Shown: piece by piece, positions 1 to 64,000 of the stretch
Layout of the letters: each line of letters starts with the position of its first letter
Numbering within the stretch: the stretch's first letter is position 1
Assembly (NCBI GenBank): GCA_963965975.1
Contig: OZ014415.1
Coordinates: 7,469,557 to 7,533,556 of the forward strand
From: Xestospongia bergquistia
Lineage: Eukaryota > Porifera > Demospongiae > Haplosclerida > Petrosiidae
DNA length: 64,000 bases
Reading direction: 5' to 3'
Notes under the pieces: generated by a model
The model's database searches: none
Seen by the model: only the letters and a program-made list of their open reading frames with translations
Told to the model about the DNA's origin: nothing
Made by a program: the position numbers and the translations under genes

Positions 1-102
1 ATGGATGAATAAAGGAATAGTTAAAGGGATAGTTGAATAGATAATAAATGATAGAATACAAGGTTGATTACAGGAATTCACTAATAGTTAATATTTTTAC
101 AA

Positions 103-1713
<1,611 letters not shown>

Positions 1714-2680
1714 TGGCTATTAATTTGACGACAATAATAATAATAATTATATCACAATGTTTTAGTAACAAATAATGTTCTGCCTTTAATCTTATCATTT
1801 CACTTAATAAATATATGTTACTTTATTGCATAATGTCATTACTTAAAAAGGAAACAATATATTATTAAGTGGAAATATAATTATGTGGGTGTTTGTTACT
1901 ATCAAAGGTACAAGGCACTCAAAAGTAACAAGAGAGAAGACATAGGACGAAGTGTGTCCCGCCCTATTAAGTATTCCATCAGAATGAGGGGCAATGCTCC
2001 AGCCAGGATTACCTCATCTGAGGGTAATCATGCATTACGTATAACTAGTGAGTGCTGCCTAGTAGCCAGAGCGGTAGTTCACCTCTAACACAGAATCTTG
2101 GATACTGAGTACAAGTTGAGTTAGTTTATTCTGCTCAACACAATAATGACTTTTTCTTTTTTTCTTTTAAAGACAAAACGGCAATTTTGATTTATTAAAA
2201 TTTATTAAATGATTGTCAGCTACCCTTTTCTACTCCTTCTCTCTCTCATTTCTTGTCTACCATATCCTCTTCTGTTGTTCATCCCATACACCCTCACATT
2301 TCCATTGCCTTGAGGAGTTCTAAGTACAATGCATTGTATCACACATGTGTACTGCAATCCTCACCCACATGTTGGGTGGTGAGGGTTAATGGTTGATGGG
2401 TGTTACATATAACTGGCTTAATTCTGATGCTAATACTTTTTCTCTATAATCAATGCTATTAATTGAACAATATTAATATGTAGTTTTTCTTTAGCAAAGT
2501 TATATATGAAAGAAAAAATACAATTAAAGCATGCTTTGTGGTATGATACTGATCATGATAGATGATTACAAACTTTAACCTTTCTATTGACAAAATGTTT
2601 TCATATTCTGTACTTTCTCATAACAGAACAATATTCTTAACATTCACCTCACTACTTATTCAAAAGCTCTTCCATAAACT
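1714..2680. other. Non-coding spacer of the duplicated unit
   Basis: No supportable gene. It holds a block near 1885-2100 that is open in one frame for 67 codons but has no recognisable product, and a bulged hairpin at 2359-2384. Both recur in copy 2, but the recent duplication explains that. Confidence 0.6.
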
Positions 2681-2681
2681 T

Positions 2682-2824
2682 GTTGTCAAGCTCCTGGTCT
2701 ACCATGGTTCCATAAGACCTTGCTTACTCCTACTACTGACTACATAGAGTTGAGGGTTTGTGGAGATGAATCGACAACAAATGAAGATTCTCTTGTTGGG
2801 TACTATGAAATGTATGTTAAATGA
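2682..2824 (+). pseudogene. Remnant of fibrinogen-related gene (last about 45 codons)
   Basis: Reads CQAPGLPWFHKT..YIELRVCGDE..YYEMYVK then a stop, matching the C-terminal end of the fuller gene at 7323-8276. It is fused at 2680-2684 directly to sequence that in copy 2 lies upstream of that gene's start. The rest was removed by one deletion with only 1-2 bp of shared sequence at the junction. Confidence 0.85.
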
Positions 2825-3123
2825 AATTGGAAAAAGATAAATATACAATGAGATGTTATCTATAAGTTTTCTTTGCTTTTGTATTATAAATTTATAAACT
2901 ACTGTTAAATGAAATTGAAAAAGGATATATAATACACACTGAAATGTTGTTATAACTTTTATCTTCAGTGTTTTCCTTTTGGACCTTTAAATAAACTACT
3001 TATGTTAGTTGTTTGTACTACTATGAAAAAAAAAAACATAATTATTTGAGTGGGCAGTGGCTTAAAATAAACTACACTACATCACATGCAACTTAACTGC
3101 TCAAGGTCTATTAGCTGTGTTCT
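2825..3123. other. Short intergenic spacer
   Basis: AT-rich, with an A10 run near 3027. No gene or motif that I can support. Confidence 0.6.
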
Positions 3124-4244
3124 ATGGCTGACCCAAACTCTCATAGGTATTATTATTGTATGCAATTCCCTTTATAATATAGTTTTATTGCTTGCTATAC
3201 AGTTCAGAGTACGCTAGACTTTCTGGACGTAATGTTTTATTCGACAAGACAAGTTACAGGAGCGAAATTTTTGTTCGGGTCTTCTGCATTGTAAGCCAGT
3301 TAATATGTATATTATATCAACTGTATATTTTGTATTTTACTGGAAGTATACATGTACATAATATCCAATCTAATTTCTTTGTGTATGATATAAATTAGTA
3401 ATTATTAATCTACCAGGTGGTGGATGAGCCACTAGCTTGTTACTGTCACCTTTGAATCAATTAACTCTTGAGAGTGGACTTGTCTTTCTGATAAAACTAG
3501 GTACTAATCAATATCTTAAAGCAACAGTAGCAGGCTAAGGGAAAGTATAAGGTGTCAGGAAGACAGTAGCAAATTTGCTGAGCTATAAATTACACCCAGC
3601 TTCTAGCATTATTATATAATAATTTTATTCATAGTTAATTTACTAACAAATCTTTTCTTTCTAGTTCTCTTTAGTTGTCACTATTGGAATCTTGGCAGGA
3701 ATTGTTGGTATTAACAACTCCTCAACTGCTCAACAATTACCAACAAATCGAATTCTCAACTGTACAATTGATGCAGATAGTGATATCCAAAATACAACTG
3801 AAGTTGTCAGCTGTACAGCTGATCTCAATATGTTTGGTTTAGGTCGTAATTTCCTCCAAAGGTCTTTGAACATATTTGGAGGTATTTATTTAGGATTACT
3901 TCTACTGGGAATAATATATGAAGTGATTATCATTGCAATACGATTGACCAAAGCTAGTTTCTCCAGTTCAAAATGGTTTTGTAATATGGTGAGTTGAAAT
4001 ATGTTATCAAAGTATCAACTATAGTTGTTGTACATTGAAATAATTTATTTGTTGCTATCAATAAATTGTTAGTTTCAGTATTCTTAGAAATACTGACCAC
4101 TTTGTAAATTAGACTAAAGAAAAACAGAGTAAATGAAACAGGAGTAAATGATCCAGATCACCATAAATGTGTTTAGTGATATAAATACTGTGGGTAGTTA
4201 GTGGTCTAGTTCACCATAAACTTCTAAAGCTTCAATCACACTAT

Positions 4245-4291
<47 letters not shown>

Positions 4292-5036
4292 ACTATTCGT
4301 GGTAATTATGTATACAAAACTGTTTTTGAGGTTTTAACGGTAGTTCCATTTCACAGATCATATAACAAATGTTTTGAAAAAAGTGATCACTTATCGCAAA
4401 TCAGGTCACATATTATACAAAAACCATAAAGATCAAACAAACATGCATTTGTTGATAATAATAATTTATTTATTTCTTATTATAGGACTATATTATCAGT
4501 ACCTTTTTAATGAATGTTTTCGTTGGTGGTGTAGTTGGTAGTTTCCTTCTTGGTTGGTTGTGGATTATATATGGTGATGCTGTCTCTAATCAAACTGAAG
4601 GACAAACAGCAACACTTATAGCAATTATTATCACATTGCTCTTTGTAGATTTTGTAAGTATTAAAGCATATGGAATGTAGGGCATAACATAAGCTATGAA
4701 CTGTCTAAGAATCCTAACAAAGTTGATTGTAACTTTGTGATATTTATTATCACCTATTAACCAATTACTCAATACCAAGTACTATATTATTAACAAATAT
4801 TGTTATTACTTAATTACAATACCACATTTAATACAATTATATATGTATATCTCTTTCATTACAACGTTTGATTGACTTTTGTATACTTCTTATAGGGATG
4901 GTTTGTTTCCACCTATATTCAATTCCATACTATATCTGCTATTATGTTAGCTATATCTGTTAAGGAGCGTGTAACAAAACGATTATTGGAGCACCCACTA
5001 AGTGATTTTGCCAAAAATGAGAACAACTACATTTAA
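3124..5036 (+). CDS. Unknown four-pass membrane protein, copy 1
   Basis: Five exons: 3124-3146, 3203-3290, 3665-3988, 4486-4653 and 4896-5036 (TAA). All introns are GT-AG, the first in phase 2 and the rest in phase 0. The product is about 246 residues. After a polar N-terminus (MADPNSHSSEY), hydrophobic segments fall at about residues 28-52 (FVRVFCIFSLVVTIG), 98-125 (IFGGIYLGLLLLGIIYEV), 146-172 (MNVFVGGVVGSFLLGWLW) and 188-225. The first loop has several N-x-S/T sites and two cysteines (NCT, SCT). The layout recalls a tetraspanin, but the CCG motif of tetraspanins and their Cys-rich large loop are missing, so I assign no family. Intact and duplicated at 8510-10385. Confidence 0.75.
4248..4288. 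repeat. (AT)n microsatellite
   Basis: About 20 AT units inside intron 3 of the four-pass protein gene. Much shorter in copy 2. Confidence 0.95.
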
Positions 5037-5567
5037 TGCTATATGATATTGAAGGATTGTATATGCCCTTTATTATGTGTGTGTTTTAGCTTTAGAAATA
5101 ATTTAGTATTTTTTAGTTTTAATACTCTGTTACAAATATATATATGTAGTTATGAAGTATTATAATATAATTAATATTTAGTTATAATAATTACAGTATT
5201 ATATTGTAATGATATTTGCTTAAAACATATTCACCAACCAAGAATGTTTTTTGAATAAACTAATTATTTTGGCAACCTGTCAGCTGTTCATAAGTGGTAA
5301 TATTATGACTGAAAGTATTTCTAATGCTACTAAACTTACTGTAGTGAATGAGGTGATGATTACTAGCAGAGAGTAGTAACCAAATACTCTGAAAAATATA
5401 TGTATGAGTTGAGATAGTTTTTGAATCCATCTGATATCAAGTTCTACTCTATTGTGATAATCATATCTGCTGAGACAAACAAGATGACAGAAGAACCAAC
5501 CACATGTACATAACAAGGTCATTTTTTGTCAAAGATAAAATTAAGATAAAAATTTCAAAACAAATAG

Positions 5568-6220
5568 AGTACTCTTAGTCAATGGCCTAGAAAGAAGGTA
5601 TATACTACACATAGTACATATTATATCACATATTTCTTCCTCATAGACTGATCCAGGTCCTGGATACTATGATACTGGTAAACCAAGAGTTAACTCAGTT
5701 CCAGGAAGAGTCCACTTTAACTCTGCAGCTCAACACTTCAACAAACTCTTGAAAAAGAACATTGTGAGTACCACTTATATTATGATTTGTCTACTCCAAT
5801 GCCTTTTCACTTCCCTAATTCACTTCTCTGTCACTTTATGGTATCATCTACTTATTGAGATTCATAAATTTCTTGTCTAAAATACTCATCACATGTAGTA
5901 CAACAATGTGAATAACTCTATATAATCCATCTCTGTTCATCCATCTAATAATCCATCTATGCATTCCACTTCTCTCTCTGATTTCCTTTACTGCTAACTT
6001 TCTTTGTTAGAATCCAGTAGGTGCTGGACAATATGACATTGATCGTTGGAGTAAATACCGACATATCAATGGTAATAAGAGTGTGTTCCAATCTGGGATA
6101 CCTCGTCTTCCACCTGATGTGGACTCGCCCCATGAGAGACTCTTAAGGGAGAGAATTCATCCAAAACATATTTCTGAGGGACATCGTCTATTTCTCCTCC
6201 CTGTAGAAGCTCCTTGTTAA
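5568..6220 (+). pseudogene. 5'-truncated copy of the PG-repeat gene
   Basis: Duplicate of the end of exon 3, exon 4 (5647-5763) and exon 5 (6011-6220). The unit starts in the middle of exon 3, so there is no promoter, start codon or first PG repeats. The remaining coding sequence is nearly unchanged and its splice sites are kept, so the copy is young. Confidence 0.88.
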
Positions 6221-7322
6221 TGGCTATTAATTTGACGACAATAATAATAATAATTATATCACAATGTTTTAGTAACAAATAATGTTCTGCCTTTAATTTT
6301 ATCATTTCACTTAATAAATGTATGTTACTTTATTGCATAATGTCATTACTTAAAAAAGAAACAATATATTATTTAGTGGAAATATAATTATGTGGGTGTT
6401 TGTTACTATCAAAGGTACAAGGCACTCAAAAGTAACAAGAGAGAAGACATAGGACGAAGTGTGTCCCGCCCTATTAAGTATTCCATCAGAGTGAGAGGCA
6501 ATGCTCCAGCCAGGATTACCTCATCTGAGGGTAATCATGCATTAAGTATATATAACTAGTGAGTGCTGCCTAGTAGCCGGAGCAGTAGTTCATCTCTAAC
6601 ACAGAATCTTGGATACTGAGTACAAGTTGAGTTAGTTTATTCTACTCAACACAACAACGACTTTTTCTTTTTTTCTTTTAAAGACAAATCTGCAAATTTG
6701 ATTTATTAAAATTTACTAAATGATTGTCAGCTACCTTTTTCTACTCCTTCTCTCTCTCATTTCTTGTCTACCATATCCTCTTCTGTTGTTCATCCCATAC
6801 ACCCTCACATTTCCATTGCCTGGAGGAGTTCTAAGTACAATGCATTGTATCACACATGTGTACTGCAATCCTCACCCACATGTTGGGTGGTGAGGGTTAA
6901 TGGTTGATGGGTGTTACATATAACTGGCTTAATTCTGATGCTAATAATTTTTTCTCCATAATCAATGCTATTAATTGAACAATATTAATATGTAGTTTTT
7001 CTTTAGCAAAGTTATATATGAAAGAAAAAATACAATTAAAGCATGCTTTGTGGTATGATACTGATCATGATAGATGATTACAAACTTTAACCTTTCTATT
7101 GACAAAATGTTTTCATATTCTGTACTTTCTCATAACAGAACAATATTCTTAACATTCACCTCACTACTTATTCAAAAGATCTTCCATAAACTTTCCCTGA
7201 CCTTACCTGACCTTAGTCACAAACATGTTGTTAATGTCAGCTTATAAAAGAACTCAGTATAACAAGCACTGCACTACAATTCATTGTCCTTTGATCTATC
7301 TCTGAAGAAATCACTGAGAGAA
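6221..7322. other. Non-coding spacer, paralogous to 1714-2680
   Basis: Same sequence as in copy 1 up to about 7193, then about 130 bp of probable promoter/5'UTR of the fibrinogen-related gene. A TATAAAA at 7243-7249 may be a core promoter element (inference). Confidence 0.5.
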
Positions 7323-8276
7323 ATGCTATTTCTAATAGTCCTGGTTTTGGGTTATACCATAGTTCGTGTTCAGACTAACAATTGTAGTTGTAGCACAGGA
7401 AGCTGTTGGTACATATGTCTATCCGTTTCCTTTATTTACACAGGAGTGTCATGACAACAAACAAATCAAAGACAAGATGAATGAAATCACAACCAAACTC
7501 GATCAGATAATGTCACAGTTAGCAAATAATTCAAGTCCTTATCCTCCTTCTTCTCTTCTCCATACTTGTGAAGAGATCAAGACCAAATGGCCTGACAGTC
7601 CTTCAGACTATTACTTTATAGCTGATGTAAACGGCCATGTTCGTCAAGTCTTCTGTAAAATGGAGCCACTGTGTAATTCTGGTGGAGGATGGATGAGAGT
7701 AGCTTACTTGAACATGTCTGACTCCAAAGAGGAATGTCCACCTGGATTTGGACTGTATGATGAGAATGGAACAAGAGCATGTGGACGACCACCATCGTCG
7801 CCAGGTGGTTATTGTCAATCTGTCAAATTCCCATCATACAATATTGACTACTCCCAAGTGTGTGGTCGAGTTATTGGCTATGAGTATGGAAACCCTGATG
7901 CTATTCATTCTCGTTCTGGTGCTAACTATGGCTTTAATGCAGCCTATGTGGATGGCGTTAGCATCACTCGTGGAAACCCTCGCCAACACATCTGGACATT
8001 TATGGCTTCTCTACAAGAAAATTCTTTTGATGCCAATGGAGTAACCGAGTAACCTAATAACTTTGGGAATATAATGTTTTGTATACTGATCCACTCTGGG
8101 ATGGTAAGCAGTGTGGACTGATAGAGAAGGCCTGTTGTCAAGCTCCTGGTCTACCATGGTTCCATAAGACCTTGCTTACTCCTACTACTGACTACATAGA
8201 GTTGAGGGTTTGTGGAGATGAACCGACAACAAATGAAGATTCTCCTGTTGGGTACTATGAAATCTATGTTAAATGA
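7323..8276 (+). CDS. Fibrinogen-related secreted protein, probably damaged
   Basis: A signal-peptide-like start (MLFLIVLVLGYTIV) opens at 7323. From 7366 a second frame runs to a stop at 8050: a short heptad-like helix (about 7450-7530), then GGGWMRVAYLNM, CPPGFGLYDENG.RACGR, YSQVCGRVIGYEYG and SITRG.PRQHIWTF, and from 8079 a third frame with DPLWDGKQC, KACCQAPGLPWFHK and VCGDE to stop 8276. This is the Cys-rich fibrinogen-C-like domain common in sponge and cnidarian secreted proteins. Two breaks are visible. The 35-nt candidate intron 7409-7443 does not restore frame to the signal peptide. Between FDANG and DPLWDG the usual Cys-containing linker is missing and a stop intervenes; a 67-nt intron at 8041-8107 would bridge it in phase 0 but has a poor acceptor. 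It may be a pseudogene. Confidence 0.6.
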
Positions 8277-8509
8277 AATTAGAAAAACATAAATATACAA
8301 TGAGATGTTATCTATAAGTTTTGTTTGCTTTCGTATTATAAATAAATTACTTATGTTAGTAGTGTTGGCTATTTGTGAAAACCAAAATCTTTATTAATAT
8401 AATTATTAGAGTGGGCATTGGCTTAATGTAAACTACACTACATCACATGATTTCACACACAAGCTAAGTAACTCAACTCAACTCAAGTAAGGTCTATTAG
8501 CTGTGTTCT

Positions 8510-10385
8510 ATGGCTGACCCCAACTTCCACAGGTATTATTATTGTATGCAATTGCCTTTGTAATGTACATTTATTGCTTGCTATACAGTTCAGAGTACGC
8601 TAGTCTTTCTGGGCGTAATGTTTTATTCGACAAGACAAGTTACAGTAGGGAAATTTTTGTTCGAATCTTCTGCATTGTAAGCCAGTTAATATGTATATTA
8701 TCTCAGCTGTATATTTTATATTACTTTATTGGAACTATATATGTACACAATATCCAATCTAATTTCCTTGTGTATGATATAAATCATTAATTATTAATCT
8801 ACCACCAAATTTTCAGTGGTGGATGACCACTACCTTGTTACTGTCACCTTTGAATCAATTACCTGCTGTAAGTGGCTTCTGATAAAACTAGGTACTAAGC
8901 AATATCTTAAAGCAACAGTGGCAAACTAAACAAAAGTATAAGGTGTCAGGAAGACAGTAGCAAATTTGTTGAGCTATAAATTACACCCAGCTTCTAGCAT
9001 TATTATATAATAATTTTATTCATAGTTAATTTACTAACAAATCTTTTCTTTCTAGTTCTCTTTAGTTGTCACTATTGGAATCTTGGCAGGAATTGTTGGT
9101 ATTAACAACTCCTCAACTGCTCAACAATTACCAACAAATCGAATTCTCAACTGTACAATTGATGCAGATAGTGATATCCAAAATACAACTGAAGTTGTCA
9201 GCTGTACAGCTGATCTCAACACATTTAGTTTAGGTCGTAATTTCCTCCAAAGGTCTTTGAACATATTTGGAGGTATTTATTTAGGATTACTTCTACTGGG
9301 AATAATATATGAAGTGATTATCATTGTGATACGATTGACCAAAGCTAGTTTCTCCAGTTCAAAATGCTTTTGTATTATGGTGAGTTGAAATATGTTATCA
9401 AAGCATTAACTATAGTTGTTGTACATGGAAATAATGTATTGTTGCTAATAATAGATGGTTTGTATCAGCATTCTTACCTGTCTGAGTAACAAGGATTTGA
9501 GATAGAAATATTGACCATTTTGTAAATTAGACTAAAGACAAACAGAGTAAATGAGACAGGAGTAGATGAACCGGATAAAAACACCTACCTGTGCTAAATG
9601 TATAATAGCATTACTGTTTTTTTAATCATCCTTATATAGCTATAGCTAAAACAGCTGATAGTATTCTCACCATATTTGTGTTTAGTGATATAAATACTGT
9701 GGGTAGTAAGTGGTCTAGATCAGCATAAACTTCTAAAGCTTCAATCACACTATTATAATATATATTACAAAAAAACCATAGAGATTAAACAAACATGATA
9801 ATAATAATTTTATTTCTTATTATAGGACTATATTATCAGTACCTTTTTGATGAATGTTTTCGTTGGTGGTGTAGTTGGCAGTTTCCTTCTTGGTTGGTTG
9901 TGGATTATATATGGTGATGTTGTCTCTAATCAAACTGAAGGACGAACAGCAACACTGATAGGAAACATTATCACATTGCTCTTTGTAGATTTTGTAAGTA
10001 TTAAAGCATATGGAAGTTGGGCATGACATAAGCTATGAATTATCTAAAAATCCTAAGAAAGTTGATTGTAACTTTGTGATATTAAATTATCACCTATTAA
10101 TCAAATACTCAATACTCAATACTATAAATTACTAAATTATTAACAAATATTGTTATTACTTTATTACAATACCACATTTCATACAATTATATATGTATAC
10201 CTCCTTCATTACAACCTTGATTGACTATTGTACACATCTTATAGGGATGGTTTGTTTCCAACTATATTCAATTCCATACTATATCTGCTATTATGTTAGC
10301 TGTATCTGTTAAGGAACGTGTAACAAAACAATTATTGGAGCACCCACTAAGTGATTTTGCCAAAAATGAGAACAGCTACACTTAA
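8510..10385 (+). CDS. Unknown four-pass membrane protein, copy 2
   Basis: Same five exons as copy 1: 8510-8532, 8589-8676, 9056-9379, 9826-9993 and 10245-10385 (TAA). Exon lengths are identical (23, 88, 324, 168, 141 nt) and all splice sites and phases are kept. Changes are scattered amino-acid replacements (N-terminus MADPNFHSSEY, Thr for Met in the first loop, Gln for Arg near the C-terminus) with no frame damage. Both copies therefore look functional. Function unknown; four hydrophobic segments and a glycosylatable first loop suggest a plasma- or endomembrane protein. Confidence 0.75.
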
Positions 10386-10834
10386 TGTTATATGTCATTG
10401 GAACATTGTATATGCCCTTTATTACATGTGTTTTTTGGCTGTAGAGATGATTCAGTATTTTTTTTCTAATACTCTGTTACAAATATATGTAGTTATGAAG
10501 TGTTATATTATAATTAATATGTAGTTATAATAATTACAGTATTATATTGTAATGACATTTGCTTATATTCGCCAACCAAGAATGTTTTTTTGAATAAACT
10601 AATTATTTTGGCAACCTGCCAGCTGCTCATAAGATTGAGATTGTTTTTGAATCCATCTGATATCAAATTCTACTCTATTGTGATAATCATATCTGCTGAG
10701 ACAAACAAGATGACAGAACAACCAACCACATAACCAGGTCATTTTTTGTCAAAGATAAAATTAAGATAAAAATTTCAAAACAAATAGCTGTGTTATAAAA
10801 TCCACTAGTGAAATAAATAATTATCTAAAGAATA

Positions 10835-11849
10835 TTAGCATAGGCGGTGACCATTAATATACAGAGTAGTCAATGTCTCATTGCTAGTTAGCACTTCTGA
10901 AAGTTGTTGTTCTCCGAATTCAGTAATATTGGGACAGTTCAGACGGAGATCTTTCAGTGTTGTATTAGCAGACAACATATTACTGATATGAGCAATATCT
11001 TTGTCTTCTATGGTATCATCATCTGTCAGCCACAGTCCCTTGAGTAAAATGTTGGTACAGAGCGCATTACTCAATAATTCTATACCATTAGGACCAAGAG
11101 GAGATGAGACAAGATGCAGTTCCTCAATTGTTTCGTTACAGGAGAGCACATGAGATAATTCAGTGACACAGTCAATATCAAGAGAAGTGTTCCATATATT
11201 AAGTCGTCTCACTAGACATTCATTGAGATTGCTAAACACTACTAATGAGCTATCAGGAGATAATGACTTTAGAGCAATCCACCAATGTATTCCTATATCT
11301 TGTCTTTTTAATTCCATCATCACTTCTTCACACTTTCCAGTAGAGGATGAACTGAGATAAACATGATCACTATACCATTCAACATTGCTAGTGTCTCCTA
11401 TACATCAATATAATAATAAAATAATATGTATATATGGTTTTATTGTATATCAGAATTATGTAGCTACTTCTGGTAGACTTATATAAGTTAGCACTTCAAC
11501 TTATATAAGTTGGTACATATAAGCTTCTTAAATAATAGATTTGATGAAAACATCTATGAAAGTAAGACACTACTTTTTACTTTTCTGTGCTCTTGTTATG
11601 AATGGCTTGTTCATAAGTTACAAACAATAAATATATCCCACTTACCAAATATAAGCATACATTGATATACATACATACATATCATGTTTGTTAGCTATTT
11701 CATCAACTGTTGTATTGTCCTTACTCCTTACTTAATTGTGTCTCTTCTTGAGTGTCGGGTGAGTTCTCTTGAGTTCTTATGGTTGTGTCTTGGTTTTGTT
11801 TATCGTTAACTATTTCATCAAGTCTTTCACTTATATCTGGATTGGCGGA
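10835..11849 (-). CDS. NLR-style leucine-rich-repeat protein fragment
   Basis: The main exon is 11397-10835 on the minus strand, entered in phase 1 after a GATGTATAG acceptor and ending TAA. It encodes repeats of the ribonuclease-inhibitor type: LRRLNIWNTSL-like, IEELHLVSSPLGPNGIELLSNAL, LKGLWLTDDDTIEDKDIAHISNML and LKDLRLNCPNITEFGEQQLSEVL. Such tandem LRRs with NxTL spacers are typical of the many sponge NLR/LRR proteins. An upstream candidate exon, 11849-11732 (acidic, ISERLDEIVNDKQNQDTT), has a GTAAGG donor that joins the LRR exon in frame, but its AAG acceptor is weak. No NACHT or Death part is seen here, so the gene is either a fragment or has distant 5' exons outside the inspected signals. 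Confidence 0.65.
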
Positions 11850-13087
11850 CTTAAAAAACAACACAGTATACTCCAATTGAGTTTACTCAAAGGGATTATC
11901 CTACACCAACAGTTGGTCAACAGGATGTTATAGAATATGCCAGTATTACATAACATTTAACAAATTACTTCACAGGAAGCACTCATCATATCATATCAAT
12001 TATTGTTATTAATTATTATTATATCTTATAACTATTTATACTAGTCATCATAAATAATTACTTCACAGGAAGCACTCATCATATCATATCAATTATTGAT
12101 ATTATAATTATTATTATATCTCTGTTCATTATTGTCATAATCATTAGATATTATTATTGTTGTTGTTGTTGTTGTTTATATTACTATATCAAAACTCCTT
12201 TTACTAGTCAACATCATTTAATTGTCAGATATATGATATCACTTTGAGTGATATAAAAAGGCTTTTTTAATTCATTTTAATTATTTGTAGAAAATTTTTA
12301 GTGTATATTCTTGATATTTTGAACAATGTATTAGCTACTCAAAGTTATATAATATGAATCTTGACAGTAATTGTCTATGTTATCATTAACAAAATAAAAT
12401 TGTTAGTTTTGTAGAGAGGGGGTGGCTAGACTAACAGTTAGTGCATCAAATAATTATAACCCTCACAATAACATGATACTGTTAAGTACAATACTTTTAT
12501 AACAATATTGTGATGTTAGAAAGGTTTAACTTACTTATAATATAAAATAATGTATTTGTTGTCCATTATAATTGATGTTATTTGAACTGAACTTTGGCTA
12601 TCAAGTTATAGTATATGCCAAATATCAATATATATCATTAATATATGTATACTTGTAATTAGACATGGAGTACTAGAGAAGCCTTAAGTACATATACTCT
12701 AAATGTATCAGTGACATATTTATATTATTCAAGTGTCCAATATGTTATAAATTGTTGTTACATCTAATGAACAAAAGTTATTTAAAGTGTTTAACAATTA
12801 ATGGACACCTTTTCTTAACAGTATTTCCTAGCAAGTTTACATTGTTATATCTAGCATGGATAATTTCACAGATTACAATTGAATCATAAAAACTGACACA
12901 ATTCAAGGTTAATGCATATATTTAAATTAAAGTGCTTTAAAGTATTTAAAAGTATTATTTTATATAGTGTTTATGTAAGTACTAATCCTTTGTCAATTAT
13001 GCACCATTTACACATTCCTCATTTTGGTATTCAGTTGATCATCTCACTCAATGAGCAACACATTTTCAATGGTTGCTGTATAGAATT
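11850..13087. other. Intergenic, nothing recognised
   Basis: Very AT-rich with (ATT)n and (GTT)n tracts near 12000-12180 and a direct repeat of TAATTACTTCACAGGAAGCACTCATC. No gene. Confidence 0.6.
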
Positions 13088-13624
13088 AAGATTGTATCAG
13101 AATATAATCACTATCCCATTGAATTTAATTGGGTAGTATTCTATTATACAGGTCATGGTGGAAGTATAGATAAGAAAGGCTATTTCATTTTATCTGATGA
13201 CAATGACAGAGATGAGAATTTTCCCATTGATTCAGAAGTCATTGATAGATTTCAACCTATCAATCCAAATTGTCATCTTGATAATCGTAAACGTTTGTTT
13301 CTCTTTGACTGATACAACTGAAACATTACCCATATCTCCACCTTCATTGGTTGATTGTTACCTACCTTGTTACCAACCATCTAATGATTTCACTATAATT
13401 GCACATGCTACATATTACAGAAGAGTCGCTCATGGTGACTTTTCACATGGAGGTGCATGGACAATTAAATTGTGTGACAATATAAGACAATATGCAGAAA
13501 CTAAGGAAGTGACTGATATTCTTATCAAGACAAGAGATGAAGTAATCAATGAAACAAAATTTAACGTCCAAGGTCCTTTTCATATAGTGAATTGTGAATG
13601 TGGCTATCTTGTTAAACCCAGATG
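13088..13624 (+). pseudogene. Caspase-like domain pseudogene (3' part)
   Basis: Duplicate of the caspase-like exon at 22687-23447, beginning abruptly at IVSEYNHYP. The His motif (YYTGHGG) is present, but 14 bp are missing after the LFLFD codons. That removes both cysteine codons of the expected active-site CC pair and shifts the frame, giving an immediate stop at 13310-13312. The sequence after the break stays open in another frame to 13624. The N-terminal third of the domain and the membrane part are absent. Broken copy at the edge of a segmental duplication. Confidence 0.88.
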
Positions 13625-15263
13625 AGGTGTGTTATCTATTTATTTTTTTGGTAACTATAGCGATACATTATTTGTCTTAATGATAACACCAGAGAGTGAA
13701 GTCACACACACTTCAGGTTTCTTTATTATTCATTAAACATAATGTTTAAATATGTACATGTGGTTTTTTCTTCTGTATAGAGAAAAAGCTCAAAATATGC
13801 AGATGTGTTGCATGCTAAACTGTTTATTTTTCATTTTAAAATCAATAGATAATGTTAAGTATTATGCTAAAATTACTAAATCATGCAGCTGCTTTTAACC
13901 AATCACTTTTTCAATAGTTTCTTTAATAAATATTATTAAATTTGATGCATTATTATCCTAGAACAAACTAACAAATAATAACACATACAGCTGGTGAGAG
14001 AGGTTCTACTGAAGGCTGTCATATCCTATACTACTGCAGGTGACAAGACTATGTAATACAGCATTACACTTCTGTAATAGTACTACATATGCATATTATG
14101 CACTGATCAACATGTGTCAATGCCTCCTTTATGTTTACAATTGGGTCTGTGTTTGTTTAGGAAATTAGAATCACCAAGTTGCTCTATTTTATATAATTAA
14201 TATTTAGTTTATCTCTGTTTACAAAAGCTAAGGAAGACAACAGCTATATTATGCTTCTCTAGATTCCTTTCGATTGACCAAACTCTACATGTTCTCTTGA
14301 TCTTCGTAGCTGTGCAAATATTGTCAACGTATTTATCACTAATCTAACTATCATACAATTAATAAGGGTAAGATCTGTTTAATAGAGGGGGAGAGAGAGA
14401 AAGAGAAAGGAGTGGTCACATACAGGTTGAAATTTCACATACAGTGTATGTATCGTATCTGGTAAATCTTTGGAGAACATTTGGTACATGCTTTATTGCT
14501 TATGCTGCTTGAAGCTACACTGACAAATCAATTATTGTAACTTACCGTGTATGACAACAACATTACAAATATACATAGTTATATAATTAACTCATGATTC
14601 AAAACAATTATAGGACCACTTGGGATGCTGTGTATGCCAGGTGGAAAAAAATTGGTGTCAACTTGCAAAATGAAGTAAGAATTGCACCTGACTTAGCTCA
14701 ACTTACTGCCATTGTTGTTGAATGACTTAAACTACTTTGTTAAGGAAGTTTTTGATATTTTAAATTGACTCCTTTTGTAGAATTGACAATAATAATACAA
14801 TATTTGTTAGCAACAATGAACAATATGAATATACTTCTCTACAATGAAGTTTTCTATGCAGAGAAGTAAATGGTCAACTGTTAGGCTAAACCTTGATTTG
14901 TTTATGATGTGGCCTGATGTTTATATATCAAAAGCACAATGTGCATTATATATTTACCAATTTTTGTGTATTTACATTAATAAGTGTTATTTTGAACATA
15001 ATCCTAACACTCCTATTGCTACTATTGTAAAACAGAAGAGACATTTTCCTGATTTTACTAACTTGGAAGGATGTCCTAAAAATTTAATGAAGTTAACGTT
15101 GCTATATACTTTCTAGACTGACCATTTGTTGCCTCTTCTTTGGCTGTAAATTCATTCTTTTCACTTTTCTCTTCTTCAGACTCACATTGAGTGGGCGTCT
15201 AGGGACTAGTCTAGCTGAGCCCCACCCACCAACCAGAAAGAGTTCGACAGTGCGAAACACAAT
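13625..15263. other. Spacer between caspase pseudogene and R1
   Basis: Paralogous to 23448-24629 but with its own insertion at about 14870-15230, bordered by AAATGGTCA and TGACCATTT, possibly a small MITE-like element. A purine tract lies at 14388-14411. No gene. Confidence 0.5.
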
Positions 15264-16649
15264 ATGGCCTCCAAGTGTATGTATTAATTTGTATTTGTAT
15301 TGCAATACTATCTGTGTTTGTGTAGCCCTTATATTCAGTCGACCTACAGAAGCTGTAAAAGATCCTACTCGTATCAAAACTGATGACAGTACTAGTGATT
15401 CAGGTACAACAATTAATATAACTACCTTATTACGTTTGTACATTGTAGAAGATGAGCACACGCATTTAATAGCTAATAGCTGGCGGTCATCATCAAACCT
15501 TTTAAAGGGACTATCACCACACATAAATAATTCATCAAATGCACGCAGAAGTGAACAGGATGATATCAACAGTAATTCCTTAACTGTTAGTGAACTTGGT
15601 AACAGACAAAAATCAAGTAAATATTTACACTACAAATGTTGTTATTTACTTATTATTATTACATATTAATAGAGAAAAAGATTCTCTCAAAATGTGTTGT
15701 CGCATTTCTGATGATAAGTATTATTTTGATATTTGTCATTGTTGGTGGTACAATATTAATGGTAAAGTCAGTGTTAACATCACAACAGAGTAGTAATTCT
15801 ATGGAGATTGGAGATGATAATTTGCCTGTTTCAGTTTTATTACCTTTGTCTCCTTATGTATATTCAGTCACAATAATGCTACTAAATCCTGGCTATGAGT
15901 CAGCTGTTCTTTATATAAGTCGAATAAAACCTTCCAAGATGACAAATTATCTATCAAAAGTTACAATACCTAAACTTTCTGGACGTTCTCGCTATAATTA
16001 CAACTATTATGGTGCTGATCAGCCTATTTACTTGATTTCTAACTCAAGATTGTTATATGATCTTATCATATCAGCTGATACTGTTTCTAAATGTTATGCT
16101 AGGCTCTACCTATTCAGTGATGACACTAACTATAACAACTTCAAGAACTATCAAGTTTTTAAATCACCGAAGGCATATATTTCATCTTGTTTTCAAGTCA
16201 ATAAATTAAACACTGAAACTAAGATAATGTGGGCCTTTAACATCACTGAACCTTCTCTTTATTATGTTGGTGTAGAAATTGATGCTGGAGTCACTGTTAC
16301 TAGTAACATATCAGTACTTCGTATGTCCTATAACACAACTGGGTTGTCTACCCCTAATGAGTGTAGTGAGCCTCTGTCATCAGTTAATCCATCTTGTACA
16401 TTGATTTTGTGTAGTAGTAATTTCATCTGCAGCAAACTAATGTCATGTATCTTAGTGAAACCTACTGGTATTGTTAAGATAACATATACTTCTGTAAGCG
16501 CTCATATTCATGGACAAAGTGGTGTCCTTGGATTTTCCTTTTCTCTAGTCATGTTTTTTATAGCTCTTTTAGCATTTGTAACCTTGATTTTTTTGTCTTT
16601 ACATTACAGATCAGTAATAGTTTCTCATTTGTGTTTATGTAGATATTAA
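15264..16649 (+). CDS. Family R two-pass membrane protein R1
   Basis: Exons 15264-15276 (only 13 nt), 15326-15403, 15449-15616 and 15673-16649. All three introns are 45-56 nt, GT-AG and phase 1. The 411-residue product has an 86-residue polar N-terminal tail. A membrane segment follows at about 90-115 (VAFLMISIILIFVIVGG), then the ectodomain with SGRSRYNYNYYGADQPIYLI, CYARLYLF, EPSLYYVGVEI and YNTTGL..P.ECSEPLS..NPSC..ILCSSNFIC, and a second membrane segment near 375-398 (FSLVMFFIALLAFVTLIFL) with a 15-residue tail. Two such segments and no cleavable signal suggest both ends are cytosolic (inference). No known family is recognised. R4 (24630-26019) is its near-identical twin. Confidence 0.82.
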
Positions 16650-17043
16650 ACCAATTGAGAGATAATTTATACCTTATTGTTATAACTATGTCAATAATGT
16701 AGTGATATTTTTAATGATTTATTATATAATTAATTATATAAAAGAGTGAAATAGTGAGAATAATTGTGCTTGGTTGTAAATAAAATTCATAATTTACACA
16801 AGACCGCGTATCAGTATTCACAGTATTACACTAGGGTATTTTGAAATTTGCATTGTTGGATTGTTATAATAATAATATCATTATAAATACACTTTCCTAT
16901 ACCACTGATACTTTATGTACTGAATATGTATATGTGGCCACAAATACACTAATAGGGTGAACTATCACAGTTTGTCAAAAAAGTGTGTATATTTAATGTA
17001 ACAATGACTTCAAAGTCAAATAGCATCTTATAATTAAAGTCAC

Positions 17044-17080
<37 letters not shown>

Positions 17081-17371
17081 TGGGGAAATCTATTGTGCAA
17101 TGATGAACTATCAAGTCCCTATATTCATAGCATATAGTCTATGTCACATGCAAGAACAACTATTCTCTGTCAGCTAAATCTTGAGTGCATGACTTCAGCT
17201 ATACAAACAAACTCTCACTAAAATGACTATATATAGATGGTATATGTTTATTTTATCATTGCTGATGTGAATCCATGAATTCAAATATTTGACAACATCT
17301 AGATACATATATATGCAGTTGTTCTCTTTAAAGTACATACTTACACAGAAAGTATATTTTTAATAAGCAAA
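16650..17371. other. Spacer between R1 and R2
   Basis: Contains an (AT)n tract at 17051-17078. Almost the same sequence follows R4 at 26020-26714. No gene. Confidence 0.65.
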
Positions 17372-18407
17372 ATGATTTCTTATGGTACTATTCAACAAAG
17401 AGGTAAAATCGTAATAAATTGTACTATTATATCATATTATATTATTTTTATAAACAGATGACAACAACGAAAACAATAGATTCAACTTGAGAGTCGTCAT
17501 TATTATTATAGCAATTGCCATAATAATAATAGCATTCAGTGGTACTGGCATACCACTTGTTTTTACTCATTATCATTCTAAGTCAATACAGCCAAATACA
17601 ACACAACTCATTGGTGATGATTTCATTAATAGTGATGACAATGCATTCTTTATTAGTGATGATATATCTCTTTCATCTATAGTCATATCATTACCTGATC
17701 CAGGAACTACAACAGTCAAAGTTTATAGCAGCTCTGAGAAGCCTACTAAAAGATGTAAACAACTACCACAGATTACAATTCCTGAACTTTCTGGACCATC
17801 TCGCTACAACTACAACTATTATGGTGCTGACAGTGCTATTTTTCTATTACCTGGTTCAGTACTGGCATACAACGTTTCAGTTAGAAATGTATCCAAAATA
17901 CCAAAGTGTCCAGCACGACTCTACATCTTTAACAATGTCTATATGTATATGAAATATAAAAATCATGAATCGTATTATTCTGTTAAAATGTCTGATTGTT
18001 TTCTAACAGATGGAACAGCAATAACAACATTCTTTTTCTTTAACATTGTTGAACCTTCCCCATACTATGTAGCATTGGATATTGCTGCTAACGTAACTGT
18101 TCTTAGCAATGTTTCAGTGTCTCGTCAATTCTATAACACAACAGGACTGAAACTGGCAAATGAGTGTCATAACACTTTATCATCAAAAAACCCTTCATGT
18201 GAGATAACAACATGTTCTAGTTTCTTTTGCCTACAGCCACACCAATACATCTTAGTAGTTCCTGACAATATTGTTAACATAACATATTCTTTAACTTTTG
18301 CTAAGTTCTATGGAGTTCAATTTATACCTGGTTTAGTTTTCAATGTAATGTCATTTGTGTTCTTTCTAATTGTTTGCTTTTTGTGTTGTTGCTACAAGTG
18401 CCACTGA
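17372..18407 (+). CDS. Family R two-pass membrane protein R2
   Basis: Exon 1 is 17372-17402 (ATG plus ten codons, phase 1) and exon 2 is 17458-18407; the intron is 55 nt. The 326-residue product has a very short cytoplasmic start (MISYGTIQQRDD). A membrane segment follows (VVIIIIAIAIIIIAF), then the family ectodomain with LSGPSRYNYNYYGADSAIFLL, CPARLYIF, EPSPYYVALDI, YNTTGL..ANEC and NPSCEITTCSSFFC, and a second membrane segment (FNVMSFVFFLIVCFLCCC) ending in KCH. Several N-x-S/T sites sit in the ectodomain. A truncated duplicate with a lost start codon is at 26715-27055. Confidence 0.82.
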
Positions 18408-18770
18408 TGCTCATGATGATAACTAATTGCTTTCACAAATTTATGTATGCGTCTTAGACAAAATGTATTACTTGTTTTTCAATTACAACTAATTATGTGA
18501 ATATAAAGTACTACTTTTTCAAGAACAAAATTATACACCGTTAGACCACTGCATGTTAACATTTTATTACAGCGTGTATGTATATACATTACACACATAG
18601 TATGTATAGCAGTTTGTATAATGTTCTTGATACTACATAGTCTCTGGTAGGTTCAGATATGGTGGTTTTCTTGGGACTGGAATAATTTTGGGCCTTGGTA
18701 AATCAGTACATGAAGTTGTTAAAAAGATACTATTAAAAGGATAAACGTAAAAAAATACAAGGAAACTATC
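18408..18770. other. Convergent spacer R2/S1
   Basis: 3' flanks of R2 (plus) and S1 (minus). Nothing recognised. Confidence 0.5.
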
Positions 18771-19378
18771 TTACCAGTGATCTTCCCATCCATTTTTATC
18801 AATAGCTTCGCAAATTGCCTCAACATCATAAATACTCGGCTTCGATGATATTAGTCCTGTCACATCCACTTTAATAATTGGTTGTGGAGCCGGTTCTGGC
18901 GAACAAAAATCTCTATACCAGTTAGGTGTATCTTCGAGTTGTATTTGTAGCAAAATACCATAAGCAACCTGTAAAGAAATGTCTACTTAGTATGTATGAA
19001 GTTTCATTTACTAACGTTATGTTTTGATTTTGTTTGGATTGCATCGAGTAACGTTTCATACGTAGTATCAGCAGAAAAGTTAGCAGCAGCAGGTTTATAA
19101 GCAAGAGAAAATGTAAGTACAATCCTTAATGGATCAAGAGGACCAGGAGTGTCTCGAATGCTCCATGTATCAGGAAGATTGGCTCTTTCTTCATAAATTC
19201 GTTCAACGATAGATCGATCACCTGTTACTACGTGAAAAGAATCTCCTCTTTCAGACTGTACACTCTTAACTTGAATGCTTTCTTTTTTAACGTTTATCCT
19301 TTTTTCAATCTCTTCAGCTACGTCAGATGTACAGTCTCCGTCTATAATAAGTTGTCGTCGATGACAACGAGCCTCCAT
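18771..19378 (-). CDS. Family S small two-domain protein S1
   Basis: Exon 1 is 19378-19016 (121 codons) and exon 2 is 18968-18771 (TAA); the intron is 47 nt in phase 0. The 186-residue product has no signal or membrane segment. The N-terminal domain (about residues 8-85) runs QLIIDGD, DVAEEIEKRINVKKESIQVKSV, SFHVVTGDRSIVERIYEERANLPDTW: strand-helix-strand-strand-helix in appearance, which could be an RRM-like fold (inference only). The C-terminal exon encodes VAYGILLQIQLED..NWYRDF, then QPIIKVDVTGLISS and ICEAIDKNGWEDHW. Four other copies in this window share both domains and the intron position. It lies head-to-head with R3, about 1.5 kb away. Function unknown. Confidence 0.78.
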
Positions 19379-20847
19379 TCTTCTTCTTTCTATGTCAGCT
19401 TAAGGAATTGCAAACGATGCATCATAAATCACGAGATGTAGTTAATAACTTTATCAAATAAACTTTATGTAAACGTAGCTATATATAATATAAGCCTTAG
19501 TTAAAGTTATGTTTGTCTACCATATATGTCACGAATCGTGCAATTTCATCAGTAATATCTATTAATTCATCTCACTTTCAATAAGATTTCATGCAATTTT
19601 AATTTATCTCACTTTCAATAAGACTTCATGCAATCTTTATAAAAAAAGTTATCTGTGTGTCTTAAGCTAGACCGAATGAAGACTCTTTATGACTTTGGTT
19701 GATTTAAAACTTCAATGTATTTCCATATATCAGTTGTAAAACACAATATGCCAATAGAATATTTAGTATTTTATTACATAGAAAGGTCTACAGTGCATTG
19801 TAAATCCTACACTCTGAATAAAGTATGGATGTGTTTGAATTGAGTGCCAACTTATGTAATCATAATCATTTGTGATCATGCAGATTAATTACATTAAAAC
19901 TTCAAATCTAATTAATATAGACTCTTCTACTATAAGTGGAGTCACATTAAGCAGTACACTTGTCAAGTGTTTCAAAAAATATTGTAATTTTCATAGTCTT
20001 CAGTCTTAGCATTGTATATACTGGCATGATGTGTGTGTTCAATATTATGAAATCAAAATTATTCATATACTTGACACATTATGTGCACAAATGACTTCGA
20101 AATTTAACAGACCAGCAGTGCACTTCAAAATTGCTTTTGTATAACTATGAATAAATTTATTAACTAACATATAGGTTACCAATATTACACAAACAAGAAT
20201 AACAAACTGTAAAATGATTTTAAGAATATTTTGATTGTATACTATTGTAATCATTAATTTTTTCCTTTCATGTTTTGTATAGTCACTGTAAGTTTATTAC
20301 TTAATCCAAATTTTTATCTATATCACATTACTTTATCTTATTTTGTAACTAACTTGTCACTCGTAAGCCATTGGTGGCTGGGCAGTCTTTTGTGTGTGAC
20401 ATAAATAATAATAATAATAATTATTATTATTATTATTATTATTTATGTTCACCAATTGAAATGTGTATTATATAGTAATTTGTTGTGATTGGTCTTGTTT
20501 GCTTAACAACTTGAAACCTTTTCTTTACAATCACATTGTTTCCTGCTGTGATTAAGTCAAACCATATAACTGTATCACAGTCGTCAATAAAGGCCCTTCT
20601 AGATGCTCCTATAAAGTGATTGGTATCATCAATTTAATGTCTGAATGTACATGCATGTATTTACAAACTTCTTAATTATCAATCTTTTATAAATGAATCT
20701 TTTGTTGATGTTAAAAAGTGTTTAAATTTATTTCACATGAAAAATCTTTTTAAATTTTGCCATATATGGAAGTAGTACAGAAAATTAGTTTAGCTGACAC
20801 AGATTATTATTTATTCATAATTACACATCTCTGTCACATATGAAAAG
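19379..20847. other. Divergent intergenic region S1/R3
   Basis: Holds the probable promoters of S1 and R3. A (ATA)n-(ATT)n inverted microsatellite lies at 20404-20443 and could form a long hairpin. A direct repeat of TTTCAATAAGA.TTCATGCAAT occurs at 19575-19635. No gene. Confidence 0.5.
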
Positions 20848-23447
20848 ATGATGAAATCTTGCAAGAAGAGAGGTGCATGTACGTTTTTCTATGTACTGTC
20901 TGTACATTTTTACTTTTATGACTTCTTACAGATTGGCTGAGATGTGGTACTATAACAACAGCAAGTATTGCAATTGTAGCTACGTTATTTTGTGTAATTG
21001 CTCTACCGTTGCTGTTGACAAAACCTGTACACACCAGCAATCCAGCACAACAAGGCCCTGATCTCATTAAACTTGATTCATCAACTTTTTCTGTCATTAT
21101 TTCACTTATAGAGCCTCAAAAAGCACAGATAAGTGCTCTTTTAACTTTTAATAAACCAATGGAGTATAGTTATTTAATTCGTGAGAGGCCAAAGCCTTCA
21201 CTCCGTGGACCATCTCGCTATATATACAATTACCATAATGCTGATAATTCTATTTACTTGTTTGCTGGTTCAAAACTGATATATAAAATATTTGTAACAG
21301 GTACAACTACTTCGTCATGTCCAGCACAACTTTTTCTTTTCAAAAACTGGCAATTTTATGACAATTTTAAGAATGGACACTTGTTAAATTCGTTCAATAA
21401 ATCTTTATGTTTGCATCCTGACCAAAGTAACCAAACCATCACTTTTGAAATTACTATATCAGCATCTTATTATGTTGGTATATACATTGCTTCCAACACC
21501 TCTGTCATTGGTTACATCTCAGTGGAACATGTATTCTACAATACAACTGAATTCGATCCAAAAAATTATTGTAGCGAGCAACTTTCTGTTAACAATCCAA
21601 ATTGCAAGTTGACAATTTGCAATGTAGCTCCTGCCTGTAGTAACCAATATTATTTGCTAGTAAATTCCACCAGTAACATTACATACAGTATTGTGGAGGA
21701 ACGTCTTTTTTCCAATAACACAGGACAAATTGCCACTTTAACTGTTCTTTTATTTTCTCTACTACCCTTAATTTCTTTGTTGTTGTTTTTTATCAGCTGT
21801 GTGATAAAGAAAAGATATTTCACATCAGGTATAATATTAATACATATATAACTTTCATGCATAGAGACATGTTTAAAGTATATCTATAGTAATAATTATT
21901 ATTGTTTCTACTCATGATGCATGGAGTCAATCAATTTACACTTGTTAAAATATAGATGGAAGAGGCAAAGTCAAACATTATTCGAAATCATCGTCTGTAA
22001 CACCAGCAGCATCATTTAGTATTATTTTGCTAAAACTTAGACTAATGTCAGTGAATCATACTATATAGAGTGATGAGTTTAGGGTCTAGGGTTTGGATGA
22101 ACAGTTCTGTGCAAATAACAATTTAGGAAAATGTTAGCTGAAGTTTTCAGTTGAAACAATACTAGCCATTGCTAGCATTGTTAATGAAAGTAGTTAAATG
22201 TATTAATGGGAGCTACTTAATTTTGTTTCTCTGTTTTCAATTCTGCCATTTGTTACTATACAGGTAATTTACCCCCGGCTGATACTACTGAGATGCAATA
22301 TGACAGTAAGTGTTTAGTATTGAATATGGCAATGTTTGTTCCTTTATCATCTACATAGAATTCATTTTACAGGCCACATAGTTTCTTATTTTAAAATGTA
22401 TTAATTTGTCATTTTTGGTTCCTCTATACTCTGTTATACATTTGAGATGATGATATAGACTGCTTACATTCCGTCATAGGTCTCAAGCTGTTGATAATCT
22501 AAAAAACAACATGATTATTGTAAACAAATATGTAATATGTTACAGTATATGAGCATATCAGCTTCTCTTCATTCATTATCTTTGGCACTTTAAGCCAAAG
22601 TTTTTATTTAAAACCTAGGCCAATTTCTTATGTGCATGCATATGATATTTATCTAAAATGATAAGTATTATGCCTCTTTTTTGTAGAATTATATAAAGAG
22701 TTCACTGAAGATGTGATGGCAAAAGTAAAAGAAGATAAAATTGGTCTTGCTGTCATATTTGGTGTAGTAAATAAGAAGGGACCTCAAGGAGCTGATTTAG
22801 ATGTTGAAAATGTCAAAACAACTTTTTATAACATCAACTATGCTACATGGATTATTAAAAACCCAACGTGTACAATAATGAGAAATGCAGTGAAGATTGT
22901 ATCAGAATATAATCACTACCCCATTGAATTTAATTGGGTAGTATTCTATTATACAGGTCATGGTGGAAGTATAGATAAGAAAGGCTATTTCATTTTATCT
23001 GATGACAATGACAGAAATGAGAATTTTCCCATTGATTCAGAAGTCATTGATAGATTTCAACCTATCAATCCAAATTGTCATCTTGATAATCGTAAACGTT
23101 TGTTTCTCTTTGACTGTTGTTTAAAAGAAGATACAACTGAAACATTACCTATATCTCCACCTCCATTGGTTGATCATAACCTACCTTGTTACCAACCACC
23201 TTACGATTTCACTATAATTGCACATGCTACATATTACAGAGAAGTTGCTTCTGGTCACTTTGCGTATGGAGGTGTATGGACAAGTAAACTGTGCAACAAT
23301 ATAAAACAACATGCAGAAGATATGACAGTGAATGACATTCTGATCAAGACAAGAACTGAAGTAGTTAGTGAGACAAAATTTAAAGCACAAACTCCCTTTC
23401 AAATAGTGAATTGTGCAGATGACTGCTTACTTATTCAACCCAGGTGA
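20848..23447 (+). CDS. Family R receptor-like protein fused to a caspase/paracaspase-like domain (R3)
   Basis: Exons 20848-20872, 20932-21828, 22264-22305 and 22687-23447. All three introns are GT-AG and phase 1, and the frame stays open across every junction, giving 574 residues. Order: 8-residue start, membrane segment (IAIVATLFCVIALPLLL), family R ectodomain (LRGPSRYIYNYHNADNSIYLF, CPAQLFLF, SASYYVGIYI, NPNCKLTICN), second membrane segment near 275-295, a 14-residue linker exon (GNLPPADTTEMQYD), then a caspase-fold domain from about residue 322. That domain has VIFGVVN, VVFYYTGHGG with the candidate catalytic His at about 413, and KRLFLFDCC with Cys at about 465/466, the layout of clan CD peptidases; GHGG...FDCC recalls para/metacaspases more than caspases. 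No long prodomain. The final codons (CCC AGG TGA) overlap a good GTGAGG donor, so another 3' exon is possible. Confidence 0.82.
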
Positions 23448-23880
23448 GGTGTTACATATATTATATATATGTGTGTGTATATAATTATATACATAAATGT
23501 GTCAATATCTATTTAACTATATAATATGACATAAAGATGTAATTACAACAATAGTGTTTAAATAATGACACTGCATTTACAGTATAAATTAACATGCACT
23601 TCAGGCTTTTCTATTATACATGAAACATAATGTTTATGCATGTACCTGTGGTTTTCTCTTTCTATATAGAGAAAAAATCACAGCAGAAGATGAGGGCCAT
23701 CTTTGTGCAGAGGGGGGGGTGGTCAGCTGACCATAGCTGAGAAAACAACAAGACTCTCTAGAATATTTTTTTCTATTGACCAAACTGTACATGTTCTCTT
23801 GATCTTTGTAATTGTGCAAATATTATTGCATACGTATTTATCACCAATACTAATTATCATACAATAAAATCTGTTTAAAA

Positions 23881-23941
23881 GAAAGAGAGTGAAAGAGAGA
23901 GAGAGAGACAGGATAGAGAGACAGAGACAGAGAGACAAAGG
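23881..23941. repeat. (AG)n purine microsatellite
   Basis: Nearly pure A/G over about 60 nt, mostly AG units. Shorter at the paralogous site 14388-14411. Confidence 0.9.
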
Positions 23942-24414
23942 AATGGTCACATACACACTAAAACTCACATACAATATACCATATCTGGTAAATCTTTAGA
24001 GAACATTTGGTACATGTTTATTGCTTTTGTTGCTTGAGGCTACACTGACAAATCAATTTTTGTAACTTAGCATGTATGACAACAACATACTATAAACATA
24101 CAAATATACATAGTTATATAGTAAATCCATGATTCAAAACAATTGTATAATCATTTAGCATGCTGCACATGCCAGGTGGAAAAATTGTTGTCGAAATGGA
24201 GTAAGAATAGCACATGACACAGTTCATCTTATTTTCATTGTTGTTGAATGACTTAAACTACTTTGCTAAAGAAGATTTGATACTTTATATTGACTTCTTT
24301 TATAATTGACAATAACAATACAATATTTGTTAGCAACAACAAACAATATGAATACAATTCTCTCCAGTGAAGGATTCTCTATGCAGAGCAATAAATGGCA
24401 TCGGTGTAGGAACA

Positions 24415-24436
24415 GGGGTGAGGGGTGGGGTGGGGG
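24415..24436 (+). other. G-quadruplex motif
   Basis: Four G runs of 4, 4, 4 and 5 separated by TGA, T and T, exceptional in this AT-rich sequence. It lies about 190 bp upstream of the R4 start codon and is absent upstream of R1. Confidence 0.8.
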
Positions 24437-24629
24437 CCACAAGGTGCACGTGCCCTACTAGCAAGCTAAAGTAGATCTGGTCCCACGATTTATGTCCCAT
24501 ATAAGGAATGTGGCGCAGGTGTTGGTATGCAATTAGAGGTAGTGTGAAATTATGAATATCATTAAGTTGAAGGTGAACATTGCAATTTAATGATAGCCGA
24601 GTCATCAAAATAAAGGAGTGCAAAACACA

Positions 24630-26019
24630 ATGGCCTCCAAGTGTATGTATTAATTTGTATTTGTATTGCAATATTTTCTTTGTTTGTGTAGCCCATATAT
24701 TCAGTCGATCTACAGAAGCTGTAAAAGATCCTACTCCCATTGAAACTGATGACAGTACTAGTGATTCAGGTACAACAATTAATATAACTAGCTTATTATG
24801 TTTTATACATTTTAAAAGATGAGCATACACATTTGTTAATAGCTAGTAGCTGGCGGTCATCATTAAGCCTTTTAAAGGGACTATCACCACACATAAATAA
24901 TTCATCAAATGCACGCAGAAGTGAACAGGATGATATCAACAGTAATTCCTTAACTGTTAGTGAACTTGGTAACAGACAAAAATCAAGTAAATATTTACAC
25001 TACAAATGTTGTTATTTACTTATTATTATTACATATTAATAGAGAAAAAGATTCTCTCAAAATGTGTTGTCGCATTTCTGATGATAAGTATTATTTTGAT
25101 ATTTGTCATTGTTGGTGGTACAATATTAATGGTAAAGTCAGTGTTAACATCACAACAGAATAGTAATTCTATGGAGATTGGAGATGATAATTTGCCTGTT
25201 TCAGTTTTATTACCTTTGTCTCCTTATGTATATTCAGTCACAATAATGCTACTAAATCCTGGCTATGAGTCAGCTGTTCTTTATATAAGTCGAATAAAAC
25301 CTTCCAAGATGACAAATTATCTATCAAAAGTTACAATACCTAAACTTTCTGGACGTTCTCGCTATAATTACAACTATTATGGTGCTGATCAGCCTATTTA
25401 CTTGATTTCTAACTCAAGATTGTTATATGATCTTATCATATCAGCTGATACTGTTTCTAAATGTTATGCTAGGCTCTACCTATTCAGTGATGACACTAAC
25501 TATAACAACTTCAAGAACTATCAAGTTTTTAAATCACCGAAGGCATATATTTCATCTTGTTTTCAAGTCAATAAATTAAACACTGAAACTAAGATAATGT
25601 GGGCCTTTAACATCACTGAACCTTCTCTTTATTATGTTGGTGTAGAAATTGATGCTGGAGTCACTGTTACTAGTAACATATCAGTACTTCGTATGTCCTA
25701 TAACACAACTGGGTTGTCTACCCCTAATGAGTGTAGTGAGCCTCTGTCATCAGTTAATCCATCTTGTACATTGATTTTGTGTAGTAGTAATTTCATCTGC
25801 AGCAAACTAATGTCATGTATCTTAGTGAAACCTACTGGTATTGTTAAGATAACATATACTTCTGTAAGCGCTCATATTCATGGACAAAGTGGTGTCCTTG
25901 GATTTTCCTTTTCTCTAGTCATGTTTTTTATAGCTCTTTTAGCATTTGTAACCTTGATTTTTTTGTCTTTACATTACAGATCAGTAATAGTTTCTCATTT
26001 GTGTTTATGTAGATATTAA
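24630..26019 (+). CDS. Family R two-pass membrane protein R4
   Basis: Exons 24630-24642, 24692-24769, 24819-24986 and 25043-26019, the same lengths as in R1, all junctions phase 1, 411 residues. The large membrane/ectodomain exon differs from R1 by a single residue (Asn for Ser in TSQQNSNS). The 5' exons differ more (HIFSRSTEA against LIFSRPTEA). The acceptor of exon 3 has mutated from TTGTAG to a weak TTAAAAG three bases downstream; using it keeps the frame and drops one Glu. So R4 is probably functional if that acceptor works. Confidence 0.8.
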
Positions 26020-26714
26020 ACCAATTGAGAGATAATTTATACCTTATTGTTATAACTATGTCAATAATGTAGTGATATTTTTAATGATTTATTATATAAT
26101 TAATTATATAAAAGAGTGAAATAGTGAGAATAATTGTGCTTGGTTGTAAATAAAATTCATAATTTACACAAGACCGCGTATCAGTATTCACAGTATTACA
26201 CTAGGGTATTTTGAAATTTGCATTGTTGGATTGTTATAATAATAATATCATTATAAATACACCTTCCTATACCACTGATACTTTATGTACTGAATATGTA
26301 TATGTGGCCACAAATACACTAATAGGGTGAACGCATCACAGTTTGTCATAAAAGATGTGTATATTTAATATAACAATGACTTCAAAGTCAAATAGCATCT
26401 TATAATTAAAGTCACATGATGTATATATATATATACACACTGGGGAAATCGATTGTGCAATGATGAACTATCAAGTACCTATATTCATAGCATATAGTCT
26501 ATGTCACATGCAAGAACAACTATTCTCTGTCAGCTAAATCTTGAGTGCATGACTTCAGCTATACAAACAAACTCTCACTAAAATGACTATATATAGATGG
26601 TATATGTTTATTTTATCATTGCTGATGTGAATCCATGAATTCAAATATTTGACATTATATATGTGTTTATTGCAAGCTACATATTTTCACTGAAAAAATA
26701 TTTTAATAAGCAAA
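26020..26714. other. Spacer after R4
   Basis: Copy of 16650-17371 with a shortened AT repeat at 26421-26434. No gene. Confidence 0.65.
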
Positions 26715-27055
26715 ACGAGTTCCTATGGTATTATTAAACAAAGAGGTAAAATCAAGATAAACTGTACTATTGTGTCATATTATATTCTTTATAAACAGAT
26801 GGCAAGAATATAAGCAATGTCATAATTACGTTAATAGTAATATCCAGGAGCTGTATTGGCATACCACTTGTTTTTACTCATTATCATTCTAAGTCAATAC
26901 AGCCAAATACAACACAACTCATTGGTGATGATTTCATTAATAGTGATGACAATGCATTCTTTATTAGTGATGATATATCTCTTTCATCTATAGTCATATC
27001 ATTACCTGATCCACGAACTGCAAATGTTTCCTTATTATGTGATATTAATTATTGA
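26715..27055 (+). pseudogene. Truncated R2-like pseudogene
   Basis: Copy of the R2 start: the first-exon ATG is ACG at 26715-26717. Exon 2 (from about 26800) has a deletion in the membrane segment, then matches R2 closely (the stretch encoding GIPLVFTHYHSKS and the next about 45 codons) to about 27020, where the duplication ends and a stop follows. No signature motif remains. Confidence 0.88.
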
Positions 27056-27934
27056 TAAAGATTATTATCAAGATTAAACTTGGAAATTTAGCAAAACAGC
27101 AGTGCTTTTTTAAATTGCTTTGTGTATGACTATGAATTTGATAATATTGCATGATGTAATGTTTTGGCATGATCATTAATAACTACATACATTCTTGTTT
27201 AGAGTGACATGTTATCTTGTGTCTTGGATAAATTTATGATTAAAATTGATTTACATATATGACTTTAGAGTGCAAGATCATTTGCAAGATTATTTGCAGG
27301 TTTGCTGGTTGTATCTATGTATATGTATTCTAGAATCTCGATTTAATACATATAGTGGTCGCCTACTTTTCATACTTTAACAAAATGTCAGTGACTATAC
27401 CAACTGCAAATTAATCACATCATTAAAGTATGGGGAGACTATACTAATTATTATATAACTCTACATTGTGTGCTCAAGCATTTGAGGTTCCTAGAACAGT
27501 TTATATCAATTAAGTTCTTACAAAAATATGCTCATTTTGAAATTTTGACAAAGTAGTAGGTATATACGCAATCCACAATATAATAATACTATCAGGTTAT
27601 TGTTAAACAGCAATGAGGATGCCAAGGAAAAGAATGTTATGAAATGTATTATTCTTATATGAATATTATTATAATATGAACATTAATTCTATAATATCTT
27701 AAAATTAAGATCGGTCCGTAATCTGTTGATGCGCGATCGGTGTTTTATACATACCAGCACAAGTGGTGAGTATATTGTATGTAAGCTCGATTTCTGTATT
27801 AACTGATACGATTCCCAAAGCCGTAAACTCTAAAGCATTTGAGCAAGCTGTAGATTCGTAGTTTATCAAGGTCCGTCCAATATTGTCCAGCCCAAGCAGT
27901 TAATCTAATTAGAAGCTTCCCCGCTTGACCTCCC
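27056..27934. other. Intergenic, upstream of S2
   Basis: No gene. Non-repetitive and AT-rich except for a GC-richer 27710-27930 with two GATCGGT words (27710 and 27737), likely the S2 promoter region (inference). Confidence 0.5.
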
Positions 27935-28524
27935 ATGGACCAAATTGTTATACATGGAACGACAAAAGAAACAAGTGAAACAGATGTCGCTCATGAGATC
28001 TCTGATAGGATGAAAATCTCTAAAGAACAAATAAAAGTCGAGAGAGTTGAACTGACATGTGGGTGTTGGTTTCACAAAATAACAGCTGATCGTGATATTG
28101 TTCAAACAATCTATGAAAGGAAAGATCGCCTTCCAAGAAGATGGCACCCTCGTTATTGTACCAGTTATAACAAGAAGGATGCTAAATTAGTGATATCACT
28201 TGCATATGCAAAAAGTTCAGAAAATAATGCTCTCAGCAACTTTCTAACTACAATTACTCAAGTTGGTAACCAGTACAAGGTAGAAAATTCTGATTCTACT
28301 AACAAAAATCAAAAAGTATTTTTCTATTAAAGGTCAATTATGATGTTCAAGTAATAGTTGATAAAGAAGCAGACTGCAACTATTATGTCTCATCTGATAA
28401 AGAGCCGAAACCAATCATTAAAGTTGATATCAGAGGAAACCATGATGACCTAGTTTACCCAAATCCTGATACAGTTGGAAAAATATGTGATGCAGTGAAT
28501 ACATATTGGAGAGACTACTGGTAA
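27935..28524 (+). CDS. Family S small two-domain protein S2
   Basis: Exon 1 is 27935-28279 (115 codons) and exon 2 is 28333-28524 (TAA); the intron is 53 nt in phase 0. The 178-residue product shows the N-terminal domain as QIVIHGT, DVAHEISDRMKISKEQIKVERV, WFHKITADRDIVQTIYERKDRLPRRW, and the C-terminal exon as VNYDVQVIVD..CNYYVSSD, KPIIKVDIRGN and ICDAVNTYWRDYW. It is cytosolic by appearance. Unlike the other S genes it is on the plus strand, so it lies in tandem, not divergent, with the R genes around it. Function unknown. Confidence 0.78.
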
Positions 28525-30036
28525 GATATTATCACTCATACAATTAACTTCACTTTTTGTAGCATATACTTGACAACAAGCTGTGAAACTATTACTGGAA
28601 TTAACATTTATCCACCTGGTCCAAAAAGGCTACCACCCTCATATTTTCAAAATTTGTTCACTAGTAACAAATAAATCATATATAATTATACATGCTGCTG
28701 TGTGCTATCCTTTATATCTTATGCATATAACTAAAGAGTTTTTATTATTTTTTTTTATTTTAGTACTAAGAACAAATGAAACTCAATGTTTGTCTCCTTA
28801 AGCAATTTTTTATAAAGATTAATTTTAATGCTATTTCCATGTATGCCATTAAAATTTCTAATGATATTCCTAACTATGAAATTTTATGCTGTGGAAAAAT
28901 GACTGAACAATACCAGATTTATTTAAATCTGATTGACTTGAAATGACACCTTTCTGTATCGTAAAGTTAATGATATTTATTTACATTTCTGTTCTTGGTA
29001 TGTTTTCTTATAACTATTTAATGATGCTATTTTAAAGCATCCAGATACTATATAGACTTTAGTTATGTTGATTCATATAAATTAACTAGTTATAGATTAA
29101 TATTGATTAATATTATTAATGTTCCAGGATTCAGAAAGACAGAGTGGTTTATCAATATGACCTTACAGGTGGAATGTACAGTTTTTATGACAAGTCCCTT
29201 TCTGCAGACAACCCATCTTGCCAAGCAACAGGTTTTATTATAAAATTAAGACAGAATACATTGGTGATTTGATGGGTAAGACTGATGTATCTTCTTCCTT
29301 TTTAAGAGCAAGGAACGATGACATGATTTGTAATTAGTCATGTTTTATTTGTTATGAGGATTATAGCTCTAATCATTATAAATAAACACAAACTGGAAGA
29401 AAATCTTGAATAATTGCAAAATGTCATAGTACTAGTAGAACATAAATAACCAAGAACCTAACTTCACAGAAATTATGTCATCATATTAGATATTTTGTCA
29501 AACTAAAGTATTCATAACAGTAAAAACACAATCACATAATAAAAATGAAGAGTTAACAAATGCACATAATCAATATTGATATAATACAATAAATAGCAGA
29601 AAAAGTGCATAATAGCAGATAAAGTGCATCACTGGACTGATAAAAATCCCAATAATCATGAATATATTATTATGAATAAATAATATTTACTACTACTTAC
29701 TTATTATATGCAAACTAAATAACTATAGATTTGTTAAATCATATATAATATGTATGATTAAATTAGCCAATCAATTTTTAATGATGAAAATGTACATTTG
29801 TCAAGAAAACAAACATGCATTTAAAAAATCCATGATTATGAAGTTCCCTCTAAAACTAAATGTAACAGTAACTTCAAATTAAATGACATCTGTATTATCT
29901 AAGATATAACTACCTATATTCATTCTTTCTATAAATAGATACATAAAATTTCAAAGTCTATACGTAATGTCATAATAATTGCATATTCATCTCAACGTCA
30001 GCAAGGATAGTGGAACACGGACTATAATATCTAGTT
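28525..30036. other. Intergenic with an R relic
   Basis: Apart from the R relic at 29146-29272, no gene. AT-rich, unremarkable. Confidence 0.55.
29146..29272 (+). pseudogene. Small family R relic
   Basis: Reads VYQYDLTGGMYSFYDKSLSADNPSCQATG before decaying, recognisable as the YNTTGL...C..PLSADNPSC segment of the R ectodomain. Nothing else of the gene is left nearby. Confidence 0.6.
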
Positions 30037-31904
30037 ATGGCTGGTGAAAAACACGAAGAGTCGGGTACGTTTCGCCTTTTAACATTAATAGAGTATTAAT
30101 AGAGTATGAAGAGGGTCCTATGATTCATTATTCCTGTGTATATCCTTAAAAAAGTAGATTAAACTAATAGAATTAAATCATAGTGTATTAGATGTATATA
30201 TTCTGTATTAAATTTGTGATTGACTCGTTTATGTGATTAATTTCTTCGTAGACTTAACAGAGCTCATTCAAAAGAAACCACATATTAAAGAGCAATGGTC
30301 AAGGGAATGCGATGATGAACTGTTTCTAGAACTAAGTAAGCAGATACCAAACTCTGGTTTAACACTTGCACTTAGTCTTGGATTAACAAATGCTGATGCA
30401 GAACAAATCAAACGAGACAAACATGATGAAAAAGATAGGATAATTGCAACTTTAATAAAATGGAGAGAAAAAAATGGCAGTGATGCTACCTACCAGGTAT
30501 TGATAGAAATCTTCAGTACACATGAAAATCGTAAATTGGCTGAGTTTGTAATAAATTATCTTGATGAAAATGTACCAAGAAAGCAAACATCAGGTAGATA
30601 CAATAAGTACATTATTAAAAGCTAATGAGGTACTACAACAATATTGTCCATGGTATAGCCTGTGTACTATAATTTTCTTCTAGTTTAGAGCATACTTATA
30701 GTTTTTGCTTTGTCATTGTTTATACTATCATATATTTCCTTATATGGTATTAATTTATGTTTTGATATTGCATCATCTTGCTTAGCTTGCTTTTTTGCTA
30801 CTATATAAGTAGTTGGTTCTGCTGTTGCTTTTCAGTGTATTGGCTTTTAACTAATGAAGTCTTTGTAATAAATAACAAATATGTCTACAAACAGCACAAT
30901 TATCATATCTTTCTCTCAATATAGGGACCATCAAACCATTAGTGTTCACAATTTTCGGCCTAGTTATTGCAATAATCCTTATAACCAGTGGATGTGTGGC
31001 TTTGGGATTAGCAGTGTCACCAACAAACACAACTAAACATGATCATATTGGGCAAGATCCTTTTAACAGTCCTTCATTAATAAAACTCAACTCGTCTATT
31101 TCTTTTCTCACTATACATCTAATTGAACCAACTTCTCATATCAGAGCAATGGTTTACATTGATTCCACAACACCCAGTATGAATAGTGTTTATCTACAGT
31201 CATCACCATCGCCTACTCTAACTTGTTCAGGATCTCAACTTGCTCAACCATCTCGTTGCAACTACAACTACAACGGTGCTGACATTCCCATCTATCTACT
31301 TGCTGACTTTAAGTTGATATACAAGTTGTCCATCAGAAATAATAATATGAACATAAACACAACTCCTACAAAACTTCTTCTTTTTAATAATTGGTCACAG
31401 TACCGCAATTACTTTGCATATAAATCTTATAATCCGTGTAACACATCAAAACCCCTTCAAGTTGGCAATGGAACAGCAATAAATTCAACATGGACATTCA
31501 ATATTACTGAGCCATCTTTCTATTATGTTGCTTTAGAAGTAGCATATAATGTCACAGTAACAAGTTATAATGTATCAGTTGCTGGTCAGTTGTACAACAT
31601 ATCAGGATTAGAAAGCCCTTGCAGCAAGCCACTGTCTGAAGAAAATCCACATTGTGAAGTTTTTTTATGCAATAAATTTTATTGTAATCAACATGATATG
31701 TACTTGCTGATTGACTCTAATAGTAATGTTAGTGTGACATATCACTTTATTAGTAGTAAAATTGATGGTAAGGCAGATTTACTTTGTTTTATTTTTGGTT
31801 TATTGCTACTGCTGACATTTGTATATTGTTTATGCTGGCCTTTTGTTTATTGCCTCTGGTGGCCTTTTGTTTCTGCTGCTTTCTGTTGCAAAGGACAGTT
31901 ATGA
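30037..31904 (+). CDS. Death-domain family R membrane protein (R5)
   Basis: Exons 30037-30064, 30252-30593 and 30925-31904; introns GT-AG, both phase 1; 449 residues. Residues about 12-115 form a Death domain: LTELIQKK, ELSKQIP..GLTLALSLGLTNADAEQI, then IATLIKWREKNGSDATYQVL and LAEFVINYL, with the usual Trp in helix 5. A membrane segment follows at about 127-150 (FTIFGLVIAIILITSGCVA), then the family R ectodomain (QPSRCNYNYNGADIPIYLL, EPSFYYVALEV, NISGLESPCSKPLS, NPHCEVFLCNKFYC) and a second membrane segment (LCFIFGLLLLLTFVYCLCW). If the N-terminus is cytosolic, the Death domain faces the cytosol, as expected for recruiting Death-domain adaptors. The Arg-to-Cys change in the signature (SRCNYNY) is unusual. 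Confidence 0.83.
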
Positions 31905-32162
31905 TATATAATGTTATGCTTGCATTGCATGAATAAGAATTAATATCAAAATTTATTTATCATGCTGTTTTATTATATAAGTTGGTGTATTTTGTAATCT
32001 ATCTGCTATATATATAATACCTTGTATTATTGCATAAATTCTTACATAATATATAATGATATTCCATAAATAAAAAAGTTTGGGTTCTGGAACCTGATTT
32101 CTTGTAGACATATAAAATTAGTAATGCCTGTCTTGAATGGACATGAATACATAATATAGTAT

Positions 32163-32703
32163 ATGATTTACGAGCTATTTATTTTTGCTTATATTCCATC
32201 CAATTGTCCTGTCCACCTCTTCCTCTTTAGTAATGAAACAAATTATATGAATTTCAAGAACTATGAACCTTATAAAGCAACATACACATCTTGTTCACCA
32301 GTACACTTAACAAACACAACATTTAGTACAACATTTACACTAAATGTGAGTGAGCCTTCCCTTTACTATGTTGGTATTGAGATAGTGATGGTGTAGTGTG
32401 ATCAGTAATGTGTCTGTAATCAGTATACAATATAACACAACAGGATTGGCGAGTCCAAGTGAGTGCAGTCAGCCTTACATCTTTATCAACATAACTGGTA
32501 GTGTCAAGATAACATATACTACTTCAAATGCTAATATTCATGGAAAAGATAATATTATCAGCTTTGCCTTCTCTTTATTTTTATTTATAATTTCTCTAAT
32601 AACATTAGGATCATTTTTTTTATTTCTCATTTACTATCGAGTATTAATCATAAAATACATGGAGCATTGTCCTTCAGCTAGATTAGAAATTAATTCTGAA
32701 TAA
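32163..32703 (+). pseudogene. Family R pseudogene
   Basis: Begins in the middle of the ectodomain (CPVHLFLFSNETNYMNFKNY), runs to EPSLYYVGIEI, then a small deletion gives a stop at 32394-32396 and a frame change. The rest (NVSVISIQYNTTGLASPSEC, then ITYTTSNANIHG and a membrane segment FAFSLFLFIISLITL) lacks the NPxC...C..F.C segment. No first membrane segment or start. Closest in wording to R9. Confidence 0.85.
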
Positions 32704-34484
32704 AATCAATACTAACATCATTCATAATTTTATTTGGTTTATATCTTATGTTTGTTTTTGTCTTTACTACTTAGTCTAATATCTATTTAATTTATATTTT
32801 GTTTTGATTTTAATCTGATAATTATTTTAATTATTTTTATATGATTTTGTCTATGGAAACTCCCTCTTACTAATTTTACATGATATATGGTATTATCAAA
32901 TCAATAGGTCATAAAATGACATCAGGCTCTAGTTTACACAGTCATTTAAACATATCCTGTTGACCTCTGAGAAAGAAAAGTGCAAACTAATTTTGACAAG
33001 TCTCCTTAAGTACATGTAAATATTGTTATCAAAAAACTTGGAAGACTAAGAATGAGTCTACTTATACAATATATAACTATCACTATACTGATGTATTCAA
33101 ATAAGAAACTTCAATGAGAGTGTTTATTCACCTTTATTATGTACTTCAGTTTCTACAAACAATCCGAACACACTATACTCTTATACATGAAGTAAAACAA
33201 ACTACTATTGAAGCCTACACAAAGAATTGACTGCAAGAGTAGCATATGTCAGATAACTGACTATAAGTTGATAAGCCAATGCATAACACTATACAATTAA
33301 TTGTAGAGTTACAGCATATTTGATCTAATTGCTATAATATCTTCTACACATATGCTGAATACACAAAATTCATGAGATAATACTCGATATTAGATATTTA
33401 TCAACAACTATATACTATTTTTTTCCGTTTACTTGGAGATTACAAGGCATGCACATCAGTTGCCATTAGCATTGACACAAAAAAGTTATTTTAACAACAA
33501 TATTTAGCTCACATCAGTGGATTACAATAAAATTAAGAATTCTTATGAATACTAACAATACAATTTCTTGGTATGTTGTACTTTAAATTACAAAGCAACA
33601 AATACAGCAAGTAACTCATAAATTTTTGATTCCATTATAGTATGTTAGTATGAATGTATACTGTCAATAAATGCATTATTACTTATGGAACCAAAAGAAG
33701 AAACAGGTAATGCACCTCTTGTAGCTAAAGCATACTTACAATGTGCATGTGACAAACAATCACATTATAATATATACTGATGAGTACCCAATATACATAC
33801 TCTCTAGTTCAAAACTAGTTTGTTTCCTATGTCACTGTCTAATTAATCATTTATTACTTTTCATTTGCTATTGTTTTTACCAATTCTAACTAAATAAAAG
33901 GGGAGTGGCACTAGTTAAATAAACCTTAAATTAATGAGCTGGCAAGATTTATTATTTTACTAATAGCTTTATTATTTATCATTGCCTGCTACATATATAA
34001 TTTTTAAACATAGAAACTAAGAGTCTTTTTCAACTAAGTATTAAAATATAAAAATAATATATTGATTAACAATAAAGTTCATACATCATCAATGAAAGCT
34101 GCTTATTTTATTAATAAAAGTGGTTACAATTTTCAATAGTTTTGTATTGATAAAGATTGTAGGCTCAAATGAGGCATGAAATAGGCATACTAAGCCAGCC
34201 TGATGACAGAACAATAGAGTTATTTTAAATGATAGTAACAAAATGTGTCAGCAGTGACATTATCTATAGCAAAATTTACATAAATAATATATATATACTT
34301 TATTTATATCAAAGTTTATATAAATGATATATATATATATATGCAGAATATAGGAATTGTAAATGTTATTCATGTCCTCATGTGATCAGCAGATGCTGAG
34401 CAGTACTGATAATGCAATGTCATGATATATATATGTAAATAAAAAAAATAGAAGAAAATTGCTTATTAATAAAACAGTCTCGTC
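32704..34484. other. Long intergenic region with an orphan R-type first exon
   Basis: At 33685-33706 an ATG plus seven codons ends in a phase-1 GTAATG donor, as R first exons do, but no R body follows in plus orientation before 34.7 kb. AT repeats lie near 34290-34345. Otherwise nothing recognised. Confidence 0.4.
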
Positions 34485-34571
34485 ATGGCTTCATCTGAAG
34501 AAAATGAGCTGGATTATCCATTTCCAGTACAGGCTAGAAAATCTTCCTCCCCAGTCTGCAAACAGTATGTT
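34485..34571 (+). other. Possible orphan first exon of a disrupted R gene
   Basis: ATG followed by 28 open codons (MASSEENELDYPF...) resembling R6's MASNNSEE start, then a GTAAAT donor-like site. The expected body is replaced by the reverse-transcriptase element; the downstream end of an R gene reappears at 36623. Confidence 0.35.
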
Positions 34572-34611
34572 GAAGTAAATAAATAAATGCAATCAATCTT
34601 AAGTTGTTGCT

Positions 34612-34680
34612 ATTATTATTATTATTATTATTATTATTATGTTAGCTAATATGTAAAGGTTATATTATTATTATTATAGT
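34612..34680. repeat. (ATT)n microsatellite
   Basis: ATT units at 34612-34640 and again near 34665-34680, next to the 3' side of the reverse-transcriptase element. Confidence 0.9.
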
Positions 34681-34735
34681 CCATTATTATTGTTATCATA
34701 AAGTAATATTATTGTTTTTATAAGTTCATTGGTTC

Positions 34736-36618
34736 TCATATGATACCATCCTCCGATGGTAACTGAATGGGTACTCTTGAGGCCCACATACCGGCATTGC
34801 CTCGCCATAAAGTGATGGACAGCCGTTGGAACAAATGGGAGATGGAGTGAGAGGGGGGCAAACCGAGACGATCGGCTTGAAGCTTTCCAACTTCTTTAAT
34901 TACATTAGCAGCTTCCCTGCTCCAGCCCCCAAATGACTCAACCACCAATGGGATGAAGGAGATTCCAGCTTGATGGCAATCGTTATCATGCAAGCGACGT
35001 TTACACTCCTCTGCCACAGAAATAGCATAACCTTGAGCGACAGCAGCATTATTGATGGTAAGTTGCTGGACAGGCGAGACTACAGTAACATCAAGAGCAG
35101 CAGAACGACCACGTTTCCAACAATGGAGAAAAACATCAGCAGGGCGACTACTGGAACATGGAACAAGGGAGGGGACTTCTTTCTTAGGGGCCAAGGCAGC
35201 AGACTGTGCAGCAGAAAAAATGACATCACGCAGGCTATCATGCCGACGAATCATGTCCCCATTACCTTTACAGGTAACAAGGTGATCACCCATACTGTCA
35301 GCCTCTGTGTCACAAACTAGACAAGAGGAACCTTCCTTGACCATCTGCAAGCCAAGCCAATACCTTAGGCAGGAACGAAACTCCCAATCTACCAGGTGTA
35401 GGCCAAGAGCAGAACAAGGTACAACATTCAACCAGTCACCTACATGGCAGATAGAGGAAGACAAAGCAAGAGCCCTGGAGCGAATATCTGGGGCCTCCTG
35501 AAGGAAAGATTCAAATCTGGCTTGGTCAATTATTCTACTGAGATGGCGCTGACGAACTGGAACATCTATATCCTCAATGGAAGACCAATCGGAATGATCT
35601 ACAGCTGATGTCAGAAGGAGCAGTGCATCATTGGTATGAGGAGGAGGGGGTGGACTTCGATCCAAGATCTCAGCAACAAGATGGGCAGATTTCGATACAG
35701 AACTGATGAATGCAGCTGAGGCATGAGAGGTTGCCAAACGAAAACCCAGTCTGCCAAATGAGACTGGAAGAGTTGCTTTTTTCCAAGCCCAATCTGGCAG
35801 TGGAGCACCAACAATCTCAGAGACAGAATCATGCAAAGCTCTGTCAAGATTCTGAATAGCATCCTCAATGAAGGAGGGGGGACATGTGCGCAAGATAAAA
35901 ACAAACTTGGGGAGAGACAAACAAGAGCGTAACAAGACATATTCCATCTGTGAATCATCCAACTCAGGCAGTAGGTCTAGTGCACTTTGAATCTTTTCTA
36001 CTCTCTTGCAGGCCTGTGAGGAACAGAATGTAGTTGAACCAACTGGGGCACCCAAAAGCACAAAACCATCTCAAGCAATTGGAATATCAGAGAGGAGAAG
36101 GTTCTCAGACAAATCAGCATCTGCAGGAAAAAAAAAACAAAGATTTAACTCGGTTGAGTTGGAGACCTCTCGCAGGACCATCTTCTTCAATGATGCGTAA
36201 GGCCTTTAACAGATCCTCACTAGAGCCACAAAGAGTTCCATCATCTAGATACCAGGCATTCATCTGTAGGCCAGGCACCTCCTCTGCTATTCTCTCAACA
36301 ATGGGGTGAAGGGCCAGAGCAAAGCAGAAGGGACCCAAAGGGTCACCTTGCTTTACACCACAACAACTCTTTACGGTACGCTTACCAAGGTGAAGAATGG
36401 GCTGAGAGCCATAACAGCACTCTGTCCATGCAGCCATAGAAGGAATACGAGCTCGTACTTCTTCAAACATACAATGACGATCAATTGAATTGAAGGTATT
36501 ACAAAAATCAATTTGCAAGACCCTTTTACGCCTTAAAGGAATGGTATCATCACCTAAAATAGTGTTAACCAAATGAACAATAGCTTCACAACCAACTGGA
36601 ACTCCAACACCAACTTGC
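34736..36618 (-). mobile_element. Defective non-LTR-like retroelement (reverse transcriptase plus endonuclease-like domain)
   Basis: Minus strand. The 5' part (about 36618-36114) encodes reverse transcriptase: VLQIDFCNTFNSIDR, GVKQGDPLGPFCFALALHPIV and the catalytic YLDD. After a T10 run (36127-36136 on plus) the frame shifts, and a TGA lies about 20 codons on. The remaining 441 codons (36061-34736) continue with LLGAPVG, SLPVSFGRLGFR-like, a Cys/His cluster (CLVCDTEADSMGDHLVTCKG) and RPADVFLHCWKRGRSAALDVTV, which looks like a PD-(D/E)xK restriction-like endonuclease. The N-terminus is truncated, no LTRs are seen, and no clear poly-A tail was found. It is inserted in or beside an R gene. Confidence 0.8.
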
Positions 36619-36622
36619 AAAT

Positions 36623-37024
36623 TTATACTATGTTGCCATTGAGATAGACACTGGAACAAATGTAACTAGTTATGTGTCAGTAATTCGTGTGTACTACAAC
36701 ATTACAGGACTTAAAGAGACCCAGTGAATGTCCTGAGTACCTGTCCGCTGATCATCCATCCTGCCTAATCACATTGTGTAGCTTCTTTTGTTATAGAGGT
36801 GACAAATATTTGTTAGTTAATTCTTACGGCAGTGTTGAAGTGTTCTATTCTTTCTCTACTCCTAAAATATATGGGTCGGCAAAGATGGCTGGCTTTTCAT
36901 TGGTTTACTGTTCGTTGTTGCTGCCATTATTATTGTAATGACTCTGTCTATACTTGCTTACAAAAATAAAAGATTAATACGATGTTGTAAGCACATTTTT
37001 AACTGTCAATCAAGAACAGATTAA
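36623..37024 (+). pseudogene. 3' half of a family R gene cut by the retroelement
   Basis: Starts at LYYVAIEIDTG right at the edge of the reverse-transcriptase element and continues VSVIRVYYNITGLK. A one-base insertion at about 36715 shifts frame through RPSECPEYLSADHPSCLITLCSFFC. A second shift near 36893 is needed to read the membrane segment (IGLLFVVAAIIIVMTLSILA) and tail to the TAA at 37022. Two frameshifts plus loss of the 5' half make it a pseudogene. Confidence 0.87.
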
Positions 37025-37319
37025 TTTTAATATTTGTTTGCTCATTTTGTGAAAAATATTATACGTTCATGTATAAGTAATTTTGGATAAAAATTAAATT
37101 TAATCCTTTGCTGCTCAAACTTATGTGACATTTCTAACTGCATATAGTTCTATAAAATTTTAAAACAAAACAAAGACTTAACAAGTGCGGTATCTTTAAT
37201 ATTGTGGTCATTAAAATGGCATAATTTTAGACTTGATTATATCATATAAAACCCAGATGTATCAGTCTCAATACTAAAGAAAATATATTAATCAGTAATA
37301 TATCAACATATCTATAAAC

Positions 37320-38257
37320 TTACTGATACTTGCTGAAAGATGACTTAACCACAGCAGATATTTTTTCCAAATCTTGTTGACTTGGACAGACATCAGGATG
37401 TTTTTGTATACTCATTTCCATGAGTGGTTTGAAAACTTTATTTGTACGATCATAATAGGTACGAAGACCATCCCCCACATTAACAGACAATAAAATGTCA
37501 TAGTTAAAATTGACCTGAATACAATTATAAAGTATATATTTTACAATTCCATTATAAATAGTATTATTGTAACATGACCTTTTGTACAAACTTGTTTTTA
37601 CATATACTATAATTGTATTCATTAACTTAATAATTCAAAAATATGATCATAAGTGACTGCTGTTCATATTCCAAATAAGGATATTGTTCCTCGATGCTGA
37701 AGTTAGTAAATTGTACTTATTAAATACATTTTCCATTTAGATTTCAAATATAGCTAGTCTTGTAGCTAATTTATTAATAGTGATTTTATTTAAAACCAGT
37801 GACATATATAATCTAGAGCAAAGCAAGACTTCTTGTTACATCTTTCTATATAAAAGATACACTATTGCCTTACAGGTTCTTGAGTATTTGTTAGAGATGC
37901 GAAGAATTTTTTCAATCCATCCTCATCAATTGGTGATGGTGGGGCTGGAGATACTGAGACATCCGGCCAGAAGGTCAATGTTAATGATAGGGCATTTGTC
38001 TCTTGATCTTGTAGGCTTATTACTGGATGTAAAGTCCAATGACGAGGTAGAGAATGCTTTCTTTCATGAAGCTGATGAATAATATCTTGGTCAGCAATTA
38101 TTTCATGAAACCATTCTTTGCCACGAATTATCTTTCTAACTTGAATGTTTTCTTTTTTTATCCTAAGCCTACTTGTAATTGCATGCTCCACATCTAAGTC
38201 ACTTGCCCCTCTTTTAGTTCCAGAGATATAAATTTTTCCTGACTCACTAACAGCCAT
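37320..38257 (-). CDS. Family S small two-domain protein S3
   Basis: Exon 1 is 38257-37874 (128 codons) and exon 2 is 37514-37320; the intron is 359 nt, phase 0, with GTAAGG donor and TTCAG acceptor. The 192-residue product's N-terminal domain is the clearest of the family: IYISGTKR, DLDVEHAITSRLRIKKENIQVRKI, WFHEIIADQDIIHQLHERKHSLPRHW. The C-terminal exon (VNFNYDILLSVNVGD, TYYDRTN, EMSIQKHPDVC) is diverged and lacks the IKVDIRG motif and the final YW. Head-to-head with R6, starts 650 bp apart. Confidence 0.76.
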
Positions 38258-38906
38258 TATATTGTTTTGTCAAGGAAGTCTAAAAAACAATCGGTCATAT
38301 GATCTAATTAGATATTCATTACACACTATGAATCCTTGTACTATCAAGAAAGTATAGCTACCATGTCGATAATTACTGTCAGGCTTATCATCAATAAAAT
38401 ATAATTCATTATTATCAACACTTGATATTCTTGAGTAGACCCTAGCATTATTATTATATATTGTGAGTAAAACAAAATATCAGGGGATCTAATAATGAAA
38501 ACCCACTATTACTCCTGTAAACATAATAACAGCAGATTATTCCAATTATTATGATATTTTAACTTAATATTGTTAAACTAACTATTATAATTATTATTAT
38601 AAGCATTGTTTTATAACAATATAAATTGATCAGGCTCATCCAACCAATTGGTTTACAATTTACAAGTCTATAAAATGTTTTTTGTTTATATAATGATGAT
38701 GTGTCCTACTGTCTAGAAATCTAACAGTTATTTGAGTACACAATATAACAAAATGAAGCAGTAGTGATACAGCGAATATTGTACATATCTGTACATATAC
38801 TTCAAAAGTCAAATATTATTCATACTCCTCATGTGATTGTGTCATGAATTCTCGTTAATGTGCACTGTCATGTCAAATTAGCAACTTTAGTAACTTCAAA
38901 TACATT
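38258..38906. promoter_or_regulatory. Divergent intergenic region S3/R6
   Basis: 649 bp between the start codons of S3 (minus) and R6 (plus); probably holds both promoters. No motif is certain. Part of it (38330-38460) recurs after R6 (40490-40600) and after R8 (50090-50210). Confidence 0.4.
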
Positions 38907-40293
38907 ATGGCTTCAAACAATTCAGAAGAAATAGGACAGCAATATGTGCATCCTGAACCAGCTCAGAGTGACAGCTATAATCATTCCCGAACTGCTGATA
39001 TATCTGAATCAGGTTATTTCTTAAAATTGACATGTGGTATTATTTTGTAAGTCTCTCAATTGAATGTAATATTTAAATCCTACAGAACAATACTTAACAA
39101 ATCCTCATCAAAATCAAGATTTGGGTCTTAGGATTCCACCACTAGTAAATGAAAGAGTAACTGGTCTCTCTAAAAGTCGTTCACATGTGACTCCCACAAT
39201 TCAAGAAGAAAGACTGTTGACACTTAGCACTAACTCTGATGGTTCCAATTATGATGCCATACCTATTCCACCAACTAATATTAATAAAAAAAGAAGTAAG
39301 TTAGTAATAACTACTCACCATTTGTTCATAGCAGCTTATCTTAAAATGTTTTCAATAGAAAGAATCATCATCATAAGTATAATAACACTTTGTGTGTTTG
39401 GACTTGTAGTTGGTATTGCAATCCTTTTGTCATCAATTCTATCATCTAAAGCTCCTCCCAGCTCTTTACAGGGTATTGGCGATGAGAGTTCTAGCAGTTC
39501 TGCTCTCATATCTCTTTCCTCACCTGTTGCTTTATTCAGCATAAAACTGATAGAATCACAAGGAGAAACCACTACTGTTTATATAAGTTCATCTAAACCA
39601 ACTGAAAAGTCACAATACTTGCCACGAGTAGAAATACCAAAACTCGCTGGATTATCACGTTACAATTACAACTATTATGGTGCAGATGAACCTATTTACT
39701 TATTGCCCAACTCGCATTTATCATATATCATGAACATAGTCATTAACAACAATTCTAAATGTCCAGCTCATCTCTACCTCTTTGACAATTTCTCATCATA
39801 TATTAATTTTAAAAGCAACAAATCTAGATCTATAAATGCAGTGGCATTTTCACCTTGTCTTCCTGTGAACATCAAACTATCATCAACTAACATCACTTGG
39901 ATGATCAACGTCACTGGTTCTTACTATGTTGGCATAGAGATAGATAATGGCATCACTGTTGACAGTAATGTGTCAGTATTTCATGTGTATTATAACATAA
40001 ATGGACTGAAGAGTCCAGATAATTGTACAGTGCCTTTGTCTGCTGACCATCCATTGTGCCAATCAACTTTGTGCAGCCAATTCTATTGCAATAGAAATAA
40101 CGAATACTTATTGGTGAATCCTACTGGAAACGTCCAAGTGTCTTATTTTTTTTCTGCTCCAAGAATTTATGGGCAAACGAGAATGACCTTTTTCATAATT
40201 AGTCTTATAATCTTCACTGTAATCATTGGAATTCCTTTACTGATTGTTACAATAACTTTGTGTAAGCACTATAGACATGGAATTTATTGCTAA
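38907..40293 (+). CDS. Family R two-pass membrane protein R6
   Basis: Exons 38907-39012, 39086-39295 and 39359-40293, introns phase 1, 416 residues. The N-terminal cytoplasmic tail is about 105 residues and rich in Ser, Asn and Gln. The first membrane segment is IIIISIITLCVFGLVVGIAIL; the ectodomain has LAGLSRYNYNYYGADEPIYLL, CPAHLYLF, GSYYVGIEI, YNINGLKSPDNCTVPLSADHPLC and TLCSQFYC; the second segment is FFIISLIIFTVIIGIPLLIV with tail LCKHYRHGIYC. The second intron (39296-39358, GTAAGT...CAATAG) is 63 nt and has no in-frame stop, so retention adds 21 residues before the membrane segment. R8 is the paralogue. Confidence 0.82.
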
Positions 40294-40912
40294 TTTTTTT
40301 AAAAATCGACATTATCATATTCTATATATAATAATTCACTAACTCTTCTATATAGTACAAGTTTCATCAGAAATCATTTTTAAAAATTTACTATGTATTT
40401 CTTAAGTGCATTACAGCCTTTTATAGTTAACTGTTTTGAACATGTAAGCATATTTTTGTTCTGAAACAAGAACTATTACAACTATCATGTTGATAATTAT
40501 TGTCAGGCTCATTATCAATAAAATACAAAGTCTTTACTAGAAACATTTGCTATTCCTGAGTAGACCCTAGGATTATTATTATATACTATGAGTGAAACAA
40601 AATATCACAGGATCTAATGATGAAGACCAACCTGATACTCCTGTAAATATAATAACTACAGCTTTATTCAATTATAACAATTAATATGACTTTTACCTCT
40701 ATATATAAATATGTCATCTTATGTTTCTAGTTGTTATAGAAAACCTTGACATTAAAATAGCTATAAAACACGAGACAACTTTGACTTAATGAAGTTATTA
40801 GCAGGTAATGGATACTTATTCCTATGCTTGACAAATTTAGATATTTCTGCATTTAGTAACCTTTCTCCTTCAGTGATTATTCTCATGAAACTACAGGGCT
40901 TGCAGCATCTAA

Positions 40913-40963
<51 letters not shown>

Positions 40964-41062
40964 TAGCCATTTTTTGATCATGAAACTTGATGAAGATTAG
41001 TGTGATGATTCACTTTGTAGTGGTACTGTTTGACTTAATACTCATAAGTATAACTTTAAATA
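40294..41062. other. Spacer between R6 and the Gypsy element
   Basis: Paralogous to 49900-50650, which lacks the element. Includes an (ATT)n tract at 40913-40957. No gene. Confidence 0.6.
40913..40957. repeat. (ATT)n microsatellite
   Basis: About 14 ATT units followed by a short AT run; only a trace exists at the paralogous site near 50550. Confidence 0.93.
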
Positions 41063-41359
41063 TGTAACCCGCTTGAGAGCTGAGTTTTGCAGACTATCTT
41101 TTGTTATAACTCAAAATAGTAATACTTATGAAAAACAAACTTATAAAAGATATATATATATATATATGATATATAATTCAACGACAAGTGATATCTACTT
41201 AAATACAAAATCATACAGAACATTCTAGAGAGTTCTAGAGATTACACAATATTTCACACATTAATATGGTATTGTATAACACAATGGGTTTCAACAGCAA
41301 GGTTTGTTGTAATGCAATCGTTACAGTAATGTATTGCACAATGGTTTACACTTGTTACA
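41063..41359 (-). repeat. Gypsy 3' LTR
   Basis: Starts TGTAACCCGC and ends CTTGTTACA. It follows a purine-rich tract read on the minus strand (about 41362-41375, GGAGAGAAGGGC), the likely polypurine primer site. Confidence 0.92.
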
Positions 41360-41401
41360 TTGCCCTTCTCTCCATAAGAATTCGTCCCGAATTTGTATAT
41401 T

Positions 41402-44400
41402 CTAGTGAGCAATGGTAGGTGCATAATGATCAGGAGCATTTCTATCTCTTCTTGGATAACGTGGTTCAGGTGGTCCTGGTCCACTTTCAACAAGTTCCAA
41501 ATCTTGTCCAAAAATATCTGGTGCAGAATAATCATTAGAATTCCCTGTAGTTCTGTCAGAACTCTCTACAGTTTCAGTAGTACCAGAAGAGAACCTAGTC
41601 CCTGGTGTACATAGTTTAAGTCTATCAAAGTGAACTACTTGTAACTTTTTCTTTCTTTGAACATTTCTAATTTTGTAGTCACTTTCGGAAATTTGTTCCA
41701 CAATTTTAAATGGGCCAGTCCATGGGTGATGAAGTTGTTTAGACTGCCCTCGAAGAACAACTGGTGAATGTAACCAGACAAGATCACCTTCCTTGAATGG
41801 CTTTCCATGAATACGCCTGTCATAACATTCTTTTTGACGTTTGTGGGACGTACGTAATTTCTCTCTAGCTATACGATAGGCTTCGTCTAAACTCATCTTG
41901 AGTTGTGTAGCATAGTCACTTGGAACTCCAGTTCCATACATCAAATCAATAGGGAGTCTAGCTTGACGTCCAAACATGAGATAAAATGGTGTATATCCAG
42001 TTGATGCATGTACACTTGTATTATAGGCCATACAAACTTTGCGAATTTGATTTTCCCAATTAAATGGATGATCTTTTGTGGTTGTTGATAACATACTCAA
42101 CAAGGTGCGGTTGAACCTTTCTACAAGTCCATCACACTGTGGGTAATAAGCTGAAGTTCTGGTTTTCTTAATTTTTAAGATGTCACAAATTTCTTTCATT
42201 AGAGTCGATTCAAACTGTCGACCCTGATCTGAATGTAACTGTTCAGGGGGTGAGAATCTACAGAACATCTCATCCACTAACTTCTTAGCAATTGTTGTTG
42301 TTTCTTGATTAGGTATTGCATATGCCTCCATCCATTTAGTGAAATAGTCACCGGCAACCAAGATGTATGAATTTCCTGCTTCACTTTCTGGTAGTGGTCC
42401 TAGAGTATCAACAGCAACAATTTGCATTGGATAACCAGTTTTTATTGTCTGCAACGGAGCATGATTTTTCTTAGGAGCAGATTTCCTAATAGCACATACT
42501 TTACAGGTCTTGCACCAATTATGGATGTCTTGTTGCATGCCAGGCCAGTAAAACCTTTCCTTAAGTTTGTGTAATGACTTCTCTTCTCCTAGATGACCTT
42601 CGAGTGCTCCTGCATGTATTTCTTCTAGGACCTCTTCTCTAAGAGTATGTGGAACAACTAACTGTAACCAGGTAGAGGTTATATGTGTATCTTCATATCT
42701 CCGTTTAAGAACACCATCTTCTACCAGCAGTCTACTCCATAGCTGTAATAAACGTTGTGCTTCTGGTCCTTCTTGTCTAACATCATCAGATCTTGGTTTC
42801 TCATTCTTTTCAAGTGACTATAGAATCAAACTAATTGGACCATCACCAAGCTGCATCTGACGTAAATTTTGTGATGATTTTTCTGTTAATACCATGATAG
42901 TATTCTCTTTCTCTACATCTACAACTTGTGATGATGAGTCAGTATGGCTTTCTCTTCCACACTGTGTACATGGCCCTCTAGACAATTCGTCTGCATTTTG
43001 GTGTTTTCGTCCAGGGCGATGAGAGATTGTAAAATCATACTCCTGTAATCTTTCCATCCACCAAGCCAACTGACCTTCTGGCTCTTTAAAGTTCCGTAGC
43101 CATGTTAAGGATCCATGGTCAGTACGAAGACAAAACTTCCTTCCCAGGAGATATGTTCTGAAGTGTCGAGTAAAAAACACTACAGCTAACAACTCCTTTC
43201 TTGTCACACAATAGCGACGTTCAGGTCTGGTCAGCACACGACTGGCATAAGCAATAACTCGTTCACTTCCATCCTCCTGTAGCTGTGATAATACTGCACC
43301 GATCCCAATATCGCTGGCATCTGTATCCAGAACAAATGTTAGTGAAAAATCTGGAAACACTAAAATTGGGGCAGTAACAAGTCTTTGTCGAAGCTCTTCA
43401 AAAGCTCTTTGACAATCATCTGTCCATTCAAATTTTGATGTCTTCTCTGTGAGACGATGTAGAGGTTTACTTATGCTAGCAAAGTCCTTCACAAACCTTC
43501 TGTAATAATTTGCTAGCCCTAAAAACTGTTGCACTTCTCTCTTTGAGGAGGGTTGTGGCCATTGTGCCACCTTTTCAGTCTTTTCTGGATCTGTCTGCAC
43601 TCCTTCGGCAGATACTATATGACCCAAAAACTTGACTTGCTCCACGCAGAGATCACATTTGTTAGGCTTCAATTTGAGACCAGCTTCTTTAAGATGTTTG
43701 AAAACCTCTCTGAGATTCATTAGATGATCTTCAAATGTTTTTCCAATGACAATTATATCATCGAGATAAACAAGACAACTTGACCATTGTAGACAAGCTA
43801 AAACCATGTCCATTAATCTCTGGAATGTAGCTGGAGCATTGCACAAACCAAAGGGCATCACATTAAACTCAAACAACCCTTCAGTCGTACAAAATGCAGT
43901 CTTCTCTCGATGTTCTGGACTCATTTCCACTTGCCAGTATCCACTTATCAGGTCTAATGTACTGAACCACTTTGAACCGGCTAAGGTATCCAGAGTGTCA
44001 TCTACTCTGGGTAGAGGATAGGCATCTTTTCTTGTGACAGCATTTACTTTTCGATAGTCAACACAAAATCGTGTAGTCCCATCTTTCTTTTGAACAAGTA
44101 CTACTGGAGAAGCCCAGGGACTATTGGATGTCTTAATGACATTTTTGTCTAGCATTTCTCTTAGCAATTCCTTTGCTTGGCATTTACGAAAAGGTGGGAT
44201 CCTGCGAACAGGTTGACGAATTGGTGGAGACTCTCCCGTATCAATTCTATGCTTGATCTTGCCTGTCCTCCCAAAATCATTAGGTCCTTCAGCAAACATG
44301 TCATGGTATTCAAGGAGTAGTGCAAAAAGTTGATCTTGTTGTTGTAAGTTTAGCCTGTCACCTGACCTATTGACAATTTTCCATAGGTTATCACATTGAG

Positions 44401-45213
44401 CATCGGTAACTCTGGAAATTTCCCTTACTTTCTTGTTAACTGTTGTAACTGAATCAACTGGCAGGAGTTCCATCCTTGCTATTGTTGTGCCTTTAGAAAT
44501 ATTTACAACTTCATCTCGTGGGTTTAGTAGTCGTAGAGGAACTTGTGCACCTTGAGGCTGGACAACAGCTCTGGCAACCATAGCTGCATTACGTACTTTC
44601 TTTTCACCTTCTACGATCCAGGTTTTGTGGGCAGACCATTTTGGGATTGTTCCCATGATCTCCATCTCACTATATGGAGGTATCTCCAGATCATTATTTA
44701 GAACAACGTCAACAGGTATGTCTTGTGTTGAGTTAGACTGCTTGCTTTTAATTGAGACAACCTTTCCATGTTGTTTAAAGTATAAAAGATCTTTTGTCGG
44801 GGTCATTTCAATTGTACACTTGTGTGCTTTCAGAAAGTCTCGTCCTAAGATGATATCAGTAGCAAGAAAATCAGCCACAATGACATCAGATGAGAACTTT
44901 TCACTGCACAGTTCAATGTCGATATGTGTGGTACTATTTAGTTGAAGTGGGGTCCCTTGTACTCCCACTAACTTTTTTCCAGTGGCACTTATCAGTTCCT
45001 CTCCAGGAGACCTTATTTTCTCCCATACGCCGCTCGAGACAATAGTTGCCGCTGCGCCGGTATCGATTAAAATGTTAACCGGATATCCGTTGACACGCCC
45101 TTCAACAACGTAATCTGACTCTGAATCTACAGAAAAGGTAGGAATGTTAGTTTGACTTACATGAGCCTTTTGTTCACCCTCGCCTGCCCGGCTCACAGCA
45201 CCGAGGGTTTCTA
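41402..45213 (-). CDS. pol: Gypsy pol polyprotein (protease, RT, RNase H, integrase) with one in-frame stop
   Basis: One frame runs from the gag stop to 41402, interrupted only by TAG at 42820-42818. In order: aspartic protease with LIDTGAAATIVS; reverse transcriptase with the MPFGLCNAPATFQ and YLDD motifs; RNase H (DTDASDIGIGAVLSQ); then, after the stop, the integrase zinc finger (HAGALEGHLG and CKTCKVC), a catalytic core with VAVDTLGPL, HSDQGRQFES and YYPQCDGLVERFNR, and a GPFKIVEQI-type C-terminus. No chromodomain is seen. The stop sits between RNase H and integrase; a CAG-to-TAG mutation is likely, though readthrough cannot be excluded. Pol is entered from gag by a -1 shift (45220-45214). 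Confidence 0.93.
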
Positions 45214-46029
45214 GTTTCCCTTCTGCTGTGATTTCTTCTTGAGAGAGGGGCAGCTCCGTGAGACATGACCTTCAGTTCCACAGTTCCAACAGTTGATTGT
45301 TCTTGGTCTTCTTCCTCCACGGCTATTACTGCTGATGCCTTGAGAACTTCTGCGTTGCTCCAGATCACTGTGAGGTTGTCGGACAGCCTTTAGTTCTGTT
45401 TCAATTCGATCCATTCGCTCCAATAAGAGTTGTATTGCACCATCTTCTCTCGTGGAAGTAAGCCCAATAACTTCTGATTCTTGATCCACAGTGGTGGAGA
45501 TTTGTGCAACCTTACTTTGTCTTGAGGATAATAGATAGGACTCCATCTCTAACGTTAGACAGACTGCCTCATCCACAGTTTTTGGTTTAGCTTGTTTGAC
45601 ACTAAATGCAACTTGAGGATGGCTCAAATGAGCCAGGTACTGGTTCAAAGCAAAACGTTCTCTAGCTTCTTCTGCTAGCTCAGGATAGGCTTTGTCTGCC
45701 AGCTGTTTGAGATCGTCCCCAAACAAACTCCAATCCTCATTTCTCCTCTTCATTCGGGTCTGCAGCTCTGCCATGTAAAGCTCCTTCTTACTCTCTGGCT
45801 CGAATCGTTTCCGCAACGCCTCAATCGCCTCCTGAAAGTTATTACGAGTAACTTCAGGCAGTCTCCTGAACACTGTCCCAGCTCTACCTGTCAATCGTAC
45901 CCGCAACCACTTGAGTTTGGCCTGATCATCCCACTCACACACAGTTGCGACGCTGTCGAAATGGTCTATCCATTCGTCCCAGCTTTTTTCTCCAGTATAG
46001 ATTTCAGGAAGAACAGGTGGCTTACTCAT
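45211..46029 (-). CDS. gag: Gypsy gag protein
   Basis: 272 residues. N-terminal capsid-like part with WDEWIDHFDSVATVCEW, LKWLRVRLTGRA and FEAIEALRKRF-like segments typical of Ty3/Gypsy Gag; a Ser/Arg-rich linker; and a CCHC zinc knuckle (CWNCGTEGHVSRSC) near residue 255. The stop codon directly follows the slippery heptamer used to enter pol. Confidence 0.93.
   Translation of the reverse strand: MSKPPVLPEIYTGEKSWDEWIDHFDSVATVCEWDDQAKLKWLRVRLTGRAGTVFRRLPEVTRNNFQEAIEALRKRFEPESKKELYMAELQTRMKRRNEDWSLFGDDLKQLADKAYPELAEEARERFALNQYLAHLSHPQVAFSVKQAKPKTVDEAVCLTLEMESYLLSSRQSKVAQISTTVDQESEVIGLTSTREDGAIQLLLERMDRIETELKAVRQPHSDLEQRRSSQGISSNSRGGRRPRTINCWNCGTEGHVSRSCPSLKKKSQQKGN
45214..45220 (-). promoter_or_regulatory. 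-1 ribosomal frameshift site GGGAAAC
   Basis: On the minus strand, gag reads G GGA AAC then TAG; the X XXY YYZ heptamer lies in the correct phase and pol is open in the -1 frame. A downstream stem or pseudoknot was not verified. Confidence 0.82.
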
Positions 46030-46065
46030 CTTGTGTCTTTTCTTTGATTCTTGTTGCTTCTCGAA

Positions 46066-46088
46066 ACGATCCTGCTCACTGCGCCAAT
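46066..46088 (-). other. Gypsy primer-binding site
   Basis: Just inside the 5' LTR the minus strand reads ATTGGCGCAGTGAGCAGG. TGG complements a tRNA 3' CCA; the tRNA itself was not identified. Confidence 0.7.
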
Positions 46089-46386
46089 TGTAACCCGCTT
46101 GAGAGCTGAGTTTTGCAGACTATCTGTTATAACTCAAAATAGTAATACTTATGAAAAACAAACTTATAAAAGATATATATATATATATATATATGATATA
46201 TAATTCAACAACAAGTGATATCTACTTAAATACAAAATCATACAGAACATTCTAGAGAGTTCTAGAGATTACACAATATTTCACACATTAATATGGTATT
46301 GTATAACACAATGGGTTTCAACAGCAAGGTTTGTTGTAATACAATCGTTACAGTAATGTATAGCACAATAGTTTACACTTGTTACA
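46089..46386 (-). repeat. Gypsy 5' LTR
   Basis: Nearly identical to 41063-41359, with a longer AT run and a 3-bp deletion in ATCTTTTGTT. Confidence 0.92.
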
Positions 46387-46750
46387 AATATTTAAAATTA
46401 ATAAACATTTTTGATAAGTATAAAAATACACACCTAAATAAATGACATTGGTTATATTATTGTGTTTTCTGTGATGCAAGGTGACCTCATAGACATAATA
46501 CCTGCCATAACAAAACTATGATAGATTTAATACATGTAATAATAAAACTATAATAGTTAGATATCACACAAAAACCATTATTATGATTTTAACAACAATT
46601 AAGGAAGTAAATGATGATGGATTTTTTTAAAAAGGTAGTTGTTCTGAAGAAGGTATGAGTACAACCTTTACTTGATCATCTTTACAATTTGTTGTCAAAG
46701 ATATACTAAAATAGAGTAAACTTTTTTGTCATAGAATTAGTAAATAAGTC
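46387..46750. other. Spacer 3' of the chimeric gene
   Basis: Continues the spacer interrupted by the Gypsy element; paralogous to 50651-51016. No gene. Confidence 0.6.
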
Positions 46751-48313
46751 TTACCAATAGCCAACCCAAATTCCACGTATTGTTTCACATATTGTTTTAA
46801 CTGTATCAATACCAGGACATGAACTAATTAGTCCTCTAATATCCACTTTAATGACCGGTTGTGTAGTTGATGTACTTGAAAACATATCATTATAGAAAGC
46901 ACGAGTTTCAGTATCATGTACCTCAACTACAATACCATAACTCATCTGGTCATGACATAATTAATAAATTATAAATAATTGTCACACTTACTGTATGCGA
47001 AGACTGAATTTTTTGTATGAAATTTTTTGGCCAGTCTTCACGTGTAGATTCTGATGAACTTGAAGCAGTTGAATAAGTTAGACTAACCACTAAAGGATCA
47101 TGCTGGCTGGGTGTCTTTAAACATGGAAAAGATTCCAAAGTATCAGTTTGAGTTCCTAGTGACTTTAACATGGATGGAATGCCAACTAATGACTGAAGTT
47201 GAGCCTCTGCATCTTGATCTTGAATGTACCATTCTTTAGGAAAACGATCTCTGCCACTGTAAACTCGTTTGATAGTATTATAATCAGCTGTTATTTTATA
47301 ATATTGTTCTTCATTAGTCACTTTCTTGACTTGAAAATCGTTTTTAGCGATTCCTAGTTCGGTAATCATAAGAATGACATCATCTTGTTTGGTTCTTTCA
47401 CTGGTACCACCAATGATAATCTCATGGCTTTCACAGACTGACCTCTCAGCCATTGTTCTAAAAGGTTCGTCCAGGCGAGCAGGACAATTGGAATGTGTAC
47501 TGATGAAAATGAGGAGATCATAAAGTAATACTGACTGTGGTTGTAAATATATAGGTTCATCAGCACTGAAATAATTATAGTTATAACGAGAGGGACCTGA
47601 TAGCTCGGGTATAGTATTTTCTGGCAGGTACTTCATATGTTTGTTGGGTATTGTAGTTGCTGTATAAACGACGACTGTATCATCATGTGAATCTATCAAT
47701 GTTATGACAATGGAAGCAATTGATGAATCTAGAATGATTAATGCTGGATTATAAATATTATAAGACATTTCATCTCCTATTTTGAGGGAAGTAGTAATGA
47801 GTTGAGTTGGAGTGTAAGACTTGAGTAAAAGACCAGTACCAATACCACTAGATATCAAAAAAACACCAATGACCACGGCACATGTAGTTATACACTTTCT
47901 ATGTATCTTCTTATTCTTATCTATGAAAATTTAAGATCTTGATAAAGATGGGTATCAATAAATATTCTTTACTAACCTGAGTTAATAATGTTAATTGTTT
48001 CATCATTAACTGTTGGAAGACCTTGAATACTGCCATAATTAGATACTCTATTGTGAGATGATGATTGATGATAGAGACTTTCACTTGATGAATATTTATT
48101 ATTACTACTTATAATATTTTGAGTACTTTCCATGTCTACACAAGAATAGGTAAATATGCTAAATTAATAGATTGTTAATATTAATACCAAAATCACTTAA
48201 GTCTGTAGGCAAATCATTATGATCTTTTATAACTTGCTCTGTTGATACTAAATATGGTCATTATATAGAAGTAAGTTCATCTATAATATTCATAACTTAC
48301 CATTTTGGGCCAT
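46751..48313 (-). CDS. Chimeric gene: N-terminal half of a family R protein fused in frame to a whole family S protein (R7/S4)
   Basis: Minus-strand exons 48313-48301, 48247-48188, 48135-47977, 47920-46992 and 46945-46751; junctions phase 1, 1, 1 and 0; predicted 451 residues. The first part matches R9: tail, membrane segment (GVFLISSGIGTGLLL), LSGPSRYNYNYFSADEPIYLQ to CPARL. It then passes through a few new residues (DEPFRT) into the complete S protein starting MAERSVCES at 47453 (IIIGGTS, FQVKKVTNEEQYYKITADYNTI, then the C-terminal exon MSYGIVVEVHD, PVIKVDIRGLISS, WVGYW). There is no second membrane segment. The family S part alone (218 residues) could still be made from its own ATG, but its normal upstream region has been replaced. 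Confidence 0.75.
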
Positions 48314-48564
48314 TTTTTAGTTCACAGCAAATGATGCTATCCAGGCAAATTGTACATAATCAGTAGTTTTGATAGGCAGGTCTTGGCATCTTAGACATGG
48401 CAAATATTAATTGAATGATATCTACTACAGTGTGACATAGGTTGTCATAACAATGCCATTTATGGTTATTAGTATATATAGAGTAAAAAAACAGTTATGG
48501 GTTAGCTTCTACATGCACTTTAACACATGTTATATAACAAGATTCATTAGGTGTTATTTTCTGT
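48314..48564. promoter_or_regulatory. Inverted copy of the S5/R9 divergent promoter region
   Basis: Reverse complement of about 51770-52037. Here it lies between the chimeric gene (minus) and R8 (plus) and probably drives both. Confidence 0.55.
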
Positions 48565-49899
48565 ATGTGGTTTGTCACTTCTTCTAATAGGATAGGGCTG
48601 TGTCTAACTGCTGACATATCTGAATCAGGTTATTTCTTAAAATTGACATATGTGGTGTTATTTTGTAAGTCTCTCAATTGAATGTAATATTTAAATCCTA
48701 CAGAACAATACTTAACATATCCTCATCATAATCAAGATGTGGGTTATAGGATTCCACTAAATGAAAGAGTAACTGGTCTCTCTAAAAGTCGTTCACATGT
48801 GACTCCCACAATTCAAGGAGAAAGACACTTGACACTTAGCTCTGATGGTTCCAATTATGATACTATTCCTATTCCACCAACTAATGTTAATAAAAAAAGA
48901 AGTAAGTTAGTAATAACTACTCACTCTCTGTTTATAACAACTTATCTTAAAACGTTTTCAATAGAGAGAATCATCATCATAAGTATAATAACACTTTGTG
49001 TGTTTGGACTTGTAGTTGGTATTGCAATCCTTTTGTCATCAATTTTATCATCTAAGGCTCCTCCCAGCTCTTTACAGGGTATTGGAGATGAGAGTTCTAG
49101 CAGTTTTGCTCTCATATCTCTTTCCTTACCTGTTGCTTTAGTCAGCATAAAACTGTTAGAATCACGAGGAGAAACCGCTACTGTTTACATAAGTTCATCT
49201 AAACCAACTGAAAAGTCACAATACTTGCCACGAGTAGAAATACCAAAACTCCCTGGATTATCACATTACAATTACAACTATTATAGTGCAGATGAACCTA
49301 TTTACTTATTGCCCAACTCACATTTAACATACATCATGAACATAGTCATTAACAACAATTCTAAATGTCCAGCTCGTCTCTATCTCTTTGACAATTTCTC
49401 ATCATATATTAATTTTAAAAGCAATAAATCTAGATCTATAAAAGCAGTGGCATTTTCACCTTGTCTTCCTGTGAACATCACACATTCATCAACTAACTTC
49501 ACTTGGATGATCAATGTCACTGGTTCTTACTATGTTGGTATAGAGATAGATAATGGCATCACTGTTGACAGTAATGTATCTGTATTTCATGTGTATTATA
49601 ACATAAATGGACTGAAGAGTCCAGATAATTGCAAAGTACCTTTGTCTGCTGACCATCCATTGTGCCAAATAACTTTGTGCAGCCAATTCTATTGCAATAG
49701 AAATAACAAATTCTTATTGGTGAATCCTACTGGAAACGTCCAAGTGTCTTATTTTTTTTCTGCTCCAAGAATTTATGGGCAAACGAGAATGACCTTTTTC
49801 ATAATTAGTCTTATAATCTTCACTGTAACTATTGGAATTCCTTTACTGGTTGTTACAATAACTTTGTATAAGCACTATAGACATGGAATTTATTGCTAA
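48565..49899 (+). CDS. Family R two-pass membrane protein R8 with a replaced first exon
   Basis: Paralogue of R6. Exons 2 and 3 are 48704-48901 and 48965-49899. The R6 first exon survives only as its last few codons (ACT GCT GAC ATA TCT GAA TCA G), joined at about 48606 to sequence that is elsewhere the S5 upstream region. An in-frame ATG at 48565 in that foreign sequence opens MWFVTSSNRIGLCL and keeps phase 1, giving 398 residues. The body is intact: membrane segments as in R6, LPGLSHYNYNYYSADEPIYLL (Arg of the signature changed to His), CPARLYLF, GSYYVGIEI and TLCSQFYC. The 63-nt stop-free intron is also kept. Confidence 0.72.
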
Positions 49900-51016
49900 T
49901 TTTTTTAAAATCAACAATGTCATATTCTATATATAATAATTCACCATTTCTTCTGGTCTGAGTACACATTGTTCCATCAGATATAATTTTGAAAATTTAC
50001 TATGTATTTTTTTAGTGTATTGCAGCCTTTTATTAATTGATTGAACATGTTAGCATATTTTTATTCTGAAACAAGAACTATACAACTACCATGCCAATAA
50101 TTATTGTCAGGATCATCATCAATAAAATATAATTCTTTACTATAAACAATTGCTAATCCTGAGTAGACCCTATCATCATTATTATATATTGTGAGTGAAA
50201 CAAAATATCACAGGATCTAATGATGAAGACAAACCTAATACTCCTGTAAATATAACAACTACAGCTTTATTCAATTATAACAATTATTACAACAATTTTA
50301 CCTGTATATATAAATAATTATATAATATATGACATTTTATGTTTGTAGTTGTTATAGAAAGCCTTGACAATGAAATAGTTATTACAAAACACCAGACAGC
50401 TTGACTTGCTGAACTTATTAGCAAGTAATGGATACTTATTCCTATACTTGACAAATTAGACATTCCTGCATTTAGTAACCTTTTCTCTTTTAGTGATTAT
50501 TCTCATGAAACTACAGGGCTTGTTTTGACACTTACAGCATCTAAATAATTATATATATAGCCATTTTTTGAAACTTGATGGAGATTAGTATGATAATGCA
50601 CTTAGTAGTGGTACTGTTTGACATAGTACTCATAAGTATAACTTTAAATATTTAAAATTAATAAGACATTTTTGATAAGTATAAAAATACACACCTAAAT
50701 AAATGACATTGGTTATATTATTGTGTTTTCTGTGTAATGTGTGATGCAAGGTGACCTCGTAGACATAATACCTGCCATAACAAAACTATGGGAGATTTTA
50801 TACATGTAATAATAAAAGTATAACAGTTAGGTATCACACAAAAACCTTTATTATGATTTTAACAACCATTAGGGAAGTGATGACAGAATTTTTTAAAAAG
50901 GTAATTGTTCTGAAGAAGGTATGAGTACAACTTTGACTTGATCATCTTTACAATTTGTTGTCAAAGATATACTAAAATAGAGTAAACTTTTTTGTCATAG
51001 AATTAGTAAATAAGTC
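49900..51016. other. Spacer between R8 and S5
   Basis: Paralogous to 40294-41062 plus 46387-46750 without the Gypsy insertion; gives the empty target site at about 50645. No gene. Confidence 0.65.
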
Positions 51017-51722
51017 TTACCAATAGCCAACCCAAATTCCACGTATTGTTTCACATATTGTTTTAACTATACCAATACCAGGACATGAACTAATTAGTCC
51101 TCTAATATCCACTTTAATGACTGGTTGCGTAGCTGATGTACTTGAAAGCATATCATTATAGAAAGCACGAGTTTCAGTATCATGTACCTCAACTAAAATA
51201 CCATAACTCATCTGGTCATGAGATAATTAATAAATTATAAATAATTGTCACACTTACTGTATGCGAAGACTGAATTTTTTGTATGAAATTTTTTGGCCAG
51301 TCTTCACATGTAGATTCTGATGAACTTGAAGCTGTTGAGTAAGTTAGACTAACCACTAAAGGATCATGCTGGCTGGGTGCCTGTAAACATGGAAAAGATT
51401 CCAAAGGATCAGTATGAGTTCCTAGTGACTTTAACATGGCTGGAATACCAACTAATGACTGAAGTTGAGCCTCTGCATCTTGATCTTGAATGTACCATTC
51501 TTTAGGAAGATGATCTCTCCCATTGTAAACTCGTTTGATAGTATTATAATCAGCTGTTATTTTGTAATATTGTTCTTCTTCATTAGTCACCTTCTTGACT
51601 TGAAAATCCTTTTTAAGGATTCCTAGTTGGGTAATCACAAGAACGACATCACCTTGTTTGGTTCTTTCACTGGTACCACCAATGATAATCTCATGGTTTT
51701 CACAGACTGACCTCTCAGCCAT
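51017..51722 (-). CDS. Family S small two-domain protein S5
   Basis: Exon 1 is 51722-51258 (155 codons) and exon 2 is 51211-51017 (TAA), phase 0; 219 residues. Nearly the same as the S part of the chimera: EIIIGGTSERTKQGDVV, FQVKKVTNEEEQYYKITADYNTIKRVYNGRDHLPKEW, an S/T-rich linker, then MSYGILVEVHDTETRAFYND, PVIKVDIRGLISS and GIWVGYW. No signal or membrane segment. Starts 316 bp from R9 in divergent orientation, so co-regulation is likely. Confidence 0.8.
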
Positions 51723-52037
51723 TGTTCTAAAGACACAGCCCTATCCTATTAGAAGAAGTGACAAACCACATACAGAAAATAACACCTAATGAATCTTGTT
51801 ATATAACATGTGTTAAAGTGCATGTAGAAGCTAACCCATAACTGATTTTTTACTCTATATATGCTAATAACCATAAATGGCATTGTTATGACAACCTAAG
51901 TCACATTGTAGTAGATATCATTCAATTAATATTTGCCATCTCTACGATGCCAAGATCTGCCTATCAAAACTATCTACCTGCCCACCTACCAGTTATGTAT
52001 AGTTGCCTTGATAGCATTAATTGCTATAAGCTTAGAA
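51723..52037. promoter_or_regulatory. Compact divergent promoter region S5/R9
   Basis: 315 bp between two start codons on opposite strands; an inverted copy exists at 48314-48605. No certain core element: TATATA occurs at about 51856-51861 and TTATATAACATG at 51798-51809. Confidence 0.5.
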
Positions 52038-53400
52038 ATGGCCCAAAATGGTAAGAAAAGAATAATATGTATGACCTTACCTCTAAAATGACCATATTTA
52101 GTATCAACAGAGCAAGTTATAAAAGACCATAATGATTTGCCTACAGACTTAAGTGATTTTGGTATTAATATTAACAATCTATTAATTTAACATATTTTAC
52201 CTATTCTTGTGTAGATATGGAAAGTACTCAAAATATCATAGATAGTAATAATAAATATTCATCAAGTGAAAGTCTCCATCATCAATCATCATCTCACAAT
52301 AGAGTATCTAATTATGGCAGTATTCAAGGTCTTCCAACAGTTAATGATGAAACAATTAACATTATTAACTCAGGTTAGTAAAGAATATTTATTGATACCC
52401 ATCTTTATCAAGATCTTAAATCTTCACAGACAAAAATAAGAAGATACAGAGAAAGTGTATAACTACATGTGCTGTGGTCATTGGTATGTTTTTGATATCT
52501 AGTGGTATTGGTACTGGTCTTTTAGTTAAGTCTTATACTCCAACTCGACTCATTACTACTTCCTTCAAAATAGGAGATGAAATGTCTCACAATATTTATA
52601 ATCCAGCATTAATCATTCTAGATCCATCAATTGCTTCTGTTGTCATAACATTGATAGATTCACATGATGATGATACAGTGGTCGTTTATACAGCAACTAC
52701 AATACCCAACAAACATATAAAGTACCTGCCAGGAAATACTATACCCGAGCTATCAGGTCCCTCTCGTTATAACTACAATTATTTCAGTGCTGATGAACCT
52801 ATATATTTACAACCAGAATCAGTATTAGTTTATGATCTCCTCATTTTCATCAGTACACATTCCAATTGTCCTGCTCGCCTGTTTCTTTTCACCAATGAAA
52901 TAGAATACATGAACTTCAAGAACTACAAACCCTATAAAGGAATACATACGTCTTGTTTGTTAAGACATCTAATGAACGACACAATTAACACAATCTTCAC
53001 ACTCAATATCACAGAGCCTTCTCTATATTATGTTGCTATTGAGATAGACAATGGGGTTTCTGTAACCAGTAATGTGTCTGTGGTCAGCGTACAATACAAC
53101 ATAACAGGATTGGAGAGTCCTAGTGAGTGCAGTCAGCCTCTGTCTCCCAATAATCCATTTTGTAAATGGACTCTATGTAGTGACTTTATATGTAACAGAC
53201 CTACAACATATGCCCTAATCAATCCCTCCAGTAGTGTTGATGTCACATATACTACTTCTAATGCTAAAATCCATGGAAACATTGCTATCATGGTTTTTAT
53301 ATTCTCCCTAATATTGTTTTTGATTGGCACATTCACTTTCATTATTTTGACTCTAGCTACCATATATTATCGTTCTGTCATTTTCACTTTTATAAAATGA
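52038..53400 (+). CDS. Family R two-pass membrane protein R9
   Basis: Exons 52038-52050 (13 nt), 52102-52161, 52215-52373 and 52430-53400, all phase 1; 400 residues. Cytoplasmic tail about 90 residues, Ser/Asn-rich; first membrane segment VIGMFLISSGIGTGLLV; ectodomain with LSGPSRYNYNYFSADEPIYLQ, CPARLFLF, EPSLYYVAIEI, YNITGLESPSECSQPLSPNNPFC and TLCSDFIC; second membrane segment IMVFIFSLILFLIGTFTFIIL; short tail ending FTFIK. Intact. Confidence 0.83.
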
Positions 53401-53893
53401 TGCCCTTCTGCAACTGTAACTTGAAACATAAGATCTAAATCTCAGCAAAGACTATATACCATAATTTCATTCTAATTTTAGTAGTACATGAACACATCTT
53501 TCTGAATATTTTAAATTTACAGGAATTTTTTGTTGGTTAAAAATCATTATAACAAGGTTTAGAAGATTGTAGACATGAAAATCCAGGTCTGTTTATATAA
53601 ACAGTTCAATATAACATTTTCTTATTATAAAAATGCCTTTCTCTTATTGCAGCATGTCCTGTTAACCTCTGAGTCATCTAGTCGAGTACTGGGAAATTTG
53701 TACATTTTTTGATAAACCTTATATATAGTACACATGCTTGTAGGTATAACTATCAAAAAAGATGTGTAATGAATGTTTCTGTCATGATCATGATCACATG
53801 ATCATTGCCAATGACTTAGTCAGCAATTATTACTGTCAATGCAGTACAATGAAGTTCTAGCTGCCTTGAATTGATTATTTCCTCTTTGAGTAG
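53401..53893. other. Spacer R9/R10
   Basis: No gene identified; the first coding exon of R10 may lie here but I could not fix it. Confidence 0.5.
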
Positions 53894-54959
53894 GTCATGG
53901 ATGTAAACAATCTGTGAATAGTTACTACACATTTCCTCCTAGGGATAAAAGTAAGTAATAAAAAACTACTTAAGTATTTTTTACATATTTACTGTCTTAG
54001 ATGAAAAGAGACAAACAATTTGCACAAGCTTGATCAAAATGGTTCCTTTAGTCATTCTGATTATTCTTTTTGTTGCCATTGGTTCTTCACTGATTGTAAA
54101 ATCATTTTCTCAAACTAAAGGCACTACTACTCATTATATTGGTGATTACAAAAGCAAAGCAGCTGTTATTGATGTTGATTCAACTATATCCTCAATAAAT
54201 ATAACACTTCTGAAACCAGAAGAACAAACAACTAATGTATTTTTACAGTCAGTAAAACCTACAATTACTACAGTACATTTACAACAGGTTACAATAACTG
54301 ATCTTTCTGGACCATTCCGTTACAATTACAACTATTACAAAGCTGACTATCCAATCTACTTACTCTCTAATTCAAAATTAATATATAGATTTTCTGTTAA
54401 TACAATGATCAAGTCATCATGTCCTGCACGGCTGTACCTTTTTGATAATAAAATAATGTACTTTAACTTCAAGAACAACAAAACGTTTAACGTAACTACT
54501 TCACAATGTATTCAAAAAAACAAAGCAAAGCCGGTTATCTTCAATATTACTAAAACTTCATCATATTATGTTGCTATTGAGATTTATACTGGTATTGTAT
54601 CCAGTAAAGTATCAGTAATTCAGGTGTACTACAATACAACAGGCCTAGTATTAAAGTATCCTAATTATCATCTCTCCAGTCATAATCGTTCATGTGTAAT
54701 ATCTACATGTCCTTCATTTTATTGTAAAGAGCCATGGCCAGATAAACACTACATAGTTATTATACCTTCTGGTGTGGTGTATGTGGAATACAGTTTTAGT
54801 AGTCCAGATATTCATGGATGGTATATAGCCCTGTTTATGACTGGTTTAACATTAGTGGCTATGACACTATTACTACTTTGTGTTGTTGTCTGCTTTTTAT
54901 GTTGTAGATTTTGTAGATTTTGTATATTTAAATTCAAACAAAATTATCATAGTTTGTGA
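53894..54959 (+). CDS. Family R two-pass membrane protein R10 (first exon not found)
   Basis: Exon 53894-53950 (HGCKQSVNSYYTFPPRDK) enters and leaves in phase 1 and joins exon 54001-54959. A start exon must lie upstream; the ATG at 53897 is out of frame. Body: membrane segment VPLVILIILFVAIGSSLIV; LSGPFRYNYNYYKADYPIYLL (Ser to Phe in the signature); CPARLYLF; SSYYVAIEI; YNTTGL; STCPSFYC; second membrane segment LFMTGLTLVAMTLLLLCVVVCFLCC; a basic tail. The C-rich segment before NPxC is shortened and lacks the ECS cysteine. Confidence 0.76.
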
Positions 54960-55629
54960 AATAAAAAATAGATATATTTATTTAAATGTATGTATGTGTA
55001 TTAGTATATTAACAATATAAATGTGTTCAATTTTGTAGTAGAGGTACAGGATGTTTGCTTAGTAATATTATAATACTAAAACTATGTATTATTATGTGCT
55101 AAGAGTGTAGGACTTGAGATACTTTGTTCATTGGACGAGATCATTGTTCCTTCTAATCTTATGTGATGCACATGAAATATAGTTGAAGTGTCCACACATA
55201 CATGGATGATACATAACTTCATTTGGAATTTGTGTACCACTGTTGAGTATACTAGTGCTGATTGTGTTGTTATAAATTTAGTATATTTATTTCATTGTTC
55301 TTGTTGTATCTTTGTACTTTAAAACTCTAAAAATGATAATATATACATTAAACATCGTGTCATTGTATTAATATTTTGCACCATAAGTTTGTTCAACTTT
55401 TGTTAAAGTCCACTAAAATAATGTTAGTATAATAACAATAACTGTATAATAGACAATACCTTTGATACGTATTGTATAAAAGTGACAGTAGTGAGAAAGA
55501 GAGACAGTCTGTCCATAGATATAACAATGAAATTCATATACTGATAGAGTAATGATTAACTTTAGTTAGACTCATGTGACACACTTCATGTCAGCAAAAT
55601 CTATGACTTTTTAGATAAAAATAGAGACA
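54960..55629. other. Spacer R10/R11
   Basis: AT-rich; nothing recognised. Confidence 0.6.
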
Positions 55630-57206
55630 ATGTCGATTAACATTTCGGATATGAAAACAGCTGAACTTGAAGTAGGTGGAGACAATCCTCAGGAATCTTC
55701 TACAATACAAAGGACAGGTTAGTTAAGGTTAATAAATACATTCAAAAGTTATTGATCATATAGATGACATCTTTAAATCTCCACAACAGGCAGAAGGAAG
55801 TGGTAAGAACATTGATATTTCCTCATTAAGCTTTTCTTATGTCTTTAATTTCAGAACTTAAAGAATATGAATTCATAATCAACAGACCTACAGGTTCTCT
55901 TCCTACAGGTAATTTCACAATGTAAGCATATAATATCAGTCCATACACAGAACATAACCAAGGCACTTTGGTACCTGGAACTAACAACACTATCAATGAG
56001 AGGAGAAAAGGGTATAATGATTCATCATTAGCTGGTTCTCGTGATCATAGGCAACCACCAGTTAATGAACAATCCCTAGCACATATAGAAGAAGAACCTT
56101 CAGAAAGGCTGCCTCAAGAACACCTACGAGAAAGAAATGAGGAACAGATTAGAGAAGGACCACATGAACCTGTAGTGGAAACAGCAACATCTCAAAATAT
56201 TGATAATGAGCAATGTTGTCCAATAAACAAGAAGTGTTGTGTCATACTCTGCATTTCTATAGCAGTGGTAGTAGTAATACTACTGCTACTAATAATAGTA
56301 GCAGCCTTGATGTTGATAACATTTGTAGCAAACATCGAACACCCTCGCTCTTCGTATCATAAAATAGAAGACAACAATGCTATTTTAGTTAGCTTTGATT
56401 CATCTGTTACTTCTTCTGTTAATATAACACTCAGTAACCCAACAGATGGTATAACAGCTGTTGTTTATTTAACCTCCACTAAACCTAATGAGAGTTATGA
56501 CCATCTTCCAGAAACTACAATACCTGAACTTGCAGGAAAGTCTCGTTATAATTATAATTATAATGGAGCAGATCAACCTATCTACTTATTACCAAACTCT
56601 CAGATAATTTATATCATTAATGTGTTTATGACGTCCACATCTACATGTCCTGCTCGCCTCTTCCTGTTCAATGATAAATCTGATTATAATAATTTTAAGA
56701 ATAACAAACCCTTTCAACCATGTGCTACATCATCATGTTTAATGAATCCTGAGTCTATCTGGTCATTTAATATTACTCAGTATTTCCCATACTATGTTGC
56801 TATTGAGATAGATAACAATGTCTCTGTACAAAGCAATGTATCAGTAGATCGTGCATATTATAACACGACAGGACTAGAAAAGCCTAAAGATTGTGACCAA
56901 GCATTGACAATTGACCATCCTTATTGTCAAGTAAAGATAAACGATACTTATAATTTTCATTGTGGACAATCTGATCAATACTACTTGCTGTTGAGCTCTA
57001 CTGATAATGCTGAAATAGAAATCAACTACAGTGTGTCTCAAATAACAGGTTGTATGCGCATTGGTTTTGTCTCAGTTAGTGGTACTTTGACTCTTGTTGT
57101 CATGATTGTAATAATAGTAACAGCAATAATATATTTATGTATATATTGTGTTCGTAAATGTTCAAATCCAATGCAATACATACAGATAGACAGACAAGAA
57201 AATTAA
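55630..57206 (+). CDS. Family R two-pass membrane protein R11, long cytoplasmic tail
   Basis: Exons 55630-55717, 55764-55802, 55855-55908 and 55951-57206; all phase 1; 478 residues. The N-terminal tail is about 155 residues, the longest here, charged and rich in Glu/Arg (RLPQEHLRERNEEQIREG). First membrane segment CVILCISIAVVVVILLLLIIVAALML; ectodomain LAGKSRYNYNYNGADQPIYLL, CPARLFLF, YFPYYVAIEI, YNTTGLEKPKDC and FHCGQSDQYYLL; second membrane segment VSGTLTLVVMIVIIVTAIIYLCIYC; tail of about 20. Exon 3 has an alternative donor 16 bases earlier (ACAG|GTTCTC). No known signalling domain in the tail. Confidence 0.82.
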
Positions 57207-59608
57207 GAGCAATTTTTTTGTCCCTGTCAGTCATTCTCAAGTATTGATTATGTACTGTAGTGTAGGTATTATGTATTATGAATATTATATCCTTTGTGGT
57301 CAGGACCCTTAAGTGGTCTGTATGGTTGTGATATATAAGTGTGTTGTATGGTTTGTGAGCTGGGCTTTTTATTCTAGTTAGTCATGTTATAACATTGCTG
57401 TACTCAATACACTACAGATTAATAAAGAATACTTTCATATGAGGTTATAATAATTTGAGGTATTTCATTAATTTCATAATTGCAAAATTTTATAATAATT
57501 ATAATAAACACAATTTATTGTTATTACAAAGTATCATTTAAAGAGATGACATGTCAATCATACGTTAACATAACTTACAATGGCTTGAGTTTTTATGACA
57601 TCGAGTTTAGCTGTCTTCACTACTAGTTGATGGCTGAAGAACTATTCTAATATGTGATAGTTAAAACAATGGCAATTTTTGCAAATCTTTTATATATATT
57701 TAATATAATAGTTATTTGGTAGCCAGACAGTTTGGGTTGGATTTATCTTGTCAATAATTGTGGGTTCAGTTTAAAATGAAATGAATTTCTTTTTAAAGAA
57801 TTTTAATACTTTCTCTTCCAATTTCCAGCTCATTAAGTAGAGACATACTAAAAAACATCTGCTACTTCTTCTACTTTTAGTAGTTCTTTTAGGGGGACAT
57901 ATATGTCAATTATACCAGATATATCTATATCAGCAGTCAATTGAAACAATACAAGCTTTAAGCTGTTGAAGTTGGTTTAAACGCAAATACTACAGAATAT
58001 TTCCACAGCAATCATACATTATATCATTACTAAAAGAGACACTACATAATAAATAATGAATTATATTAGGAAAGTAAAGTTACCCATATCAGTTTAAATT
58101 AAAACACATGATAAAAGGAACATCATAATTCTAATAACTACTTAATAACTATTGCACATAGCACACAGTTCACTTTTAATAAAAGAACAAGTAAATATTA
58201 GTAGTGATACAAACACACATCCTTATTGTATGCAATATACATTATGTGTATATACATATATAAATATAATTGTACACCATTTGCTAGCATTTTCTAATTT
58301 AGAAATTGTATTAGCATTTATTAACATTTAGTTTGTATCAGTTTTATCTTGATAATACAACATATGTGATAGTATTGATGTGTCTATAGTCCATAGGGAA
58401 GTCTCTCTACTATGTGTTATCATTCTAAGACTTCTTAAGATAACAAACTGATAATTTGAGAGTAATATTGAATAAAGGTAACCACATGATAAGGAAGCTA
58501 TATATACATTTGTATAAGATAACAATCTGTTATATCTTCACTTAGATTTCTGAGATTGGGACCATTATCTTCTGCAGTAGTGAGTAATGATTGTAAACAA
58601 AGTACAAGTCTCTCTCTGCAGCTGTTTGTCTGCCGTCACCTGACATCGTGAGCACCCAATCAGGTCAGTTGTGTGTTATTATATTAACGTTCCCATTGTG
58701 TTATCTCATATGTAGCTAAAAGTAAAATAATATATAACATTTTGAGTAAAATTAAATAATACTCACAAGTAAGTACAAATATCAGTTTAATATAATATTT
58801 AGTACATATGCATACAATTTTATAATGTCAAAATTTTAATACAATCCTTTACTATAGTGTTATTACTACTATGTATGTTATACTACATGTATATTGATAA
58901 GCTTAATTTCATAAATTTTTTTTTTAGGCACATCCTGTGATGCGCAGTTTATATTAAAATATATCAATAAATTCATTAATTCAGGTTGTTTTTTACTATT
59001 AGGCATTGTTTGTCATTTAGTGAATGTGCATCTTTAATTTATGCCCTCGTGTCAGGACTTCTATAAAAATACATATATATGTACTATCTGATTGGCCACT
59101 TACTTATAATGTCATTACCCCCATGGTTTATACTTTTTTTAATGGGAGATACTATGGTAAGAACATGGTATGTTCCTAGCCAGAGATATAAATTAAGCTA
59201 GAAATCATAACAATTGCAAAATAAATACAGTATAAACTTTAATATGTAATACTATATGACCATTTGTATCACTCCAATGTTAATCATTAGTGTACTTAGA
59301 TGTTTAGATCAATGGTGTGTCATATGATGCTCACATGATCTAATAATGAGGTGTAAAGGAAATCCTTGTATAGGACCAATTAATACATGTGTAATGAATA
59401 TATTGTACATGTATTTAATTATGAGTAACATTAATAGTAATGTTTTCTTAGCCAGCTCTGAGAAAGCTTTGAGTCAGCAACTTTTTTCCTTCTTTAAGTG
59501 GGAATAAATTGAATCAAAACTGTCTCTACTCAAATTTTATGGCCTTTGTAGGTATGTCTAACTCTCTATAAAGACATGAGTTGATCTTTAAGTTTCTGTA
59601 TAGGTGAT
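57207..59608. other. Long spacer with a degenerate first exon
   Basis: From about 58404 it is duplicated at 61577 and onward. At 58648-58663 GTG AGC ACC CAA TCA G plus GTCAGT donor corresponds to a first exon whose ATG has become GTG (ATG in copy 2 at 61808). Otherwise nothing. Confidence 0.5.
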
Positions 59609-60350
59609 ATGGCTCAACCTAAAGAAGCTAAAGATGATCCTAATCGTAAGGTTCCTCCTACAAACACTAGCACAGGTACTGTGTATGCTTGTAGAAAGAT
59701 TTTTAAAGTGACTTCATAGTAGTACAATTAGGTTATTAATTTGGGACTGCTTGGTTGTATTACATATGTTAAATGTTGTTCAGCTATCATTTGTTAAATG
59801 TTCTTTAGATCAATATCCTACTAGTGCTATCCAACAAGGAGATGGTAACTTGTATGTATGTGAGTTTGTAAACAGTTGTATCACGTCATCATGAAATGGT
59901 TTTACGACGGTCATATCAATCACTATTAGAAAGTAAGTCACCATTGAGATTGTCAAATAACTTATTATTTAAAAAAAACGGGTAGACAAGATGATCGACC
60001 TCCACAACCAGTAGGTAGGTTATTATGATCATTAATTTTAGTCATTTTTAAATTGTCAGATGTACCAAGCAATCCATCTTGACAAGATTCAGATAGATTG
60101 CTTGGTCAATTTATTCATTGGTTTTTTTGTAATTGCTATTTTCTAATAAAAACTGTTGTTTTGTTTAAAGTTTTGTTGATTTGTTTATTTCTTTGAATAT
60201 GTTTAAGTTGAGCATACAGAAAGCTTAAATAATTATATTCAAAATAAAAAATGAATGGGCAAAGTTAATGCGAAAATGATTTAGTTGTTGTGGGGTAATA
60301 GAGTAAGTTATTAAAAGTATCAAATGATATTGTTTTTACTTTTATCTTAA
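58404..60350. repeat. Tandem duplication, copy 1
   Basis: Paralogous to about 61577-63710 in the same orientation: spacer and the 5' mini-exons of an R gene. Many small indels separate the copies. Confidence 0.85.
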
Positions 60351-60388
60351 ACGGACAGACAGGACAATAATCCTCACTGTATGTCACT

Positions 60389-60473
<85 letters not shown>

Positions 60474-61404
60474 CTCTATAGAATATAAATCTAGAAGATT
60501 CATTTTATCTCTTGTATGCATTCTTGGACTAGTGATCATAATAGGTGGAGTTATTTCATTGGGAGTGTCAGTATCACTAACTAAGCACACATCTATTCAA
60601 AATCAAATTGGAGAAGATCCATTCCTTAGTCCATACATTATGACACTTAGCTCATCTATCTCTTCTCTGACCATAACTCTAATACACTTATCTCAACGTA
60701 GTACTATTACAGCTATGGTTTATATTGACAATATGCTACCTGTTAAGACCACTGATAATCTTCCACCGAAAGCAATGAGACCACTTTCTGGATCTCGCTA
60801 TAACTACAATTACAATGATGGTGATAAACCTATCTACCTACTGGATGGTTCCCAATTGGTATATGAGTTATCTGTTGGTACAGTTACATCGATTGGCACT
60901 TCATATCCTACAGTACTAGCTCTCTTTAACGATTACACAGACTATATCAATTATATAAACTCTAGAACTGTTACTCCATTAGATTTGTCCCCTCCACTCA
61001 AAGTTGGTAAATCAACATGGACATTTAATATTACAACACCTTCCAGTTATTACGTTGCACTTCAAGTATCAGAACATGTTCTAGTTAACAGTACTGCTTC
61101 AGTAGTTGGTATGTATTATAACACAACTGGATTGGATAGCCCTAGTGATTGTAGTGAACCATTGTCTGTTCATCGTCCATCTTGTGAAGTACATGTATGT
61201 CAGGAGTTCTATTGTGATCAAGTATCATCAATGTATTTGTTAGTTGATCCTACTGATAATGTTACTGTAAAGTTTGATATTTCTGGTACTAATATTGATA
61301 ATAAAGGACATTTTGCTGGTTTTATTGTTGGTTTGATTTTTTGCTTCTTTGCTTTTATCCTTGTAATTGTGATTATTATTTTATGTTGTATATGTTGCAG
61401 GTAA
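59609..61404 (+). CDS. Family R two-pass membrane protein R12
   Basis: Exons 59609-59675, 59809-59844, 59876-59932 and 60482-61404, all phase 1; 360 residues. The third intron in the set (59845-59875) is only 31 nt. Mini-exons present in copy 2 (EQDNPPSQPE, near 59990-60020 here) are broken and must be skipped. Membrane segment LSLVCILGLVIIIGGVISLGV; ectodomain LSGSRYNYNYNDGDKPIYLL (Ala-Asp changed to Gly-Asp), YPTVLALF in place of CPARLFLF, PSSYYVALQV, YNTTGLDSPSDCSEPLSVHRPSC and VCQEFYC; second membrane segment FIVGLIFCFFAFILVIVIIILCC. The acceptor of the last exon directly follows a CT microsatellite. Confidence 0.8.
60390..60477. repeat. (CT)n microsatellite at a splice acceptor
   Basis: About 40 CT units run straight into TTTCTTTCTCTATAG, the acceptor of the R12 main exon. 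Confidence 0.95.
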
Positions 61405-62767
61405 TTTATACTAATTTAGTATTTTTTTAAATCTCAAATCCATTCTAAAATTACGAGGCATTGTTAACAAAGTTTATCACAGGGTGCTATCACCTGTTAT
61501 CACTAGAGGGCCTTATATACAGTGATGTCCACTTTAACAATACACTTTGTGGATGTATGCTTAAATATAAAAGAACTCTTTACTATGTGTTATCCTAAGA
61601 CTTCCTAAGATAACAACTGATAATTTGAGAGTAATATTGAATAAAGGAAACCACATGATAAGGAAGTTAAATATACATTTGTAGGGGATAATCTGTTATA
61701 CTTTCACTTAGATTAATTGATATTGGGACCATTATCTGCGGCAGTAGTGAGTAATGATTGTAAACAAAGTACAAGTCTCTCTCAGTTTGTCTGTCATCAC
61801 CTGACATCATGAGCACCCAGCCAGGTCAGTTGTGTGTTGTGTTATTACGTCAATGTTCCCATTGTGTTATCTCATATGTAGCTAAAAGTAAAATAATATA
61901 TAACATTTTGAGTAAATAATATTAGATAATTCTCACGATTAGTACAAATATCAATTTACTATAATATTTTAATACTTTTAATATATATATATGTAATTTT
62001 GTGATGTTAAAATCTTAACACAATATTGTTACTATAGCACTATTAATACTATGCATATATTATACTACATGTCTAATTATTCATAAGCTTGATTTTATAC
62101 ATTCAATTTTAAGCATATCCTATGATGCACAATTTACATTAATGTGATATGAACTAATTCAATAATAAAGGTTGTAGTTTTTACTTTAGACATATACATA
62201 TAGCACATCTTTTTTAATTTATGTCCTTATGTCAGGACTTCTTCAAAAATACATGTATGTATAATATCTGATTGCCCAACTTATAATAACATTACCCCAT
62301 TAGGTTTGTCTTTTTCAAGTCCCATTATGCAGGAGATGCCATGGTGAGAACATGGTATGTTCCTAGCACTGAGTTAGAAATCATAAAAAAATGAATACAG
62401 TATAAACTTTCAATATGTAATACTATATGACTATTTTTCATTAATGTACTTGGATGTTTAGATAAATGGTGCGTCATGTGATTCTCACATGAGTAATGCT
62501 GATATGTGTAGGAAATGGTTGTAAAGGACACATTAATGCATCATAAGTGTAATGAATACATTGTACATGTATTTATATGTGACAGTTATAGTAATGTTAT
62601 CTTAGTCAGCCCTGAGTCAGCTATGAGTCAGCAACTTTTCTTTCTTCTTTCAGCAGGAATAAATTGAATCAAAATTGTCTATATTGCCATTTTATAGTTT
62701 TTGTAGGTATGTCTAACTTTCTATGAAGACACAAGTTGATCTTTAAGTTTCTGTATAGGTATATGAT
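61405..62767. other. Spacer R12/R13
   Basis: Copy 2 of the 58404-59608 spacer. A possible first exon lies at 61808-61823 (ATG AGC ACC CAG CCA G, GTCAGT donor), but splicing to the next exon's acceptor breaks the frame. Confidence 0.5.
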
Positions 62768-63710
62768 ATGGCTCAACCTAAACAAGCTAAAGATGATCCT
62801 TATCGTCAGGGTCCTCCTACAAACACTGACCCAGGTAATGTGTACGCTTGTAGAAAGATTTTTAAAGTATCTCTGATAGCTTTGAAGTACAACTAGGTTA
62901 TTAATTTGAGACTGCTCAGTTGTATTTATGTTGTTTAGCTTTCATTTGTCAAATGTTATTTAGATCAATATGATGTCAGTGCTATCCCACAAGGAGATGG
63001 TAAGATAAAGCCTGTTTACTCTCTAACATGTGTGTATGTGAGTTTGTAAACAGATATATCACATCATCATGAAATGGCTTTCCAACGGTCAAATCAACGA
63101 CAAAGCAACAGTGTGAATCAGTCATCACATCAAGTTGATGATTCTTTTAGGCATAGAGGTAAGACAAACAAACACTAACACATGAAGAACAGGTATATGT
63201 ATCTTTAGTAACAAGTATTCTCTGGTCTCTAAATGACATTGCTAATGTTTATCTCTTGTTCATTTAGTTTCTGGTAATAGTGTTGATCCCGAATTAGAAA
63301 GTAAGTTGGCATAGAGATTATTAAATGACGTATTATTTTAAATACAGATGAACAAGATAATCCACCTTCACAACCAGAAGGTAGATTATTAAGGACATTA
63401 ATTTAGTGATTTTTTACATCGTCAGATGGACCAAACAATCCACCTGAATAAGATTCAGATAGATTGCTTGGTCAAGTTTATTTATTGTTTTGTTATTACT
63501 TTTTCTATAATAGTAATCATGTTTTGTTCAAAGTTTTGTTGATTTATTTATTTCTATGAATATGTTTAAACTGAGCATATAGAAAGTTTGAATAATTATA
63601 TTTTTAAAAAATGAATCAACAAATGTTTAAGCAAAGTGTGAAATGGTTTAGTTGTTGTGGGGGTAATAGAAAAAGTAGTTAAAAATATCAAATGGTGTTT
63701 TTTTAATTTA
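61577..63710. repeat. Tandem duplication, copy 2
   Basis: Copy of about 58404-60350, without the CT microsatellite and R main exon that follow copy 1. Confidence 0.85.
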
Positions 63711-64000
63711 TCTTGGACCAGGTTAATAAGATTCTTAAGATTCTTAAAGATATTTTTTTGCTTCTTCCACCTGGCATATACTTAACTTGCCAATAGTCCT
63801 GAGATTGTTTATGTGTGTATATACAATCTCAGAGAAGTCAGTAAAAGTATAACCTGATATAACTTTTTGTTTTAACTTTTATCTTAAACAGATGGACCTG
63901 GCAATCCACGTGGGCAAGAGCCGCAAGACAGTAAGTTAGTAAGGTTTAACATGGCTTTTTATTTACTTTTATCTTAAACAGATGGACATGGCAATCCATG
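62768..64000 (+). CDS. 5' mini-exons of another family R gene (R13), running off the window
   Basis: Exons 62768-62834 (MAQPKQAKDDPYRQG), 62964-62999, 63054-63158, 63268-63300, 63348-63380, a candidate 63426-63451 that ends in a stop, 63892-63930 and one starting 63982. All visible junctions are phase 1. The encoded tail is hydrophilic (SHHHEMAFQRSNQRQSNS, EQDNPPSQPE, DGPGNPRGQEPQD). Its close match to R12's 5' exons predicts a membrane/ectodomain exon beyond 64000. Partial gene. Confidence 0.68.

What the first reader, a model, noticed from the sequence alone, without database searches (positions are those of the whole stretch)
20848..23447. Membrane receptor fused to a caspase/paracaspase-like protease
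Four exons, all phase 1 and all in frame, join a two-pass R protein to a domain with YYTGHGG and LFDCC motifs, the His and Cys positions of clan CD peptidases. Caspases are normally recruited to receptors through adaptors; a membrane-anchored version would bypass that step.
Basis: partly seen in the sequence, partly recalled or inferred. Interest (0 to 1): 0.88.

Follow-up and report, generated by a model that had tools for sequence, protein, structure and literature searches.

The report
Sponge receptor fused to a caspase
In a sponge-like animal genome, one gene appears to join a two-pass membrane receptor directly to a caspase-fold protease domain by exon swapping, which would let the receptor carry its own protease instead of recruiting one through death-domain contacts; no RNA evidence was available.

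The parts
20848..20872 (+). exon 1: start codon and basic cytosolic tail (MMKSCKKR), phase-1 donor
   Evidence: L036 has a comparable short phase-1 first exon, read by eye
20932..21828 (+). exon 2: R part, TM1 (residues 19-37, 20961-21017), jelly-roll ectodomain, TM2 (residues 278-296, 21738-21794)
21829..22263 (+). intron 2, phase 1; contains the joint between the two parent genes
   Evidence: found only here in the genome by DNA search
21958..22219 (+). interval of the fusion joint: R-type homology ends at 21957, caspase-gene homology starts at 22220
22264..22305 (+). exon 3: 42-nt linker exon, phase 1-1, counterpart of a 42-nt exon of the Death-domain caspase gene
22687..23447 (+). exon 4: caspase-fold domain, stop TGA 23445-23447
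22959..22961 (+). codon of the catalytic His (His413)
23112..23120 (+). Asp-Cys-Cys of the active site: Asp464 at the Gln position of QACxG, Cys466 at the catalytic position
23670..23727 (+). possible alternative last exon (about 19 residues) if the donor at 23444 is used
   Evidence: sequence inspection only
13085..13622 (+). broken second copy of the caspase exon: 5' part missing, frame changes near the active site

Best explanation
A single gene encodes a membrane receptor that carries its own caspase-fold protease. It arose by exon shuffling: the phase-1 intron after the R exon of a receptor gene of the R-Death type was joined to the phase-1 intron before the linker exon of a caspase gene, most like the Death-domain caspase at C4:7237790. 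The R ectodomain faces outside; both tails are cytosolic. Ligand binding or clustering of R would bring two protease domains together, and they would activate by dimerisation, as caspase-8 does when its domain is forced together, without an adaptor. The cleavage site is probably not after Asp and may be after a basic residue. Shown here: gene structure, homologies, the joint, predicted fold, catalytic residues, dN/dS below 1. Inferred: one transcript, topology, ligand gating, dimerisation, cleavage specificity, a role in immunity or cell death.
Against: No RNA data. Exon 3 holds an in-frame ATG, so the caspase part could start on its own transcript. The caspase exon alone is as close to L011 (82% DNA identity over 22736-23482; dS 0.36 against 0.40 for L010), whose N-terminus is GTPase-like, and the tree does not place it with either, so the parent is not certain to have had a Death domain. 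Among 30 R-type and 29 caspase-type proteins found in public data, no contig length is listed for both except the window's own 987,789 bases (contig names are not shown), so the fusion was not seen elsewhere. The fused-protein search returned only one R-type protein, with 7,998 candidates scored. The L036 Death match passes the Pfam cut-off only narrowly, and Death domains are very common in this genome (150 scored of 983 candidates), so the two parental Death domains need not have been partners.
Confidence: 0.6

Rival explanations
1. Two transcripts: an R protein that ends by reading into intron 2 or by other 3' exons, and a caspase-only protein started from an ATG in exon 3 or exon 4 with its own promoter.
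For: An in-frame stop lies about 20 nt past the exon 2 donor and an ATG lies in frame in exon 3. Public gene calls list R and caspase as separate frames, though those callers ignore introns.
Against: The exon 2 donor seems kept in R relatives: of 9 protein tails printed, 8 show the read-through (S/T)G-I that the donor gives (their DNA was mostly not seen, two of the eight are this genome's own loci, and the ninth, P0055, an Amphimedon protein 37% like L037, lacks it). In L010 the 42-nt linker reads as an internal exon. No R-type Death exon was found downstream.
Confidence: 0.25
2. The fused caspase is a regulator without protease output, like c-FLIP: it tethers or blocks other caspases at the membrane.
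For: S1 residues differ from caspases; a few relatives have lost the His or the catalytic-column Cys: His in 31 of 33 and Cys in 32 of 33 aligned.
Against: His413 and Cys466 are both kept, and dN/dS (0.46 and 0.51) is close to that between the unfused L010 and L011 (0.45).
Confidence: 0.2
3. Decaying chimera: an accident of recombination in a fast-changing receptor cluster, with no function.
For: The cluster is recombining: a broken second caspase copy lies at 13085-13622 and a tandem duplication with 9.3-9.8 kb spacing is visible.
Against: Open frames in both halves, dN/dS under 1 (3 of 1000 bootstraps reach 1 for R, 0 of 1000 in each caspase comparison) and GT-AG splice sites intact.
Confidence: 0.12
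4. Assembly error joining two genes.
For: No demonstrably independent assembly of this locus was seen.
Against: Apart from the broken copy beside it, the caspase exon is at most 69% identical to anything found in this genome, so it is not a misplaced copy of a known one. The stretch holds no N run, and the protein collection lists both halves (P0002, P0052) on a contig of 987,789 bases, shorter than C5; its independence is unknown.
Confidence: 0.03

Closest known systems
Death receptor plus adaptor plus caspase-8 pathway (FAS/TNFR1-FADD-caspase-8; PMC5489816, passages read)
   Same: receptor at the membrane, Death domains in the likely parental genes, caspase activated by proximity
   Different: here receptor and protease are one chain with no Death domain found; the R exon has no Pfam match, TNFR included
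Inducible caspase-8 or caspase-9 suicide switches (PMC5489816, passages read)
   Same: a protease domain under the control of a dimerising module; in one version caspase-8 lacks its prodomain
   Different: man-made, driven by a synthetic ligand; here a natural gene with a membrane receptor
Sponge and bivalve immune-protein expansions with shuffled domains (PMC8195603, passages and section 10 read)
   Same: Amphimedon has Death-like plus TRADD-N proteins with caspase among their C-terminal domains; C. virginica has an ectodomain-TM-DED-TRADD-N series
   Different: section 10 lists no caspase among the C-terminal domains of the membrane series; a Pfam scan of the two large exons found only Peptidase_C14
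MALT1 paracaspase (PMC4357240 and PMC4626109, passages read)
   Same: Asp at the S1 position where caspases have Gln
   Different: profile and fold matches rank animal caspases first; no Glu at the third S1 position

Membership tests
Caspase fold, family C14 | Peptidase_C14 profile and fold | tested here: met
Caspase fold, family C14 | catalytic His and Cys | tested here: met
   aligned with those of caspase-3 and caspase-7; His413, Cys466
Classical caspase (Asp-specific) | QACxG around the catalytic Cys (motif recalled; seen) | tested here: not met
   DCCLK; Asp in 33 of 33 aligned members of the branch, while the 8 best of the genome's 99 Peptidase_C14 matches, the ones fetched, all have QACRG
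Classical caspase (Asp-specific) | S1 residues Arg, Gln, Arg (named in PMC4357240) | tested here: not met
   Pro, Asp, Gly by alignment; first and third depend on alignment of divergent loops (Pro in 30 of 33 with 3 gaps, Gly in 27 of 33); the 8 genome caspases fetched have all three, read by eye
Classical caspase (Asp-specific) | cleavage after Asp | not testable with these tools
   needs an assay
MALT1-type paracaspase | acidic S1 trio Asp, Asp, Glu (PMC4357240) | tested here: inconclusive
   the Asp at the Gln position is present; an Asp lies at the start of helix 1 but caspase-7 has one aligned there too; no Glu at the third
MALT1-type paracaspase | Death and Ig domains before the protease (layout recalled) | tested here: not met
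   R exon has no Pfam match and no Death domain was found in the gene
Death receptor | cytosolic Death domain | tested here: not met
   none found in the gene; present in the paralogue L036
R receptor family of this genome | homologous two-pass R exon | tested here: met
   21 R matches, itself included, all on C5; nearest other 64%

The most novel reading that the evidence does not exclude
A natural one-chain death receptor with its own protease: exon shuffling fused a Death-domain receptor to a Death-domain caspase at matching introns and removed both Death domains, giving a ligand-gated membrane protease that may cut after basic residues rather than Asp. By the Rosetta-stone argument, the unfused R-Death receptors would normally signal to this branch of Death-domain caspases.
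Probability: 0.36. Interest if true: 0.82.

Novelty: new variant of a known kind. Interest (0 to 1): 0.66.

Why it matters
Death receptors activate caspases through Death-domain adaptors. A gene in which the two ends are welded together, with likely parental genes still in the genome and the joint mapped to a 262-bp stretch of intron, shows how such a circuit can be shortened. It also gives a testable pairing between an orphan sponge receptor family and a divergent caspase branch whose specificity is unknown. If active, it is a ready-made membrane protease switch.

Tried and rejected

Papers: the searches listed, by title and start of abstract, no paper on a membrane-anchored caspase gene; not all papers found were listed (one search listed 15 of 22). 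One paper holding the phrase 'membrane-anchored caspase' (PMC12026882) was seen in the listing only. Of PMC12909245 the outline and abstract were seen.

Full report
Setting. The window lies at C5:7469557-7533556 of a 146-Mb, 21-contig genome. It is an animal genome, most likely a demosponge (inferred): it has classical QACRG caspases (8 of 8 fetched), at least 150 Death-domain matches, and its R family has a named relative in the sponge Amphimedon queenslandica (P0055). No tool named the species.

The observation. The four exons splice as described into a 574-aa protein through three GT-AG phase-1 introns. The N-terminus is short and basic; TM1 is residues 19-37 and TM2 278-296, followed by SCVIKKR; all 7 N-glycosylation sequons lie between the TMs and none in the 268 C-terminal residues. 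That argues for both tails inside, with R outside and the protease in the cytosol. The exon 2 model is a jelly-roll ectodomain between two helices (pLDDT 80.5, pTM 0.62); structural matches are generic. R is an orphan family: 21 matches in the genome, itself included, all on C5.

Where the two halves come from. DNA comparison of window 19000-28000 with near relatives splits the gene cleanly. From 20946 to 21957, exon 2 plus 129 bp of intron, it matches the R paralogue at C5:6822143 (L036, 75%). From 22220 onward the linker exon, part of intron 3, the caspase exon and the 3' flank match a gene at C4:7237790 (L010, 69-78%). The joint is thus within 21958-22219, in intron 2, and that intron was found only once in the genome. 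L010 has a Death-domain exon, then a short exon ending in phase 1, then a linker exon of exactly 42 nt in phase 1-1, then the caspase exon (exons read by eye). The R paralogue has the same donor after its second TM and then exons that score as a Death domain, just above the Pfam cut-off. No Death domain was found in the fused gene. The simplest history is exon shuffling between two phase-1 introns that replaced the receptor's Death domain with the linker and protease of a caspase gene.

A caution on the caspase parent. The caspase exon alone is as close to L011 at C4:2857744 (82% DNA identity over 22736-23482; dS 0.36 against 0.40). That gene also has a linker exon, of 30 nt, but its upstream frames resemble a Roc-COR GTPase (COR-A E 3.8e-4, below the Pfam cut-off). 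Only L010 matched across the linker and intron 3, so I take an L010-like gene as parent, but the tree does not settle it. It also shows that this caspase exon has been shuffled more than once.

Age and constraint. Both halves are diverged from their relatives by similar synonymous distances (dS 0.36-0.40). dN/dS is 0.46 and 0.51 for the caspase and 0.65 for R, with 95% bootstrap ranges below 1, and neutral change over half that distance would almost always have left stops. The gene looks functional. A second, broken caspase copy at 13085-13622, 5'-truncated and frame-changed near the active site, lies in a tandem duplication of the cluster; it shows that the caspase sequence has been in this cluster long enough to be copied and diverge.

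Mechanism. Enforced dimerisation of caspase-8 without its prodomain raised cell death above that of the full-length molecule (PMC5489816, passages). A receptor carrying such a domain would need only clustering by ligand. Steps shown: structure, homology, predicted fold, residues, dN/dS. Steps inferred: single transcript, topology, ligand, dimerisation, specificity, biological outcome.

What is against it. There is no transcript evidence; an ATG in exon 3 would allow a separate caspase transcript. In public protein data, the 30 R-type and 29 caspase-type hits share no listed contig length except the window's own, so the fusion may be confined to this lineage or simply unsampled. Trees do not tie either half to one relative. 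Death domains are so common in this genome that the two lost ones need not have been partners, and the caspase parent may have lacked one.

Verdict. A well-supported gene-level chimera of a known protease fold with an orphan receptor, in an arrangement not listed by the paper searches made here; a new variant of a known kind, with high interest if one transcript and dimer-gated activity are shown.

Noticed in passing
window 19007-19399 (-), 27929-28327 (+), 37865-38269 (-), 51219-51740 (-): Small protein family (frames of 131-174 aa, no significant Pfam match) in the R clusters; 7 matches in the genome at E 1e-3, all on C5. Upstream of both the fused gene and its paralogue L036 it is transcribed divergently, head to head.
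   Followed up: partly
window 13085-13622: Broken caspase copy with patchy identity to exon 4: 99% over 224 bp, then 83% over the next 295 bp, suggesting gene conversion.
   Followed up: partly
window 30224-30622 (+): Clear Death domain (Pfam E 2.1e-9) just upstream of an R frame at 30876, so some R genes may carry a Death domain on the N-terminal side.
   Followed up: partly
G000:C4:2857744 (L011, L062): Caspase exon of the same branch behind frames resembling a Roc-COR GTPase (COR-A E 3.8e-4, below cut-off).
   Followed up: partly
G000:C11:6459207 (L060): One of many arrayed caspase-domain frames on C11; it lacks the usual His-Gly and QACxG strings by eye, holds a CAP-Gly match and precedes a GTPase-like frame.
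   Followed up: no
window 41405-46119 (-): Retrotransposon frames with protease, reverse transcriptase, RNase H and integrase matches, Gypsy-like by their order (recalled).
   Followed up: no
window 36117-36665 (-), with an unmatched frame at 34739-36070: Reverse-transcriptase fragment of another element (RVT_1 E 6.8e-13).
   Followed up: no
window 3665-3994 and 9056-9385 (+): Two nearly identical 110-aa frames with hydrophobic stretches; no Pfam match in the one scanned.
   Followed up: no
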